From contig NZ_CP035033.1 of NCBI RefSeq assembly GCF_004028275.1, forward strand, positions 1 to 64,000: DNA of 64,000 bases, given 5' to 3'. Position numbers and translations under genes: made by a program. The notes below the pieces were generated by a model, which saw only the letters and a program-made list of their open reading frames with translations, did not search any database and was not told where the DNA came from. The DNA comes from Hydrogenovibrio thermophilus (lineage in GTDB: Bacteria; Pseudomonadota; Gammaproteobacteria; Thiomicrospirales; Thiomicrospiraceae). The first letter of the stretch is position 1; each line of letters begins with the position of its first letter. Positions 1-64,000 of this stretch are shown here, one piece after another.

Positions 1-110
1 TGCGTTGCGAAGTTTTGCAAGGTCTAAACATTGCTTCAACTTCACGCCTTGATCTGACAAATTTGGCGTTGCCAGAATCCATCGTCGGTTAGTCGAGATG
101 CCCTGACTTC
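1..110. other. Left edge, no recognised gene
   Basis: Nothing was identified in the first 110 bases. A minus-strand frame stays open from an ATG at 82 to the window edge (27 codons), but it has no ribosome binding site and no recognisable protein family. It could be the start of a neighbouring gene or chance. Confidence 0.3.
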
Positions 111-247
111 GAATTTTTTTATTTAATTTTAAAAACCATAAAAAATTGAATTATTTCAATAAAATAATATCACTACAACCCGATTTATCCACACCCTTTC
201 TCAACAAGTTATCCACAGGCAACGACTGTTTTTTAAAGTTATTCACA
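111..247. other. oriC: Putative chromosomal replication origin (oriC)
   Basis: An AT-rich stretch (111-171), suitable as an unwinding element, is followed by three DnaA boxes in the same orientation. Two are TTATCCACA (185-193 and 209-217) and one is TTATTCACA (239-247), all fitting TTATNCACA. They lie just upstream of dnaA, the usual location of a bacterial origin. Box starts are 24 and 30 bp apart. No further perfect box was seen between here and dnaA. The arrangement is seen directly; origin function is inferred. Confidence 0.8.
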
Positions 248-397
248 GGTATAATCGCCGTTAGTTTTTTGGCCGCCGAATGGGCGCGCTTTTGCCGCCG
301 GTTTCGGTAAGGTTTCCAACCGGTCGGCCACACTTTCATGAACAAACGTTTTCCGAGCGTTTTAAATGAATCAACCATAATAATGAATAAAATCCGT

Positions 398-433
398 CCG
401 AGGAAAGGCTCCCCCTTTTTCCATTTTCCTCGG
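398..433. promoter_or_regulatory. 9-bp inverted repeat in the dnaA leader
   Basis: CCGAGGAAA (398-406) and its exact complement TTTCCTCGG (425-433) enclose an 18-base loop containing a C-run and a T-run. The hairpin ends 20 bases before the dnaA start. It could be a leader structure or an operator controlling dnaA; the sequence does not say which. Confidence 0.35.
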
Positions 434-453
434 AACGGGGATGGGTACTCGTT

Positions 454-1854
454 TTGACAACACCGCTTTGGCCACAAGTCTTAAAACAACTGGAAGCTGT
501 TCTGAACGAACAGCAGATGCAAACCTGGATCAGCCCGCTGGAAGCCATGGAAGACGCCCGACGTATTCGTCTGGTCGCGCCGTCCGGCTTCATTCTGGAC
601 TGGGTGAATAAAAAACTCTTCGGTGAAATCAAACAGGCCGTCGGCCTGGTCGCACCGGTCAATCCACCGGAAGTGACGCTGGAAGTCGGCGATTACGCCC
701 TCGACAGTTTCGACGAACCGGAAGTGAGCTCGGTTCCACAGGCCCTGCGCGAAACCCCGGAAACCAAGCAAGACGTGGAACCGGCCGCCCAAGCCAAGAG
801 CACCCAAGGCGACAGCGGCACCAAAAAATCCATCAAGCACAACCTCAACACCAATTTCACCTTCGACACTTTCGTAGAAGGTAAAGCCAACCAGCTGGCC
901 GCCGCGGCCGCACGCCAAGTGGCCGACAACCCGGGCGGCAGCTACAACCCGTTTTTCATTTACGGCGGCGTAGGCCTGGGTAAAACCCACTTAATGCACG
1001 CCATCGGTAATGAATTGATTCGCCGCAACCCCGACTCCCGCGTGGTATATCTGCACTCCGAGCGTTTCGTGGCCGACATGGTCAATGCCTTGCGCCACAA
1101 TAAAATCGACGAATTCAAACGCTTTTACCGTTCGCTCGACGCCCTATTGATCGATGACATCCAGTTCTTCGCCAAAAAGGAACAGTCGCAGGAAGAGTTT
1201 TTTCATACCTTCAACACCCTGTTGGAAGGCAATAAGCAGGTCATCCTCACCAGTGACCGTTTTCCGAAGGAAGTGGACGGTTTGGAAGACCGCTTGAAAT
1301 CCCGCTTCGGCTGGGGCTTGACCATCGCCGTCGAACCGCCGGAGTTCGAAATGCGCGTCGCCATCCTCATGAAAAAAGCGGCCGAATTCGGTTTCTTGTT
1401 GCCGGACGAAGTGGCGTTTTTCATCGCCAAGCGCTTGCGCGGCAACGTCCGTGATTTGGAAGGCGCTTTGAAACGGGTCGGCGCCTTTGCGCAATTCACC
1501 CAGCAGATGGTGACCGTCGATCTGGCGAAAGAAGCCTTGAAAGACTTGTTGGCGCTGCAGCAAAAAATGATTACCCTGGAAAACATCCAGAAAACCGTAG
1601 CCGACTATTACAAAATTCGCGTCGCCGATTTATTGTCGAAACGCCGCACCCGTAACATCGCCCGTCCGCGTCAAGTGGCGATGGCGATTTCTAAAGAGCT
1701 GACCAGCCACAGCCTGCCGGAAATCGGCGATGCGTTCGGTGGACGTGATCACACCACCGTGTTGCACGCGGTGCGCAAAATCAACGAACTGAAAGAAACC
1801 GACCACCGCGTGGAAGAGGACTTCAACAGCCTGGTTCGGATTATTACGAACTGA
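454..1854 (+). CDS. dnaA: Chromosomal replication initiator protein DnaA
   Basis: DnaA binds the DnaA boxes at oriC, melts the AT-rich element and loads the helicase. The 466-residue product has the usual domain order: an N-terminal interaction domain (from [12 protein letters not shown]), a variable linker (about 80-130), an AAA+ core with Walker [10 protein letters not shown] and Walker B LLIDDIQF, and a C-terminal DNA-binding domain with GGRDHTTV. Length is normal for the family. The start is TTG: the ATG at 441 is out of frame, and the reading begins with the conserved TPLWPQVL stretch. The adjacent DnaA boxes suggest autoregulation. Identity is certain; the exact start is likely. Confidence 0.97.
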
Positions 1855-2006
1855 GGCCGTTCACAGACCGGAACACTCGGTCGGCCGAACGCCGTCAAAA
1901 CATTGGTAAAAATATTTAAAATTTTTCTTGGGTTTCTATACATAAATGTCGGAAATATTGGCATAATTAGACCCAACGTCAAACTTCATATTGCAAAGGT
2001 ATTGAG

Positions 2007-3113
2007 ATGAAAATCAGTCTTTCCCGCGAGAATCTTTTAAAAGTTCTTCAAACGGTCGGCGGCGTGGTCGAAAAACGTCAAACGATGCCGATTCTGGCCA
2101 ACATCCTGTTTCAAGTGAACCAGAATACCTTGACCGTGACCGCATCGGATCTGGAAATCGAAACCCGTGCCACGACCGAGCTGGAAAGCAGCGACGGCGA
2201 TTTCAGCGTCACCCTGCCGGCGGTGAAACTCATCAGCATCGTCCGCTCACTACCGGACGGCCTGACCATCTTGCTGGAGTTTGAAGAAATGCGCTGCCAA
2301 TTGTCGGCCGGCCGTTCCCGCTTCAAGCTCTCGACCTTACCAGCGGACGATTTCCCAACCATCGATTTGACGCAAACCGAATTGTCCTTCTCCATGGCGC
2401 AGAACCAATTGAAACAACTGATTCACAATACCGCTTTCGCCATGGCCAGCCAGGACGTCCGTTTTTACCTGAACGGCATGTTGTTCGACATCAGCAACCA
2501 AACCTTACGCGTCGTCGCCACCGACGGCCACCGCTTGTCGACCTGCTCCACCTTATTGGAAACCGAAGGGCTGACCGCCACCCAAGCGATTTTGCCGCGT
2601 AAAGGCGTGCTGGAATTGCAAAAACTGATTGGCGACGACGATAACCTGATTGCCTTCGCACTGGCGAAAAACTACCTGACCGTCCAATTCGAAGAAACCG
2701 TGTTCACCTGTAAACTGGTGGACGGTCGCTTCCCGGACTTCAAACGCGTCTTGCCGCAACACAACGACCAACTGGTGCAAACCGACCGCGAACTGTTGCG
2801 CAGCCTGTTACAGCGTGCCGCCATCCTGTCGAACGACAAGTTCAAAGGCATCCGCCTGGCCTTGACGCAAAACCTGTTGGCGGTACACGCGCAAAACTCC
2901 GATCAGGACGAATCCCACGAAGACATGGCGATTGACTATAACGGTACGGAAATGGAAATCGGCTTCAACGTCAACTATCTGTTGGACGTACTGAATTCGA
3001 TGCACGAAGAAGCCGTCACCCTGTACATGAAAGACGCCAACAGCAGTTGCATGGTCGACACCCAAAACGAAACCTGCCATTGCCAGCACGTCATCATGCC
3101 GATGCGTCTCTAG
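2007..3113 (+). CDS. dnaN: DNA polymerase III beta subunit (sliding clamp)
   Basis: The clamp encircles DNA and tethers polymerase III during replication. The 368-residue product is close to the E. coli length (366). It shows the typical N-terminal MKISLSRENLLKVLQ, the VVEKRQTMPILANIL segment, and the C-terminal VIMPMRL ending that forms part of the partner-binding pocket. It follows dnaA after 152 bp, with recF next, the classic origin order. The ATG has TTGAG upstream as a weak ribosome binding site. Confidence 0.97.
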   Translation: MKISLSRENLLKVLQTVGGVVEKRQTMPILANILFQVNQNTLTVTASDLEIETRATTELESSDGDFSVTLPAVKLISIVRSLPDGLTILLEFEEMRCQLSAGRSRFKLSTLPADDFPTIDLTQTELSFSMAQNQLKQLIHNTAFAMASQDVRFYLNGMLFDISNQTLRVVATDGHRLSTCSTLLETEGLTATQAILPRKGVLELQKLIGDDDNLIAFALAKNYLTVQFEETVFTCKLVDGRFPDFKRVLPQHNDQLVQTDRELLRSLLQRAAILSNDKFKGIRLALTQNLLAVHAQNSDQDESHEDMAIDYNGTEMEIGFNVNYLLDVLNSMHEEAVTLYMKDANSSCMVDTQNETCHCQHVIMPMRL

Positions 3114-3196
3114 TCTTCCGACCGGCGTCGCCTCCCGGCGCCGGACAATCGCTCAGTCTTATCTTGTTCCAGCCCCCTTTTTCACGAGCGTGAGTC

Positions 3197-4291
3197 GTGT
3201 CGAAAATCCAGCAATTACAACTTCGTCATTTCCGCAATATCGACCAGGCCTGCCTGGCCTTCGGTGACGGTCTGAATGTGATTGTCGGTGACAACGCCGC
3301 CGGGAAAACCGCCTTGATCGAAGCCATCTGGGTGCTGGCCTCCGGGCGCTCTTTCCGCACCGCCAAACCGGAACACCTTATCCAACGAGGCCAAACGGAA
3401 ACCGTGCTGTTTTGCGAAGTTTCCGACGGCGAGCGCGCCCATAAAATCGGCCTGTCGCGTGCCGCCGATAAAGTAACCCTGAAAGTCGACGGCGAAACCC
3501 TGCGCAACCAGGCGGAAATGGCCGCCAAACTACCGGTGCAACTCCTCACCCCCGAAAGCCACCGTCTTTTGGAAGAAGGGCCGAAAGCCCGACGCCAATT
3601 CATGGACTGGGGCTGTTTTCACCATGACGCCGATTTCATCCACCTTTGGCGCACCTACCGTCGAGCTCTGAAACAACGCAACCACGCCTTGAAACGGAAA
3701 CTGCCGGCCAATCAGGCCCGTTTGTGGGACCAACAACTCATCGACACCGCCGAGCGAATCGACCGCATCCGCGCGGCCTACATCACCGATCTGACGCCTT
3801 ATCTGGTGGAATTCTGCCAAGCGCTGATGCCGGAAATCAGCGTCCAGCCGGCCTGCCATTATCAACCCGGTTGGCCGAAAAGCGCCGACAGTTACACCCA
3901 ATTGCTGGACGAACACTATCCAAAAGATGCCCTGCAGGGCCACACCCAATACGGCAGCCATCGTGCCGACATCAAATTCCGCTTTGACGGACAGGACGCA
4001 ATGATGACCTTATCCCGCGGCCAACAAAAACTGTTTGTCTGCGCCCTGTTGTTGGCGCAAGCCAGCCTGTACGAAAAACACAGCGGCAAGCCGGTCATTA
4101 TGCTCATCGACGACCTTCCGGCCGAACTGGACGCCAAGCACCGTGAAACTCTGTTAAAGCTGCTCGACTTACTGCACATTCAGCACATCCTCACCAGCAC
4201 CGCCGACGACCTGATTCCCATCCTCAATCCGGAAACCGCCCGCCGCTGGCACATCGACAACGGCGGCATCTCCGCCGAAACCAGAACGTAA
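3197..4291 (+). CDS. recF: DNA replication and repair protein RecF
   Basis: RecF is an SMC-like ATPase that helps load RecA at gapped DNA through RecO and RecR. The 364-residue product has a Walker A motif VGDNAAGKTALIEA near residue 30, an ABC-type signature LSRGQQKL around 275, and a Walker B region PVIMLIDDLPAELD near 300. N-terminal IQQLQLRHFRNID is typical. GTG at 3197 is the probable start. A copy of the CCAGGCCTGG palindrome lies 6 bp after the stop. Unlike many genomes, gyrB does not follow directly. Confidence 0.95.
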   Translation: MSKIQQLQLRHFRNIDQACLAFGDGLNVIVGDNAAGKTALIEAIWVLASGRSFRTAKPEHLIQRGQTETVLFCEVSDGERAHKIGLSRAADKVTLKVDGETLRNQAEMAAKLPVQLLTPESHRLLEEGPKARRQFMDWGCFHHDADFIHLWRTYRRALKQRNHALKRKLPANQARLWDQQLIDTAERIDRIRAAYITDLTPYLVEFCQALMPEISVQPACHYQPGWPKSADSYTQLLDEHYPKDALQGHTQYGSHRADIKFRFDGQDAMMTLSRGQQKLFVCALLLAQASLYEKHSGKPVIMLIDDLPAELDAKHRETLLKLLDLLHIQHILTSTADDLIPILNPETARRWHIDNGGISAETRT

Positions 4292-4315
4292 ATTCACCAG
4301 GCCTGGCGATTTTTA
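4291..4315. terminator. Palindrome copy after recF, terminator-like
   Basis: CCAGGCCTGG occupies 4297-4306, flanked by imperfectly complementary bases and followed by ATTTTTATT. The transcript would form a short GC stem with a U-rich tail. It is one of nine intergenic copies of this palindrome. Confidence 0.45.
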
Positions 4316-4441
4316 TTCTTCAGAGTCCCGTCAGACATCCTTCGCCATAACACCTCAAAAAGCTTTAGAATAAAAAAGCACTTTATAAATTTGCCTTGTC
4401 GGCATCACCCTGAAAACACGCGAAACACCGTGACGGATATT

Positions 4442-5116
4442 ATGGAAAAACTACTGCTCGTTGAAGATGAAGTCCTGTTGGTCGACCGCCTCAAAACCAA
4501 CCTCAGCCAAGCGGGTTACATTGTGGACGCCGCACTGGATGGAGAGGAAGGGGCCTATCTGCTGGAGGAATACGACTACGACCTCATTATTCTCGACTTG
4601 GGGTTGCCGAAAAAGTCGGGGCTGGCGATACTCGAAACCCTGCGCGACGCCCATAACCCGACACCGGTGCTGATTTTGACCGCCCGCAACACTTGGCAAG
4701 AGCGCGTGGAAGGATTGAAAAAGGGCGCCGACGATTATCTCGGCAAACCTTTCCATTTCGAAGAATTGCTGGCACGCATCGAAGTGCTCCTGAAACGCCC
4801 GGCGCAAACACGTGACGATAAGCTCAAGGTCAACGGCTTTGAATTGGACTTAAACCGACGTGAACTAAAAACCGAGCACGGCACCTTCGCCCTGACCAAA
4901 ACCGAGTTCGCCCTGTTGAAAACTTTTTTCAACCAACCTTACCGGGTGTTTTCCAAAGACCAGTTGATGCAACGCCTCGGCGACCACAATCACGAACGCG
5001 AAAGCAATGTCATTGAAGTCTACATTCGCAAACTGCGTCAATACCTCGGCAAAGAAGCCATTGAGACCCTGCGCGGCCAGGGGTATCGTTTTGTCGGCCA
5101 GGGAGACGCGACATGA
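4442..5116 (+). CDS. OmpR/PhoP-family response regulator
   Basis: This is a DNA-binding response regulator that is phosphorylated by the kinase encoded next to it. From the ATG at 4442 it is 224 residues: a receiver domain (about 1-115) with acidic pocket ED at 8-9, phospho-acceptor Asp52 in IILDLGLP, and the LTAR and GKPF motifs, then a winged-helix domain ending in VIEVYIRKLRQYLG...RGQGYRF. An upstream in-frame TTG at 4391 would add 17 residues not typical of the family; GTG at 4430 is also possible. The stop overlaps the kinase start as ATGA, so the two are translationally coupled. The pair looks most like PhoP/PhoQ or QseB/QseC; the signal is unknown. Confidence 0.93.
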   Translation: MEKLLLVEDEVLLVDRLKTNLSQAGYIVDAALDGEEGAYLLEEYDYDLIILDLGLPKKSGLAILETLRDAHNPTPVLILTARNTWQERVEGLKKGADDYLGKPFHFEELLARIEVLLKRPAQTRDDKLKVNGFELDLNRRELKTEHGTFALTKTEFALLKTFFNQPYRVFSKDQLMQRLGDHNHERESNVIEVYIRKLRQYLGKEAIETLRGQGYRFVGQGDAT

Positions 5117-6432
5117 AATCCATCGAAAAACAACTCAACCTGTCGCTGGCCGCCAGCATCCTGCTGATTTTCCTGATTTTCTGGTGGCTGTCGGTGTTCA
5201 CCATTCACCACTTGACCGAAGATTACATCCTGACGCGCTTGGAACACGACACCTTGTCGATTGAAAAACACCTCAACCGCAGCGGTCAAGGCAACCAGAT
5301 GCCGGCAGTCGATTACGACGCCATCAACCCGATTTACGCGCAACCCGACTCCGGACACTACTTTGTCATCCAGCTCGGCGACCATTTACTCAAATCGCTC
5401 TCTTTGACCGATTACCCGCTGTACCTCAAAAAAAGCCCGTACGCCATCAGCCATTATGAAACCAAGGGGCCCGCGGAAAGCACCCTTCTGGTCCGGCGGT
5501 TCGTCGGCGACTACCAAGGTCAACCGATGATCCTGTACGTCGCCGAAGACCACAGCCCCATTCAGCGCACTTTAAAAGTCTTCGACATTATGGTCGGCCT
5601 GTTTGCTTTGATTACATTGGCTTTACTGTATTTGAGTCAACGACATTTACTGCGCAAAGGCTTCAAACGTCTGGAACCGATTCAGGTGGCTCTCGCCAAT
5701 CTGCAAAAAGGTGAAGCGACACAATTGGACCCGGCCGATTATCCCTCGGAAGTCAGCGAACTGATCAACAGCCTCAATCAGGCCATTCTCAGCGCCAGCA
5801 CCCAATTGCAGAAATCGCGACAGTCCAATGCCAATCTGGCGCACAGCCTGAAAACGCCGCTGAACCTCATTTACCAGTTATTGGAAGACCCGGCGCTGAC
5901 GCCGCACGCCGAACTGAAAGCCACCTTGAAAGATCAGGCACAGAAAATCCACGCCCGAATCGAGAGCGAACTGCAAAAAGCCCGCCTTGCCTCGGACACC
6001 CTCTCGGTCCAACCCTTTTCGCTGTCCGAGCATCTACCGGATTTGATGGACTCCTTACAGCAGCTGTACCCGCAAACCCGCTTCCAACTCAAGGGGGCGG
6101 ACACACCCGACGCACATTTACCGATGGAGAAGGAAGACGGCTTCGAACTGCTGGGCAATTTGCTCGATAACGCCGCCAAGTTCGGTCACGGCGAAGTCTT
6201 TATCGACATTCACTCCGACATGCAACCGACCGTCATTATCGAAGACAATGGCGACGGCGTGCCCACCGAACAACTCGACGCCATCCAAACCCGCGGTCAC
6301 CGCTTGGACGAATCGGTGGACGGTCACGGCATTGGGCTGTCCATCGTCAAACAGATTGCCGAGGCTTATAACATTACGACACAGTTCGATACGTCCAAGC
6401 ACGGCGGCTTGAAAGTCACTTTGACCTTTTAG
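5113..6432 (+). CDS. PhoQ-like sensor histidine kinase
   Basis: This membrane kinase partners the preceding regulator. The 439-residue product has a transmembrane segment at about 11-33, a periplasmic sensor region of roughly 120 residues, a second membrane segment at about 158-178, a HAMP-like linker, and a dimerisation domain with the phospho-acceptor His244 in NLAHSLKTPLNL, which resembles the PhoQ H-box. The C-terminal GHKL ATPase has LLGNLLDNAAKF, EDNGDGVP and GHGIGLSIV. The sensor region has an acidic, aspartate-rich character, but its ligand cannot be assigned. Confidence 0.9.
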   Translation: MKSIEKQLNLSLAASILLIFLIFWWLSVFTIHHLTEDYILTRLEHDTLSIEKHLNRSGQGNQMPAVDYDAINPIYAQPDSGHYFVIQLGDHLLKSLSLTDYPLYLKKSPYAISHYETKGPAESTLLVRRFVGDYQGQPMILYVAEDHSPIQRTLKVFDIMVGLFALITLALLYLSQRHLLRKGFKRLEPIQVALANLQKGEATQLDPADYPSEVSELINSLNQAILSASTQLQKSRQSNANLAHSLKTPLNLIYQLLEDPALTPHAELKATLKDQAQKIHARIESELQKARLASDTLSVQPFSLSEHLPDLMDSLQQLYPQTRFQLKGADTPDAHLPMEKEDGFELLGNLLDNAAKFGHGEVFIDIHSDMQPTVIIEDNGDGVPTEQLDAIQTRGHRLDESVDGHGIGLSIVKQIAEAYNITTQFDTSKHGGLKVTLTF

Positions 6433-6519
6433 AGCCGCTTCCGGGCGGCGGTTGGCAATTTTGCTTTGACAGACCATCGGCTTCGGCTATGATGATGCCA
6501 GGTGTTGAGGAGAAGCGAC

Positions 6520-7398
6520 ATGAAAATCGAAATGAAGCTCGGGATGGATCAGGCCACCCAACTCATCCAGCAAATCAAAGTGGAAACGGTGCCGCCGGAA
6601 ATCTACCAGCTCGAAGAACTCATGGGCGCCGAGCAACCCAATGCCAGCGACATCGCCCATTTGATTTCCAAACACCCGGAACTGCTCGGCGATTTCCTCA
6701 GCCTGACCAACAAGGTTCTGAACCGGCCGCAGGACGATCTTATTCTCGAACCTCTGGCGGCGGTCAACCTGCTGGGCTTGCAGGAAATCCAACACCTGTT
6801 TCTCAGCACCTACCTCAAAAAGCAGCTGCCTACCAGCGACCAAGACCGCAAAATCATTCTCCACAGCATGCGCTCCGGCCTGGCCGCGGCAGAACTGTCT
6901 TATTGGGTGAATGAAATCGACCGCACCGAAGCCTATTTAGTTGCTTTTATGCAGGACATCGGCGCCATCTTCATCATGCGTCATGACTTCGACCATTATG
7001 CCGAAACCTACCTGAACGCCCAGCTCAACGAACCTTTCAGCGGCTACCAGGCCGAATTCGAACATTATCAAACGGCGCATACCTTTGTCGGCAGCGTCAT
7101 TGCCCGGCGCTGGCACCTCAGCGATTTGCTCAGCAAATCCTTGCTGCTGCATCACCAGAACGAACTGGAAAGCGTACAAGCCTATGCGCCGAACGTCGCC
7201 AAAATGGTCGCCCTCATTCAGGTCGCCAACTACCTGGTGTTCAAAACCTTTTCGGACCATTACATGACCGAAGAGCTGCAACAGAGTTTCGAACACGCCC
7301 GCACCTTTCTGGCGCTACCGGACAACGCCATCGACGCCGCCGAAGCCGCTTTGAAAAAATGGGGCAACGACGATCACATGCATTTTTCCAGTCATTAA
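6520..7398 (+). CDS. HDOD-domain protein
   Basis: HDOD proteins are a degenerate HD-hydrolase-like family linked to signalling, often in cyclic-di-GMP or stress contexts; most lack catalytic residues. The 292-residue product begins VETVPPEIYQLEELMG, followed by helical HDOD repeats (ISKHPELLGDFLSLTNK, MRSGLAAAELSYWV, AFMQDIGAIFIMRHDF). A good ribosome binding site (GAGGAG, 6507-6512) supports the ATG at 6520 over the in-frame GTG at 6502. It follows the kinase after 87 bp and may be transcribed with it. Molecular role unknown. Confidence 0.75.
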   Translation: MKIEMKLGMDQATQLIQQIKVETVPPEIYQLEELMGAEQPNASDIAHLISKHPELLGDFLSLTNKVLNRPQDDLILEPLAAVNLLGLQEIQHLFLSTYLKKQLPTSDQDRKIILHSMRSGLAAAELSYWVNEIDRTEAYLVAFMQDIGAIFIMRHDFDHYAETYLNAQLNEPFSGYQAEFEHYQTAHTFVGSVIARRWHLSDLLSKSLLLHHQNELESVQAYAPNVAKMVALIQVANYLVFKTFSDHYMTEELQQSFEHARTFLALPDNAIDAAEAALKKWGNDDHMHFSSH

Positions 7399-7433
7399 GT
7401 AACCTCTTAAGTAACCCCCGATTGAATCGTCAA

Positions 7434-7453
7434 AATCACCAGGCCTGGCGATT
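7434..7453. repeat. Palindrome copy after the HDOD gene
   Basis: CCAGGCCTGG at 7439-7448 is flanked by AATC on the left and GATT on the right, with one A/C mismatch on either side of the core. No T-run follows, so it is a weaker terminator candidate than other copies. Confidence 0.5.
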
Positions 7454-7572
7454 ATCGTGATTAAGCCCTTCTTCACCGGGCCGTTGGCTTTTTTGAACTT
7501 TTTTCGTTTTTTCAGCTTCAATTCAGTTTCCTTTTCTAAGATAGCGTCATTCAATCAACCATAGGGTGAACT

Positions 7573-8766
7573 ATGAAAGCGTTTTGGTTACTGGTGGGGC
7601 TGAGTGCCTACTCCTCTTTCGGCTGGGCGGTGACGTATGGCGAATTGCTGCCCAACGTCATGGCCAAATTGCCGGAAACACAACAACTGAGCGACTATCA
7701 AGCCTTGTCGAACGCCAATCGTCAGGCCGCGGACAGCTGGATTCCCGGAGAAGTCGAACTGAACTTGAAGCACGAAAACGACGGTTTGACCGGCGACCAG
7801 GGCTTCCGTTCCTGGGAAGGCGGCGCCACCTTCCCGATTTGGTGGCCCGGTCAGTCCGGTCATCAGTCAGCCATCGGCGACGGCTACCAACAGCAAACCC
7901 AAGCCGGGCAGGCGCAATTGGCGTTGATGGCTTCCAAGCAACTCCGTCAAGTGGTGTGGCAAGCCAAAAAAGCCGCCATGCGCCTGAAGTTCGGTCGCAA
8001 AAACCTGCAACAAACCCAGGCCCTGGTGGATTTGGTGCAACAAAAAGTCGACGCCGGCGAAAGCCCGAAATTCGATTTGCTGCTGGCGCAGAAATCCCTT
8101 TATGACGCGGAAAAACGCCTGACGCAATTACAGGCCGATTATGACGTCGCGCTGCAGCATTACCAATTCTGGACACAACAAACCGAGTTGCCCTCGCCTT
8201 TGGCAGAAACCTTGGTGGCGTCTGCACCGGAGCTCGACAGCCATCCGGACGTGCAATCCCTGGCCGCTCGTCAGAAAACCGAACAAGCGCGCCTGGATTT
8301 GGTTGAAGCCAGCCGCCACAGCAACCCGAATTTGTATTTGGCGGCGAAAAATGAACGCGACGACCAAACCGCCGACAACAATATTCTCATCGCCGAAATT
8401 CGCATTCCCATCGGTAGTAATCCAATGGCTCCGACGCGCATTGCCGAACAACGCCAGCAGCTTTCACAAAGCCAAATGGCGCTGGCCCGCGTGAAGCAGC
8501 AGCTGGAAATGGATCAATTCCAGGCACGCCAAAGCCTGCAAGCCGCACAAAAAAACGAAACACTGGCCGCCGAGCAAAATGCCTTAGCGGAAGAAGCCAT
8601 GCGCTTGGCGCAAACGGCCTATCAAGAAGGGGAAACCTCCATCCAGAACCTCTTGCAGATGAAGCAACAGTATTTTGAAGACAAATTGAATTTTAAACTG
8701 GCCCGGCTGAACCGCCTGGAAGCCATCGCCAACCTGAATCAAGCCTTGGGAGTTCGCCTGAAATGA
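7573..8766 (+). CDS. TolC-family outer-membrane channel of a metal-type RND efflux system
   Basis: This is the outer-membrane component of a three-part efflux pump. The 397-residue product has a signal peptide (about 1-19, MKAFWLLVGLSAYSSFGWAV) and long alpha-helical hairpins rich in Gln, Ala and Lys, typical of the outer-membrane efflux family (for example AAQKNETLAAEQNALAEEAM and the conserved AYQEGETSIQNLL). At just under 400 residues it is somewhat short for TolC/CusC. Its stop overlaps the adaptor start (ATGA at 8763). The family match is clear; the transported substrate is not. Confidence 0.85.
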   Translation: MKAFWLLVGLSAYSSFGWAVTYGELLPNVMAKLPETQQLSDYQALSNANRQAADSWIPGEVELNLKHENDGLTGDQGFRSWEGGATFPIWWPGQSGHQSAIGDGYQQQTQAGQAQLALMASKQLRQVVWQAKKAAMRLKFGRKNLQQTQALVDLVQQKVDAGESPKFDLLLAQKSLYDAEKRLTQLQADYDVALQHYQFWTQQTELPSPLAETLVASAPELDSHPDVQSLAARQKTEQARLDLVEASRHSNPNLYLAAKNERDDQTADNNILIAEIRIPIGSNPMAPTRIAEQRQQLSQSQMALARVKQQLEMDQFQARQSLQAAQKNETLAAEQNALAEEAMRLAQTAYQEGETSIQNLLQMKQQYFEDKLNFKLARLNRLEAIANLNQALGVRLK

Positions 8767-9905
8767 AGCCATCCATCCAATCCCTGACATCCGCTTTTCG
8801 TACCCTGAGCCTCGGAGCCGTTTCACTCGGCGCCGTGCTGTTCTGGCAAACCGCCTCGGCCGCGTCCATCGAGGTCAGTGCCGAGAAACAAGCCTCGCTC
8901 GGTTTTCAATCCGCCGTGGTCGAACAGGTCAGTGCCTATCCGGGCGTGACTTACCCGGGTGAAGCCATCATTCCACCCAACCAGACGTTTTTGGTGACGG
9001 CTCCTTTGTCCGGCCTGGTGACCAAAATCATTCACATCCACGGCCCGATTCAGACCGGGGAGGTCATTGCCGAATTGCAAAGCCCGGAGTTGTTGAACGC
9101 CCAGAAAAACTACCTCAACACCCTGTCGGACCTGCAAGCGGCGCAGTCGGAACTGAACCGAGCCGCCAAGCTGATGAAGACCGGCGTGGTCTCCGCCAAG
9201 AAATACCAGTTGGCGGAAGCGGACCTGAAAAAAATCCGGCAGATTCAACGCCAGCAACGTCAAGATTTGGCTTTACTTGGCATGGCGCCAAACGCCATCG
9301 ACGCCTTGGAAAAAAGCCATAAATTGCAGCCCGCCGTGGTGCAAATCACCGCGCCGGTGGATGGCGAACTGTTCGATTTGCAAATCCGAGTGGGGCAACG
9401 CCTGACCACCAATCAAGCGATTATCTCCATCGGCCAAATCGAACCGATCGTGGTGGAGTCACGCGTGCCGCTTCAAGCCGCCAACCAACTTTCGCTTAAG
9501 CAGAAAGCACAACTGGTCTCTTTGGACTTGGTGGGTGAAATCGAATACATCCCCAATTTCAGCGACCCGATGACGCAAACCATGAACGTCCACATCGAGT
9601 TCACGAATGAAAACCATCAGTTGCGTCCCGGCCAGTTGGTGACTTTAAGCTTCCTGTTTGAAGCCGAGCCGAATACGCCGCTGTACGTCATCCCGCGCGG
9701 TGCCATCAGCCGTTACGACGGCCAGGACGTGGTTTACCTGCACCAAGGCACCCGCATTCAAGTGCTGCCGATTGAGGTGAAAAACATCACCGGTGATCGC
9801 TTGTATTTCACCACCGCCGCACCTTTGCCGGCCAATGCCGAACTCTTGATTGAAAGCACCGCGGCCGTCAAAGGGCTTCTGGAAACGGCCGAAGGAGGCG
9901 AATAA
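8763..9905 (+). CDS. RND efflux periplasmic adaptor subunit (membrane fusion protein)
   Basis: The adaptor bridges the inner-membrane pump and the outer-membrane channel. The 380-residue product has a signal-anchor region (about 10-35) ending TASAAS, a barrel-sandwich (lipoyl-like) domain split around a helical hairpin (LNAQKNYLNTLSDLQAAQSEL ... KKYQLAEADLKKIRQ), and beta-barrel domains towards the C terminus. It is CusB/CzcB-like in order. No Met-rich metal-binding stretch was seen at the N terminus, so copper or silver specificity cannot be claimed. It abuts the pump gene directly. Confidence 0.87.
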   Translation: MKPSIQSLTSAFRTLSLGAVSLGAVLFWQTASAASIEVSAEKQASLGFQSAVVEQVSAYPGVTYPGEAIIPPNQTFLVTAPLSGLVTKIIHIHGPIQTGEVIAELQSPELLNAQKNYLNTLSDLQAAQSELNRAAKLMKTGVVSAKKYQLAEADLKKIRQIQRQQRQDLALLGMAPNAIDALEKSHKLQPAVVQITAPVDGELFDLQIRVGQRLTTNQAIISIGQIEPIVVESRVPLQAANQLSLKQKAQLVSLDLVGEIEYIPNFSDPMTQTMNVHIEFTNENHQLRPGQLVTLSFLFEAEPNTPLYVIPRGAISRYDGQDVVYLHQGTRIQVLPIEVKNITGDRLYFTTAAPLPANAELLIESTAAVKGLLETAEGGE

Positions 9906-12900
9906 ATGAATCGCATCGTTCAATTTTTCCTCACTCAGCGCATGCTGGTGGTGTTGCTGATTTTCGGCATCGTCTCCGGCGGCTGGATGGCGTTCCAGAA
10001 AACGCCCATCGACGCCTTCCCGGACGTCTCGCCGGTACAGGTGAAAATCATTTTGAAAGCGCCGGGCATGACCCCCAATGAAGTGGAGCAACGCATCATC
10101 GCACCGCTGGAAATGGAATTGCTCGGCATTCCGAACCAAACCAGCCTGCGCTCGCTGGCGAAATACGCCATTGCCGACATCACACTGGACTTCGAAGAAG
10201 GCACCGATGTCTACTGGGCCCGCCAACAGGTCGCGGAACGACTCGGCAATGTCGATTTACCCGCCGGCGTGTCGGGCGGGATTTCTCCCTTGTCGACTCC
10301 GTTAAGTGACGTCTTCATGTTCACCATCGACGGTGACACTCTCAACAACCAGGAAAAACGTGGTTTGCTGGATTGGGTAATTCGTCCCGCACTGCGTTCG
10401 GTGCCGGGCGTGGCGGACGTCAACTCGCTGGGCGGTTTCGTCAAAGTGTTCAGCGTGCAACCCAACTTTGAAAAACTGCAAGCCTATGAAATCACACTTT
10501 CCGAGCTGGCCGACGCCGTGCGTCAAAATAACCAGAACGACGGGGCCGGTCGTCTGAACCAAGGGGAAGAAGTGCTGTTGGTGCGGACCGAAGGCAACTT
10601 GACCTCGGTCGAAGACATCGAAAACATCGTGGTTTCCTATCAGAACGAGGTCTCGGTCACGGTCAAAGACCTTGCCGATGTCAAAATCGATTCCCTGTAT
10701 CGTAACGGGGCCGTCACCACCAATGGTGAAAGTGAAGCGGTTCAAGGCTTGGTCATCGCTCTGCGCGGTGCCAACGCCAAGGACGTCATTCAGGGCGTAA
10801 CGGATCGGCTTGAAGAACTGAAACCCGCCCTGCCGCAAGGCATCAGCATCAATCCGTTCTACAGCCGAAGCGCTTTGGTGGATCGTGCGATTTACACCGT
10901 TTCCAAAGCCTTGGTGGAAGCGGTGATTCTGGTGGTGCTGGTGTTGCTGTTGTTCCTGGGCAATATCCGCGCCGCCGTCACCGTCGCGTTGATTCTACCG
11001 CTGTCGGCATTGATGACGTTTATTCTGATGAACCTGTACGGCCTGTCGGCCAACCTTATGTCGTTGGGCGGCTTGGCCATCGCGGTGGGGATGCTGGTCG
11101 ATGCCGCCGTGGTGGTGGTGGAAAACATCGTCACCACTCAGGAAAAAGACCGCGCCGGTTTGCCGAAACTGCATCTGATTTACCGCGCCTTGCAGGAAGT
11201 GATGGTGCCGGTGGTGTCGGGGATTCTGATCATCATGACCGTCTTCCTGCCATTGCTGACACTGGAAGGCTTGGAAGGCAAACTGTTCGTGCCGGTGGCG
11301 TTGACCATCATCTTCGCACTCGGCAGTTCCTTGCTGCTTTCCCTGACGGTGATTCCGACTCTGGCTTCATTCATTTTGGGCAAACCGTCCCATCAAGAGC
11401 CTTGGTTGATTCGCAAACTGACCGGCGTCTATCGCCCGGCGTTGATGTGGAGTCTGGCCCACGACAAGCTGGTTATCGGTTTGGCCGTCGGTGCCTTGGC
11501 GTTCGCTGGCTTTGTCTATACTCAGGTCGGGAAAACCTTCATGCCGCAAATGGACGAAGGCAACATCATTCTGCAAGTCGAAAAAATCCCGTCGATTGGC
11601 CTGAAAGAAACGGTGCGTATGGATTTACGCATCCAGAAAAAACTGATGGCCGAAGTCCCGGAAATCACCCGCATCGTCGCGCGCGTCGGCTCGGATGAAC
11701 TGGGCTTAGACCCGATGAGTTTGAACGACACCGACACCTTTATGGTCCTGAAACCGAAAGACGAGTGGCGCATGGACACCAAAGAAGAACTGATCGACGC
11801 GATTCGTACGGTGATGGAACAGCAATTCCCGGGCATTAATTTCGCCTTTACCCAACCGATTCAAATGCGGGTGGACGAAATGCTGACCGGTGCGCGTGGC
11901 GACATCGCCATCAAGATTTTCGGCGAATCGCAGGGCACCCTGAACCAACTGGCCGATACGCTGGTGGAGCGCGTCAAGACTTTACCGGGTGCGGTGGACG
12001 TTTACACCCCGCGTAATGAAGGGTCGCGTTACCTGCAATTGAAGGTGAATCGTCTGATGGCCGGGCGTTTAGGCCTGACCGTCGCCGATGTCGAAGAATT
12101 GCTGCGCACTCAGGTGGAAGGGTTACCGGTGGGCATCATTTACGAAGGCATTCGTCAAACGCCGCTCATTATCCGCGGCCCCGAAACCACCAAGCAATCC
12201 AAAATCGAAATGCTGCAACAACCCATCAGTCTGGCCGACGGGCGCACCGTGCTGTTGAATCAGTTGGTCGACGCGGAAGAAATCTCCGGGCCGGTCTCGG
12301 TGAGTCGTGAGCAAGGCAAACGCTACGCCACCGTCATCGCCAACGTCTCGGGACGCGATCTGGTCAGTTTTGTGGAAGACGCCAAACTGGAAGCGGCGGC
12401 CATGAACGTGCCGGCCGGCTATTACTTCGAGTGGGGCGGTCAGTTCGAGAACCAGCAACGCGCCGCCGCCAAACTCGGCGTGGTGGTGCCCATCGCACTG
12501 GTGCTGATTTTCATTATTCTGTTCAGTACCTTCCAGTCGATGACACAAGCCTTGATGGTGTTGGTCAATATTCCGTTCGCTCTGATCGGCGGCATCCTGG
12601 CACTGTGGATCACCGGCGAGTATTTGTCGGTCCCGGCCTCGGTCGGTTTCATCGCCCTGCTCGGCATCGCGGTCTTGAACGGCGTGGTGATGATCAGTTA
12701 TTTCAACCAATTGATTGCCAACGGTTTGGCCATCTCCGAGGCGGTGGTGGAAGGTGCCTTGCGACGACTGCGCCCGGTTCTGATGACCGCCTCCATCGCC
12801 GCGCTGGGGTTGGTACCGCTGGTCCTCGCCACCGGCCCCGGCTCGGAAATTCAGCGCCCCTTGGCCATCGTGGTCATCGGCGGCCTGATGACATCCACCC

Positions 12901-12989
12901 TGTTGACCCTGATGATTCTGCCGATCATCTATCGCCGATTCGGCTTGGGGTCGCTTGATATGAAACCGGCCAAGGAGGTGACGGAATGA
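9906..12989 (+). CDS. Heavy-metal-type RND efflux permease (CusA/CzcA family)
   Basis: This is the proton-driven inner-membrane pump of the tripartite system. The 1027-residue product has the family layout: TM1 near residue 12-30, a periplasmic porter region beginning PDVSPVQVKII, a cluster of membrane helices (about 335-550) containing GGLAIAVGMLVDAAVVVVEN, the HME-type acidic motif in TM4, then the second half with GKTFMPQMDEGNI and helices at about 860-1015. Substrate-defining residues were not assigned; copper, silver, zinc, cobalt and cadmium are all possible. A GGAGG sequence precedes the ATG, and the gene overlaps the DUF3240 gene by four bases. Confidence 0.92.
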   Translation: MNRIVQFFLTQRMLVVLLIFGIVSGGWMAFQKTPIDAFPDVSPVQVKIILKAPGMTPNEVEQRIIAPLEMELLGIPNQTSLRSLAKYAIADITLDFEEGTDVYWARQQVAERLGNVDLPAGVSGGISPLSTPLSDVFMFTIDGDTLNNQEKRGLLDWVIRPALRSVPGVADVNSLGGFVKVFSVQPNFEKLQAYEITLSELADAVRQNNQNDGAGRLNQGEEVLLVRTEGNLTSVEDIENIVVSYQNEVSVTVKDLADVKIDSLYRNGAVTTNGESEAVQGLVIALRGANAKDVIQGVTDRLEELKPALPQGISINPFYSRSALVDRAIYTVSKALVEAVILVVLVLLLFLGNIRAAVTVALILPLSALMTFILMNLYGLSANLMSLGGLAIAVGMLVDAAVVVVENIVTTQEKDRAGLPKLHLIYRALQEVMVPVVSGILIIMTVFLPLLTLEGLEGKLFVPVALTIIFALGSSLLLSLTVIPTLASFILGKPSHQEPWLIRKLTGVYRPALMWSLAHDKLVIGLAVGALAFAGFVYTQVGKTFMPQMDEGNIILQVEKIPSIGLKETVRMDLRIQKKLMAEVPEITRIVARVGSDELGLDPMSLNDTDTFMVLKPKDEWRMDTKEELIDAIRTVMEQQFPGINFAFTQPIQMRVDEMLTGARGDIAIKIFGESQGTLNQLADTLVERVKTLPGAVDVYTPRNEGSRYLQLKVNRLMAGRLGLTVADVEELLRTQVEGLPVGIIYEGIRQTPLIIRGPETTKQSKIEMLQQPISLADGRTVLLNQLVDAEEISGPVSVSREQGKRYATVIANVSGRDLVSFVEDAKLEAAAMNVPAGYYFEWGGQFENQQRAAAKLGVVVPIALVLIFIILFSTFQSMTQALMVLVNIPFALIGGILALWITGEYLSVPASVGFIALLGIAVLNGVVMISYFNQLIANGLAISEAVVEGALRRLRPVLMTASIAALGLVPLVLATGPGSEIQRPLAIVVIGGLMTSTLLTLMILPIIYRRFGLGSLDMKPAKEVTE

Positions 12990-13315
12990 ACGCCATGACT
13001 CACTCGACTCATGCACAGGACGCGGTTCGTCTGCAATTGATCATCGACCGCAAATGGCACCATGATTTGACGGATCAATTATTGACCTATAATCCGGCGG
13101 TGCCGTTTCATCTGTATGAGGTGAAATCCTATCACCAGCAGCAAACCTTGCAGAACACCCATGAAAAGGTCTCCGGTTATCAGGTGAAAATGGTGTTGGA
13201 CATCCAAACCACCCTGGCCGATTACCCGAGTGTTTTGCAACACTTGAAAGAAGCGGTTCCCAGGGTCAAACTGCGCTATGAAGTCATTCCTTGCCATGCG
13301 CGGGGATTGATTTAA
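12986..13315 (+). CDS. DUF3240-family small protein of the RND operon
   Basis: The 109-residue soluble protein fits DUF3240, a small PII-like family often found beside CzcA-type pumps. Landmarks are RLQLIIDRKWHHDLTDQLL and the C-terminal RVKLRYEVIPC. It is the last gene of the operon and is translationally coupled (ATGA) to the pump. Histidines at the N terminus (HSTHAQ, KWHHD, SYHQQQ) could bind metal, which suggests a sensing or pump-regulating role, but this is inference. A 24-bp palindromic terminator follows. Confidence 0.7.
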   Translation: MNAMTHSTHAQDAVRLQLIIDRKWHHDLTDQLLTYNPAVPFHLYEVKSYHQQQTLQNTHEKVSGYQVKMVLDIQTTLADYPSVLQHLKEAVPRVKLRYEVIPCHARGLI

Positions 13316-13323
13316 GTTCTCTG

Positions 13324-13347
13324 AAAACGCCCAGGCCTGGGCGTTTT
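13324..13347. terminator. 24-bp perfect palindrome, terminator of the RND operon
   Basis: The CCAGGCCTGG core (13331-13340) is extended by AAAACGC on the left and GCGTTTT on the right, a perfect 24-bp palindrome. As RNA it gives a 10-bp stem with a GGCC loop and a U tail. The same 24 bp recur exactly at 15138-15161. It would work in either direction. Confidence 0.75.
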
Positions 13348-13488
13348 TACCCATCTCTCCTGTCTCGTTCCCTGTCACCACCCTATCTCCATAAGGTTTT
13401 CAGACTTTCCAGTTGTGTTTCGTCATCGGGATTCGGATAATACCCATAACTGAATAAGAAACGATTTCATCGTTGAAAGGATACCATC

Positions 13489-14055
13489 ATGCGTCATTTT
13501 CTAATTCCATTCGTGTTTTTATTAAGCGCATTGGGCGTTTCTGCCCAGGCCTGGGCAGATGAATACCGCGAAACCGTCAATATGTTCCGCGAAGCCGAAG
13601 CGCCGCAACCCTATTTCAAAAGCGCCTATGGCTATGCCGTTTTCCCGACCATCGGTAAAGGCGGCTTTATCGTCGGCGGTGCTTACGGCGAAGGGCGTGT
13701 GTACAAACACCACAAATACATGGGCACCACCAGCATGGCGCAGGCTTCCGTCGGCTTTCAGCTGGGCGGTCAAGCTTACAGCCAAATCATCTTCTTTGAA
13801 GACCAACGTGCCTATGACGAATTCACCAGCGGCAACTTTGAATTCAGCGCGCAAGCCGCGGTGGTGGCCATCACCGCCGGTGCATCGGCCGAAGCCGGCA
13901 CCAAAGGCACCGGCGCTTCTGTCAGCGGCGGGCAAAACAATGCTCGCACCTCCGCCGACTATTATCGCGGCATGGCGACCTTCATTATCGCCAAAGGCGG
14001 GTTGATGTACGAAGCGTCGCTGGCCGGGCAAAAATTCACCTTTACGCCGAAATAG
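13489..14055 (+). CDS. Ysc84-related secreted protein
   Basis: The 188-residue product has a signal peptide (1 to about 23, cleavage after AQAWA) and a body resembling the Ysc84/SH3YL1 lipid-binding domain: SAYGYAVFPTIGKGGFIVGGAYGEG, then a Gly- and Ala-rich region. Bacterial members are periplasmic or membrane-associated and of unclear function. A good ribosome binding site (GAAAGGA) lies before the ATG. A CCAGGCCTGG copy (13545-13554) encodes the Gln-Ala-Trp of the signal-peptide end. The next gene follows after 7 bp, so they probably form an operon. Confidence 0.75.
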   Translation: MRHFLIPFVFLLSALGVSAQAWADEYRETVNMFREAEAPQPYFKSAYGYAVFPTIGKGGFIVGGAYGEGRVYKHHKYMGTTSMAQASVGFQLGGQAYSQIIFFEDQRAYDEFTSGNFEFSAQAAVVAITAGASAEAGTKGTGASVSGGQNNARTSADYYRGMATFIIAKGGLMYEASLAGQKFTFTPK

Positions 14056-14062
14056 GGTTTCA

Positions 14063-15094
14063 ATGAGCTTTCGCTCAAACGTCTATTCCCTTTTCGTCCT
14101 CACCGGCGCGCTGTTGTTGAGCGCTTGCTCAACGTCGGCGCCCAAACCGTCATCCGAGCCAGACACCACCCTGCCGCCGCTGACAACGCTGTATGACTAT
14201 CAACTCATCGACAGCGCCCGCGGTCAGCCCATTTCGCTTCAGGCTTTGGTGGAATCTCTAAAAGACGTGGATGTGGTCTTTATCGGCGAATTCCACGGCA
14301 ATCAGGCCTCGCATCTGCTTGAAGCCCAATTGCAAGCGAAGCTGTATCAGCAACGCTCGAATCAGGTGGTGTCGCTGGAACAGTTCAATCGCGACCAACA
14401 AACCATATTAAACCGTTATCTGGACGGCGAAATCGGTGAAAAAACCTTGATTGAAGAAGCCCCAGCCTGGTCGAATTACGCCGGCAGTTATCGGCCGATT
14501 ATCGAATTCGCCAAACAGTATTTCCTGCCGGTTATCGCCGCCAATGCGCCAGCCCAAACCGTCCGTTGCGTGGGACGACAAGGCCAGGCCTATCTCGCCA
14601 AGTTGACCGAGGCGGAACGCCAGCAAATTGCCCAACAAGCCTTTTACAGCGACCCGGCCTATGCGGACAAATTCGCGGCGTTTCTGGCAAAATCCCGCCA
14701 TGGACAATCCGATCAATCGACTGCCGACCCGGAACATAATCCGGCCTATCTGGCGCAGTTGGTGCGCGACAACACCATGGCGGAATCGATTTTCAACGCC
14801 TTGCAGCATAATCCCGGTGCCCAGGTCATCCATTTGAACGGCGCCTTCCACAGCGACGAGTTTCTCGGCACCGCCTCGGCGCTGAAACATCTGGATCCGG
14901 CTTTGAAAATCGCCGTTGTCAGCCCGGTGGTGGTGGACGACCCGCAAACACCTCAATTTACCCAAGCGGATCGCGCTAAAGGCAATGCCATTTACCTGAT
15001 TCAAGCGCAACCGGAAGATTACGTGCAAGCCGCCAAGCGTCGCGCCGCCTTCAAGAAAATGTTCGACAAAGCCGACGCCAAACCCTGTCGTTAA
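14063..15094 (+). CDS. ChaN-family lipoprotein
   Basis: ChaN-type proteins are haem-binding lipoproteins of the Tiki/EreA-like superfamily, proposed to act in iron uptake. The 343-residue product has a lipoprotein signal with lipobox LSAC (Cys about 22) and the family motif DVVFIGEFHGNQASHLLEAQL. Further landmarks are QVVSLEQFNRDQQ and VIHLNGAFHSDEFLG. It follows the Ysc84-like gene closely, and its stop is followed by a parS-like site and a palindromic terminator. The haem role is known for the family, not shown here. Confidence 0.82.
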   Translation: MSFRSNVYSLFVLTGALLLSACSTSAPKPSSEPDTTLPPLTTLYDYQLIDSARGQPISLQALVESLKDVDVVFIGEFHGNQASHLLEAQLQAKLYQQRSNQVVSLEQFNRDQQTILNRYLDGEIGEKTLIEEAPAWSNYAGSYRPIIEFAKQYFLPVIAANAPAQTVRCVGRQGQAYLAKLTEAERQQIAQQAFYSDPAYADKFAAFLAKSRHGQSDQSTADPEHNPAYLAQLVRDNTMAESIFNALQHNPGAQVIHLNGAFHSDEFLGTASALKHLDPALKIAVVSPVVVDDPQTPQFTQADRAKGNAIYLIQAQPEDYVQAAKRRAAFKKMFDKADAKPCR

Positions 15095-15112
15095 GTTTTA
15101 AACCCACGGGCA

Positions 15113-15128
15113 TGTTTCACATGAAACC
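15113..15128. other. parS-like ParB binding site
   Basis: TGTTTCACATGAAACC matches the chromosomal parS consensus TGTTTCACGTGAAACA at 14 of 16 positions and lies about 15 kb from oriC, within the usual zone for parS. The two differences are the central G and the last base. No parA or parB gene is in the window. Confidence 0.55.
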
Positions 15129-15137
15129 CGTTAGGCC

Positions 15138-15161
15138 AAAACGCCCAGGCCTGGGCGTTTT
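15138..15161. terminator. 24-bp perfect palindrome, second identical copy
   Basis: This is identical over all 24 bp to 13324-13347, with core CCAGGCCTGG at 15145-15154 and AAAACGC/GCGTTTT arms. It lies 44 bp after the ChaN-like gene and is a likely terminator for it. Confidence 0.75.
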
Positions 15162-17814
<2,653 letters not shown>

Positions 17815-17832
17815 CCCGATTCTTTGAATGTC

Positions 17833-17950
17833 ACAAAACGGTCAAAATTTCATCTTTAACAAAACGGTATAAATCGTTTTTAATAGCCGAAATTTATTTT
17901 TAAACTTTAGAAAGACCCTAAAAAGGGTCGATTTACACGACTGTGTAAAT
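17833..17950 (+). promoter_or_regulatory. prk upstream control region: direct repeats and two dyads
   Basis: The gyrB-prk gap holds a repeated ACAAAACGGT (17833-17842 and 17859-17868, 26 bp apart), a hairpin GACCCT/AGGGTC with a four-base A loop (17914-17929), and a dyad of ATTTACAC and GTGTAAAT (17931-17950) ending 21 bp before the prk start. There is no U-run after the hairpin, so it is not a clear terminator. The repeats and dyad could bind a regulator of Calvin-cycle genes such as a CbbR-type protein; that is inference. Confidence 0.4.
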
Positions 17951-17971
17951 AAAACAATAGGAGACACATCA

Positions 17972-18913
17972 ATGTCAGTAGAGCATCCAATTGTTACAGT
18001 GACCGGTTCTTCAGGAGCCGGAACATCATTTGTAAAACGCGCTGTGGAAAAAATCTTTGAGCGTGAAAAATTGAATGTGGCGATTGTGGAAGGCGACAGC
18101 TACCACAAATACAACCGTGCCGAGATGAAAGAAAAAGTGGCGGAATCCAAAGCCAATGGCGGTCCGGTCTTGACACACTTTTCCGAAAAAGCCAACGAAT
18201 TCGGCGAACTGGAAGCTTTGTTCAAAGAATACAAAGAAAACGGTACCGGTAAACGTCGTTACTACATCCACAGCGATGAAGAAGCGGACGAGCACAATGC
18301 ACGCCTGGGCACCAACTTCTCTTCCGGTGAATTCACCCCTTGGGAACCGATTCCGGAAGGCACAGACATCCTGTTCTACGAAGGCCTGCACGGCATGGTC
18401 AAGCGTATGGATCACGGTCCGGAAGAAGGCATGCACAATGTCGCGCAATACGTTGACTTGGGCATCGGTGTGGCACCATCCATCAACATCGAATGGATGC
18501 AGAAAATCTACCGTGACACGTCCGAGCGTCCATACTCGGTTGAGCAAGTTCGCAACATCATTTTAGAGCGTATGCCGGATTACATCGAAACCATCGTGCC
18601 ACAATTCCACCGTACACACATCAACTTCCACCGTGTACCGTTGATCGATACCTCCGATCCGTTCTCCACCATGTCGGACGATGCGCCGATGGGACCGGCT
18701 CCTGAAGATTCCTTGATCATCTGCCACGTCAGACACCAAGACGTCGATTTGAATGCCATCAAGGACAAAATCCCGGGCGCGTTCCTACAGAACGACACTA
18801 CTTTGGTGTGCAACGGTTCTCACATGGTACAAGCCATGGACTTGATGATGTCTCCAATCATCCACAACTTGATTGAGAAAAAGCGTAAAGCCTTGGCCGC
18901 CCAAAACGGCTAA
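17972..18913 (+). CDS. prk: Phosphoribulokinase
   Basis: This enzyme phosphorylates ribulose 5-phosphate with ATP to give ribulose 1,5-bisphosphate, the RubisCO substrate. The 313-residue product is the proteobacterial type. It has the P-loop VTGSSGAGTSFVKRA near the N terminus, the VEGDSYHKYNR segment, and ILFYEGLHGMV in the Walker B region. AGGAG lies 7 bp before the ATG. Its presence is the main evidence that the organism fixes CO2 through the Calvin cycle. No RubisCO gene is nearby. It is followed by a strong terminator. Confidence 0.96.
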   Translation: MSVEHPIVTVTGSSGAGTSFVKRAVEKIFEREKLNVAIVEGDSYHKYNRAEMKEKVAESKANGGPVLTHFSEKANEFGELEALFKEYKENGTGKRRYYIHSDEEADEHNARLGTNFSSGEFTPWEPIPEGTDILFYEGLHGMVKRMDHGPEEGMHNVAQYVDLGIGVAPSINIEWMQKIYRDTSERPYSVEQVRNIILERMPDYIETIVPQFHRTHINFHRVPLIDTSDPFSTMSDDAPMGPAPEDSLIICHVRHQDVDLNAIKDKIPGAFLQNDTTLVCNGSHMVQAMDLMMSPIIHNLIEKKRKALAAQNG

Positions 18914-18934
18914 GACGTTCGTTTCATCATCCAA

Positions 18935-18964
18935 TAAAAAACCTGCCTCGCGCAGGTTTTTTTA
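18935..18964. terminator. Bidirectional terminator between prk and the DUF389 gene
   Basis: AAAAACCTGC and GCAGGTTTTTTT form a strong stem with a short CTCGC loop and T-runs on both sides. It lies between convergent genes and can serve both. Confidence 0.85.
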
Positions 18965-18967
18965 TGT

Positions 18968-20845
18968 CTACTTCACCACCGCCGTAATCGCTTCTAACTG
19001 AATTTCCGTGCCCAACCGAGTTTCGATTTCCCGTTTTACCGCTTCGATTTGCGCATCCCGCAATGAATGATCCGACACCAGTTTGGCCGACACCAACATC
19101 GGCTCGCCACTGCGAATTTTGACATCTTTCAAGACAATGCCTTCCATCTGAAAATCTTTCAGCGCCGAAGCCACCTGCTGCTCCTGCACCAAACTACTGA
19201 AGGCAAACACCAATGGAATACTCACCATCGCCACAAATGCCAGCGACAGCAACAAGCCTTTTTTCGCCAATTGAAACGGACTGAACCCCAACACCAAAAA
19301 GGTCGCAGCCGCCGCCAAAACGATACCCGCCAAGTTGGTCATGAACAGTAGGAAAGCACCCCAGAACACCGGCCAATCCCACCAACCGATGCCGATAGAC
19401 GACACCGCCAACGGCGGCACCAAGGCCACGGCGATGGCCACACCGGCCAAACTTTTCGCCACTTCGGAACGAGCATTGGCATAAGCCGCGGCAATACCGG
19501 AAATGATAGCGACACCCAAATCCAACAAGGTCGGGCTCAGACGTGCACTGATTTCATGATTCACGCTACTGAGCGGGGTAATCACCGTCAGCAGCGTGCC
19601 GAAAAACAGCGCCAATAAAATCCCCACGCCCAGTGTTTTGGCGCTTTCGGTCACCAAATCGACATTCTGGCGCAGCACGCCCATCGACAGGGAAATAATC
19701 GGCGCCATCAACGGCGCCAGAATCATCGCGCCGATGATGACCGGGGCCGAATTCGCGAACAGCCCCACCGTGGCCAGCAAGGTCGCCAGGACCATCAACA
19801 CTTTATAGGATTCCGAGGCCTGGGCGTTTTCGCGCAAGGTCAAAAAGACCTCCTTAATTTCCTCCTGATCCGCATGGTGGATCAGGGGAAACGGTCGATT
19901 CGCAAGGGCTTTGACCGCCTCGCCTTTCGGCAGACGCGCCACCCGCACCGATTCTTTCAAGTCCTTATGGCTGATTTTTTCCGGCAAATGGCTGCTGAGA
20001 ATCTGCAACGCATCCGGTTCCACCACCACATCCACTTTCTCCGCATTGAAATATTGTCCGTCGATACTGAAATCCAATTGACCGGAACCGGACAGACTGA
20101 TGCTTTCGGTTTTAATATGCCCCAAATACCCGGCGAGCACACCTTTCGACACCACCCGCTTCGGCAAGACTTTGGTCAGCAGAAAATGCAGTACCTCCGA
20201 CATGCTACGCGGTGCCAGTATGACCGCATTCAGCGTGGCTTCGTCTTGCTCGGTTTCCCCCACCACCCGTTTGGTGAACTCACTGGCACTCGGCCGGTAC
20301 ACCACGGAAATGCCCAAAGCCGCGGTATTGACCACCGTCTCTTTAGCCGTGACCATCTTATAGGGTAACAGGCACATTTTTTTCAGGCTGAACACCAGCA
20401 ACAACAAATTTTTGAGCTTACACCAAACGCTTTCATCCACCAGCGCCGCCGGTTTCATCATATCGGGGTTGCCAAGCATCACCGAGTTCAAAACCAGATG
20501 GTGGTTGCAATACATCAAATCCGCCGACACCGGCACTTCCACTGACAGAATGTCTTCCACAGCTTCCGCCGGATTTTTCGGAATCGAGAAACTGCGGTGA
20601 ATGCGGTTCATTTCCGGATGAGGAATGAACCCGATGGTCCAGCCCTGCTTCGAGGCCAAGGGTAATAATTGATAAAGGGCGTCGTCACTCAACCAGAACA
20701 ACACGGGGGAGTCGGGCTGGTAATCATCCAGTCGTTGACCGTCATAAGCCACAAACTCACAGGATTCAACCGGCAGCAGAGCCTTGATGTCCGATTCGAA
20801 CAACTCCGCCCGCTCGGCATCGTAAAAAATGACGTATTGGTTCAC
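18968..20845 (-). CDS. DUF389 (TIGR00341-type) membrane protein
   Basis: The 625-residue product has a soluble N-terminal half resembling a diacylglycerol-kinase-like domain (about 1-300), then a DUF389 membrane domain with roughly six helices (from about 345, LMVLATLLATVGLFANSAPVIIGAMILAPLMAPI), and a short C-terminal soluble domain. The motif SAPVIIGAMILAPLMAPI is typical. Function is unknown for the family. It is transcribed towards prk and shares its terminator. The short divergent gap (115 bp) to the MipA-like gene probably holds both promoters. Confidence 0.8.
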   Translation of the reverse strand: MNQYVIFYDAERAELFESDIKALLPVESCEFVAYDGQRLDDYQPDSPVLFWLSDDALYQLLPLASKQGWTIGFIPHPEMNRIHRSFSIPKNPAEAVEDILSVEVPVSADLMYCNHHLVLNSVMLGNPDMMKPAALVDESVWCKLKNLLLLVFSLKKMCLLPYKMVTAKETVVNTAALGISVVYRPSASEFTKRVVGETEQDEATLNAVILAPRSMSEVLHFLLTKVLPKRVVSKGVLAGYLGHIKTESISLSGSGQLDFSIDGQYFNAEKVDVVVEPDALQILSSHLPEKISHKDLKESVRVARLPKGEAVKALANRPFPLIHHADQEEIKEVFLTLRENAQASESYKVLMVLATLLATVGLFANSAPVIIGAMILAPLMAPIISLSMGVLRQNVDLVTESAKTLGVGILLALFFGTLLTVITPLSSVNHEISARLSPTLLDLGVAIISGIAAAYANARSEVAKSLAGVAIAVALVPPLAVSSIGIGWWDWPVFWGAFLLFMTNLAGIVLAAAATFLVLGFSPFQLAKKGLLLSLAFVAMVSIPLVFAFSSLVQEQQVASALKDFQMEGIVLKDVKIRSGEPMLVSAKLVSDHSLRDAQIEAVKREIETRLGTEIQLEAITAVVK

Positions 20846-20960
20846 TCAAGCTTCCTTTGCACGGTTCATATATTGCTCTCGATTCTAATCGACCCCGAAA
20901 TAAATGCAACTGCCGGATGATTGTCTTTTTTCTTGCCTCGTTTATGGGCATAATAAGCCC

Positions 20961-21806
20961 ATGCTGAAACCGCTTTCCATTCGTCTCCTTGCCTGTGCCT
21001 TCCTGAGCGCTTTACTGTTGCCCGTCCACGCACAGCAACAAACCCTGCCCAAATGGGAAATCGGCTTAGGGCCTGGCCTGGTCAGTTATCCGGATTACCC
21101 CGGTTCCAAAGAACAAAACAACCTGATTGTGCCGTTTCCGTACATCACCTACCGCAGCGACGCCTTTACCATCGACCAGCGCGAAATCAAAAAACCGTTG
21201 TACGAATACCGCAACCTGGAGTTCGACCTGAGTGTTTCCGGCACCATTCCGGTGTCGAGCAAAGACAACAAAGCCCGTGAAGGCATGGATGACCTGGACG
21301 GCTCCATTGGTATCGGCCCGGTGGTCAAGGCCCGGTTGTACCGCAATGACCTCAACGAATTCAAATTCGAATGGCCGGTGCGCTGGGTCTTGGCCTCGGA
21401 CTTTCAGTCCATCCACGAGGAAGGCTTTTTCTCCTCGCCCGGCTTCTATTATTATTTTCGACAAGGCTTCAGCGCACGGGAACGCTTGAAAATCACCCTG
21501 GGCGCACGCGCCGACTTCGCCACCGCCCGCAACAACAATTATTTTTACGGCGTGGACGACGATGAAGCCACTGCGGTCCGTCCGGCTTACAAATCCACCG
21601 GCGGCTTCGCCGGCCTGGCGTATGTTTTCAGCCTGAACTGGCACGTCAACGACTTCTGGCTGGGCGGTTTTTACCGCCTTCGCGATCTTTCGGGCAGCGT
21701 TTACGAAAACAGTCCCTTGATGGAAACCACCCGTTCGGAAACCTTCGGCTTCGCCATTACCTGGAACTTCTATCAATCCGACGAAACGGTTCAAGGACTG
21801 GAATAA
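20961..21806 (+). CDS. MipA/OmpV-family outer-membrane protein
   Basis: The 281-residue product has a signal peptide (MLKPLSIRLLACAFLSALLL, cleaved near VHAQ) and alternating aromatic beta-strands ending in a C-terminal strand typical of outer-membrane barrels. The PKWEIGLGPGLVSYPDYPGS opening is characteristic of MipA/OmpV. The ATG at 20961 is preferred over the upstream in-frame ATG at 20904, which would put 19 residues before the signal peptide. The next gene starts directly at the stop, so the two are co-transcribed at the head of the pigment cluster. Its part in that pathway is unknown. Confidence 0.8.
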   Translation: MLKPLSIRLLACAFLSALLLPVHAQQQTLPKWEIGLGPGLVSYPDYPGSKEQNNLIVPFPYITYRSDAFTIDQREIKKPLYEYRNLEFDLSVSGTIPVSSKDNKAREGMDDLDGSIGIGPVVKARLYRNDLNEFKFEWPVRWVLASDFQSIHEEGFFSSPGFYYYFRQGFSARERLKITLGARADFATARNNNYFYGVDDDEATAVRPAYKSTGGFAGLAYVFSLNWHVNDFWLGGFYRLRDLSGSVYENSPLMETTRSETFGFAITWNFYQSDETVQGLE

Positions 21807-22310
21807 ATGAAAACCCTATTCTTTCCCGCACTGGTACTCACCGCCATCTTGGGCATTTTGCTGTTTGCCGACGGTTGGTTACGGTACAGCGTCCAAACCG
21901 CTTCGATTCTGTTGTTCCTGTTCATCTACGGCCTCTTCATCCAAAGCTTACGACCCGGTCAAACGCCGCTGATCACCCGTTACGCCATCCTAATGCAGGC
22001 GGAGTTGACCCCACGCGACCGGCACTATACCCGTGGCGTCACCTGGGCTTGGGTGATTTTATTAAGCCTGATTTTGCTCGCCAAGCTGTGGAGTGGGTTA
22101 TTCGACGGGCGCTGGATACTGCTGGGGCACGACCTCACCGATTACATCGAAGTGGGCTTTTTTCTCGGTTCCACCGCCTTATTCGTTGGCGAACTCTACC
22201 TGCGCCGCTGGGTGTTCCCGGAAAAACCGCCGGAAACCCTGTTGCAATTCATCGGCAAAACCTCACAGGTTTCCCTGAAAGACATCTGGCAATTCAAGCC
22301 AACAAAATAG
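21807..22310 (+). CDS. Predicted inner-membrane protein, COG4648-like
   Basis: The 167-residue product has about four transmembrane segments (roughly 4-22, 28-45, 75-95, 110-130) and a basic, Pro-containing tail. It resembles the COG4648 membrane proteins that accompany aryl-polyene clusters, where they often sit beside the ketosynthase. It follows the MipA-like gene with no gap. No catalytic motif is visible. The family assignment is from general resemblance and genomic position. Confidence 0.6.
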   Translation: MKTLFFPALVLTAILGILLFADGWLRYSVQTASILLFLFIYGLFIQSLRPGQTPLITRYAILMQAELTPRDRHYTRGVTWAWVILLSLILLAKLWSGLFDGRWILLGHDLTDYIEVGFFLGSTALFVGELYLRRWVFPEKPPETLLQFIGKTSQVSLKDIWQFKPTK

Positions 22311-22364
22311 CCTCCGAACGGCGTCAACAAGCCCTAAATGATACATGGGTGAGCCATTAAAAAC

Positions 22365-22393
22365 GCCACAAAAACCCCTGAATGCTTTATACT
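22365..22393 (+). promoter_or_regulatory. Possible promoter of the ketosynthase operon
   Basis: TATACT (22388-22393) with GCCACA 17 bp upstream (22365-22370) makes a weak sigma-70-like promoter ending 29 bp before the ketosynthase start. Confidence 0.35.
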
Positions 22394-22422
22394 TTTGGCA
22401 ATTCGTTTTTTGAAAAAGCTCT

Positions 22423-23646
22423 ATGCGTTATCCAATCCAAATTTCCGCTTCAACCCTTGTCTCCGGCATGGGCGTCGGCCTAAAGGCACACCGCCACGCG
22501 CTTGAAAATGAGACCACCGGCTTAAAGCTCAACACCCAAACCCTGGAAACCAAACTGGCAACCTACTACGGCGAAGTGACCGACTTACCAGCCTTACCGC
22601 CCCATTTAAGCGATTACGACTGCCGCAACAATCGTCTGGCCTGGCAAGCGTTGATCACCGACGGGTTCGCCGAGCAAGTTTCGGAAATGGTTAACCGCTT
22701 CGGCGCACATCGCATCGGTTTGGCGCTTGGCACCAGTACTTCGGGTATTTTGGAAACCGAACAGGTATTGGCTTATCGCGAACAGAACGGACAATTCTCC
22801 GACGATTATCATTACGAAACCACGCACCGCATGAATTCCCTGGCGGATTTCTGTGCCGACGCCCTGTCGCTGCAAGGCCCTCGCCTGATTATTTCCACGG
22901 CCTGTTCTTCCAGCGCTAAAGTGTTCGCGACCGCCTCGCGGTGGCTGGATCACGATTTGGTCGATGCAGTGCTGGTCGGCGGTGTCGACACCTTGTGCCT
23001 GACCACCATCCACGGCTTCAATGCGCTGGGCTTGGTGAGTCACGACATCGTGCGACCATTGGACGCGCGCCGTGATGGCATCAATATCGGCGAAGCCGGC
23101 GGCTTCATGTTGTTGGAAAAAACCTCGGAAACCGCCAGGCTTAGCGAAAACCCCATTCAACTCACCGGCTTTGGCGAAACCAGCGATGCCTATCACATTT
23201 CCACGCCACACCCCGACGGCCAGGGCGCCCACGACGCCATGGCACAAGCGCTGAACATGGCCGGACTCACGCCCGCAGACATTGATTATCTCAACCTACA
23301 CGGCACCGGCACGCCCAGTAATGACCTCGCCGAGTCCAAGGCCGTCAACACCTTGTTTGGTGACAAGACTCCGCTGCTCAGCTCCACCAAAGGGTTCACC
23401 GGCCATACGCTCGGCGCGGCGGGCATCACCGAGGCAATTTTCTGCCAACTGGCGCTTGAATCCCAGCAGGCCTGGGCGAATTTGAACTGCGAACAGCTCG
23501 ACGACGCCTTATCGCTGACACCGGTTTTAAAGACGCAGTCGGCCGCATTACGCCATTGCATGAGCAATTCCTTCGGTTTCGGCGGCAACAATGCCTGCCT
23601 GATTTTCAGCCAAACCGACAACGCCAAAACCGGAGGGCCGGTATGA
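22423..23646 (+). CDS. FabF-type beta-ketoacyl-ACP synthase (aryl polyene type)
   Basis: This condensing enzyme elongates the polyene chain on ACP using malonyl units. The 407-residue product has an intact thiolase-fold triad: Cys161 in STACSSSA, His293 in HGTGTPSND and His328 in KGFTGHTLGAAG. It overlaps by four bases a shorter ketosynthase-like gene without those residues, a pairing typical of KS/chain-length-factor dimers of aryl polyene systems. A one-mismatch CCAGGCCTGG (GCAGGCCTGG, 23467-23476) encodes Gln-Ala-Trp near the C terminus. The class is certain; the polyene role rests on neighbours. Confidence 0.9.
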   Translation: MRYPIQISASTLVSGMGVGLKAHRHALENETTGLKLNTQTLETKLATYYGEVTDLPALPPHLSDYDCRNNRLAWQALITDGFAEQVSEMVNRFGAHRIGLALGTSTSGILETEQVLAYREQNGQFSDDYHYETTHRMNSLADFCADALSLQGPRLIISTACSSSAKVFATASRWLDHDLVDAVLVGGVDTLCLTTIHGFNALGLVSHDIVRPLDARRDGINIGEAGGFMLLEKTSETARLSENPIQLTGFGETSDAYHISTPHPDGQGAHDAMAQALNMAGLTPADIDYLNLHGTGTPSNDLAESKAVNTLFGDKTPLLSSTKGFTGHTLGAAGITEAIFCQLALESQQAWANLNCEQLDDALSLTPVLKTQSAALRHCMSNSFGFGGNNACLIFSQTDNAKTGGPV

Positions 23647-24431
23647 AAGCGTACATCGAACACATCGGCTTACAAGCGCCCGGCTTGGAAGGCTGGGAAG
23701 CCTCTCAAATCATTCTGACCGGCGACACGCCGTATCAATCCGAACCGCTGTCGAAATACAGCCCGCAGTTTTTACCCGCCAATGAACGGCGCCGCACCAC
23801 GCCAACCATTAAACTGGCGTTACGCACCGCGGAAGAGACGGTTTCCGGCTATGCACCGGAAGCCATCGCCGCCATGCCAACGCTGTTTGCCTGCGTCGAC
23901 GGCGACACCGAAATTTCCGCGAAAATGACCAGTGCGATTTTGCAGGACGAGCCGATGATTTCGCCGATTCATTTCCACAATTCGGTGCACAATGCCTCCG
24001 CCGGTTACTGGATGATCGGTCAGCACAACCAACAAGCGGCCTCCGCCATTTCCGCCGGGGAATACCAAATCGCCAACAGCTTTATCGAAGCCCTATCGCA
24101 ATTGTCGGATACGCATCCGAAAGTACTGCTGGTTGTGTACGATTTACCGATTGACCCGATTATCGAAAGTTACCAACCGGCGATGCAACCTTTCGCGTTC
24201 GGTTTGGTGCTGTCACATCAACCCAACGACCGGACTCTGGCCGAACTGTCTTTGTCACTCGCACCGGGCCAGGTTCAAGCCGTCAAACACAATTGGTTCG
24301 GCGACAATGTCGCGGCCGAGGCTCTGCCGCTGTTGCAACGCCTCGCGCAAAAACAAGCCGGGCAATTCGCTTTTCCGGTGTCGTCACAATTGACGGCCAA
24401 CCTGACGTTAACTCCGGTTCAACGCGATTGA
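23643..24431 (+). CDS. Beta-ketoacyl synthase-like chain-length factor partner
   Basis: The 262-residue protein resembles the N-terminal part of ketosynthases (PF13723 type). The region equivalent to the active site reads SVHNASAGYWMIG, without the catalytic Cys. In aryl polyene pathways such a protein pairs with the ketosynthase and sets chain length. The ATG at 23643 overlaps the ketosynthase stop (ATGA), which supports coupling and decides the start. Soluble, no signal peptide. Confidence 0.8.
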   Translation: MKAYIEHIGLQAPGLEGWEASQIILTGDTPYQSEPLSKYSPQFLPANERRRTTPTIKLALRTAEETVSGYAPEAIAAMPTLFACVDGDTEISAKMTSAILQDEPMISPIHFHNSVHNASAGYWMIGQHNQQAASAISAGEYQIANSFIEALSQLSDTHPKVLLVVYDLPIDPIIESYQPAMQPFAFGLVLSHQPNDRTLAELSLSLAPGQVQAVKHNWFGDNVAAEALPLLQRLAQKQAGQFAFPVSSQLTANLTLTPVQRD

Positions 24432-24432
24432 G

Positions 24433-24906
24433 ATGAGACGGATGAACGACGAGCTCTTTGATTTCGACACCCTGCACCGTCTGATTCCGCATTCGGACAA
24501 AATGTGCCTGTGGGAAGCCGTCACCGCATTTGACGACGACAGTGTACAATGCCGCACCACCCGTCATCTCGACCTGGACCATCCGCTGAAACGCGACGGT
24601 CGATTGTCGAAACTCCACCTGATTGAATTCGGCGCGCAAACCATCGCCATTCACGGCGGTTTAAAGGCGCAAGCCGAAGCCGAAAACACGGCGTCGCCAT
24701 TCGCGAAAACGCCCAGGCCTGGTTATTTGGCAAGTGTTAAAAACATTACCTTCGGCGACTTCAACCCACAAACCGCCGTACTGACCGGCCAGGCCACACA
24801 GCTCATGGCGGATGACGCCTCAAAACTCTATCAATTCGAACTGCAAGACCAGAACGGCCAAACCGTTTGCAGCGGCCGAGCGCTGGTCATACACCCGGAA
24901 GACTGA
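24433..24906 (+). CDS. Hotdog-fold 3-hydroxyacyl-ACP dehydratase-like protein
   Basis: The 157-residue protein has the FabA/FabZ-like pattern LIPHSDKMCLWEAV, in which His of IPHSDKM fits the catalytic His region, and LIEFGAQTIAIHGGL for the second half-motif. It would remove water to form polyene double bonds. ATG at 24433 is used; ATG at 24442 is nearly as good and is preceded by GAGACGG. A CCAGGCCTGG copy (24713-24722) is read here as Pro-Arg-Pro-Gly, not Gln-Ala-Trp. The second cluster dehydratase is on the opposite strand at 42.6 kb. Confidence 0.8.
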   Translation: MRRMNDELFDFDTLHRLIPHSDKMCLWEAVTAFDDDSVQCRTTRHLDLDHPLKRDGRLSKLHLIEFGAQTIAIHGGLKAQAEAENTASPFAKTPRPGYLASVKNITFGDFNPQTAVLTGQATQLMADDASKLYQFELQDQNGQTVCSGRALVIHPED

Positions 24907-24909
24907 TTT

Positions 24910-25638
24910 ATGGACAAACTCAAACGTGCGCTCATCACCGGCGGCAGCGGCGACATCGGTTCCGCCATCGCCAAACAACTCGCCGAAGACGGTTTTCACG
25001 TCATCGTGCACGCCAACCACAATCTGGCCAAAGCCGAGTCCATCGTCGCCGATTTAACCGCACAAAACTTGTCGGCTGAAGCCGTCCAGTTCGACATCAC
25101 TCAGGCCGACGCCGTGGAAACCGCACTGAATGCCCTGTTGGAACTAGGGCCGATTCAAGTCATCGTCAACAACGCCGGGATTCACGACGATGCCGTGATG
25201 GCGGGCATGACAGCAGAACAATGGCAGTCGGTCATTGACGTGTCTCTGAACGGCTTTTTCAACGTCACCCAACCGTTGCTGATGCCGATGATTCGAACCC
25301 GCTGGGGCCGCATCATCAATATCGCCTCCATTGCCGGCGTGGCCGGGAACCGCGGTCAAACCAATTACGCTGCGGCCAAAGCCGGCTTGATTGGCGCCAG
25401 CAAATCGCTGGCATTGGAACTGGCCTCACGCAAAATCACCGTCAATGTCATCGCTCCCGGCATTATCGAAGGCGATATGACACAGGATGTTTTCCCGCCG
25501 GACGTCATCAAAAAAGCCGTTCCGATGCAACGCGCCGGGCAACCGGATGACATCGCCCACGCCGTCAGTTACCTCGCCTCCGACAAAGCCGGTTACATCA
25601 CCCGACAGGTGCTGAATATCAACGGCGGCATGATTTGA
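24910..25638 (+). CDS. 3-ketoacyl-ACP reductase (FabG-type SDR)
   Basis: This reductase converts 3-ketoacyl-ACP to 3-hydroxyacyl-ACP with NAD(P)H. The 242-residue product is a classical short-chain dehydrogenase: cofactor motif TGGSGDIG (10-17), NNAG (87-90), and catalytic Ser140, Tyr153 and Lys157. Together with the preceding three genes it completes a reduce-and-dehydrate cycle for polyene synthesis. It starts 3 bp after the dehydratase stop. A terminator-like repeat follows. Confidence 0.92.
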   Translation: MDKLKRALITGGSGDIGSAIAKQLAEDGFHVIVHANHNLAKAESIVADLTAQNLSAEAVQFDITQADAVETALNALLELGPIQVIVNNAGIHDDAVMAGMTAEQWQSVIDVSLNGFFNVTQPLLMPMIRTRWGRIINIASIAGVAGNRGQTNYAAAKAGLIGASKSLALELASRKITVNVIAPGIIEGDMTQDVFPPDVIKKAVPMQRAGQPDDIAHAVSYLASDKAGYITRQVLNINGGMI

Positions 25639-25704
25639 TATCGACTCTCCAAATGGATGCCAAAGCCAGATCAGATTAAGCAAATATACGAAATTGGCTT
25701 TACC

Positions 25705-25738
25705 AAATCCCCTATTAATGGTACTTTAATGGGGTTTT
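25705..25738 (+). terminator. Terminator-like inverted repeat after the FabG gene
   Basis: An imperfect stem pairs AAATCCCC-ATTAA with TTAAT-GGGGTTTT, with one bulge and a short loop, followed by T-rich sequence. It lies 66 bp after the reductase stop and separates it from the lipoprotein gene. Confidence 0.65.
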
Positions 25739-25791
25739 CCATTTTTAGAAACACACCATTTATTGCGATCGATTCAGGAGGATAAACACAA

Positions 25792-26196
25792 ATGAAATTC
25801 ATGGTTCAAAAATTGATTTTAGGTCTATCGGTACTAGGCTTAGTCGCCACCTTAACGGCTTGCGGAACAGGCCAGCCAATCCGTAATATGGAATCACAAC
25901 CGGTTCCATCCAACATCAAAACCGCCGAGCAGGTCAAAAAGGCCATCCGTACAGCCGGTGCCGGCCTGGGCTGGATTATCAGCGACGACGGTGCGGGCAA
26001 ACTGAAAGGCACTTTGAACTTGAGAACCCACCAAGCGATTATTTCCATTCCATATTCCGCGAAAGAATACAGCTTGATTTATGTCTCCAGCGTCAACCTA
26101 GACTATGATTCGACTAAAGGCACCATCCATAAAAACTACAACAGCTGGATTCAGAACCTGAACAACCGCATCCAAGTGCAGTTGATCGGACTTTAA
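25792..26196 (+). CDS. Small lipoprotein of unknown function
   Basis: The 134-residue product has a lipoprotein signal with lipobox LTACGTG (Cys24). The mature part is a small beta-rich domain (GKLKGTLNLRTHQAIISIPYS, SLIYVSSVNLDYDST) without a family I recognise. It has a strong ribosome binding site (AGGAGG). It lies within the pigment cluster after a terminator and 9 bp before the YdcF-like gene, so it probably starts a new transcript. A role in pigment placement at the membrane is possible but unsupported. Confidence 0.7.
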   Translation: MKFMVQKLILGLSVLGLVATLTACGTGQPIRNMESQPVPSNIKTAEQVKKAIRTAGAGLGWIISDDGAGKLKGTLNLRTHQAIISIPYSAKEYSLIYVSSVNLDYDSTKGTIHKNYNSWIQNLNNRIQVQLIGL

Positions 26197-26205
26197 GGCG
26201 TTGGC

Positions 26206-26883
26206 ATGCGCTTAACCTCAAGCGCATCCCAGCAAGGGGTCGATTGGGACGGGCTGCTCATGCTCGTCTTGTCGACCTTATTCATCCTCACCACCCTTGG
26301 CCTTTCCTGGCTTTGGCTCATCTTCAAAACCTACCGAACCGCACAGCAAGCGCCCACACCGTCCCAAATTCAACGCCCGTTGATCGTGTTTGGCAAACAG
26401 CTGCGCCATAACCAAATCGACAACGATTATCGCGCCCGTTTACAGCGTGTGCTCGCCTTGCAGACCGACCAGCCCATTTTTGTGCTCGGCGGCATCACCG
26501 CGCCCAATTCGGTGTCCGAAGCCAAGGCCGGCGAAACTTTTTTACGGCAACACCAACCCGATCTGAAACCGCAATTGATATTGGAAGAAGCCTCCCGCAA
26601 CACCCTGGAAAACCTGAAACAGGCCCGGCTGTTTTTGACCCGACAAGACAACCCGCTCCAAGTCGCTTTATTGTCCAACCGCTATCACCTTTACCGCTGT
26701 CAGGCACTGGCGCAGGGGCTGGGGTTCGACGTCACGCTGGTGGCCGCCGAAGACCGTTTTGACGGCCACTGGACAAACTGTTATAAAATTTTCATGGAAG
26801 CTTTTTTCAGCCATTGGTATCATACCGGCGCACGGGTCAGCCGATGGCTTAACAACAAACGCATGCTTGCCAAAATTCACTGA
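26206..26883 (+). CDS. YdcF/ElyC-family (DUF218) membrane-anchored protein
   Basis: The 225-residue product has one N-terminal transmembrane segment (about 17-37) and a DUF218 domain: PLIVFGKQLR, VLGGITAPNSVSEA, ILEEASRNTLENL and LLSNRYHLYRC. Family members such as SanA, ElyC and YdcF affect cell-envelope integrity, but their chemistry is unclear. It starts 9 bp after the lipoprotein gene and is followed after 5 bp by a glycosyltransferase gene, so these are one unit. Confidence 0.8.
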   Translation: MRLTSSASQQGVDWDGLLMLVLSTLFILTTLGLSWLWLIFKTYRTAQQAPTPSQIQRPLIVFGKQLRHNQIDNDYRARLQRVLALQTDQPIFVLGGITAPNSVSEAKAGETFLRQHQPDLKPQLILEEASRNTLENLKQARLFLTRQDNPLQVALLSNRYHLYRCQALAQGLGFDVTLVAAEDRFDGHWTNCYKIFMEAFFSHWYHTGARVSRWLNNKRMLAKIH

Positions 26884-26888
26884 GTTCT

Positions 26889-27644
26889 ATGACACCTTCC
26901 ACTTTCGCCATTTTGATTCCCGCTTACAACGAAGCCTTGACCATCACCGATGTCATTGATTCCGCACTGGCCATCACCCCGAACGTTCTGGTCGTCAACG
27001 ACGCTTCCCAAGACAATACCGCCGAACTGGTTCGCCAAACCCCGGCTTTGCTGTTGGAGCACGAACACAATCGCGGCAAGGCCAGTGCCTTATTGACCGG
27101 CTTTGCCAAAGCGCTTGAACTCGGTGTGGACTGCGTCATTACATTGGACGGCGATGGCCAACATGACCCACAGCAAATCCCGCAACTGCTCGCGGCCTTT
27201 GCAGAAACCCCTCAAAACATGGTCATCGCCGCACGTTTACAAAACCGCGAAAATGCGCCCAAAGCGCGCCTGATCGCCAATAAAATCGCCGATTTTTGGG
27301 TCGGCTGGGCCGCCTCCAGCCCGATTGCCGACAGCCAATCCGGTTTCCGTCTCTACCCCATCGACTTGATCCGCAACCTGAAGACCAATGCCGTCAATCC
27401 TTCCGGCTTTGTCTTTGAAAGTGAAGTGTTGATTGACGCTTCCGCCGCCGGATTTGGGTTCACCTTCGTGCCCATCGCCTCTTGTTACCCGGAAGAACGC
27501 CGGGCCAGCCATTTCCGGCCCGGTTTCGACATCACCCAAATCACCTTAATGGTGGCCGGTAAACTGCTCCGTAAAGGCCTGAATCTGCCAGGCCTGGTCA
27601 AATCCCTGACAAAACAGCCTCATATCGCCAACGGCAACCCGTAA
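26889..27644 (+). CDS. Family 2 glycosyltransferase
   Basis: The 251-residue product has the GT-A fold signature AILIPAYNEALTITDVI at the N terminus, the VVNDASQDNT segment and ITLDGDGQHDP with the DxD-type metal site. No membrane helices are obvious; the C-terminal half resembles dolichol-phosphate-mannose-type enzymes. In aryl polyene clusters a glycosyltransferase may decorate the head group or lipid anchor. Acceptor unknown. A CCAGGCCTGG copy (27588-27597) is read in a non-QAW frame (Leu-Pro-Gly-Leu-Val). Confidence 0.85.
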   Translation: MTPSTFAILIPAYNEALTITDVIDSALAITPNVLVVNDASQDNTAELVRQTPALLLEHEHNRGKASALLTGFAKALELGVDCVITLDGDGQHDPQQIPQLLAAFAETPQNMVIAARLQNRENAPKARLIANKIADFWVGWAASSPIADSQSGFRLYPIDLIRNLKTNAVNPSGFVFESEVLIDASAAGFGFTFVPIASCYPEERRASHFRPGFDITQITLMVAGKLLRKGLNLPGLVKSLTKQPHIANGNP

Positions 27645-27745
27645 AATCGGCCTGGTAAAACCTAGGCTGCCCAACTGTTTTTTTCAAAAAAACGTCATTT
27701 CAAGGTAAAATAACCCCATTATTAAATTATTTTATAAAAGCCCGC

Positions 27746-28693
27746 ATGCCGAAAAAAATTCTGATTCTGGGATACAGCCAAACCGGCCAACTCAACGCCG
27801 TTTTGGACGCTATTGAACAACCGCTTTCCGACAGCAACGCTGTGACTGTTTCACGCCGTACGCTCACGCCGAAACAGCCTTATCCGTTCCCTTGGTCGTT
27901 TTTCCGGTTTTTCGATATTTTTCCAGAATGCGTGTACTTGGACGCCCCCGACAATCAACCGCTGGATTTGGACGAGCACTACGATCTGGTGATTCTCGGT
28001 TACCAACCCTGGTTTTTATCACCCTCCCTGCCGACCACCGCGTTTCTCAAATCGGAACAGGGCAAAGCCATTTTAAAAGACACTCCGGTCATCACCGTCA
28101 TTGGTTGCCGCAATATGTGGGGGCAGGCGCAATTAAAAGTCAAAGCCTTGCTGGAAGCCGCCAATGCCAAGCTCATCGATAATGTGGTGCTGACCGACCA
28201 GGGGTCATCCCTAGCCACCTTCATCACCACGCCGGTCTGGCTGCTGACCGGTCGCAAAAGCGGCGTTCTCAATTTGCCCGATGCCGGCATTGCCCCCGAC
28301 GAAATCCGCCAGGCCTGCCGTTTCGGATACGCGATTCGCCAAACACTGGAAAACCAGGACGTCATCACAGACGCGCCCATGCTGACCGGGCTGGAAGCGG
28401 TGAAAGCCGATGCCAGCTTGCTGCAGTCGGAAAAAATCGGCGCCCGCAGTTTTCACATCTGGGGCAAACTGTTGCGCGCCGTCGGCCCCGGCGGAAGCTG
28501 GCAACGGAAACCCGTTCTGGTGATTTACATTCTGTTTTTGGTGCTGATGATCATCACGGTGGTGCCCCTCACGATGCTGCTGCGCAAGCTGTTCAAACCG
28601 TTATTGAAAAATCGCCTGGATCGGCTTGAAGCCGACTTTGAAACGCCGTCTGGCTCCGGCTCCGAGCGCTTGAAGGATTTTCCATGTCCCTAG
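27746..28693 (+). CDS. DarA-like dialkylresorcinol condensing enzyme
   Basis: The 315-residue product has a flavodoxin-like opening (KILILGYSQTGQLNAVLDAI), VILGYQPWFLSPSLP and VIGCRNMWGQAQ, then one or two C-terminal hydrophobic segments (about 255-285). This matches the DarA family, which works with the ketosynthase DarB to cyclise and aromatise two fatty-acid-derived chains into a dialkylresorcinol. The DarB-like gene overlaps its 3' end by ten bases, strengthening the call. A conserved Cys-Arg-Asn-Met-Trp cluster may matter for activity. Family recognised by resemblance; the reaction is established knowledge, not shown here. Confidence 0.75.
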   Translation: MPKKILILGYSQTGQLNAVLDAIEQPLSDSNAVTVSRRTLTPKQPYPFPWSFFRFFDIFPECVYLDAPDNQPLDLDEHYDLVILGYQPWFLSPSLPTTAFLKSEQGKAILKDTPVITVIGCRNMWGQAQLKVKALLEAANAKLIDNVVLTDQGSSLATFITTPVWLLTGRKSGVLNLPDAGIAPDEIRQACRFGYAIRQTLENQDVITDAPMLTGLEAVKADASLLQSEKIGARSFHIWGKLLRAVGPGGSWQRKPVLVIYILFLVLMIITVVPLTMLLRKLFKPLLKNRLDRLEADFETPSGSGSERLKDFPCP

Positions 28694-29859
28694 CGCACCA
28701 TACATCGAATGCCCGGCCGGAAGCCTACATCACCCTGACCGCCGCCGAAATGCCCAATGCGCCGGTCGATAACGACCACATTGAATCCGTGCTCGGCATG
28801 ATCAACGGCAAGCCGTCCCGTGCCAAACGTATTATTCTGCGCAACAACGGTATTCAATCGCGTCATTATGTTCTGGATCCGAACACTCAGGAACCGGTTT
28901 GCAATAATGCGCAACTCACCGCGCAGGCCGTGCGCAACTTATTTGCATCAAAAAATGAATTGAATCAAATCGATTTACTGGCCTGCGGCACCACCATGCC
29001 CGACCAAATCGCGCCCGGTCATGCGGTGATGGTGCACGGCGAGCTAGCTAGCCCGCCGTGTGAAACCGTGTCCACCGCCAGCATCTGCATCAGCGGTCTG
29101 ATGGCGTTGAAATACGCCTATCTAGCAGTGCGGAACGGCGATAGCCGCAAGGCCGTCGCCACCGGATCGGAAACCGCCTCCATCCTGTTGCGCGCTCGCA
29201 ATTACGAAGCCGAGACCCAAGCCAAGCTGGAACAGCTTGAAACCCGCCCGGAAATCGGTTTCGACAAAGACTTCCTGCGCTGGATGCTGTCGGATGGAGC
29301 CGGTGCGGTCTGCATCGAACCGCAACCGCGCACCGATACCACCAGCCTGAAAATTCACTGGATCAAAACCCTGTCTTATGCCAACGAACTGGAAACCTGT
29401 ATGTATGCCGGGGCCACCAAGCAAGCTAACGGCGACCTGATTGGTTGGAATCGTTACGAGGGGGCTGCCTTGATGAAAGAAAGCGTGCTGGCCATCAAAC
29501 AAGACGTCAAGCTCCTCAACGACAATATCGTGCCTTACGCCATCACCAAAACCCTCGACAGGCTGGTCGCGGAAACCGGATTACAGGCCGACGACATCGA
29601 TTATTTCCTGCCACATATCTCGTCGATGTATTTTTACCACAAGGTCGCCGATGCTTTGGCGGACATGCATTTCGTCATTCCGCAGGAAAAATGGTTCACG
29701 AATCTGACCACCAAAGGCAACACCGGCTCGGCCTCGATTTTCATTATGCTGGACGAACTGGTCAAATCCGGCCGCTTGAAAAGCGGCAACAAGCTGCTCT
29801 GCTTCGTACCGGAAAGCGGCCGCTTCTCCAGCGGGTTCATGTTGCTGGAAGTCGTCTAA
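28684..29859 (+). CDS. DarB-like beta-ketoacyl-ACP synthase III
   Basis: This ketosynthase III would join a beta-ketoacyl thioester with a second acyl chain to make the dialkylresorcinol precursor. The 391-residue product has catalytic Cys135 in STASICISGLM, a His in the HISSMYFYH region and an Asn in TKGNTGSASIFIM, consistent with the Cys-His-Asn triad. It overlaps the DarA-like gene. It could alternatively be a priming FabH-type enzyme, but pairing with DarA favours DarB. Confidence 0.82.
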   Translation: MSLAHHTSNARPEAYITLTAAEMPNAPVDNDHIESVLGMINGKPSRAKRIILRNNGIQSRHYVLDPNTQEPVCNNAQLTAQAVRNLFASKNELNQIDLLACGTTMPDQIAPGHAVMVHGELASPPCETVSTASICISGLMALKYAYLAVRNGDSRKAVATGSETASILLRARNYEAETQAKLEQLETRPEIGFDKDFLRWMLSDGAGAVCIEPQPRTDTTSLKIHWIKTLSYANELETCMYAGATKQANGDLIGWNRYEGAALMKESVLAIKQDVKLLNDNIVPYAITKTLDRLVAETGLQADDIDYFLPHISSMYFYHKVADALADMHFVIPQEKWFTNLTTKGNTGSASIFIMLDELVKSGRLKSGNKLLCFVPESGRFSSGFMLLEVV

Positions 29860-29876
29860 CCTCGCAAGGAGCGCCT

Positions 29877-30302
29877 ATGAAAATCGATGAAGTGCCCCAA
29901 CAAGCCGACGACATCTACGAAGGCGAAACCAAAGTGGTCTACGCCGTCGGCCAGGACGGCAAACTCGCCACCGCCTCCACCCAGGGTTGGGAAGCGGAAA
30001 TCGAGGCCTTGAAAGATGCGGTCGATGAAATCGAACAGCAGGCTCGTGAGGCCTGGCAGCGCGCCCGAAACGGCGAGACTTCCCCGCTGGAGTACCACAT
30101 GCTTCACCAACGATTGGATGTGCCGATGCTGGCGCAGGCGATGGGCAAATTCCAATGGCAAATCCGACGTCACTTCAAACCCAACGTCTTTAACCGTCTG
30201 TCGGACAAACGCCTGCAACAATATGCCAAAGTCATGGGGTTGTCCGTCGAAACCCTAAAGCGCCTGCCGGACACCCTCGAACCCGGCGAGCCCCAACCTT
30301 AA
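29877..30302 (+). CDS. Small charged protein of the pigment cluster, unknown function
   Basis: The 141-residue product is soluble, acidic at the N terminus and helical (AEIEALKDAVDEIEQQAREAWQRARNGETS), with a C-terminal part RLSDKRLQQYAKVMGLSVETLKRLP resembling a small helix-turn-helix or tail-interaction module. No family was recognised. A strong AAGGAG precedes the ATG at 29877, 17 bp after the DarB-like stop, and the BtrH-like gene follows after 23 bp. Its conserved position between pathway genes suggests a partner or regulator rather than an enzyme. Confidence 0.75.
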   Translation: MKIDEVPQQADDIYEGETKVVYAVGQDGKLATASTQGWEAEIEALKDAVDEIEQQAREAWQRARNGETSPLEYHMLHQRLDVPMLAQAMGKFQWQIRRHFKPNVFNRLSDKRLQQYAKVMGLSVETLKRLPDTLEPGEPQP

Positions 30303-30325
30303 CTTTTCCAAACAACCGATTTTCT

Positions 30326-31339
30326 ATGCCTGATTTATCTCAATTCCAACATCAACAAGCCGCCCACTGCGAAACCGGCGCCGCCGCCGGTTTATTCCGC
30401 GCCCACGGGCTCGATTTATCCGAAGCGATGGTCTTCGGTCTGGCCAGCGGCTTGACCTATGCGTATCTGCCGTTCGTCAAAATCAACGGTTTGCCGTTGA
30501 TGGCCTATCGCATGCCGCCACGCATGATTTTGAAGATGTTATCGTGGCGCATCAAAGGCTTGAAGATTCGCTTTAAAACCTTCAAAAACGAAGCCGACGG
30601 CCAAGCCTTCCTCGACCAAAAACTGGCCGAAGGCGAATTGGTCGGTTGTCAGACCTCGGTGTTCTTTCTACCCTATTTCCCGAAAGAAATGCGGTTTCAT
30701 TTCAACGCCCACAACCTATTGGTTTTCGGTAAAGAAACCGTGGACGGCGAATCGCAATACCACATCAGCGACCCGGTGTTTTCACACACCGTCACCACCG
30801 ATGCCGCCAGCCTGAACGAAGCACGCTTCGCCAAAGGCGCACTGGCACCGAACGGCCGTTTGTATTACTTCGAGTCGGTGCCGGAGAGCATCGATTATGA
30901 CACCTTGATTCCCAAAGCCATTCGCTTTACCGGCAAGGCCAACGGCAAACGCAACATCACGCCGATTTCCGGCGTGGGCGGCATGAAACTGGTGGCGAAA
31001 CGCATCGAAAAATTGGAAAAGGACAGCAAACGTTACCGCCAGTTGTTTCTCGGCCACATTGTACGAATGCAGGAAGAAATCGGCACCGGCGGCGCCGGTT
31101 TTCGCTATATGTACGCCGCCTTTTTGCAGGAAGCCGCCGAGAAACTCCAGCGTCCGGAACTGCATGAATGGGCCGATGCCTTTGTCGCCATCGGTGATGA
31201 GTGGCGCGAGTTTGCCTTATTGTGCGCCCGCATCAGCAAAGGACGCGGAAACCACACCTTAAAAGAAGCCGCCGACTTCCTGCGTCGCATTGCCGACCAG
31301 GAACAGGTCCTCTACAATCAAATGGCGAAATTCAAATAA
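30326..31339 (+). CDS. BtrH N-terminal-domain protein, acyltransferase candidate
   Basis: The 337-residue product opens HCETGAAAGLFRAHGLDLSEAM...GLASG, the pattern of the BtrH-type papain-like fold. Cys15, a His in FHFNAHNLLV and an Asp in ISDPVF could form a Cys-His-Asp triad. BtrH moves an acyl group from ACP in butirosin synthesis. Here it might transfer the finished aryl-polyenoyl chain to the resorcinol or another acceptor. The C-terminal helical half (from about 235) is of the DUF4872 type. Function is inferred. Confidence 0.68.
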   Translation: MPDLSQFQHQQAAHCETGAAAGLFRAHGLDLSEAMVFGLASGLTYAYLPFVKINGLPLMAYRMPPRMILKMLSWRIKGLKIRFKTFKNEADGQAFLDQKLAEGELVGCQTSVFFLPYFPKEMRFHFNAHNLLVFGKETVDGESQYHISDPVFSHTVTTDAASLNEARFAKGALAPNGRLYYFESVPESIDYDTLIPKAIRFTGKANGKRNITPISGVGGMKLVAKRIEKLEKDSKRYRQLFLGHIVRMQEEIGTGGAGFRYMYAAFLQEAAEKLQRPELHEWADAFVAIGDEWREFALLCARISKGRGNHTLKEAADFLRRIADQEQVLYNQMAKFK

Positions 31340-31354
31340 CATCCAAGTAAACCG

Positions 31355-31380
31355 ACACCCCACCAGGCCTGGCGGTTTTC
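31355..31380. terminator. Palindrome copy after the BtrH-like gene
   Basis: CCAGGCCTGG at 31363-31372 with weakly paired flanks and a following TTTT. It lies 23 bp after the stop and may act as a terminator. Confidence 0.45.
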
Positions 31381-31430
31381 AGGGTAAGGTGGGTTCGCCG
31401 CGGATAGCACTTTTGGCTTAAAACCGTCAT

Positions 31431-31447
31431 AATGGAAACCTTCCATT
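31431..31447. promoter_or_regulatory. Perfect 7-bp dyad before the lysE-like gene
   Basis: AATGGAA and TTCCATT are separated by ACC and lie 19 bp before the LysE-family start. The dyad overlaps a possible CATAAT -10 sequence, so it could be an operator. Confidence 0.3.
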
Positions 31448-31466
31448 TTCGGATCGGGGCTTGGTC

Positions 31467-32105
31467 ATGACATTCCAACTAACGTTCGATATCTGGCTGG
31501 CGATGGGCGCGGTATTGCTCATCATGGCGTTGATGCCCAGCCTCAGCGTGCTACTGGTCACCAGTCGCAGCAGCCTGTTCGGGATGCGTCATGGTTTGGC
31601 GACGGCCGCCGGCATTGTCAGCGCCGACCTGCTGTTCACACTGGTGGCGCTTTTCGGGTTGAAATGGCTGGCAGACCACTTTGAGCTCGGCTTTAGGTTG
31701 TTGACGTATCTCGGCGGCGGCTACCTCATCTGGCTCGGTGTGCAATTGCTGCGCCGTCCCCCGGAACAGAAACCGGTGACGCAAACCACCCACGCCACCC
31801 TCACCGCCAGCTTTGGATTAGGCTTATTGTTTACCCTCGGCGACCAAAAAGCCATACTATTCTATTTCGGGTTTTTCCCTGCTTTCGTCCCCATGGAACA
31901 ACTTGAAACCGGCGATATCTTATTGATTCTATTCCTCACACTGGTGACCGTCGGCGGTGCCAAGGCCTTGTATGCCGTCAGTGCGGCGCGAGCAACGATA
32001 TTGCTTCGCCCTCGCCGTCAGGATTTGATTCGACGCACCGCCGCCAGCGTGTTTCTCCTCATCGGCGTGTACCTCATTATCGCCACCACATTGGAGTGGC
32101 GATGA
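31467..32105 (+). CDS. LysE-family translocator
   Basis: The 212-residue product is a six-helix LysE/RhtB-type exporter: MGAVLLIMALMPSLSVLLVTSRS, YLGGGYLIWLGVQLLRR and LFTLGDQKAILFYFGFFPAFVP. Family members export amino acids or related small molecules. The ATG at 31467 is favoured over the in-frame TTG at 31461 by spacing to a GGGG ribosome site. Its stop overlaps the methyltransferase start (ATGA), so the two are coupled. Whether they belong to the pigment pathway is unclear. Confidence 0.85.
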   Translation: MTFQLTFDIWLAMGAVLLIMALMPSLSVLLVTSRSSLFGMRHGLATAAGIVSADLLFTLVALFGLKWLADHFELGFRLLTYLGGGYLIWLGVQLLRRPPEQKPVTQTTHATLTASFGLGLLFTLGDQKAILFYFGFFPAFVPMEQLETGDILLILFLTLVTVGGAKALYAVSAARATILLRPRRQDLIRRTAASVFLLIGVYLIIATTLEWR

Positions 32106-32782
32106 CGGTGTCGCAACGCATTTTGGACGCTTGGGACAACAATGCCCAGGCCTGGGCCAAAACCATACGGGAAAACGCCTTGGCCTCTCGTCGGCTGGTG
32201 ACCGACGCCGCCATCGTTGAACAATTATTATCGGAACCCGATTGGTCGTCGCTTCTCGATGTGGGCTGCGGCGAAGGTTGGTTGATTCGCGCCCTGAAAT
32301 CCGAACGCCCCGATGCGCACTTCACCGGCTTCGACGGCTGCGCGGCCTTAATCGACACCGCTCGCGCAGACGATCGCGATGGCGATTACCGACACCTCAC
32401 CTATCAGCAAATACACCGCGACCGTTTTTCAGGACCTTTCGATCGCATTGTCTGCAATTTTTCATTATTCGAAGACGAATCCGTCGTGGAACTATTGCAG
32501 CGATTACGCGATTGCCTCACGCCGCAGAACGGCCGGCTAGCAATTCAAACCCTGTATTCAGACGCGCCAAAAAGCGAATGGGAGGCCGATTCCTGGGCCG
32601 GCTTGCCGGACAGCTTCCGGGAACCACACCCCTGGTTCAAACGTTGCGAAGCCGATTGGTTCGAATTATTCACCCGAATGGGGTTGGAAATGGCGTCTGT
32701 ACATTACCCGGCTTATCCGGACAGCGACCGAATCGCATCGGTGATTTTCGTGTTGAAAACAGGCGATCGCCACCCTCAATGA
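32102..32782 (+). CDS. Class I SAM-dependent methyltransferase
   Basis: The 226-residue product has the SAM-binding motif LLDVGCGEGWLIRAL and a following acidic strand FTGFDGC. Aryl polyene clusters often carry a methyltransferase acting on the aromatic head, so that role is plausible. The start overlaps the LysE-like stop by four bases. The N terminus DNNAQAWAKT includes a CCAGGCCTGG copy (32146-32155) read as Gln-Ala-Trp. The stop lies in the left copy of a 21-bp direct repeat. Confidence 0.82.
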   Translation: MTVSQRILDAWDNNAQAWAKTIRENALASRRLVTDAAIVEQLLSEPDWSSLLDVGCGEGWLIRALKSERPDAHFTGFDGCAALIDTARADDRDGDYRHLTYQQIHRDRFSGPFDRIVCNFSLFEDESVVELLQRLRDCLTPQNGRLAIQTLYSDAPKSEWEADSWAGLPDSFREPHPWFKRCEADWFELFTRMGLEMASVHYPAYPDSDRIASVIFVLKTGDRHPQ

Positions 32783-32795
32783 TCCGGCCGGGTCA
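32775..32795 (+). repeat. Left copy of a 21-bp direct repeat
   Basis: This 21-bp stretch begins CTCAATGATCC, ends GGGTCA, and matches 34974-34994 at 20 of 21 positions. The copies bracket one lipoprotein gene. The left copy spans the methyltransferase stop and is otherwise noncoding. Confidence 0.85.
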
Positions 32796-32892
32796 AGGCA
32801 AACACACTTTGAAGTTCCGACGTTCCACGCTTCCAGCTGTCGATTCGGCCGCACAAGCCTTCCAAAGCACACCCCAAACTTACCAAAACAAC

Positions 32893-32921
32893 TTTACAGT
32901 ATCGCAAGAAGTTGCTATGGT
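32893..32921 (+). promoter_or_regulatory. Promoter of the beta-propeller lipoprotein gene
   Basis: TTTACA (32893-32898) and TATGGT (32916-32921) are separated by exactly 17 bp, 45 bp before the gene start, in an AT-rich leader unlike neighbouring gaps. Confidence 0.5.
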
Positions 32922-32965
32922 GATTTGATTAGTATTTTTAATGATTTTAAATAAGGAATTTTTTA

Positions 32966-34981
32966 ATGGGTATGTTATCCAACTTAAGCGTTTTCCCGTT
33001 GAGTATATTGCTGCTTGCCGCTACTTTGGTTGGATGCGATTTTTCAGACGACGATAACTCCGATCAGACCAAAATTTCGGGTGTTGTGCAAACCGGCTGC
33101 GGCTCGACATCACTGAAAACCGGCGCTTTCTCGCAAGTGGAATTGTATAAAAGCACGGGGGAAAATGCGGAATTGATCGGAGCCAGTTCGGCCGATGATC
33201 AGGGCCATTTTTGGATCGGATTTGACGATGATGAAAACCCCGGAATTTATTTCCTCAAAGCTCGACTGGATAATCAAATAGACTTGATGGCGGTTTTAGG
33301 AACCGAAATGACTTCAAATGTCGTCATCAATGAATTAACAACCGTCGCGGCGGCCTACTCATATGCCCGGTTTTTTGATTTCCAGACAGATTTGATTGCA
33401 GGAAGTGGTGACCTTCTGCCTCTTCAAATCGCGGCTGGAATGAATGCCAATCTCGCCGATGCCCAAAGCGGTTGCCCCTCAACGGTCATGCTGAACACTC
33501 CGAATGCCGATCAAACCAATTCACTTAGATCTTTACGCAGCTTGGCGAATCTTGCTTCATACTGCGTGGCAGATGCTACGGTATGTTTACCCCAACTTCA
33601 AAACTATGTATCGAGTGACAGCAATCAACAACCGACAGGCTTGCTTGATTCTCTGGTACTGCTTGCGCGTAATCCCGCAGGCGACGTGTCCGGAATATAT
33701 GACTTATCGAGGAAACAGGACGTTTACGAACCTGACCTTGAAAGAATACCGGATGCTTGGACGTTGGCCGTCAAAGTAAATGACACCGGTAGCGCGCAAT
33801 ACACCTTTGGGGGGGCTGCCAACACTGTTTTTGACGAACGCGGCTATGCCTGGATCAACAATAATGTTGTGCAGGGAGATACCGTTTCGTCAAATGTCAT
33901 TGTCGTACTGAAACCGGATGGCTCCCCTTCAGACGGTAAAAATGGAACGCCCCTTTCACCCGTAACGGGTGGCGGTATCCTCGGTCCAGGGCTGGGCATT
34001 ACCTATAACAAGGTGTCAGACACCATCTGGCTGGGCGATTTTGGATGGGGTGGTGTGAATCCAAGCGACTCCGGGAATGGGTCGGTTTCGGAAATCGCTC
34101 TCGATGGCCAACCGATTTCCCCGGACAGTGCCTACGATGGGGGAACCGACCGGGTTCAGGGAATTTTGGTTGATAATCAAGGCAATGTCTGGTCGGCCAA
34201 TTACGGCAATGACAAGGTGATTGTATTTCCCGGTGGCGATCCACAGCAAGCCGTCGAAATCGGTATTAGCTGTCAGCCATTTGGCCTGGCCCACAATCCG
34301 CAGGATGATACGGTTTGGGTAGCGACGGTAGGTTGTCAAGAAGGTGTGGCGGACAGCGTCGTTGCTCACTATTCCTTGCAAAACGGTGTAATCACGCAAC
34401 TGTCCTCGACAACAGTCGGCGATGTATTAAAAGGATTGGATGTTGATTTCGACGGTTCGGTATGGGTCGCATCGGGTAGCGACAGTTCGGTGTATCACCT
34501 GAGTGCTGACGGTGATGTCTTAGACCGCATTACCGGGGTGACCGGATTAGCGTCACCTTGGAATGTGCGGATAGATGATGCGGGAAATGTCTGGGTCTCG
34601 AACTTTGGTTCCATGGACCCCTTCGACCTTGACAACATATATTCAAACGCGGCTGTTTCCGTATTGGCAGGTGCACGCTCGGAATCCGGCAAACCGGCTG
34701 GTACGCCGCTCTCACCGTCCACGGGGTACACCCTTCCCAGTGCGGGAGAGGAAGTTATATTGTTTGATGGTACGCCTCTCAGCCAGACAGGAACAAATCA
34801 ACCGAAATTTACGCCAATGATGCGTTCAGTGAGCGCCGTGCCCGATCGAGCCGGCAATCTATGGGTCTCAAATAACTGGAAACCAAACTTCCACACCGAT
34901 TTAACCCATAATCCTGGAGGAGACGGGATGATCATTTTTGTTGGGCTGGCTGAACCGACCACTCCCGGCCGAACTCAATGA
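32966..34981 (+). CDS. Lipoprotein with NHL/SMP-like beta-propeller repeats
   Basis: The 671-residue product has a lipoprotein signal (lipobox LVGC, Cys about 25), a short acidic linker, a domain with several Cys (TGCGST, SGCPS, ASYCVADATVC), and a C-terminal propeller with repeated strands such as GILVDNQGNVWSANYGNDKV, RIDDAGNVWVSN and DRAGNLWVSN. Such propellers are found in lyases and binding proteins, but no catalytic site is evident. The gene appears less GC-rich than its neighbours, has its own promoter and AAGGA site, and is bracketed by a direct repeat that supplies its stop codon. It looks like an insertion, and its 3' end may not be original. Confidence 0.8.
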   Translation: MGMLSNLSVFPLSILLLAATLVGCDFSDDDNSDQTKISGVVQTGCGSTSLKTGAFSQVELYKSTGENAELIGASSADDQGHFWIGFDDDENPGIYFLKARLDNQIDLMAVLGTEMTSNVVINELTTVAAAYSYARFFDFQTDLIAGSGDLLPLQIAAGMNANLADAQSGCPSTVMLNTPNADQTNSLRSLRSLANLASYCVADATVCLPQLQNYVSSDSNQQPTGLLDSLVLLARNPAGDVSGIYDLSRKQDVYEPDLERIPDAWTLAVKVNDTGSAQYTFGGAANTVFDERGYAWINNNVVQGDTVSSNVIVVLKPDGSPSDGKNGTPLSPVTGGGILGPGLGITYNKVSDTIWLGDFGWGGVNPSDSGNGSVSEIALDGQPISPDSAYDGGTDRVQGILVDNQGNVWSANYGNDKVIVFPGGDPQQAVEIGISCQPFGLAHNPQDDTVWVATVGCQEGVADSVVAHYSLQNGVITQLSSTTVGDVLKGLDVDFDGSVWVASGSDSSVYHLSADGDVLDRITGVTGLASPWNVRIDDAGNVWVSNFGSMDPFDLDNIYSNAAVSVLAGARSESGKPAGTPLSPSTGYTLPSAGEEVILFDGTPLSQTGTNQPKFTPMMRSVSAVPDRAGNLWVSNNWKPNFHTDLTHNPGGDGMIIFVGLAEPTTPGRTQ

Positions 34982-34994
34982 TCCGGCTGGGTCA
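34974..34994 (+). repeat. Right copy of the 21-bp direct repeat
   Basis: One mismatch to 32775-32795. It contains the stop of the lipoprotein gene (34979-34981) and the last codons and stop of the oppositely oriented ABC permease (34975 onwards). Confidence 0.85.
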
Positions 34995-36222
34995 GGCGTT
35001 TTTGCAAACGCCAATAGGCCGCTAAAAAGAGCACCAGCGCCAGGCCGAGCAGTTGCAGGATATAGGGCCATACCGATTGAAAATCGCCCTGGCGTAACAG
35101 AATTTCCAAAAAGGCTTCCAAGCCCCAGTTCATCGGTGAAAAAGCGGCGAGCTTCTGCATGGCGTCCGGCATCACGAACACCGGCACCATCACCCCGCCC
35201 ATCGCGCCCATCAGCAAATTACTGACACCGCCAACGGTCGAAGCCTGTTCGTGGGTTTTCACCCAAACCGCAATCAACAACGCAAAACTGATGGCGGTCA
35301 AACTCAACGCCAACGACACCGGCAACAATAACCAGGCATTGCTGCTCAATTGCAACGCTTCTCCGCCCAATAACGGCACCAAAAATACGCCCGTGAGAAA
35401 CATCAGCCCTGTTTGCAGCAAATTAATCAGCATATAAGGCAACAGCTTCCCTAACAGAATCCATTGTTTGGCAATCGGAAAGGTGTTGAGCCGTTCCAGC
35501 GTACCGTTATTCAACTCCACCAACAAGGTCGCCGAAAACGGAATCACAATAAAGAACATCGCGAACACCAACCAGGCGGGCACACTTTGTTGCACCGAGG
35601 TCGGCGTCACTTGGGTCGTACCATAGGACAAATTATCTTCGCTCAACACGGTCGGCCCCAGGAATTTGCGGATATCCAGCTCCGGAACCTCTTGCTGGCG
35701 GCTTGCCGAGCGGGAACCGGCTGCGAAGGTCACGGCAATTTTCTTTTCCACCAGTTTGCGCATCAACGCCGCTTTCAACAAGGAACGGGCATAACTCGGT
35801 GCCACCGGAGAATAGTCGATTTGAATCGGTGTCTGAATCGGCTCGCCGCGTTTAAGCTTTTTCACCAGATCCGTCGGCACCTGTATCAAGGCCAAACGCT
35901 CCCCGCTCAACGTCGCTTGCCGGGCATCGGCGATGGCTTGCGGACTGTTTTCAATCGGCAGGACATCAAAACTTTCCAGGTTCAGAAAGTCGTTCTGCCA
36001 GGCCTGGGAGATTTTATCGTCGAACACCGCAAAGATTTTCAAGCCACCGGATGCGGAAGCGCTCGAATTCTTGGCGTCCGTGGCCTGTTTGTCGGAAAAC
36101 ACTTCCTGCAAACTCATCGACATAATGACCACAAACACCACCGGCATCAAAAACAGCACCAATAAGGCATAGACATCCCGCAAAATCAAACATGCTTCTT
36201 TCTGCAACAAGGCCTTAAACAT
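34975..36222 (-). CDS. ABC-2-type exporter permease
   Basis: The 415-residue product has one N-terminal membrane helix (about 18-38, VYALLVLFLMPVVFVVIMSM), a large extracytoplasmic domain (about 40-230), and five or six C-terminal helices (about 235-405), the layout of ABC-2 permeases. It overlaps the ATPase gene upstream by eight bases, making a two-gene exporter. A CCAGGCCTGG copy (35998-36007) encodes Gln-Ala-Trp in the outer domain. It may export a pigment precursor or an unrelated compound. Confidence 0.85.
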   Translation of the reverse strand: MFKALLQKEACLILRDVYALLVLFLMPVVFVVIMSMSLQEVFSDKQATDAKNSSASASGGLKIFAVFDDKISQAWQNDFLNLESFDVLPIENSPQAIADARQATLSGERLALIQVPTDLVKKLKRGEPIQTPIQIDYSPVAPSYARSLLKAALMRKLVEKKIAVTFAAGSRSASRQQEVPELDIRKFLGPTVLSEDNLSYGTTQVTPTSVQQSVPAWLVFAMFFIVIPFSATLLVELNNGTLERLNTFPIAKQWILLGKLLPYMLINLLQTGLMFLTGVFLVPLLGGEALQLSSNAWLLLPVSLALSLTAISFALLIAVWVKTHEQASTVGGVSNLLMGAMGGVMVPVFVMPDAMQKLAAFSPMNWGLEAFLEILLRQGDFQSVWPYILQLLGLALVLFLAAYWRLQKRLTQPDH

Positions 36223-37216
36223 GGTTCACATCCTCAAGCGCCACATCCGACTGCGAAGCATGTTTCAAGGCAGCCAATACGTCCGGTTGCACGGATTCGA
36301 AAAACAGCGTCTCCATATCCAGCGGTTGCATCGACAAGCGTTGCAGTTTCGCGCCCGGCAGGTGGTTTAAAAACGCCATCACTTGCCGGTCAATCAACGC
36401 CAAATCAGTATCGGACGGCAATCTTCCGGACACCTTATTTCCGTCAACGACAAACCCGTTTTGTTGGCAAAAGTCGTCAAAAGCGGGTAAATGATTTAAA
36501 TTTGACCAGGCCTGGTCGATTTCAACTTCCAGCTTGACCCCGCTTTCTCGCCGCCAGGCATCCAATTCTCCCTGGAAACGCACTTCACCTTGATGCAACA
36601 ACGCCACCTGGTCGCACAGCAATTCGATTTCCTGCATGTGGTGCGAGGTATAGACAATCGCGACACCTTGGTCGCGCAATTGACGAATCGCCTTGAGAAT
36701 GAAATCACGGGAAATGGGGTCGATACCCACCGTCGGCTCGTCGAGAAACAACAATTTCGGACGGTTGACCAAACCGATAGCCAGGTTCAAGCGGCGCTTC
36801 AGGCCACCGGACAACCGGTCGGCGGTTTGCTGGCGGTGCGCTTCCAACTGACAAAACGCGATGGCGTCCTCGACACGTTGCGTCCGTTCCCCCAAATCCG
36901 CCCGCAAGTCGGCAAAAAACTGCAGGTTTTCCAGCACCGTCAGGGTCGGGTAAAACGCATAGCCTTGCGGTACCAACGCAATCTGTCGCAGGATGTCGGT
37001 GCGATGCGTTGCATAATCCAACCCCAACACCGTCAAGTCGCCGGATTGCTTTTTGAGCTGACCGGTCAGCAAACCAATCAAGGTGCTTTTTCCGGCGCCG
37101 TTGATACCCAACAGCCCCAAAATTCCGCTTGGTTTCATCTGCAAGTTGAGCGCTTTCAGCACCGGTTGACCCGGTTGGTATTGGTAGGAAAGGTCTTGGA
37201 TATCGAGGGTGTTCAC
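36215..37216 (-). CDS. ABC transporter ATP-binding protein
   Basis: This ATPase powers the adjacent permease. It has Walker A GINGAGKSTLIGLL, Q-loop region VPQGYAFYPTLTV, signature LSGGLKRRLNLAIGL and Walker B LLFLDEPTVGID, followed by a C-terminal extension of about 100 residues common in drug/lipid exporters. From GTG at 37216 the product is 333 residues and begins at the domain edge (NTLDIQDLSYQY); an upstream in-frame TTG at 37249 would add 11 residues. A CCAGGCCTGG copy (36506-36515) encodes Gln-Ala-Trp in the extension. Divergent from the halogenase-like gene. Confidence 0.88.
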   Translation of the reverse strand: MNTLDIQDLSYQYQPGQPVLKALNLQMKPSGILGLLGINGAGKSTLIGLLTGQLKKQSGDLTVLGLDYATHRTDILRQIALVPQGYAFYPTLTVLENLQFFADLRADLGERTQRVEDAIAFCQLEAHRQQTADRLSGGLKRRLNLAIGLVNRPKLLFLDEPTVGIDPISRDFILKAIRQLRDQGVAIVYTSHHMQEIELLCDQVALLHQGEVRFQGELDAWRRESGVKLEVEIDQAWSNLNHLPAFDDFCQQNGFVVDGNKVSGRLPSDTDLALIDRQVMAFLNHLPGAKLQRLSMQPLDMETLFFESVQPDVLAALKHASQSDVALEDVNHV

Positions 37217-37338
37217 GAGGTGAAAAGGGTTCCGGTGAAAATTGCACAAACTTTCTCACAAAAGCGCTGGAAACACAACCGATTGGCGGTTTTTTTGATA
37301 GACTTAACGCTTCTCGTTCGCTTGCAAAGGAAACAGGT

Positions 37339-38568
37339 TTGAAACACTGTGATGTCTTCATTATCGGGGGTGGTCCGGCCGGCTCCATCGCCGCCGCGAA
37401 ATTGGTCCAAGCCGGTTATGACGTCAAGCTGGTGGAGCGCCAGGTCTTCCCGCGTTTTGTCATCGGCGAATCCTTGTTGCCACGCTGCAACCAACTGCTG
37501 AACGACGCCAATATGCTCGACAGCATCGAAGCGGCCGGGTTCCAATTCAAAGGCGGTGTCGCCTTCCAGACCGGCCGGGAATTCGAGATTTTCCATTTTG
37601 ACAACAACCTCGGCGAGCCCTTCAACAGTTCCTTTCAAGTGAAACGCGAGCTCTTCGACCATGAACTGTTGAAAGACGCGGAACGCAAAGGCACGGATGT
37701 GGAATTCGAATCCGAAGTCACCGCTTACGATCCGGATGCCAACATCGTCACCGTCAAAACCAAACAGGGCGACATCGAAACCTATCAAGCGAAAAAAGTC
37801 ATCGACGCCTCCGGCTATGGCCGTGTTTTGCCGCGTTTACTGAATCTGGACGCTAAACCGAAACTGGCCTTGAGACGCGCCACTTTCTGCCGAGTGCAAA
37901 ATGACGTGCGCCCCACCGACGGCACCGACGGCTACATTTACGTCGACGTTTACGGTGACAACGATGCCTGGATTTGGAACATCCCGTTTAACGACGGCAT
38001 CACCTCGGTCGGCATTGTCTGTACCGAAGCATTTTTCCAATCGTTCAATATGACCGACGACGCTTTTTGGGATCACATTGTCCACACCCATCCATGCGCC
38101 AAAGAACGCTACAAAAACGCCTCCAAAATCAATGACGTCGGTTCTTTGAGCGGTTATTCGGCCGCGGTGAAAAAACTGTACGGCGACAATTTCGTCTTGG
38201 TCGGCAACGCCTCCGAATTCCTTGACCCGGTTTTCAGCTCCGGCGTGACCTTGGCCTTGGAATCCGGGTCGGTTGCCGCGGATTTAACGCTGCGAGAATT
38301 GCAGGGCGACACCGTGGACTGGCAAACCGAATATGAAGATTACATGATGCGCGGCATCAATGTGTTTCGCGAATTCGTGGAATCCTGGTACGACGGCCGT
38401 CTGCAAACGATTTTCTTCACCGAGCACAAAGACGAACGCATCAAACAATCCATCACCTCGGTTCTGAGCGGTTACGTCTGGAACCCGAAAAACTATTTCG
38501 TCAAATCGCCCACCGCCGCGGTGAATACGCTGGTGGCCATGATTGAGAGTTCCAAACAACCTGTTTAA
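37339..38568 (+). CDS. Flavin-dependent halogenase-like oxidoreductase
   Basis: The 409-residue product has the FAD motif FIIGGGPAGSIAAA, the family GESLLP stretch (43-48), Lys71 in FQFKGGVAF at the place of the halogenase catalytic lysine, and WIWNIP (211-216), which fits the WxWxIP motif of flavin-dependent halogenases. It could add bromine or chlorine to the aryl head, as in brominated xanthomonadins. Related proteins in similar clusters may only hydroxylate or reduce. The start is TTG with AAAGGA upstream; no better start is in frame nearby. It stands alone between divergent ABC genes and the convergent exporter operon. Confidence 0.75.
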   Translation: MKHCDVFIIGGGPAGSIAAAKLVQAGYDVKLVERQVFPRFVIGESLLPRCNQLLNDANMLDSIEAAGFQFKGGVAFQTGREFEIFHFDNNLGEPFNSSFQVKRELFDHELLKDAERKGTDVEFESEVTAYDPDANIVTVKTKQGDIETYQAKKVIDASGYGRVLPRLLNLDAKPKLALRRATFCRVQNDVRPTDGTDGYIYVDVYGDNDAWIWNIPFNDGITSVGIVCTEAFFQSFNMTDDAFWDHIVHTHPCAKERYKNASKINDVGSLSGYSAAVKKLYGDNFVLVGNASEFLDPVFSSGVTLALESGSVAADLTLRELQGDTVDWQTEYEDYMMRGINVFREFVESWYDGRLQTIFFTEHKDERIKQSITSVLSGYVWNPKNYFVKSPTAAVNTLVAMIESSKQPV

Positions 38569-38782
38569 AGTACTTCCCCAGACTCGGCTCGACTTCTGAA
38601 TCAAGCGAGGTTACTTCAAGACCTTTGCGCGAGTCAGGACGCGAGATAAAAAAGCAGGAAAATGGGCGGATTCAAGGCAAAAAAAAGCAGGTAATAGCCT
38701 GCACTATTGCCAAGTTTTTTAACGCAGAAGCCGCGCATTTTAACCTTTTTTAGCCGTGTCATTGGCTCGTGCACAGGTCTTA
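38569..38782. other. Noncoding region between convergent genes
   Basis: The 214-bp gap holds a small hairpin, GCAGG/CCTGC with loop TAATAG (38687-38702), a run of A before it and T-runs nearby (for example 38715-38720), which could terminate the exporter operon or the halogenase-like gene. No ORF or RNA was recognised, and no second copy of the region was seen in the window. Confidence 0.35.
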
Positions 38783-41140
38783 TCACACCCGATTCTGCCA
38801 ACGCGCCAGCAGATACACCCAGATGACGCCGACAACCAAGGTTTGGCCGATGGCGACCAGAATCGGGATGGACGTCCACAGCAAACAACCGAACGTCAGA
38901 ATCGTGGTCATCAATGCAATCGTGACCGACGACATGGCGTCATCCCGTTGAGGCATTTCCTGCGAAGCTTGGGCCTGCTGACGTGCCTGGCGTGCGAACA
39001 GGCTGTAATCCAAACCGATCGCCACCACCAGAAAACCGGCCAGTAAATGGAACACCGTCACCGCTTGCCCGAACACCGACAAGCTCGCCAAACTCAAGCC
39101 CAGCCCGAACACCACCGGCAGTAAAATCCGCCAGGCCTGGGCAAAACTGGCGGTGGCCAGCCGGAGCCCCAATACAAACACCCACAGCAAGCCGAACAAT
39201 CCCCACGCCAGTTCCCAACGTAACTGAGCCACCGACTCCGCCACCAACGACCGCTGATTGAAATATAAAACGTCCTGCGCCTCACTCCAGTCTGCCAAAC
39301 TCGCTGACCGAGTCACGCCTTGCAATAGAATCTTTCCGACCACACCGTTCGCCGTCTCAGTGACCAGAGTCGGCAACAAAGCCTGCTGCCAATCCAGCGC
39401 CAGGGTTTCAAATCGCGGCCAATCCAACGGTGGCAAGGTCGAAGACGCTTGCACACTTTGCGCAAACGACTGGAAATGTTTGGGCTGTAACGGGGTGTCG
39501 CTTTTTGCCAAAGCCGAATTCAGCGCATCGGCCGATGGCAAGGCCGAAAGGCGTTGCGCTTGGCACTGCAAACTCGGCAACCAATCGGATAGGCCCAACC
39601 AGCCTTGAATGATGCCGTCCGTTTTCAACTGCGCCAAACCGGCCGACAAGGCTTCCTGCCGTTGCAATAAGGTTTGCATGGAGTCGGCTGGCACCAGTAA
39701 AAACTGGCTGGCTTCCGGCTGGCGGAACGCTTGGCGTAAATCCCCGTCCTGTTGCAATAAGCTGGGCGGCACCGGACTCAAGCTGGCCAAATCGTCCTGC
39801 CACACGATGGGTTTCCACCACAGCAGCGCCAAGACCAAAGCCGTCAACCCCATCCATTTCCAACCATCGCGAACGGTTGGTACCGCTTGGTCGCGGCCGT
39901 CCATTTTCACAGCCGTTGGAAGGGACGTCACCGGCGACAGCACCCATAGCATCAAACGCGTCATCCCCAACGCCGTCAAAAGGCCGACGGCGGCAAACAG
40001 CCCCATCTGCTGCACGCCGGCAATGCCCAGCCACATCAAACTGCCCAAGCCGACCAGGCTGCTCAAGGCGCCCAAACGAATCACCGGCCAATTTCGCCAG
40101 GCCTGCTGCGGCGATTGTCGGAGCGCCGCTAGGGCATGAATCGGGTAATCCACCGCCACACCAATCAAGACCACGCCCAAGGCCAGCGTCATCGCTTCAA
40201 TAGATCCAAACACGGTTTGCACCGCCAGCGTACCGAGCAAGGTGCCCGCCGCCAAAGGCACAAAACTCAGGAACACCCAAAGCGGACGACGAAACGTCCA
40301 AAACAGAAAGCCCAATACCAACAAGGTCGCGATGACGGACAACCATTTGACGTCCTGTTCAATGTCGTGGCGCGCTTGTTGGGCAATCCAGGCCACATTG
40401 GACACAGCGATTTTCACGCCCGCCCTATCCATTTCGGGAACACCCGATTTCACTAACGCCGCTCGCAAAACCGGTTCGACCGCTTGCAAATGGCTGGCCA
40501 GAGCCGCCGGTTTGAATGTCACCAAAAACAGCAATTGCATGGCGTCCGATTGCGTCGATTCGGACGGCACTTCGGGAGCCTTCACTTCGCCCCAAACACC
40601 GGAAAGCGTGGGCACCGCCTGCTGAAAACGGGATTGCCCCAAATAACCGAACCATTGCTGGGTCGGGTCACTGAGGGCGGTGGCTTTATCCAACACCAAT
40701 CCCATTTGCCAGGCTTGCCACAAATCGTCCAGCCGTGACGGTAAGGTTCCCAGGTCAAAATCGGTCAGAAGGTAACGATATTCCCGTAAAGGCACTTGAT
40801 TCCAGGCGGAGATGGACGACGGAGCATTCCGAACCCCGGCCACCCAGGACTGATCCCGTAACGCCAAGGCCAACGTCTGACTGATGGCGGCCGCGTCATT
40901 TGAGGAGATACTCTCGCTCAACGGCAGTTGAACCGACACCATTAACGGTTGCTGCGAACGGTCTTGATTGAGGGATTGTTTCAGGGAATCGAACAACACC
41001 GCTTGGTCGGCGGTTTCGGCCGGCGGGAAGAAGGCGGTCAGTTGATTTTGCAGGGTCAGTTTCGGCAGACTCCAAGCGGCCAGCGCACCGAAGACCAGCA
41101 CCACGGCCAGCAAAACGCCATAACGCGACCGCTGCGCCAT
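38783..41140 (-). CDS. MMPL/RND-type exporter of the pigment cluster
   Basis: The 785-residue product has two halves, each starting with a membrane helix followed by a periplasmic domain of roughly 200 residues and a bundle of about five helices (about 265-400 and 660-780). Motifs include GVVLIGVAVDYPIHALAAL and GFLVVAIGLDYSLFARQ, the MMPL-type GxxxDY sites. Such proteins move polyene or other lipids from the inner membrane. It is the last gene of the minus-strand operon, 3 bp after the LolA-like gene. A CCAGGCCTGG copy (39131-39140) encodes Gln-Ala-Trp. Confidence 0.87.
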   Translation of the reverse strand: MAQRSRYGVLLAVVLVFGALAAWSLPKLTLQNQLTAFFPPAETADQAVLFDSLKQSLNQDRSQQPLMVSVQLPLSESISSNDAAAISQTLALALRDQSWVAGVRNAPSSISAWNQVPLREYRYLLTDFDLGTLPSRLDDLWQAWQMGLVLDKATALSDPTQQWFGYLGQSRFQQAVPTLSGVWGEVKAPEVPSESTQSDAMQLLFLVTFKPAALASHLQAVEPVLRAALVKSGVPEMDRAGVKIAVSNVAWIAQQARHDIEQDVKWLSVIATLLVLGFLFWTFRRPLWVFLSFVPLAAGTLLGTLAVQTVFGSIEAMTLALGVVLIGVAVDYPIHALAALRQSPQQAWRNWPVIRLGALSSLVGLGSLMWLGIAGVQQMGLFAAVGLLTALGMTRLMLWVLSPVTSLPTAVKMDGRDQAVPTVRDGWKWMGLTALVLALLWWKPIVWQDDLASLSPVPPSLLQQDGDLRQAFRQPEASQFLLVPADSMQTLLQRQEALSAGLAQLKTDGIIQGWLGLSDWLPSLQCQAQRLSALPSADALNSALAKSDTPLQPKHFQSFAQSVQASSTLPPLDWPRFETLALDWQQALLPTLVTETANGVVGKILLQGVTRSASLADWSEAQDVLYFNQRSLVAESVAQLRWELAWGLFGLLWVFVLGLRLATASFAQAWRILLPVVFGLGLSLASLSVFGQAVTVFHLLAGFLVVAIGLDYSLFARQARQQAQASQEMPQRDDAMSSVTIALMTTILTFGCLLWTSIPILVAIGQTLVVGVIWVYLLARWQNRV

Positions 41141-41143
41141 CCG

Positions 41144-41749
41144 TTATGGCTCCATGCGATAACGCCGCCAGTCACCGTTGGCGAAATTCAATTGGATGGT
41201 TTGCACCTGGGCTTTTTGATGCTGCCAAACACCCGATACGATGATGTCATGCGTAGTGAGAATCACATTGGCTTTCGGCTGATAAGTCAGTTGCCAACCG
41301 TTTTGAGGTAGGGCTTGATAGCGCACATCATACAAATCTTCCAATGCTTTCGGGCGGCCGGATAACAAGGCTTGCAACGGGTTCAGAAACGCCTGAATGT
41401 CCGGCACCTGTGCCAACGGCATCTGCCAATGTTTGTCGGGAAAATCGACCTTGACCGAATCGCCGATCATCGACAAGCGGCCTTGAATCGGCTGGTGATA
41501 CTGCAATGAAAAATGCTGTGGATTCTGATAATGAAAAGTGCCTTGGTAATCGCTGGTGACATCCAGCAAGGTATCGTGCCGGGCTTCGACAAAATCCTGC
41601 GTTTTCGGGGTTTTGGCCCAGGCCTGATAGATTTTGGTCTTTTCCGCTTGGCCCGTTTGAACCGCCGTATCGGCGAACGCATGACTGGCGAACAACAACC
41701 CAATCGCCATCATCGAAATAAGCCATTTTAAACCGCTCAAGCCATTCAC
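41144..41749 (-). CDS. LolA-like outer-membrane lipid/lipoprotein carrier
   Basis: The 201-residue product has a signal peptide (about 1-27, ending SHAFA) and a LolA-like concave beta-sheet pattern (YQGTFHYQNPQHFSLQYHQP, LSMIGDSVKVDFPD). In aryl polyene clusters a LolA homologue is thought to carry the product across the periplasm. GTG at 41749 overlaps the upstream acyltransferase stop (GTGA), which supports it over the longer frame starting at 41797. A one-mismatch palindrome copy (41622-41631) encodes Gln-Ala-Trp. Confidence 0.8.
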   Translation of the reverse strand: MNGLSGLKWLISMMAIGLLFASHAFADTAVQTGQAEKTKIYQAWAKTPKTQDFVEARHDTLLDVTSDYQGTFHYQNPQHFSLQYHQPIQGRLSMIGDSVKVDFPDKHWQMPLAQVPDIQAFLNPLQALLSGRPKALEDLYDVRYQALPQNGWQLTYQPKANVILTTHDIIVSGVWQHQKAQVQTIQLNFANGDWRRYRMEP

Positions 41750-42645
41750 TTTGAAGCGTCCTCGTCGTCCAGCCAATAATGGTAAAAATTGAACCAATTA
41801 TACGGCGATTGGCAGCACTGTCGCGCCACTTCATCCATATAGGCTTGTGCCATTTCCTGTAAACTGGCACCCGGCTCAAACGTCAGTGCATCACTGTAGA
41901 CATGATAACGATTGCCACCTTCAAAGCGGCCAAAGAAAACCGTCACCGGAATATCAAAACGTTTCGCCAGTTTGAAACCGGCAATCGGAATCAGCATCTC
42001 ATCGTCGAAAAAGCGTACCTTGACCGTGGCTTCCTGCCCGACCGGACGGTCCTTCAAAATCGCCACCGATTGCTCGGATTCAATGGTGTCGTGAATGTCA
42101 AAAATGGTTTGCAGGCCATTGTATGGAATTACCATGGTTTCCATTTCCGGGTTCAGCTCGTTCAGGAGTTTGACGATGGTTTCGTTTTGATCCACCTTCA
42201 ACACCACCTTGATTTTGATGTCGTATAAATCCGACGACAAGGCGCGAATGGCATCCAGGCTGCCGAAATGGGCACCGAAATACAATTGCGCCGGATTCTT
42301 TTTCATCGATGCCTGCCAGGCTTCAAGGTTGGTATACTCGACCTCAAAGGGTTCAATGCGATTGGTCAGAAAGTAAACTCGATCCAGAATGGTGGTGGCG
42401 AACCAAAGAAAGTGTTTGTAAGTGTCCCAAAATCCGGCGGGACGCCCCAACACCTGATTGAGATAATGGCGCGAAGCGGCCTTCTGCTTGCCGGAAATCG
42501 GCATATAAAACAGGATAATCGGATGCAATAACGGCTTGACCAGCCAACGCGGAAACAGCAACGCCAAGCCGCGAATCAACTTCAGCCAAAAGCCGGAAGT
42601 ACGCTCTTTTTGCTGTGTCCAATCGGTTAGTTTCGGTGACGTCAT
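41746..42645 (-). CDS. LpxL/HtrB-like lysophospholipid acyltransferase
   Basis: The 299-residue product has an N-terminal hydrophobic region (about 22-50), the acyltransferase HX4D motif in GAHFGSLDA, and the downstream ILKDRPVG segment typical of LpxL-type enzymes. It would attach an acyl or polyenoyl chain to a lipid acceptor in the inner membrane, consistent with anchoring of aryl polyenes. It overlaps the dehydratase gene upstream by four bases. Confidence 0.82.
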   Translation of the reverse strand: MTSPKLTDWTQQKERTSGFWLKLIRGLALLFPRWLVKPLLHPIILFYMPISGKQKAASRHYLNQVLGRPAGFWDTYKHFLWFATTILDRVYFLTNRIEPFEVEYTNLEAWQASMKKNPAQLYFGAHFGSLDAIRALSSDLYDIKIKVVLKVDQNETIVKLLNELNPEMETMVIPYNGLQTIFDIHDTIESEQSVAILKDRPVGQEATVKVRFFDDEMLIPIAGFKLAKRFDIPVTVFFGRFEGGNRYHVYSDALTFEPGASLQEMAQAYMDEVARQCCQSPYNWFNFYHYWLDDEDASK

Positions 42646-43013
42646 CGTATCCCGTCCTGCCCCTCTTGTGTTTGAATGGCCGCTCGGTTGCGCAAAACCA
42701 ATTGACCTGTCGCCGCGGGAATCGCTTCCTCGCTTAATGCCAATTTAAACCGGGCCTTAAGCGTTTCCGCATCGGCGTTACCCGTCCATTCAATCTGCAA
42801 ATCAACCGCCTGTTCCGGCCGCACCAGATGGGTGAATTTGGCCTGTGGAAGCTTAACGATGTCATATTCCGGATAATGTGAAACCAGCACCTGTTCCACC
42901 GCCTCCAGCAACACCACCCCCGGCACCACCGGATTGCCCGGAAAGTGGCCGGGCAGGCTCGGATGATTCGCCGGGATGGTAAAGGTTTCTGAAATCGGTT
43001 CAAGCACGGACAT
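42642..43013 (-). CDS. FabZ-like 3-hydroxyacyl-ACP dehydratase
   Basis: The 123-residue product has the FabZ signature HFPGNPVVPGVVLLEAVEQV, with the catalytic His in LPGHFPGNP, so it appears active. It is the second hotdog dehydratase of the cluster; paired dehydratases are known in aryl polyene systems. The start lies within the 3' end of the AMP-ligase gene (14-bp overlap). Confidence 0.88.
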   Translation of the reverse strand: MSVLEPISETFTIPANHPSLPGHFPGNPVVPGVVLLEAVEQVLVSHYPEYDIVKLPQAKFTHLVRPEQAVDLQIEWTGNADAETLKARFKLALSEEAIPAATGQLVLRNRAAIQTQEGQDGIR

Positions 43014-44388
43014 TTGGGGATTGGGTTCCTTTTTGCATTGTGTTTTGTTTCGCCAATTCGCTCAACTGTTGAAACTGTATTTTACCTAACTCATTGCGCG
43101 GAATCTGCTCGACAAAATGAATCGGTCTGGGCAAAAACACCGCATCCATGTCCTGCGCCAACGCCTGTTTGATGTCGTGCGCGTTCAAATCGGACACCAC
43201 AAATGCCTGAAGCCGTTCGCCATTCGGTGCTTGCCAAAACAGCCCGTCGGAGACGCCGTCAATGGCTTGCAGCTTCTGGTTCAAATACGCCAGGGAACTG
43301 CGTTTCCCCGCCACTTTCACCACATCGGAGCGCCGCCCCAAGAGTCGAAACCGATTCGGCTGGCCCGGAATCAATTCGAACTGGTCGTGCAACGGGTGGC
43401 TTTCCGCCAAAGGTGCGATGTTCACCTCACACACCGACAGAGACTCTTCACACAACAGGAAATTGTCATCGTACAGCGTCCAGGCGTCACCCGCCAATGT
43501 TTCACGTGAAGCAATGGAAGCGGTTTCCGTACTGCCGAACACCTCGAACACGCGCGCATGGAGCGTATCGCTGACCTGCTGAGCCAAGGCTTGCTCCAAC
43601 GGAGCGGTGGCCGACAAAACGCGCAACGGCAATTGCGGCCAGTCCACATCAAACGGCATCAGTTTTTTCAAATGCAAGGGCGTGGAAGCCAACAACACCG
43701 GTCCAGCTTGCGCGGCCAATACGGCCCGTATGTCTTCGGCGAAAATCGGCCGCCCGACCCAGATGGATTGTTTGGAAAACAACGGCCAGAAAATCGTGGT
43801 TTCCAGACCGAACATATGCTGACTCGGCACCGTCGCCACCACGTACCCGGGCTGGTTTAACTCGAAACGGGCAATGGCCTGTTGTGCCAGCAACGCCATT
43901 TGACGCCAGGTTTTCACCACCCGCTTCGGTTGGCCGGTGGAACCGGACGTGTACAACCAGATATCACTGTTCAACACCCTGTCCCAAATCGGCTGTAAGA
44001 CCGCTTCATCGACCCAATTGCTCTTGTCCGCCGATAAAAACGACTCCGGCGTCGGCCCGCTTTCCGGCCCTTCCTGCTCGCTGAACCGTTGTACCGTTTG
44101 CGTTTGCGACGCTTCCAACTCGGCGGTTAATTCGGTTAGGGTATTGGCCGCGACATTGGGTGGCAAAACCGTTTTGCCACCCCGCATGGCCACCGCCAGC
44201 ATCACCATCAAAAATACATCGCGGCGGGCATAAAGATTCAGGACAACCGGCGCGTCCGGAAGAGTTTCACTGAAACGATAGGCGGCCGAAAGCAATTGAT
44301 GGCGGGAGACATTTCCGCCCTCTGAAAGCAGAAAAGGGTCGCTTGACAGCAACCCTTTTAATGGTAAGTCCACCGAGTGGCCGGCCAT
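43000..44388 (-). CDS. AMP-dependent acyl/aryl ligase
   Basis: This ANL-family enzyme would activate the aromatic starter acid and load it on ACP or CoA. The 462-residue product has YTSGSTGQPK (146-155), the SATAPLEQALAQ region, VFGSTETASIA, and the C-terminal FRLLGRRSDVVKVAGKR and PRNELGKIQF with the conserved Lys. It is 3 bp from the ACP gene. In aryl polyene clusters the substrate is usually a 4-hydroxyaryl acid; no ammonia lyase to make one was found here. A parS-like site lies inside the gene at 43498-43513. Confidence 0.87.
   Translation of the reverse strand: MAGHSVDLPLKGLLSSDPFLLSEGGNVSRHQLLSAAYRFSETLPDAPVVLNLYARRDVFLMVMLAVAMRGGKTVLPPNVAANTLTELTAELEASQTQTVQRFSEQEGPESGPTPESFLSADKSNWVDEAVLQPIWDRVLNSDIWLYTSGSTGQPKRVVKTWRQMALLAQQAIARFELNQPGYVVATVPSQHMFGLETTIFWPLFSKQSIWVGRPIFAEDIRAVLAAQAGPVLLASTPLHLKKLMPFDVDWPQLPLRVLSATAPLEQALAQQVSDTLHARVFEVFGSTETASIASRETLAGDAWTLYDDNFLLCEESLSVCEVNIAPLAESHPLHDQFELIPGQPNRFRLLGRRSDVVKVAGKRSSLAYLNQKLQAIDGVSDGLFWQAPNGERLQAFVVSDLNAHDIKQALAQDMDAVFLPRPIHFVEQIPRNELGKIQFQQLSELAKQNTMQKGTQSPNVRA
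43498..43513. other. parS-like site inside the AMP-ligase gene
   Basis: TGTTTCACGTGAAGCA matches the parS consensus TGTTTCACGTGAAACA at 15 of 16 positions, including the whole central TTTCACGTGAA. It lies about 43 kb from oriC. parS sites within genes near the origin are common. Confidence 0.7.
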
Positions 44389-44391
44389 GAA

Positions 44392-44652
44392 TCAGGCCTG
44401 TTTGTTGGCTTGAACGAACTCGGATAAGGCCGCAATCGAAGCAAACACGTCCCCGACATTCTGATCACCGGATTTGATTTTAATGCCGTAACGCTTATTC
44501 AATTCCAACGAGATTTCCAGCGCATCGATGGAATCCAAGCCTAGACCGTCATTGAAAATCGGTTCATTCGGATCGATTTCATCCACGGTCACATCTTCCA
44601 GGTTGACGGCCTCAATAATCATTTCTGCAATTTCGGTTTGCTCAGGTGTCAT
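44392..44652 (-). CDS. Acyl carrier protein
   Basis: The 86-residue acidic protein has the phosphopantetheine site GLGLDSIDALE (Ser41). It carries the growing polyene chain and the aryl starter. It is the only ACP recognised in the cluster, though related clusters often have two or three. The ATG at 44652 is preferred over the in-frame TTG at 44664 because GGA lies at a suitable distance. It heads the minus-strand operon ACP, ligase, dehydratase, acyltransferase, LolA, MMPL. Confidence 0.93.
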   Translation of the reverse strand: MTPEQTEIAEMIIEAVNLEDVTVDEIDPNEPIFNDGLGLDSIDALEISLELNKRYGIKIKSGDQNVGDVFASIAALSEFVQANKQA

Positions 44653-44722
44653 GTGTTTTTCCAATTTTGTCGGTTTTTTAAGCAGCGTTTAACGATATTT
44701 TCTGAATTCAAAATCAGCGCAA

Positions 44723-44731
44723 ATTATATCA
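44723..44731 (-). promoter_or_regulatory. Extended -10 promoter of the minus-strand pigment operon
   Basis: On the minus strand the sequence reads TGATATAAT, an extended -10, about 70 bp before the ACP start. No good -35 was seen, as is common for extended -10 promoters. Confidence 0.5.
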
Positions 44732-44780
44732 GCCTTCCTTTTTCAATGGTTATAAAACCCCAGAAAAATCGTCAAAAAAC

Positions 44781-45155
44781 TTACTCTCCAAATGTCATTT
44801 GTTCGATTTTACGACGGTCGCGCTTGGTCGGCCGCCCCTTGCCTCTTTCGCGATACCCGGCCAAGGCCATTTGCGGTGGTGGCGTTTTTTGATTCAGCAT
44901 TTCGTGATCGATACGATACAGCGTTTCCGCCACTTGCGCGGAGCCACGCTTATCCGATACCTGCAGCACCGTCACCTCAACCTTACGATGCGGTTGGGTG
45001 ATTTTCAGAACATCGCCTTCGGACACCGTTTTGCTGGGTTTGGGCTTACTGCCGTTCAACTCGATCTTGCCGCCTTTTACCGCATCCAGCGCTACGCCGC
45101 GTGTTTTGAAAAAGCGTGCCGCCCACAACCACTTATCGACCCGAACCTTTTCCAT
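44781..45155 (-). CDS. hslR: Hsp15-like S4-domain RNA-binding protein
   Basis: Hsp15 binds stalled 50S subunits carrying nascent chains and helps recycle them. The 124-residue product has an N-terminal S4 domain (VRVDKWLWAARFFKTRGVA, GGKIELNGSKPKPSKTVSEGD) and a basic tail (RERGKGRPTKRDRRKIEQ). Length and both ends fit HslR. It is 3 bp from hemF on the same strand. Confidence 0.88.
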   Translation of the reverse strand: MEKVRVDKWLWAARFFKTRGVALDAVKGGKIELNGSKPKPSKTVSEGDVLKITQPHRKVEVTVLQVSDKRGSAQVAETLYRIDHEMLNQKTPPPQMALAGYRERGKGRPTKRDRRKIEQMTFGE

Positions 45156-45157
45156 AA

Positions 45158-46183
<1,026 letters not shown>

Positions 46184-46226
46184 TCACTTCTTTAAAATAT
46201 CCATTTCGTCGGATTGGAAAAAGCGC

Positions 46227-47084
46227 ATGAAAAAACGATATTTTTGGACTATCTCCTTACTGATACTGCCTTTGCTCGCCCTTATCGGTTGTAGCGCTCA
46301 GACCACCAAACAGGGGTCGGTCGGCATTGAGCGCCAGCAAATGCTATTGGTTTCCGAGCAGGAAATGCAACAGGGTGCCGACCAAGCCTATCGCGAAGTG
46401 CTGGCCGAAGCCGAGAAGAACCATGCGCTCAACACCGACCCTAAAGAGCTGAAGCGTTTACGAACCATTGCAAGCCGCTTGGTTCCACAAACCAAAATCT
46501 ACCGTGAAGATGCACCCGACTGGCAATGGGAGGTCAATTTGCTGAAATCCGACGAGCTAAACGCCTGGTGTATGCCGGGCGGGAAAATCGCCTTTTACAC
46601 CGGCATTATTGACACACTGCAACTGACCGATGACGAAATCGCCGCCATTATGGGGCACGAGATGGCCCATGCCTTACGGGAACACAGCCGGGAGCGTGCC
46701 TCTCAACAAATGGTCAGCCAAGCCGGTTTGACCGCTTTAAGCATCCTCACCGGCATCCAAGGCCCGGCGTTGGACGCCAGCAATCTGGTCATGCAAACCA
46801 CCTTCCTGTTACCGAACAGCCGCACCCATGAAACCGAAGCCGACCGCATGGGCGTGGAATTGGCGGCCCGCGCCGGATACGATCCGTATGCGGCCGTTTC
46901 CGTTTGGGAAAAAATGGGCAAACTCTCCAAGGATGCGCCGCCGGAATTTCTCAGCACCCACCCATCCAACGCCACCCGAGTGGACGATTTGAAAAAATAC
47001 GCCGCCATGGTCGAACCGCTGTATCAGCAGGCGAAAAAAAATCCACCCAAACCGGCCAAGATTGTTTCGCAACCGAACCCCTAA
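46227..47084 (+). CDS. M48-family metalloprotease lipoprotein
   Basis: The 285-residue product has a lipobox LIGC (Cys22) and the zinc site HEMAH (144-148) in IMGHEMAHALREHS, with the third ligand expected in HETEADRMG. It resembles LoiP (YggG) of E. coli, a periplasmic envelope protease. It is divergent from hemF and convergent with tsaC, which starts after an 11-bp gap. Confidence 0.87.
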   Translation: MKKRYFWTISLLILPLLALIGCSAQTTKQGSVGIERQQMLLVSEQEMQQGADQAYREVLAEAEKNHALNTDPKELKRLRTIASRLVPQTKIYREDAPDWQWEVNLLKSDELNAWCMPGGKIAFYTGIIDTLQLTDDEIAAIMGHEMAHALREHSRERASQQMVSQAGLTALSILTGIQGPALDASNLVMQTTFLLPNSRTHETEADRMGVELAARAGYDPYAAVSVWEKMGKLSKDAPPEFLSTHPSNATRVDDLKKYAAMVEPLYQQAKKNPPKPAKIVSQPNP

Positions 47085-47094
47085 CAAGCCCAGA

Positions 47095-47652
47095 TCAACG
47101 TAAACGGCGACCGGTTTCAGCCTCCCATATTTCGGACGGCGTTGCCGCGCCGCTGACCTGACCGATTAACACCGGCACCTCCGGAAACGCCGCCAAACAA
47201 GCCGCTTCACTCCGAATCGGCTCCTCACCGCTGACATTGGCACTGGTGGACACCAGTGGTCCACCCAAGGCATCGCACAAGGTTTGCACCTGCGGGTGTC
47301 GTGTCACCCGAATCGCCACGGTTTTCCGGCCACCGGTCACCCAATTCGGCACCATTGATTTGGCCGGCAGCACCCACGTCACCGCACGATCCGCCTGCCA
47401 GCTTTGCAACACCGATTCGCTCCAAGGGCATTCATAAAGCTCCGCAAGATCCGCCACCTGCTCCACTTGCGAGGCAATCAGAATAACGCCTTTTTCCAAA
47501 GGACGGCCTTTCAGAGCCAACAACCGTTGAAACGCGGTTTCATTGAACGGATCGCAGCCCAGACCATACACCGCCTCAGTCGGATAAGCCAACACCCCGC
47601 CGTTACGAACCCAATCGGCCGCTTCCGCCGCATTCAACCGTTTTTCCGTCAT
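47095..47652 (-). CDS. tsaC: Threonylcarbamoyl-AMP synthase TsaC
   Basis: TsaC makes threonylcarbamoyl-AMP from threonine, bicarbonate and ATP, the first step of t6A tRNA modification. The 185-residue product has GGVLAYPTEAVYGLGCDP, KGRPLEKGVILIAS, the TWVLPA segment and PLVSTSANVSGE, all typical of YrdC-type proteins. GGAG lies 8 bp before the ATG at 47652, favouring it over the in-frame ATG at 47667. Confidence 0.92.
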   Translation of the reverse strand: MTEKRLNAAEAADWVRNGGVLAYPTEAVYGLGCDPFNETAFQRLLALKGRPLEKGVILIASQVEQVADLAELYECPWSESVLQSWQADRAVTWVLPAKSMVPNWVTGGRKTVAIRVTRHPQVQTLCDALGGPLVSTSANVSGEEPIRSEAACLAAFPEVPVLIGQVSGAATPSEIWEAETGRRLR

Positions 47653-47865
47653 CTTGTCGCTCCACATTCACGCATCCGGCCATTTTAGCAAAGCCTCCGA
47701 CCAAAAACACGACCACCCCGAAAACACCCAGGCCTGATGAAAAGCGCTAGAGCACCTTAATTCGAAAAGACTGGGCAAAGCATGAAGGCCATTTCCGAAA
47801 CCCGGGTTTTGTGTTAACGTTATTCACATAACAATTCGATTCGACAGGCGCTTGGAGGAAAGGCT
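47653..47865. other. Region upstream of the HlyD/ABC operon
   Basis: This 213-bp gap has a one-mismatch palindrome, CCAGGCCTGA (47729-47738), and a DnaA-box match, TTATTCACA (47820-47828), 38 bp before the HlyD-like start. No other feature was recognised. Confidence 0.35.
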
Positions 47866-48918
47866 GTGACAAACATGAAAAAACGCATTCTATTGGGTGT
47901 CGTCATTCTGGTTATCCTGTCGGTTTCCGGCTGGTATTTCCTGCAAAAACCCGCCGCTCAAACACCCGGTCAACTGACACTTTATGGCAATGTCGATTTA
48001 CGCCAGGTCAATCTCGCTTTTCAGGTCACCGGGCAGATTGAACGCATGCAAGTCACCGAAGGCACCCATGTCAAGCCCGGTCAAGAACTGGCCTGTGTCG
48101 ATCAAACTCGTTACCAAGCCAAGCTGGAACTGGCCCAAGCCAATGTCGCGGCCCTTCAAGCTCATCTCGACAAACTCATCGCGGGCAATCGCCCTCAGGA
48201 AATCGCCCAAGCCAAAAACACCTATCTCGCCACGCAAAGCGAAGCCAAGCAAGCCTATAAAACCTACGAACGCTTGAAAGCCCTGTTACCGAAAAAACTC
48301 GCGTCACAGGAAGACGTCGATAACGCCGAAGCCAAGGCCAAGGCCCTGCGTCATCAAGAAAAAGCCACCTATGAAGCTTGGCAGGTCGCCATTCTCGGCG
48401 CTCGCGACGAAGACATCGCCCAAGTGCGGGCTCAAATCGCGCAAGCCAAGGCCGAAGTCAAACTGGCGGAAAAAAACCTCACCGATACCCAGCTACTTTC
48501 CCCCATTGACGGCATCGTCCGCGACCGGGTACTGGAACCGGGCGATCTCGCTCAGCCGCAACAAACCGTCATGACGCTGGCCCTCAACAGCCCGAAATGG
48601 GTGCGCGCTTACGTGTCCGAAACCGCCCTCGGACAACTCAAACTCGGCCAGCCGGCTCGCGTCCGAACCGACAGCTACCCCGACAAAGATTACTCCGGCT
48701 GGATCGGTTACATCTCACCGACCGCCGAATTCACCCCGAAAACAGTGCAAACCGAAGAACTGCGCACTCAGTTGGTCTACCAGGTTCGCGTCTTCACCTG
48801 CGATCCGGACAGCGAACTCCGCCTCGGGATGCCGGCCACCGTCTCCCTCGACCTCCACACCCGGCCATTGAAGAACCCGCAATGCGACGCGCCATCGGAT
48901 CACCTGGCGGATAACTAA
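47866..48918 (+). CDS. HlyD-family periplasmic adaptor
   Basis: The 350-residue product has an N-terminal membrane anchor (about 5-24), a split lipoyl-like domain (QVTEGTHVKPGQELACVD ... LLSPIDGIVRDRVLEPGDLA) around a helical hairpin rich in Gln, Ala and Lys, and a beta-barrel. It links the ABC pump encoded next to an outer-membrane channel. GGAGGA precedes the GTG at 47866; the ATG at 47875 is the alternative. With the next three genes it resembles the E. coli yhiI-rbbA-yhhJ arrangement. Confidence 0.87.
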   Translation: MTNMKKRILLGVVILVILSVSGWYFLQKPAAQTPGQLTLYGNVDLRQVNLAFQVTGQIERMQVTEGTHVKPGQELACVDQTRYQAKLELAQANVAALQAHLDKLIAGNRPQEIAQAKNTYLATQSEAKQAYKTYERLKALLPKKLASQEDVDNAEAKAKALRHQEKATYEAWQVAILGARDEDIAQVRAQIAQAKAEVKLAEKNLTDTQLLSPIDGIVRDRVLEPGDLAQPQQTVMTLALNSPKWVRAYVSETALGQLKLGQPARVRTDSYPDKDYSGWIGYISPTAEFTPKTVQTEELRTQLVYQVRVFTCDPDSELRLGMPATVSLDLHTRPLKNPQCDAPSDHLADN

Positions 48919-48923
48919 GCATC

Positions 48924-50726
48924 ATGCTGATGGATTCGGCCACCCCCTTATCGATTGAAAACGTCAGCAAGGCGTTCGTACTACCGAATCGCCGAGTGCA
49001 AGCCCTTGACGATGTCACCTTTCACATCGAACCCGGCCAAGTCACCGGTTTGATCGGCGTGGATGCCGCGGGAAAAACCACCCTGATGCGTTTGATTGCC
49101 GGGTTGCTGACACTGGATGCCGGACGCATCAACGTCCTCGGTTACGATGTCACCGAATCGCCGCTCGCCATTCAATCCGCCATCGGTTACATGCCGCAAC
49201 AATTCGGCCTCTATCAAGACCTCACCGTCCTCGAAAACCTCCAACTGTATGCCGACTTGCAAGCCTTACCACCCGACCAACGTGACGCCCGGTTCGACCA
49301 ACTTCTCAACATGACCGGGATGGCACCTTTTCGGGTCCGTTTGGCTGGCAAACTCTCCGGCGGCATGAAACAGAAGCTCGGTCTGGCCTGCACCCTGTTG
49401 AAATCGCCGGATTTACTGTTATTGGACGAACCGACCGTCGGCGTCGACCCGGTTTCGCGCCGTGAGCTCTGGGAAATCGTCTATCGAGCCGTAGAAGAAA
49501 ACGGCATGAGCGTTCTGCTCAGCACTGCCTATCTCGACGAGGCCGAGCGCTGCCGTGACATCAAACTGTTACACGAAGGTCGCCTGCTGTCGGAAGGACC
49601 GCCCGACCAGTTCACCCAACCGCTCCAAAACCGAACCTTTCTGGTCAGCAGCAATTCGGACTGCCCCAAACGGCAATTGAAAAAGCAACTCAGCCACCAA
49701 CCCGGCGTGCGCGATGCCTTGATTTTCGGCGAGACGGTCCGCATTCTCACCGCCGACGCTCAACCCGAACCGGATACATTGCTTGCACCACTGAATTGCC
49801 CGAACGCCGACTTGCGCATCGAGCCGGTTGATCCACGTTTTGAGGATGCCTTTGTCGATCAACTCAGCCAGCAGGACGACACCGTTGCCGAACCCTCGCA
49901 ACCGATGGAAACCGCCGAGTCGACGCCCGACGATGACAAGGCCCCATCTTCCGATCCCGCCATTGATGTCGAAAACCTGGTGTGTCGCTTCGGCGATTTC
50001 GTCGCGGTCGACCACCTGTCGTTTCGAGTGCAACGCGGTGAAATCTTCGGCTTGCTGGGCGCCAACGGGGCCGGAAAGACCACCACCTTCCGCATGCTGT
50101 GCGGGCTGCTGCCCGCCACCGAAGGCCATTTACACGTCGCCGGGCTCAACCTGCGCAAAGCCCGCGCTCAAGCTCGGGCCCGGCTGGGGTATATGTCACA
50201 GAAGTTCTCGCTTTACGGTGTAATGACCGTGGCCCAAAACCTCAACTTTTACAGCAAAGTTTACGGCTTGAGCGGGCGACGCCGCCGGGAACGCATCGAT
50301 TGGGCCATCGAAATGTTCGAACTGGAAACCTACCTAAACCAGACCAGCCACGACCTGCCGCTCGGCTTCAAGCAACGCCTGGCCATGGCTTGTGCCCTAA
50401 TGCACGAGCCGGACATTCTGTTTCTGGACGAACCGACTTCCGGCGTCGACCCGATGGGACGACGGGATTTCTGGAACAAAATCAATGCGCTGGCCGAACA
50501 GGGCGTGACCATAATGGTCACCACCCATTTCATGGAAGAAGCGGAATACTGCGACCGGATGGCGATTATGGCCAGCGGCCAAATTCTCGCCATCGGTTCA
50601 CCGGCCGACATCAAACAAAACGCCGGTCAAACCGATATGGAAGAGGCCTTTATCCACATTATCGAACAGCAAAAAACCGAGCCGACAGCGTCTCGCCAGC
50701 CTCAGAATTCGGAGGCCGTCGGATGA
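48924..50726 (+). CDS. ABC transporter with two fused ATP-binding domains
   Basis: The 600-residue product contains two nucleotide-binding domains. The first (about 10-230) has Walker A GVDAAGKTTLMRL, signature LSGGMKQKL and LLLLDEPTVGVDP; the second (about 345-570) has GANGAGKTTTFRM, LPLGFKQRL and ILFLDEPTSGVDP. The acidic, Pro-rich linker (about 310-345) has no fold visible. It resembles the ATPase half of RbbA but lacks the fused permease; two separate permeases follow. Exported substrate unknown, likely drugs or lipophilic compounds. Confidence 0.9.
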   Translation: MLMDSATPLSIENVSKAFVLPNRRVQALDDVTFHIEPGQVTGLIGVDAAGKTTLMRLIAGLLTLDAGRINVLGYDVTESPLAIQSAIGYMPQQFGLYQDLTVLENLQLYADLQALPPDQRDARFDQLLNMTGMAPFRVRLAGKLSGGMKQKLGLACTLLKSPDLLLLDEPTVGVDPVSRRELWEIVYRAVEENGMSVLLSTAYLDEAERCRDIKLLHEGRLLSEGPPDQFTQPLQNRTFLVSSNSDCPKRQLKKQLSHQPGVRDALIFGETVRILTADAQPEPDTLLAPLNCPNADLRIEPVDPRFEDAFVDQLSQQDDTVAEPSQPMETAESTPDDDKAPSSDPAIDVENLVCRFGDFVAVDHLSFRVQRGEIFGLLGANGAGKTTTFRMLCGLLPATEGHLHVAGLNLRKARAQARARLGYMSQKFSLYGVMTVAQNLNFYSKVYGLSGRRRRERIDWAIEMFELETYLNQTSHDLPLGFKQRLAMACALMHEPDILFLDEPTSGVDPMGRRDFWNKINALAEQGVTIMVTTHFMEEAEYCDRMAIMASGQILAIGSPADIKQNAGQTDMEEAFIHIIEQQKTEPTASRQPQNSEAVG

Positions 50727-51859
50727 GTGCGACAACACGTCAAGCCCGCTGGATGCGTATTCGGGGGTTAATTCGCAAGGAATTTCTACAAATCATCCGC
50801 GACCCGAGCAGCATCAGCATCGCCTTTATTCTGCCGATTATCCTGTTGCTGATTTTCGGTTACGGTGTCAACCTTGATGCCAAGCACATCAAGCTCGGCG
50901 TCGTCCAACAACAACCCTCGGTGGAGTCCCAGAGTTTCGTCAGCCGCTTCCACCGTTCGGAATATTTCAACACCCGCAATTACCTGACCGTCAACGACGG
51001 CCAGAACGCCATGCAGACCGGCGACATCCAAGCCCTGTTGATTCTCAAAAGCAATTTCGCGCGGGAGTTCCACCAAACCGACGCCGCACCGGTGCAATTG
51101 CTGGTCAATGGGGTGGATTCCAACACCGCCAACCTCATCAACGGTTATGTGCAGGGCACCTGGGCGGAGTGGCTGATCGCTTACGGCGACGCGCGCGGCA
51201 TCGAATTCAGCCAGCCGGTGGAACAACTCACCCGTATCTGGTTCAACAGTGAGATTAACAGCCGCTATTTTCTGGTGCCGGGCTTGATTGCCATCATCAT
51301 GACGCTGATCGGCGCTTTGTTGACCTCGCTGGTCATCGCCCGCGAATGGGAGCGCGGCACCATGGAAGCCTTGCTGGTCACGCCCGTATCGATTCAAGAG
51401 CTGTTGCTAAGCAAGGTCATTCCGTATTTCGTGCTGGGCATGGGCGGCATGCTGCTTAGTTTGGTGATGGCGCTGTTCCTGTTCGAAGTACCGTTACGCG
51501 GCGCTTTGGCCTGGCTGCTGCTGAGCTCGGCGGTGTTTCTGTGGGTGGCGCTGTCAATGGGCATCCTCATCTCCACCGTCGGTAAAACCCAGTTCGTCGC
51601 CGGGCAAATCGCCATCATCGTCACCTTTTTGCCCGCCTTTCTGTTGTCCGGTTTTATTTTCGACATCGGCAGTACCCCCCTGTTCATCCAATGGGTCACG
51701 CACATCGTCCCGGCACGTTACTTCGTGGCCTTGCTGCAAACCGAATTCCTCGCCGGGGACATTTTATGGGTGATTCTGCCCAATCTCGCCGCTTTGGTTT
51801 TAATGGGATTGGTTTTAACGCTGATTGTGTTGAAAAAATCCTATAAGAGGTTGGACTGA
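50723..51859 (+). CDS. ABC-2-type exporter permease, first
   Basis: The 378-residue product has an N-terminal helix after a KEFLQIIRDPSS motif (about 25-45), a periplasmic domain (about 48-180) and five or six C-terminal helices, with the ABC-2 EWERGTMEALLVTP motif around 210. The ATG at 50723 overlaps the ATPase stop and has GGAGG upstream; a long in-frame extension to 50099 would run inside the ATPase gene and is not real. It forms a heterodimer with the next product. Confidence 0.9.
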   Translation: MSATTRQARWMRIRGLIRKEFLQIIRDPSSISIAFILPIILLLIFGYGVNLDAKHIKLGVVQQQPSVESQSFVSRFHRSEYFNTRNYLTVNDGQNAMQTGDIQALLILKSNFAREFHQTDAAPVQLLVNGVDSNTANLINGYVQGTWAEWLIAYGDARGIEFSQPVEQLTRIWFNSEINSRYFLVPGLIAIIMTLIGALLTSLVIAREWERGTMEALLVTPVSIQELLLSKVIPYFVLGMGGMLLSLVMALFLFEVPLRGALAWLLLSSAVFLWVALSMGILISTVGKTQFVAGQIAIIVTFLPAFLLSGFIFDIGSTPLFIQWVTHIVPARYFVALLQTEFLAGDILWVILPNLAALVLMGLVLTLIVLKKSYKRLD

Positions 51860-52980
51860 TGGCTTGGTTATCCTGGGCCCGCATCTGGGCGTTGTCCCTA
51901 AAAGAATTCAGCGTGCTGTTTCAAGACAAACGCACCCGCTTCGTAGTCATTGGACCGCCGCTGATTCAGCTGTTCGTCTTCGGTTACGCCGCCACCTTCG
52001 ATTTGAAACAGGCGCCGGTGGCCATTTTTAACCAGGACCAAGGTATGGTGTCGCAGGAAATTATCGGTCATCTGGCCGGTTCCGACACCTTTGAAATCGT
52101 CGCCCACCTCCACAGCAATCGCGAAGTGCCGGACATTATCGACCGCAAACAAGCCATGATTGTGGTCAGTTTTCCGAGCGATTTTTCTTCCCGCCTGATG
52201 AGCACCGGAAAAACGCAAATGCAAGTAATCGTCGATGGCCGAAACTCCAACACCGCCTTGCTGGCCCAAAACGATGTCGCCCAGGTGGTGGAAGCTTTCA
52301 ACCAAGATTGGGCCGAGCGTCATGATCTGCCCAATCCACCGATTGCTCTGGTGCCCCGCAACTGGTTCAACGAAAACCTGGAAAGCAATTGGTTTTTCGT
52401 GCCCGGTATCGTGGGCTTGATTGTATTGGTGGTATCCTTGCTGGTCACCGCCTTGTCGGTGGCACGGGAACGCGAGGAAGGCACCTTCGACCAACTGTTG
52501 GTCACCCCCGCCTTGCCGGTGGAAATTCTCATCGGCAAATCCCTGCCCGGTTTGCTCATCGGTCTGTTTGAAAGCAACGTCATCGTCCTGCTCGCCATCT
52601 TCTGGTTCGATGTGCCCTTCCGCGGCGATTACCTGCTGTTACAGTTCGCGCTGTTCTTCTTCATCCTGTCGGCCATCGGCATCGGACTGATGATTTCGTC
52701 CTTCTCCACCACTCAACAGCAGGCCTTATTGGGCGCCTTTATGTTCATGGTTCCGGCGGTCATTCTGTCCGGATTCGCCACGCCGATCGAAAACATGCCG
52801 GACGTGATTCAGTGGCTGACGTACCTCGACCCGATGCGCTATTTCCTCGTCGTGGTGCGCGGTGTTTTCCTGCAGGATATGTCTTTTGACAGCCTCTGGC
52901 CGCAAATCTGGCCAATGATGATCATCGCGCTGGTCACGCTGTCGATGGCCGGCTGGTTGTTTAGACATCGCACCGATTGA
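51859..52980 (+). CDS. ABC-2-type exporter permease, second
   Basis: The 373-residue product has the same layout as its neighbour: LKEFSVLFQDKRTRF, a helix at about 28-48, a periplasmic domain, and a helix bundle from about 175 with AREREEGTFDQLLVTP. Its start shares one base with the previous stop (TGATG), so the four genes from 47866 are a tightly coupled operon. Confidence 0.9.
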   Translation: MAWLSWARIWALSLKEFSVLFQDKRTRFVVIGPPLIQLFVFGYAATFDLKQAPVAIFNQDQGMVSQEIIGHLAGSDTFEIVAHLHSNREVPDIIDRKQAMIVVSFPSDFSSRLMSTGKTQMQVIVDGRNSNTALLAQNDVAQVVEAFNQDWAERHDLPNPPIALVPRNWFNENLESNWFFVPGIVGLIVLVVSLLVTALSVAREREEGTFDQLLVTPALPVEILIGKSLPGLLIGLFESNVIVLLAIFWFDVPFRGDYLLLQFALFFFILSAIGIGLMISSFSTTQQQALLGAFMFMVPAVILSGFATPIENMPDVIQWLTYLDPMRYFLVVVRGVFLQDMSFDSLWPQIWPMMIIALVTLSMAGWLFRHRTD

Positions 52981-53067
52981 TGTGGTAAATTGGTCTCGAT
53001 TCCACGGCACTCGAGATAAAAACGAAATAAAAAACCTTCAGGCCAACAGGCAAAACAATAAAAACCG

Positions 53068-53077
53068 CCAGGCCTGG
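53068..53077. repeat. Palindrome copy after the ABC exporter operon
   Basis: CCAGGCCTGG with one further matching base pair on each side (G and C), giving 12 bp. It lies between the exporter operon and the deacetylase gene. No T-run follows. Confidence 0.5.
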
Positions 53078-53125
53078 CAACTTGCGAGTCACAACACAAC
53101 TAAACGGTGATTGAGGAGTCACATC

Positions 53126-54289
53126 ATGCCAAACCCGCCCCGAAAATCGAAACGCCTTTTATCGCACCCAATCGGGTATGGATTGATGTTATTGGCTGGG
53201 GTGATAATCGTCGGCTTAATCACCTGGCCGCCGCAACCGCCGGAAGCCTCCTCAGCGCCGGTGGCGGCCACAGCACCACCAGCACCGGCAGCGGTGGATA
53301 ACAGCGCGGTAATTCTGATTTACCACCATTTCGGCAAAGATTCCGTGCCCAGCACCAATATCCGTTTGGCGCAATTTGACGACCAACTCGATTATCTGGC
53401 GGAAAACGATTTCCATGTCTGGTCACTGTCCCAACTGGTCACGGCGTTCCAAAACCAAACGCCGATTCCCGACAAAACCGTGGTGTTTACCGTAGACGAC
53501 GCCTGGATCAGCGTTTATCAGGAAGCGATTCCCCGTTTCAAAGCCCGCGGCTGGCCGATGACGGTGTTCGTCAATACCGACGCCATCGACCAAGGCTATC
53601 GCTCCAGCATGACTTGGGAACAAATGCGCGAAGTGCAGGGCGACGGCATCGAGTTCGTCAACCATTCCCGTTCCCACGACCCGCTGATTCGTCGAACCGA
53701 CGAATCCGACCAGGCCTGGCGAAAACGGGTTCGCGAGGAAGTCAGTGGCGCACAACAACGTTTACAGGCCGAACTGGGCGCCGAGACCAACCAGACCCAA
53801 TTGCTGTCCTATCCCTATGGCGAATTTTCCGAAGCCCTCGCCAATCTGGTCAAAGAAATGGGCTATGTCGGCATCGCCCAAAATTCCGGCGCCGTCAACC
53901 GCCACTCCGACTTACGCGCCTTGATGCGTTTTCCGATGAGCGAAGCTTTTGCCGATATGGAAGCCTTTAAACAAAAGGTCAACGCGGTGGTTCTGCCGGT
54001 GGAAAACATTGACCCTTTCGACCCGATTATCCGTGATAACCCGCCACACTTGACGCTGTCGTTCACGGAACCGCCCGGCCGCAACATCCAATGCTTCAAC
54101 CCGCAAGGCGATCGCTTGCAACAGCAATGGCTGGACGACACCACTCTGGAAATCTGGGACGAAAACCCGATTCCACCGCCCCGCAGCCGCTACGCTTGCA
54201 CCCAACCCACCCAAGACGGACGCTGGCGCTGGTTCAGTCACAGCTGGGTGGTGCCCAAAGCCGCTTCTTCCGGGCTTCAGGACGATTAA
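53126..54289 (+). CDS. Polysaccharide deacetylase-family protein
   Basis: The 387-residue product has a basic N terminus and one membrane anchor (about 15-35), a Pro/Ala linker, then a NodB-type domain (about 55-270): VILIYHHFG, VVFTVDDAWISVY in the place of the TFDDG motif, and FVNHSRSHDP with the metal-binding HxxxH. The C-terminal ~90 residues form an extra beta domain. The Asp-Asp-Ala variant is seen in PgaB-like relatives. It likely acts on an extracellular polysaccharide. GAGGAG before the ATG decides the start. A CCAGGCCTGG copy (53710-53719) encodes Gln-Ala-Trp. Confidence 0.83.
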   Translation: MPNPPRKSKRLLSHPIGYGLMLLAGVIIVGLITWPPQPPEASSAPVAATAPPAPAAVDNSAVILIYHHFGKDSVPSTNIRLAQFDDQLDYLAENDFHVWSLSQLVTAFQNQTPIPDKTVVFTVDDAWISVYQEAIPRFKARGWPMTVFVNTDAIDQGYRSSMTWEQMREVQGDGIEFVNHSRSHDPLIRRTDESDQAWRKRVREEVSGAQQRLQAELGAETNQTQLLSYPYGEFSEALANLVKEMGYVGIAQNSGAVNRHSDLRALMRFPMSEAFADMEAFKQKVNAVVLPVENIDPFDPIIRDNPPHLTLSFTEPPGRNIQCFNPQGDRLQQQWLDDTTLEIWDENPIPPPRSRYACTQPTQDGRWRWFSHSWVVPKAASSGLQDD

Positions 54290-54382
54290 ACGGTGTTATT
54301 TCAAAAAGTTACCCTATTTTTACGTAGATACGCTAAAATGGATTGTTACTGATTTTTACAAACCCGAAACCTCGATAACCCC

Positions 54383-55642
54383 ATGACGCGAAAAAAGTTT
54401 TTCAATGCGGACAACCTACTGATCGCCATCGCTTTGACGTCGATTATCGTATTGGTTTTCACACTGGTTTCGGTGTCCAAAAAAATGACCACGGAAACCC
54501 TCGATGAGGCGTCCCATGTCATCAACACCCAATATCAAAAACTGCATAACCTGCTCAACCTGCAACTCTACGGCCAGAAACGCAATATCAACCTCAGCCT
54601 GATGCTGTTGCTGGACGATGCTTTCGCCAGAGACGAAGCGATGATGGCGTTTTATCAGGACGGCTCCAACTATGTCAAATACCGTGACCAGCTGGCCAAA
54701 CTCATCGGCCAGAACGAACAGGAATGGTATCAAGGCATTCAATCCCTCGCCCGAGCGGCCGACCCGTTACAGGAATCCATCGCCGAACTGGCGCTGGAAG
54801 GGCAAATCGAAAAAGGTAAGGACATTCTCGCCAACGAAGGCATGCAGCAGCTGTCGGAATTCGGCCAACGCATCAATGACTTTTCACGCTTTCAGTCCCA
54901 GCAAACCCAAAAACTCATTTCGCAATCGCGCCGCAACATCGACCAAACCATGCACCAAATCGTGCTGGTCGCCACGTTGCTGGTGCTGGTAAGCTTTTTC
55001 TTCGCTTACCTGATGGCACGGCGCTTCCATATGATGAACCTGCGCCTCAAAGTGGCCAACGATTCCTTGGAGAAAAAAGTCAAACACCGCACCCAGCGCT
55101 TGACCGAAGCTCAATCCGACCTGCTGGAAAAAAACCGGATATTGGAACGTCTCTCCACCACCGATGCCTTGACCCAATTGCATAACCGCCTGAAAATCGA
55201 ACGCATACTGGAAACCCTGCAAACCCGTTACGAAACCAATCAACGGCTCTACACCATCCTGTTCATCGACATCGATTTTTTCAAAAGCATCAACGACTCC
55301 TTCGGCCATCACTCCGGCGATTTGGTGCTGAAAGACATGGCACGCTGCCTGCGCAACACCTTTACCGAAAAAAGCCACATCGGCCGTTGGGGCGGCGAAG
55401 AGTTCATCGTCATTCTCGAAGAAATCGATGCCCACCAGGCGGTTCTACTGGCGGAAGAATGCCGTCAAAAAGTCCAGGCCCACGAGTTTCCGGTCAGCCG
55501 CCCCATTACGGTCAGCATCGGCCTGGCCACCATCGAACACGGCGAAACCACCTCCGAAGTCATTCACTTGGCGGATATGGCGCTTTATGATTCCAAACAC
55601 GCCGGTCGCAACCGCGTAACCGTCTATTCCAAAGAGGCCTGA
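54383..55642 (+). CDS. Membrane diguanylate cyclase (GGDEF)
   Basis: This enzyme makes cyclic-di-GMP. The 419-residue product has a membrane helix (about 12-32), a helical periplasmic sensor of about 170 residues, a second helix (about 192-212), a short coiled linker and a GGDEF domain (about 255-415) with the active-site GRWGGEEFIV. The inhibitory RxxD I-site five residues upstream is absent (the sequence there reads EKSH). The nearby deacetylase suggests a biofilm link, which is inference. Confidence 0.9.
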   Translation: MTRKKFFNADNLLIAIALTSIIVLVFTLVSVSKKMTTETLDEASHVINTQYQKLHNLLNLQLYGQKRNINLSLMLLLDDAFARDEAMMAFYQDGSNYVKYRDQLAKLIGQNEQEWYQGIQSLARAADPLQESIAELALEGQIEKGKDILANEGMQQLSEFGQRINDFSRFQSQQTQKLISQSRRNIDQTMHQIVLVATLLVLVSFFFAYLMARRFHMMNLRLKVANDSLEKKVKHRTQRLTEAQSDLLEKNRILERLSTTDALTQLHNRLKIERILETLQTRYETNQRLYTILFIDIDFFKSINDSFGHHSGDLVLKDMARCLRNTFTEKSHIGRWGGEEFIVILEEIDAHQAVLLAEECRQKVQAHEFPVSRPITVSIGLATIEHGETTSEVIHLADMALYDSKHAGRNRVTVYSKEA

Positions 55643-55654
55643 CGTGCTTGACCC

Positions 55655-55678
55655 AAAACGCCCAGGCCTGGTCATTTT
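55655..55678. terminator. Palindrome terminator after the GGDEF gene
   Basis: CCAGGCCTGG (55662-55671) has AAAACGC on the left, as in the 24-bp elements, but the right arm is TCATTTT, so pairing is partial; a T-run follows. It lies 20 bp after the stop. Confidence 0.55.
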
Positions 55679-55698
55679 TGATTCCACCTGTCGACACT

Positions 55699-56331
55699 AT
55701 GCCCGCACTTGATACCTTACTGCCCTTCACCGGTTTGATGATTCTGCTTGCGTTGTCGCCCGGGCCCGACAACCTCTTTGTCTTGATGCAGTCGGTGGTG
55801 CACGGCAAAACGGCGGGGCTTTGGGTCACTCTGGGGCTCTGCACCGGGCTGGTCGGTCACACGCTGGCCGTCGCCTTCGGGTTGGCGCTGGTGCTGAAAA
55901 CCTCCCCTTGGCTGTTTTCCGCCATCCAGACCCTCGGTGCGGTCTATCTGTTGTATTTGGCCTGGCAAAGCTACCGTGCCGCCAATTGCCATGTCAGTCA
56001 GCAGTTGCCCAAACTCAGTGCCGGACAACTCTATCGCCGCGGCGTAGTCATGAACATCACCAACCCGAAAGTGACCCTGTTCTTTCTGGCCTTTCTGCCG
56101 CAGTTCGTCGCCCGCGAAACCGAACACTTCGCGTCGCAAATACTGGTGCTGGGCGGTCTGGCCATTCTCGCCACTTTGTTGGTGTTCGGAAGCATCGCCC
56201 TGTTCGCGGGTGCCTTGAAAATCCTCAATCAATCGGACTCGGCGCAACGGCGCCTCCACCTCATCACCGCCGGCCTACTCGCTCTATTGGGTTTGAAGCT
56301 GTTTTTTGATCTGGCGCAATCACTTTATTAA
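55699..56331 (+). CDS. LysE-family translocator
   Basis: The 210-residue, six-helix exporter has the family opening LILLALSPGPDNLFVLMQSV and the NITNPKVTLFFLAFLPQFV motif, closer to RhtB than the LysE-like protein at 31.5 kb. The ATG at 55699 is used: a longer frame from TTG at 55648 would begin inside the palindrome element, adding Asn-Ala-Gln-Ala-Trp. Substrate unknown. Confidence 0.88.
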   Translation: MPALDTLLPFTGLMILLALSPGPDNLFVLMQSVVHGKTAGLWVTLGLCTGLVGHTLAVAFGLALVLKTSPWLFSAIQTLGAVYLLYLAWQSYRAANCHVSQQLPKLSAGQLYRRGVVMNITNPKVTLFFLAFLPQFVARETEHFASQILVLGGLAILATLLVFGSIALFAGALKILNQSDSAQRRLHLITAGLLALLGLKLFFDLAQSLY

Positions 56332-56398
56332 GCGCTTTTTTACGTAATTCCTGTAAAATGAAATCGTCTTTGAGCGATTACCATTCGAGGGGTGCACT

Positions 56399-57802
56399 AT
56401 GACACCGATTCAATCCTACGGAGCAGCCGAAACCGTCACCGGTTCCTGCCATTATTTACAACTAAAACAAGGCCCGCAAATCCTGGTGGACTGCGGGATG
56501 TTTCAAGGCCGCGCCACCAAACAGGCCAATGACGATTTCGGCTTCAACCCGGCGGACATCGACCTGTTGCTCATCACCCATGCCCACCTCGACCACGTCG
56601 GACGCATTCCCAAACTGGTCAATGAAGGTTTCAGCGGTCGCATCGTTTGTCTGCGCGCCACCTACGATCTCATGCAGGTCATCTTGATGGACAGCGCGAA
56701 AATCATGCGCGAAGACTATAAGACCGACCTGAAAAAAGCCCAGCGTCGCGGCGAGGAAGACAAAGTCCGTCCACCGCTCTACACCATGGACGATGTCCAA
56801 GCAGTGTTCGACTTAAGCATTCAATACGCCGAATACGACCAACCAGCAAAATTAACACAGGGCGTCTCCGCTACTTTCCGCAATGCCGGGCACATTCTCG
56901 GTTCCGCCAGCATTCAAATCGACTTTCAGGAAGACGACCAACCGAAAACGGTGGTGTTTTCCGGCGATCTCGGCAACCACAAAGACGTCGCCATGCCGCC
57001 GCCAGCCTATGTCGAGCACGCTGATGCCCTGTACATCGAATCCACTTACGGTGATCGCAATCACCGCCCGCTGGAAGGCAGTATTTCCGAATTCAAACAA
57101 GCCATCGTCACCACCCTGATGAACCAGGGTAATGTGTTGATTCCGTCGTTCGCCATCGAGCGCTCGCAGGAAATCCTGCTGTTGTTGAAACAGATGTATT
57201 ACGACAACGAATTGCCGACCTGCAAAGTCTTTCTCGACTCGCCAATGGCGATTCGCGCCACCGAAATTTACAACCAGTATCACACCGATTTGAACGAAAA
57301 TGCCGAAGCCTTACACGCCAAAGGCGACTCGGTATTCGATTTTCCCTATCTGGAATATTCGATTAAAGGCAGCGATTCCATGCGCATCAATGACGAAGAA
57401 AGCGGCTGCATCATCATCGCCGGCAGCGGCATGTGTACCGGCGGACGCATTTTGCACCACTTCAAACACCGCTTGTGGAACGCCCGCAACGCGGTGCTGT
57501 TCGTCGGGTACCAGGCCGTCGGCACACTGGGGCGCTTACTGGTGGACGGCGCCGAGGAAATCCGCATTTACCGGGAAAAAATCAAAGTCCGCGCGAAAAT
57601 CCATATGATCAACGGCTTTTCGGCTCACGCCGATCAGGACGAACTGCTCGATTGGATGGCGCATTTCCACCAACTGGATAAAATCTTTTTGATCCACGGC
57701 GAACGCGACAAACAAGAAATCTTCAAAACCGCCATCGAAGAAAAATTCCACCATCGCAAACCGGTGCACATCGTGGAATACGCCGAAGAAGTCTGGATTT
57801 AA
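56399..57802 (+). CDS. Metallo-beta-lactamase/beta-CASP RNA nuclease-like protein
   Basis: The 467-residue product has the metal site LLLITHAHLDHVGRIP (HxHxDH), a beta-CASP insertion with YIESTYGDRNH and LIPSFAIERSQEILLLL, and C-terminal VGYQAVGTLGRLL and INGFSAHADQDELLDW. These match the Ysh1/CPSF-like bacterial family, probably an RNA nuclease. It is intact and soluble. The LapA-like gene follows after 12 bp. Confidence 0.88.
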   Translation: MTPIQSYGAAETVTGSCHYLQLKQGPQILVDCGMFQGRATKQANDDFGFNPADIDLLLITHAHLDHVGRIPKLVNEGFSGRIVCLRATYDLMQVILMDSAKIMREDYKTDLKKAQRRGEEDKVRPPLYTMDDVQAVFDLSIQYAEYDQPAKLTQGVSATFRNAGHILGSASIQIDFQEDDQPKTVVFSGDLGNHKDVAMPPPAYVEHADALYIESTYGDRNHRPLEGSISEFKQAIVTTLMNQGNVLIPSFAIERSQEILLLLKQMYYDNELPTCKVFLDSPMAIRATEIYNQYHTDLNENAEALHAKGDSVFDFPYLEYSIKGSDSMRINDEESGCIIIAGSGMCTGGRILHHFKHRLWNARNAVLFVGYQAVGTLGRLLVDGAEEIRIYREKIKVRAKIHMINGFSAHADQDELLDWMAHFHQLDKIFLIHGERDKQEIFKTAIEEKFHHRKPVHIVEYAEEVWI

Positions 57803-57814
57803 GAGGAGGACAAG

Positions 57815-58033
57815 ATGCAAAATCTGACATTCAAATCAATTCTTTCCTGGGCACTGATCGCCCTCTCGATTATCTTCATCCTGCAAAACCTGGTGACGGT
57901 GGAAGTCAAATTCCTGATGTGGAGCCTCAGTGTGCCGCGCGCCGTTTTGGTAGCGGTGATGATTGGCGTCGGTTTCGTCATCGGCTGGTTTTTTTCACAA
58001 CATCATCATCAAAAAGACACAGAATCGTCTTAA
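57815..58033 (+). CDS. LapA/DUF1049-family small membrane protein
   Basis: The 72-residue product has two transmembrane segments (about 9-26 and 40-62) with the typical FILQNLVTVEVKFLMWSLSVPRAVLV centre and a short His-rich tail. In E. coli LapA and LapB act in LPS assembly; no lapB is present here. GAGGA precedes the ATG. Confidence 0.8.
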   Translation: MQNLTFKSILSWALIALSIIFILQNLVTVEVKFLMWSLSVPRAVLVAVMIGVGFVIGWFFSQHHHQKDTESS

Positions 58034-58097
58034 AAGGTGGCTAGAATTTTCAGAATTTGGTTTGAAAATAGGTCGCCCGATGGAACAAGGATACGAT

Positions 58098-58814
58098 ATG
58101 GTTCGCTTCACCCCCGAAATGCTCGAACACCACCTCACGAAAGAACACTTCAGCCACCGCATGGGTTGGCTGCGAGCCGCCGTCCTCGGTGCCAATGACG
58201 GTATTATTTCCGTGGTCAGCTTGCTGGTGGGGGTCATCGCTTCCGGGGCGGATAAAGAAAGCATTTTACTGGTGGCGGTGGCCGCTCTGGTGGCCGGTGC
58301 GCTGTCGATGGCCGCCGGGGAATACGTCTCGGTCAGCTCGCAGGCCGATACCGAAAAGGCCGACCTGGAAAAAGAACGCATCATGCTGGAAGAAAACTGG
58401 GAAGTCGAACACGCCGAACTGGCGCTGATTTACCGCCAACGCGGCGTCAGTGACGCCACCGCCATGCAGGTCGCCAAGGAATTGATGGCACACGACGCGC
58501 TCGGCGCCCACGCCAAAGACGAACTCGGACTGTCGGAAATCCACACTGCCCGCCCGATGCAAGCCGCGTTTGCTTCCGCCGCCTCCTTTGTTTCCGGTGC
58601 CGCGATACCGGTATTGCTGGTGGTTTTGCTGCCAATGGAAAACCTCGGCCTCATCATTGCGGCCTGTTCGCTGGCGCTCTTAGCGGTTCTGGGGGCCATT
58701 GCCGCCAAAACCGGCGGCGCGCCGATGCTGAAAGGCGCCATGCGCATGACCACCTGGGGCTTTCTGGCGATGGCACTCACCACCTATGTCGGCCTGATGT
58801 TCGATATCCATTAA
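58098..58814 (+). CDS. VIT-family Fe/Mn transporter
   Basis: The 238-residue product has LGANDGIISVVSLLVGVIAS, the first helix of the VIT1/CCC1 family, AAGEYVSVSSQADTEKADLEKE, a cytoplasmic metal-binding helical region, and three C-terminal helices. Such proteins move Fe(II) or Mn(II) out of the cytoplasm. AAGGA is well spaced from the ATG at 58098; an alternative ATG at 58080 adds six residues. Confidence 0.87.
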   Translation: MVRFTPEMLEHHLTKEHFSHRMGWLRAAVLGANDGIISVVSLLVGVIASGADKESILLVAVAALVAGALSMAAGEYVSVSSQADTEKADLEKERIMLEENWEVEHAELALIYRQRGVSDATAMQVAKELMAHDALGAHAKDELGLSEIHTARPMQAAFASAASFVSGAAIPVLLVVLLPMENLGLIIAACSLALLAVLGAIAAKTGGAPMLKGAMRMTTWGFLAMALTTYVGLMFDIH

Positions 58815-58818
58815 GCCG

Positions 58819-58845
58819 ATAACGCCCAGGCCTGGTGATTTTTAA
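58819..58845. terminator. Palindrome terminator after the VIT gene
   Basis: CCAGGCCTGG at 58826-58835 lies 11 bp after the stop, with partly paired flanks (AACGC/TGATT) and a following T-run. Confidence 0.55.
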
Positions 58846-58870
58846 CCTTTAGAGACCTTTTCACGAAACA

Positions 58871-60187
58871 ATGCCACAACACGACAAATCCCGGCTCGAC
58901 AAAGCCTACGACCTCATCAATAACGAAGAAGACGCCCGCGTCTGTAAAGACATCCCCGATGCGGCCTGCCACCACCAACCGAAAAATTTCTTCGCGTACC
59001 TCATCGCCAATTTTCTCGGTAAAATCGCCGACGAGCTCGCCAGCGCGAAGCTGACGTTGCCTTGGTTGTTGGGCGCTTTGGGTACCCCGGCGGTGTTCAC
59101 CGGCTTTCTGGTACCGATTCGCGAAGCCGGTGTCTTATTACCGCAACTGTTCGTGGCCGCGGCCGTGCGTCATCTGCCGGTGCGCAAAGGCGTTTGGTTG
59201 CTGGGCGCGGCTTTATCGGCCATCGCGCTCGCCGTCATGGCGTTGACCGCAGGCTGGGTCAGTGGTGTCGCAGCCGGTTGGGCCATTATTGTCTCGCTGG
59301 TGGTGTTCAGTCTGGCGCGCGGGCTCTGCTCCGTTTCCGCCAAAGACGTCCTCGGCAAAACCATTTCCAAAGGACGGCGCGGAAATCTGATGGGCATCAG
59401 CTCCGGCATTGCCGGGGTCGCCACCTTAGGCGTTGGGGTCTATATCGAGTTTTTCAGCCAGAATCCCTCATCGGATTTACTGGCGGGCTTGCTGTGGGTT
59501 GGCGCCATTCTCTGGGCCATCGCTTTTGTCGTGTTCGCGCAAATTGAAGAACACCCCGGTGCGACCGAAGGCGGCGGCAATGCGTTTGCCGCGGCGTTTA
59601 AAAGCTTCGCGTTGTTGAAGACCGACCGACCTTTCCGCCAATACGTCATCGGCCGGGCTTTGTTACTGAGCACGGCACTCGCACCGCCGTTTTATGTGTT
59701 ATTGGCCCAACAATACAGCGAAAACGACCTCAGCGGCTTGGGGATGTTGATTATCGCCAGCGGCATTGCCGGTGCCATCAGCGCGCCGGTATGGGGAAAA
59801 ATGGGCGACCGTTCCAGTCGATTCGTAATGATATTGGCTTCTCTGTCGGCGGGAATATTGGGCATCGTACTGTTCGCGTTGGCGGAAAGCGACAGTCCGT
59901 GGCTGTCGAACCCACTGGTGCATGCCGGTTTCTTCCTGCTGTTGACGGTATTTTACAGCGGCGTACGTTTGGGGCGTAAAGTCTATCTGGTGGATTTGGC
60001 CAATGCCGACAATCGCGCGACCTACGTCGCCTTGAGCAATACGGTCATCGGCCTGGCCATGCTGGCCGGCGGGGCCATCGGTTTATTGGCCGACATCCTG
60101 TCAATTCAGGTGGTGATTCTGGTATTGAGTGTGATTGCGGTGCTGGCGGCCCTTTGGATTGCGCGTTTGCCGGAAGTCAGCGACTAA
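58871..60187 (+). CDS. Major facilitator superfamily transporter
   Basis: The 438-residue product has a hydrophilic N terminus (about 45 residues), then about 11-12 helices. LPWLLGALGTPAVFTGFLVPIREAGVLLPQL and GRRGNLMGISSGIAG fit MFS loops. There is no clear substrate motif. The gene is convergent with the DTW gene, with a 7-bp gap. Confidence 0.82.
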   Translation: MPQHDKSRLDKAYDLINNEEDARVCKDIPDAACHHQPKNFFAYLIANFLGKIADELASAKLTLPWLLGALGTPAVFTGFLVPIREAGVLLPQLFVAAAVRHLPVRKGVWLLGAALSAIALAVMALTAGWVSGVAAGWAIIVSLVVFSLARGLCSVSAKDVLGKTISKGRRGNLMGISSGIAGVATLGVGVYIEFFSQNPSSDLLAGLLWVGAILWAIAFVVFAQIEEHPGATEGGGNAFAAAFKSFALLKTDRPFRQYVIGRALLLSTALAPPFYVLLAQQYSENDLSGLGMLIIASGIAGAISAPVWGKMGDRSSRFVMILASLSAGILGIVLFALAESDSPWLSNPLVHAGFFLLLTVFYSGVRLGRKVYLVDLANADNRATYVALSNTVIGLAMLAGGAIGLLADILSIQVVILVLSVIAVLAALWIARLPEVSD

Positions 60188-60194
60188 ACACCTT

Positions 60195-60848
60195 TCACCG
60201 CTTTTCGCCAGGCCTGGTGGAATCGTCGCTTCCGTTCACAAACGCCTGGCGCTGGGCCACAAAATCGTCCAACGCCAGCGATAAGCCGTCGAACTGAGAC
60301 GGTTCCCCTTCCAGCTCACACAACACCGCATGAATCGCTTCCAGCGTCGATAAACTCTGGGCATTCGGTGCTTTACGAATGGCATAGGCAGACCGCCATT
60401 CGCCGCTCAACTGCAAACTCGGTAAGGCCTGCAACGCCGGATTGGTCTGCAACAATTTATAGGCTTTGCGCCAGGTACCATCCAGCAGCAATACCTGCAT
60501 TTCGGATACGGGTGTGTCCAGTGTATCGGCGCTGTACACGACCTTTTTCGACACGCTATCAACGCCCTTATCCTCCGGATCGGGAAACAGCAACAGCGTC
60601 GGCTTAGCCTGCAACCAGGCCTGTAATTCCGGCAACGCATCAACCGATTCCCCCACCCAAATCGGACAGTCCTGCAAACACAAATGCGCCAGACGCGCCG
60701 TGCCTTTCGCCTGATGCTGCTCGGACGGATGCTGTAAAATACCCAGACCCAAGCGGTGTGCGACCGGTCGCACCGAAGCACAAATGCAACTGCGCGACGG
60801 TAAGCCGCAACGCGCGCAATAGGTTCTTTTTGCGGATGGTATGGTCAA
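60195..60848 (-). CDS. DTW-domain tRNA-uridine aminocarboxypropyltransferase
   Basis: Members such as TapT (YfiP) add the 3-amino-3-carboxypropyl group to uridine 47 of tRNA, using SAM. The 217-residue product has an N-terminal Cys cluster (YCARCGLPSRSCIC), LLFPDPEDKG, VLLLDGTWRKAYKLL (the DTW motif as GTW) and WRSAYAIRKAP. The start is TTG; no ATG is in frame nearby. CCAGGCCTGG (60208-60217) is read near the C terminus as Thr-Arg-Pro-Gly, and a one-mismatch copy (60614-60623) as Leu-Gln-Ala-Trp. Confidence 0.85.
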   Translation of the reverse strand: MTIPSAKRTYCARCGLPSRSCICASVRPVAHRLGLGILQHPSEQHQAKGTARLAHLCLQDCPIWVGESVDALPELQAWLQAKPTLLLFPDPEDKGVDSVSKKVVYSADTLDTPVSEMQVLLLDGTWRKAYKLLQTNPALQALPSLQLSGEWRSAYAIRKAPNAQSLSTLEAIHAVLCELEGEPSQFDGLSLALDDFVAQRQAFVNGSDDSTRPGEKR

Positions 60849-61291
60849 TGTCTTCTCTACTGTGTGTTAAAGCCGATGCGTCGCATCAAGCGCGTCTGAA
60901 ACATTTTCACAAGCAAAACCGGCTCAGCCAGCCCTTACAGACTGATACTGTCTGGCTGGCCGAACTGGACGGCCGAATCATCGGCGTCGCGCGCCTGGTG
61001 CCGATCGATCAACCCGAAACAACGGAATTTGACCAGGCCTGGTGGTTACGCGGCTTATTCATCCGCCCCGAACACCGCCAACAAGGCTTTGGCCATCATT
61101 TGATTCACGCCCTGCAAACCGGCACCGACGGTGCACTTTACGCCTTCGCGTTGCCGCATCTCGACGCATTTTACCATCGGCTGGACTTCCAGCCCATCAC
61201 AGCCGATGAACTGCCGGAATCGCTGCAAACCCGGCTGACCAACTACCAACAAAGCAAATCCGCTTTGCAGGCTTATCGATATCACCGCTGA
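60836..61291 (+). CDS. GNAT-family N-acetyltransferase-like protein
   Basis: The ~151-residue product has the GNAT core VWLAELDGRIIGVARLVPI and the acetyl-CoA loop LFIRPEHRQQGFGHHLIHAL (R/QxxGxG/A variant QQGFGHH). Acceptor unknown. Two in-frame starts are close (ATG at 60836 and 60848); both overlap the divergent DTW gene. A CCAGGCCTGG copy (61033-61042) encodes Gln-Ala-Trp. Confidence 0.8.
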   Translation: MVWSMSSLLCVKADASHQARLKHFHKQNRLSQPLQTDTVWLAELDGRIIGVARLVPIDQPETTEFDQAWWLRGLFIRPEHRQQGFGHHLIHALQTGTDGALYAFALPHLDAFYHRLDFQPITADELPESLQTRLTNYQQSKSALQAYRYHR

Positions 61292-61302
61292 ATTAGGATG
61301 GG

Positions 61303-61324
61303 AAACCACCAGGCCTGGTGGTTT
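61303..61324. terminator. 22-bp perfect palindrome between convergent genes
   Basis: The core CCAGGCCTGG (61309-61318) is extended by AAACCA and TGGTTT, a perfect 22-bp palindrome. It sits between the GNAT gene and the oppositely directed GGDEF-EAL gene and could terminate both. Confidence 0.65.
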
Positions 61325-61347
61325 GTGTGAATGGCTTGATTGCCGAA

Positions 61348-64000
61348 TTAAAGCGTCGGGTGGGTTTGCAATAAGGCTTCAAACTCGGAAGCCGGCATAG
61401 GGCGGCTCAATAAAAACCCTTGAAAACGGTCGGCGCCGGAAGCCCGTAAAAAATCCAACTGTTCTTCCCGTTCCACGCCTTCGGCCACCGCGATGAGGTT
61501 GAAGCTTTTTGCCAGCGCCAACATCGCTTCGACAATCGCCATGTCGTCTTTGTCTTCCGGAATGTCACGAATAAACGACAGGTCGATTTTCAGGGTATTT
61601 AACGGCATCTGTTTGAGATACGACAATGAGGAATATTCAATCCCGAAATCATCAATCGCAAAGGCCACACCACTGCTGTGAATTTCATTCAACACCTGCA
61701 GGGTTTGCTCCGGTGAATTCATCACAAACCGTTCGATGATTTCCAGCTCCAGCCATTTGGGTTTGCAGTCGGTTTCCTGCAGCACCCGCTGTACGGTGGC
61801 ACTGAGGTCGTGCTTGGTGATCTGGCGCCCGGAGACATTCACGGCCACCCGGCCGGATTTCAGGCCCATGCGGTGCCATTTGGCGTTCTGGATACAGGCT
61901 TCCCGTAGCACCCATTCGCCGAGTTCGATAATCAAATCGCTTTTTTCGGCTTCGGCAATGAACTGACCGGGCAACAGCATGCCGCGCGTCGGATGTTGCC
62001 AGCGAATCAAGGCTTCAGAACCGACAATGCGTTTGCTTTCACACTCGTATTTGGGCTGATAATACACCTCGAATTCATTTTCTTGCAAGGCGCGTCGCAA
62101 TTCGGATTCGAGTTGAATGTGCTGAAACGCGATCTGCGTGAGTTCGTCGGTGTAAAAAGCGTAGGTGTTGCGGTCATTATCCTTGGCACGATACATGGCG
62201 GCGTCGGCATTGCGCAATAAGATATCGGAGGTTTCGCCATTATCGGGGTAAATGCTGATGCCGATACTGGCACCAATATACAACTTATGACTTTCCACCA
62301 AAAACGGCTTCTCTAAGGCTTTTAGCACCTTTTGCGCCACCACTTGGGCATCTTCCGGATGTTTGAGGTCACGCATCAAAAAGGCGAACTCGTCGCCACC
62401 GAGACGGGCGATGGTATCGGACTTGCGACCGGTGGTTTGCAACTGTTTACCGACTTGCTCCAATACCTGGTCTCCGATTTGGTGGCCCAGGGAATCGTTA
62501 ATTTGCTTGAAATGATCCAGATCGATGAACAAAATCGCCAGTTTTTCCCGATGGCGCTCACTGTGAGCAACGGCTTGATCCAGCAGGCTGGTAAACAGGT
62601 GACGGTTCGCCAGACCGGTCAAATCGTCGTGGTGCGCGAGATAATACAGTTTTTCTTCGGCTTTTTTGCGCGCGGTGATGTCCCGGCTGACCCCGACCAA
62701 ACCGTACACATTGCCGTCTTCGCCGTAAAACGGTGTTTTTAAGGTATCCACCAATACTTCTTTGCCATCCGGGTAGGTCAACCATTCCTCGTTTTGGCGA
62801 GCCTTCCCACTGTCGAACATGGCGTAATCCTGCTGGCGGAAAAAATCGGCCACCTCCCAGTCGAACAAATCGTAATCGGTTTTGCCGATGATTTCCGCTT
62901 CGGTTTTATCGGTAAATCGCTCAAAGGCCGGATTACATCCCTGATAAACCCCCATCGCATCCTTGATGAAAATTAAATCGGTGGTGGCATTGATGACCGA
63001 ACGCAACAGGGTTTTCTGTTTTTCCAATGCCTGCTGCGCCATATATTGGTTGGTGACGTCCTGCAAGGTGCCGACAATACGGGTCGGCGAATGCTCGACA
63101 TCATAACGGGTAATACCACGCTGTTCGATATAACGGATTTCCCCGGACGACCGCACGATGCGATAGATGGAAACCTGTTCTTCATCGGATGCCAAACTCC
63201 GTTCGAATTCAGTTTCAACCGATTCGCGGTCTTCCTCATGCACCAGTGCAATGAAGTCTTCGTAGACGACGTCCATACCCGGCGACAACCCGAGAATGGC
63301 ATAACACCCATCCGACAGAATGATTTTTTCCGACGTGATTTCATATTCCCAAGAACCAATCTGTGCGATGGTTTCCGCCTCTTTCAGCAGCGCCTGTTTT
63401 TCCACCAATTGCTGTTTGGCCATGTGATAAGCGGTGATGTCCTGCACGGTGCCGCTCGACATCAACGCCCGGCCGTCGGTATCAAAGTCGGATACCCCTT
63501 CTTCCAGTACATGCTTGACACGGCCGTCCGGCATCAATAATCGATGCTCCACCTGGTAGGGCTTTCGGGTTTCCAGTGAATGATAATAGGCGTTGTTAAG
63601 CTTGTCACGATCGGCCGGATGCGTCCGTTCCAACAGCAATTCATAGGAGGGCTTGGTCTGCGTCGGATCCAACTCGAAAATTCGGAAAACTTCCTGGGAC
63701 CAGTACAATTCCTGAGTACCGAGATTCAATTCCCAACTGCCAACCTTTGCCATGTTTTCGGCTCGCTGGAAACGCTGTGTTTGCAATTCCAATTGCTGCA
63801 GAGTCCGTTTATAGTCGGTGATGTCGGTGGCCAAACCGTGGACGGCCACAACTTCATGCCGATCGTTCCGGACACCAAACTCCTGAACCTGCAACCAACG
63901 CGTACCACCCTGACTGTGGTGAATCTCCACCGTATAGACCGGCACTTTACGCCCGCTTAAAGCCGTGGCGACATTGCTGTCCACCAAGCTGTTTTTAGGA
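61348..64000 (-). CDS. PAS-GGDEF-EAL cyclic-di-GMP signalling protein, 5' end beyond the window
   Basis: At least 880 residues are visible; the frame is open to the right edge, so the start lies outside. The order is the end of one PAS/PAC unit, three more PAS domains (about 80-200, 205-325, 330-440), a GGDEF domain (RLGGDEF, with the RKSD I-site five residues upstream) and an EAL domain. The EAL domain keeps its catalytic motifs (YYQPK, EALIRW, VNVSGRQ, ELEIIE, IDDFG, KIDLSF, AEGVE), so phosphodiesterase activity is likely. Cyclase activity may be regulatory. No membrane segment is visible. Confidence 0.93.
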   Translation of the reverse strand, partial: PKNSLVDSNVATALSGRKVPVYTVEIHHSQGGTRWLQVQEFGVRNDRHEVVAVHGLATDITDYKRTLQQLELQTQRFQRAENMAKVGSWELNLGTQELYWSQEVFRIFELDPTQTKPSYELLLERTHPADRDKLNNAYYHSLETRKPYQVEHRLLMPDGRVKHVLEEGVSDFDTDGRALMSSGTVQDITAYHMAKQQLVEKQALLKEAETIAQIGSWEYEITSEKIILSDGCYAILGLSPGMDVVYEDFIALVHEEDRESVETEFERSLASDEEQVSIYRIVRSSGEIRYIEQRGITRYDVEHSPTRIVGTLQDVTNQYMAQQALEKQKTLLRSVINATTDLIFIKDAMGVYQGCNPAFERFTDKTEAEIIGKTDYDLFDWEVADFFRQQDYAMFDSGKARQNEEWLTYPDGKEVLVDTLKTPFYGEDGNVYGLVGVSRDITARKKAEEKLYYLAHHDDLTGLANRHLFTSLLDQAVAHSERHREKLAILFIDLDHFKQINDSLGHQIGDQVLEQVGKQLQTTGRKSDTIARLGGDEFAFLMRDLKHPEDAQVVAQKVLKALEKPFLVESHKLYIGASIGISIYPDNGETSDILLRNADAAMYRAKDNDRNTYAFYTDELTQIAFQHIQLESELRRALQENEFEVYYQPKYECESKRIVGSEALIRWQHPTRGMLLPGQFIAEAEKSDLIIELGEWVLREACIQNAKWHRMGLKSGRVAVNVSGRQITKHDLSATVQRVLQETDCKPKWLELEIIERFVMNSPEQTLQVLNEIHSSGVAFAIDDFGIEYSSLSYLKQMPLNTLKIDLSFIRDIPEDKDDMAIVEAMLALAKSFNLIAVAEGVEREEQLDFLRASGADRFQGFLLSRPMPASEFEALLQTHPTL

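Follow-up and report, generated by a model that had tools for sequence, protein, structure and literature searches.

Within a pigment cluster of Hydrogenovibrio thermophilus lies a gene for a flavoprotein with the look of a halogenase, and the question raised by this locus is whether its product halogenates the pigment or performs some other redox step. The window analysed here is a stretch of 64,000 nucleotides, positions 1 to 64,000 of contig NZ_CP035033.1 (GCF_004028275.1). Halogenase genes in aryl-polyene (APE) clusters have already been published for Xanthomonas and Azoarcus. Xanthomonas clusters are described as containing a halogenase gene together with brominated pigments, and Lysobacter is described in the same source as having neither the gene nor the bromine (PMC3691225). 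Flexirubins are reported to differ in the chlorination of their ring (PMC3992019). For Azoarcus, the arcuflavin gene set is described as comprising a halogenase-annotated gene, dialkylresorcinol (DAR) genes and an ABC transporter, and the pigment itself as nonbrominated despite the halogenase-annotated gene in the clusters (PMC3949708). The genes for ArcA, from the arcuflavin clusters, and for the xanthomonadin-cluster halogenase are thus annotated as halogenases within APE clusters, a likeness to the gene analysed here that is drawn from literature annotation and not from sequence. The Azoarcus gene set also resembles the window cluster in its DAR and ABC transporter genes, whereas the Azoarcus loci are unlinked and the window genes stand together. 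According to PMC8253772, the hydroxyl group of the APE head usually comes from the precursor, the known tailoring reactions of the head are methylation and halogenation, and the head of the Escherichia coli CFT073 aryl polyene is methylated. No halogenase-type gene was found in the CFT073 cluster.

The surrounding genes (Table 1) represented an aryl-polyene/DAR gene set of the arcuflavin or flexirubin type, with the ketosynthase pair, ketoreductase, dehydratase, ACP, AMP ligase, acyltransferase, LolA-like protein, MMPL transporter, DarB and DarH all present. The halogenase-type gene is a member of this APE cluster. In the DAR block, DarH scored above the cut-off of NF053550, and DarB scored above that of NF005293 and below that of NF053539. 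The DarA-like gene had no family match; by its position and likeness, it is presumably a darA gene. A methyltransferase gene and a gene for a 671-aa propeller-like protein were located inside the DAR/ABC stretch (window positions 32096–34981). In the near-identical cluster of G010 (L084), the propeller gene was without a match, and the methyltransferase gene had only a short 44% match. No flavin reductase gene was seen within the pigment cluster, and one PF01613 flavin reductase gene was present in the genome. No PF00221 ammonia-lyase was found in the genome. A search for a PF21168 chorismatase gave no match anywhere, control genomes included, and was hence uninformative. Genes at window positions 454–6432 and 15370–17814, which by their appearance are presumably dnaA, dnaN, recF and gyrB, would place the pigment cluster near the chromosome origin.

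Table 1. Positions in the window of the pigment cluster genes and of the motifs of the halogenase-type protein.
Feature	Position	Strand	Remark
Ketosynthase and chain-length-factor-like ketosynthase genes	22423–24431	+	22423–23646 and 23556–24431
Ketoreductase gene	24910–25638	+	
Family 2 glycosyltransferase gene	26889–27644	+	
Dialkylresorcinol (DAR) block	27746–31339	+	DarA-like; DarB-type ketosynthase, 28684–29859; small ORF, 29856–30302; DarH-type acyltransferase, 30326–31339
ABC transporter permease and ATPase genes	34975–37249	−	Transcribed away from the halogenase-type gene
Halogenase-type flavoprotein gene	37339–38568	+	409 aa, TTG start; ORF reading and motif/family matches
GGGPAG	37366–37383	+	Residues 10–15; FAD-binding GxGxxG-type motif
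Lys71 codon	37549–37551	+	In QFKGGVA; column common to the lysine of six solved halogenases
WIWNIP (WxWxIP)	37969–37986	+	Residues 211–216
Asn290 codon	38206–38208	+	Asp in 6/6 characterised halogenases aligned
FLDPVFSSG (FxxPxxSxG)	38218–38244	+	Residues 294–302
MMPL transporter, LolA-like, acyltransferase, dehydratase, AMP ligase and ACP genes	38783–44664	−	

The halogenase-type gene was read from a TTG codon directly preceded by AAAGGAAACAGG, and the start point was approximately the same in close relatives in the alignment. The single sigma-70-like site detected (38543–38571; chance mean, 0.7) does not precede the gene. Terminator-like stems were located between the gene and the MMPL gene (38687–38711), with five in the stretch against a chance mean of 3.0. 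The earlier note had read WIWNIP and Lys71 in this frame, and both were indeed at the residues named. WxWxIP is no chance match, because only approximately 0.00015 occurrences are expected from the composition of the protein itself. Six flavoproteins of weak similarity from Thiomicrospiraceae genomes, one of them encoded in the genome of the window, lacked both WxWxIP and FxxPxxSxG over the stretches that matched.

The earlier note had named a failure of Lys71 to align with the catalytic lysine as one refutation of its halogenase proposal, but the two aligned in all six solved halogenases. In the MAFFT alignment, the column held lysine in 7/7 PDB rows (PltA 5dbj, ChlB4 7fco, Mpy16 5buk, CmlS 3i3l, CndH 3e1t, FasV 8zop and 3nix), and six of these seven are solved flavin-dependent halogenases; L028, with an internal stop, was left out of the fold alignment. 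The catalytic lysine is presumably the residue named K73 in PltA and K71 in CmlS. In PltM, the K87A variant is described as inactive, and the sequence round K87, taken from a primer printed in that article, fits the KxGxxF pattern found round Lys71 here (PMC6424973). The WxWxIP motif has been proposed as a shield of the flavin site that disfavours hydroxylation (PMC10696468).

Comparisons with solved structures pointed in the same direction. By sequence, the best solved relative was 3nix (341 bits), followed by Mpy16, ChlB4, PltA and CmlS. Annotated as a flavoprotein/dehydrogenase of Cytophaga hutchinsonii, 3nix is ca. 41% identical to the window protein, belongs to the same clade and has the same lysine, WxWxIP and Asn. 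Mpy16, ChlB4 and PltA were the best-scoring characterised relatives (156–167 bits); their lysine, WxWxIP and FxxPxxSxG align with those of the window protein at 25%–30% identity (Foldseek), whereas they fall outside its clade and have Asp at the position of Asn290. The AlphaFold model was of middling confidence (pLDDT 73.9) and says little on the flavin site, because the pLDDT was < 50 at residues 37–43 and 291–300, by the flavin. The nearest fold to the model was again 3nix (Z 46.1), followed by eight halogenase entries with Z values of 40.5–36.2 (FasV, ChlB4, PltA, Bmp2, a Bmp2 mutant, Mpy16, CndH and RadH). The first monooxygenase appeared behind these eight, at Z 33.2. Against the halogenase reading, CmlS, itself a halogenase, ranked below many monooxygenases (Z 31.4). 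Also against it, NF033113, the CmlS equivalog and nearest NCBIfam halogenase model, gave 156.5 bits, far below its cut-off of 900. NF049967, for QhpG-type peptidyl-tryptophan monooxygenases, gave 110 bits, below its cut-off of 240. The Pfam model Trp_halogenase scored the protein at 112.8 bits; this match alone was rejected as proof and is weak evidence, because the model also matched in 5 of 14 control genomes. That the product of the gene is a halogenase-type enzyme is well supported. The label of a phenolic halogenase, used in the earlier note, was only partly apt: the best-scoring characterised relatives are Mpy16, ChlB4 and PltA, and the substrate of PltA is described as a carrier-protein-bound pyrrole (PMC6424973).

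Residues were tallied in 49 family proteins, the window protein included, after the removal of four same-place duplicates from 53 rows. These proteins came from three phyla, namely Pseudomonadota (Thiomicrospiraceae and others, including Pseudoalteromonas, Acinetobacter and Cupriavidus), Campylobacterota and Bacteroidota (Aureispira). Lys71 was kept in all 48 proteins spanning the position, the window protein among them, and WxWxIP and FxxPxxSxG were kept in 49/49. Asn290 was also found in 49/49 family proteins and in 3nix; as the six characterised halogenases all have Asp there, this residue counts against the halogenase reading. The missing Asp is that of the flavin-contacting GD motif, which may be a defining feature of flavin-dependent halogenases. 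In a tree of 69 proteins, the family proteins and 3nix were split from the six characterised halogenases and from the group obtained with the QhpG model, and the branch support of 100/100 indicated a clade of their own. Left out of both trees were L032 (truncated), L108 and L116 (doubtful frames) and the same-place or near copies L002–L005, L025, L088 and L097; L100 was included in the first tree, with a long-branch warning, and left out of the second tree of 69 proteins. To our knowledge, no member of this clade has a tested function. No biochemical test of a halogenase from an APE cluster was found in the open-licence literature. In NCBI records, most family proteins are named NAD(P)/FAD-dependent oxidoreductase.

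The motif pair also occurred outside the clade. The QhpG model was run on 274 Gammaproteobacteria, with matches at 1e-40 in 32 genomes and none above the cut-off, and 20 loci were used of the 34 matched places listed. Both the aligned lysine and WxWxIP were present in 17 of these 20 proteins; the three that did not carry the pair were the QhpG-like L100 and the doubtful frames L108 and L116. Because 17/20 carry both, the lysine and WxWxIP alone were rejected as proof of halogenation. The claim of the earlier note that these motifs fit a halogenase rather than a simple monooxygenase is partly supported: the lysine alignment agrees with it, but the motif pair as such does not prove it. The 17 proteins (L101–L107, L109–L115 and L117–L119) represent a second group in Gammaproteobacteria that carries the halogenase lysine and WxWxIP, and we know of no tested function for it. 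The nearest solved structure to L106 was CndH (204 bits).

In the GTDB family, a search of 62 genomes with the window protein gave some match in 17, of which 10 were the gene itself (E < 1e-170) and seven were short or weak matches. All 10 carriers were among the 14 of the 62 genomes with the AMP ligase of the cluster (Fisher p 9e-9, uncorrected for kinship), and the gene stood beside the MMPL gene inside the cluster in 9/9 other carriers. This co-occurrence agrees with the place that the earlier note had given the gene within the pigment cluster. Two genomes, G025 and G049, contained the glycosyltransferase and MMPL neighbours in otherwise complete clusters from which the halogenase-type gene was absent, the sole match to the window protein near the cluster of G049 being a weak 41-residue one elsewhere. 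Two more genomes with the ligase were not counted as clean absences: in G043, the contig ends near the ligase and the genome is 79% complete; in G004, ca. 2.1 kb separates the glycosyltransferase and MMPL matches. The absence of a single gene from two intact clusters is as expected for optional tailoring, and the simplest reading is that the halogenase-type gene is an optional one-gene tailoring module. The two otherwise intact APE clusters without it (L122 and L125–L126) offer natural comparison strains for the pigment, next to clusters of the G021/G022 type, which contain the gene. The genome of Thiomicrorhabdus cannonii carries the gene (L022).

Gene order within the family differed at the DAR genes. 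In 7 of the 10 carriers, the glycosyltransferase gene directly adjoined the halogenase-type gene, and 7 of the 10 had no DAR genes in the cluster stretches read. The other three, namely the genome of the window, G010 and G006, had the DAR/ABC block between the two genes. The simplest reading is that a DAR block was inserted next to the halogenase-type gene in certain members of a single genus. The DAR/ABC block (window positions 27746–37249; L065; L084) was present in three genomes of one genus and not in the seven other carriers, as if inserted into an older gene order.

In the class-wide sample, 16 of 369 genomes matched at 1e-60, the genome of the window included. Among the other 15 matches, 12 had cluster genes of four or more kinds within ca. 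10 kb, one had a ketosynthase and a ketoreductase only, and two were on short contigs (11.4 and 4.9 kb) with no clear cluster. A sample of the class to which a Sulfurovum genome belongs gave matches in 12 of 249 genomes, the Sulfurovum genome included. The plasmid collection contained 30 matching records. The three Pseudomonadota plasmid records examined (Pseudoalteromonas, Cupriavidus and Acinetobacter) had an APE cluster round the gene, and the Aureispira record had MMPL/acyltransferase and AMP-binding genes near it. On the Pseudoalteromonas shioyasakiensis megaplasmid CP076682.1, the protein annotated as ‘tryptophan 7-halogenase’ belongs to the same clade (ca. 38% identity to the window protein), and its gene lies in an APE cluster between transporter and DUF3261 genes. 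That cluster contains an aromatic ammonia-lyase gene, in contrast to the genome of the window.

The history of the gene might differ from that of its neighbours. The gene was 60%–67% identical to the window copy in nine Campylobacterota loci, whereas identity in the 15 other members of its own class in the sample did not exceed 46%. Thiomicrospiraceae and the nearest Campylobacterota copies formed one clade in the tree (100/99). In the Campylobacterota loci L024 and L025, the halogenase-type gene was 66%–67% identical to that of the window, against 40% for the ketoreductase and 31%–33% for the glycosyltransferase. In family clusters of the other genus (L066–L068), the corresponding values were 64%–66% for the halogenase and 66%–69% for the ketoreductases. 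Given the high identity of the gene and the low identity of the ketoreductase and glycosyltransferase in L024 and L025, the gene seems, from sequence comparison, to have been exchanged between Thiomicrospiraceae and Campylobacterota lineages independently of the other cluster genes.

Overall, the product is probably a flavin-dependent halogenase whose fold is like that of PltA, ChlB4, CmlS and CndH and whose substrate is the aryl polyene that the cluster makes. This reading is based on the match in fold and motifs, the conservation, the cluster membership and the optional presence. A less likely alternative is that the protein belongs to the halogenase superfamily but works as a flavin monooxygenase or dehydrogenase, which would modify the polyene by other redox chemistry (hydroxylation, epoxidation or desaturation) and keep the lysine for another role. 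Asn290 in place of Asp and the prevailing oxidoreductase names in NCBI agree with such an enzyme, whereas the full conservation of Lys71, WxWxIP and FxxPxxSxG and the ranking of halogenases above monooxygenases after 3nix argue against it. QhpG, a monooxygenase, is described as having a halogenase-like fold with CmlS as its closest structure (PMC7876137), but in the QhpG-like L100 neither the aligned lysine nor WxWxIP is present. Two further points would suit a monooxygenase: family members turn up in APE clusters across many bacteria, and arcuflavin is described as a pigment without bromine (PMC3949708). A head hydroxyl that is usually derived from the precursor (PMC8253772) would leave less need for one.

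The two other explanations keep the halogenase ancestry and change the substrate or the activity. A true halogenase might act on a substrate other than the polyene head, either the dialkylresorcinol half of the pigment or free hydroxybenzoate, which we regard as improbable. Resorcinols are electron-rich phenols, and the window cluster contains a DAR block that, as a DAR/ABC block, adjoins the gene in the window, G010 and G006. However, 7 of the 10 family carriers have the glycosyltransferase gene as its immediate neighbour and show no DAR genes within the stretches read, an arrangement that favours the polyene half as the substrate. It is very improbable that the protein is an inactive halogenase relic. 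The absence of the gene from two otherwise intact family clusters implies that it is dispensable and would be compatible with a relic, but the open frame and the full conservation of the motifs in 49 proteins from three phyla speak against one.

For the proposed halogenase, we infer every catalytic step and the substrate, site, halide and reductase partner as follows. FADH2 would be supplied by a separate flavin reductase, and the enzyme would react with O2 to form a C4a-hydroperoxide. Attack of a halide on this intermediate would yield HOX, which would pass through the WxWxIP-shielded tunnel to Lys71. There, the lysine would hold or position HOX for the chlorination or bromination of the phenolic head ring. 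At the time of halogenation, the ring would most likely be bound to a carrier protein as a thioester or have been built into the polyene; a thioester is the form suggested by the highest-scoring relatives and by the carrier-protein chemistry on which the cluster runs. By analogy with the known pigment systems, the predicted product of the window cluster is likely a halogenated pigment.

More tentatively, and with rather less confidence than we place in the enzyme type, the APE-linked proteins may constitute a distinct, widespread and biochemically unexplored halogenase clade, with Asn for the flavin-contacting Asp, that acts on aryl-polyene intermediates, the pigments being halogenated given halide. 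If so, many of the “plain” aryl polyenes of Thiomicrospiraceae, Campylobacterota, Pseudoalteromonas, Acinetobacter and Cupriavidus would in fact carry halogen whenever the cells are given halide. Should the recurring gene encode an enzyme that does halogenate, this modification of the pigments would be widespread yet would have largely escaped notice, and the clade would be a source of new aryl halogenases.
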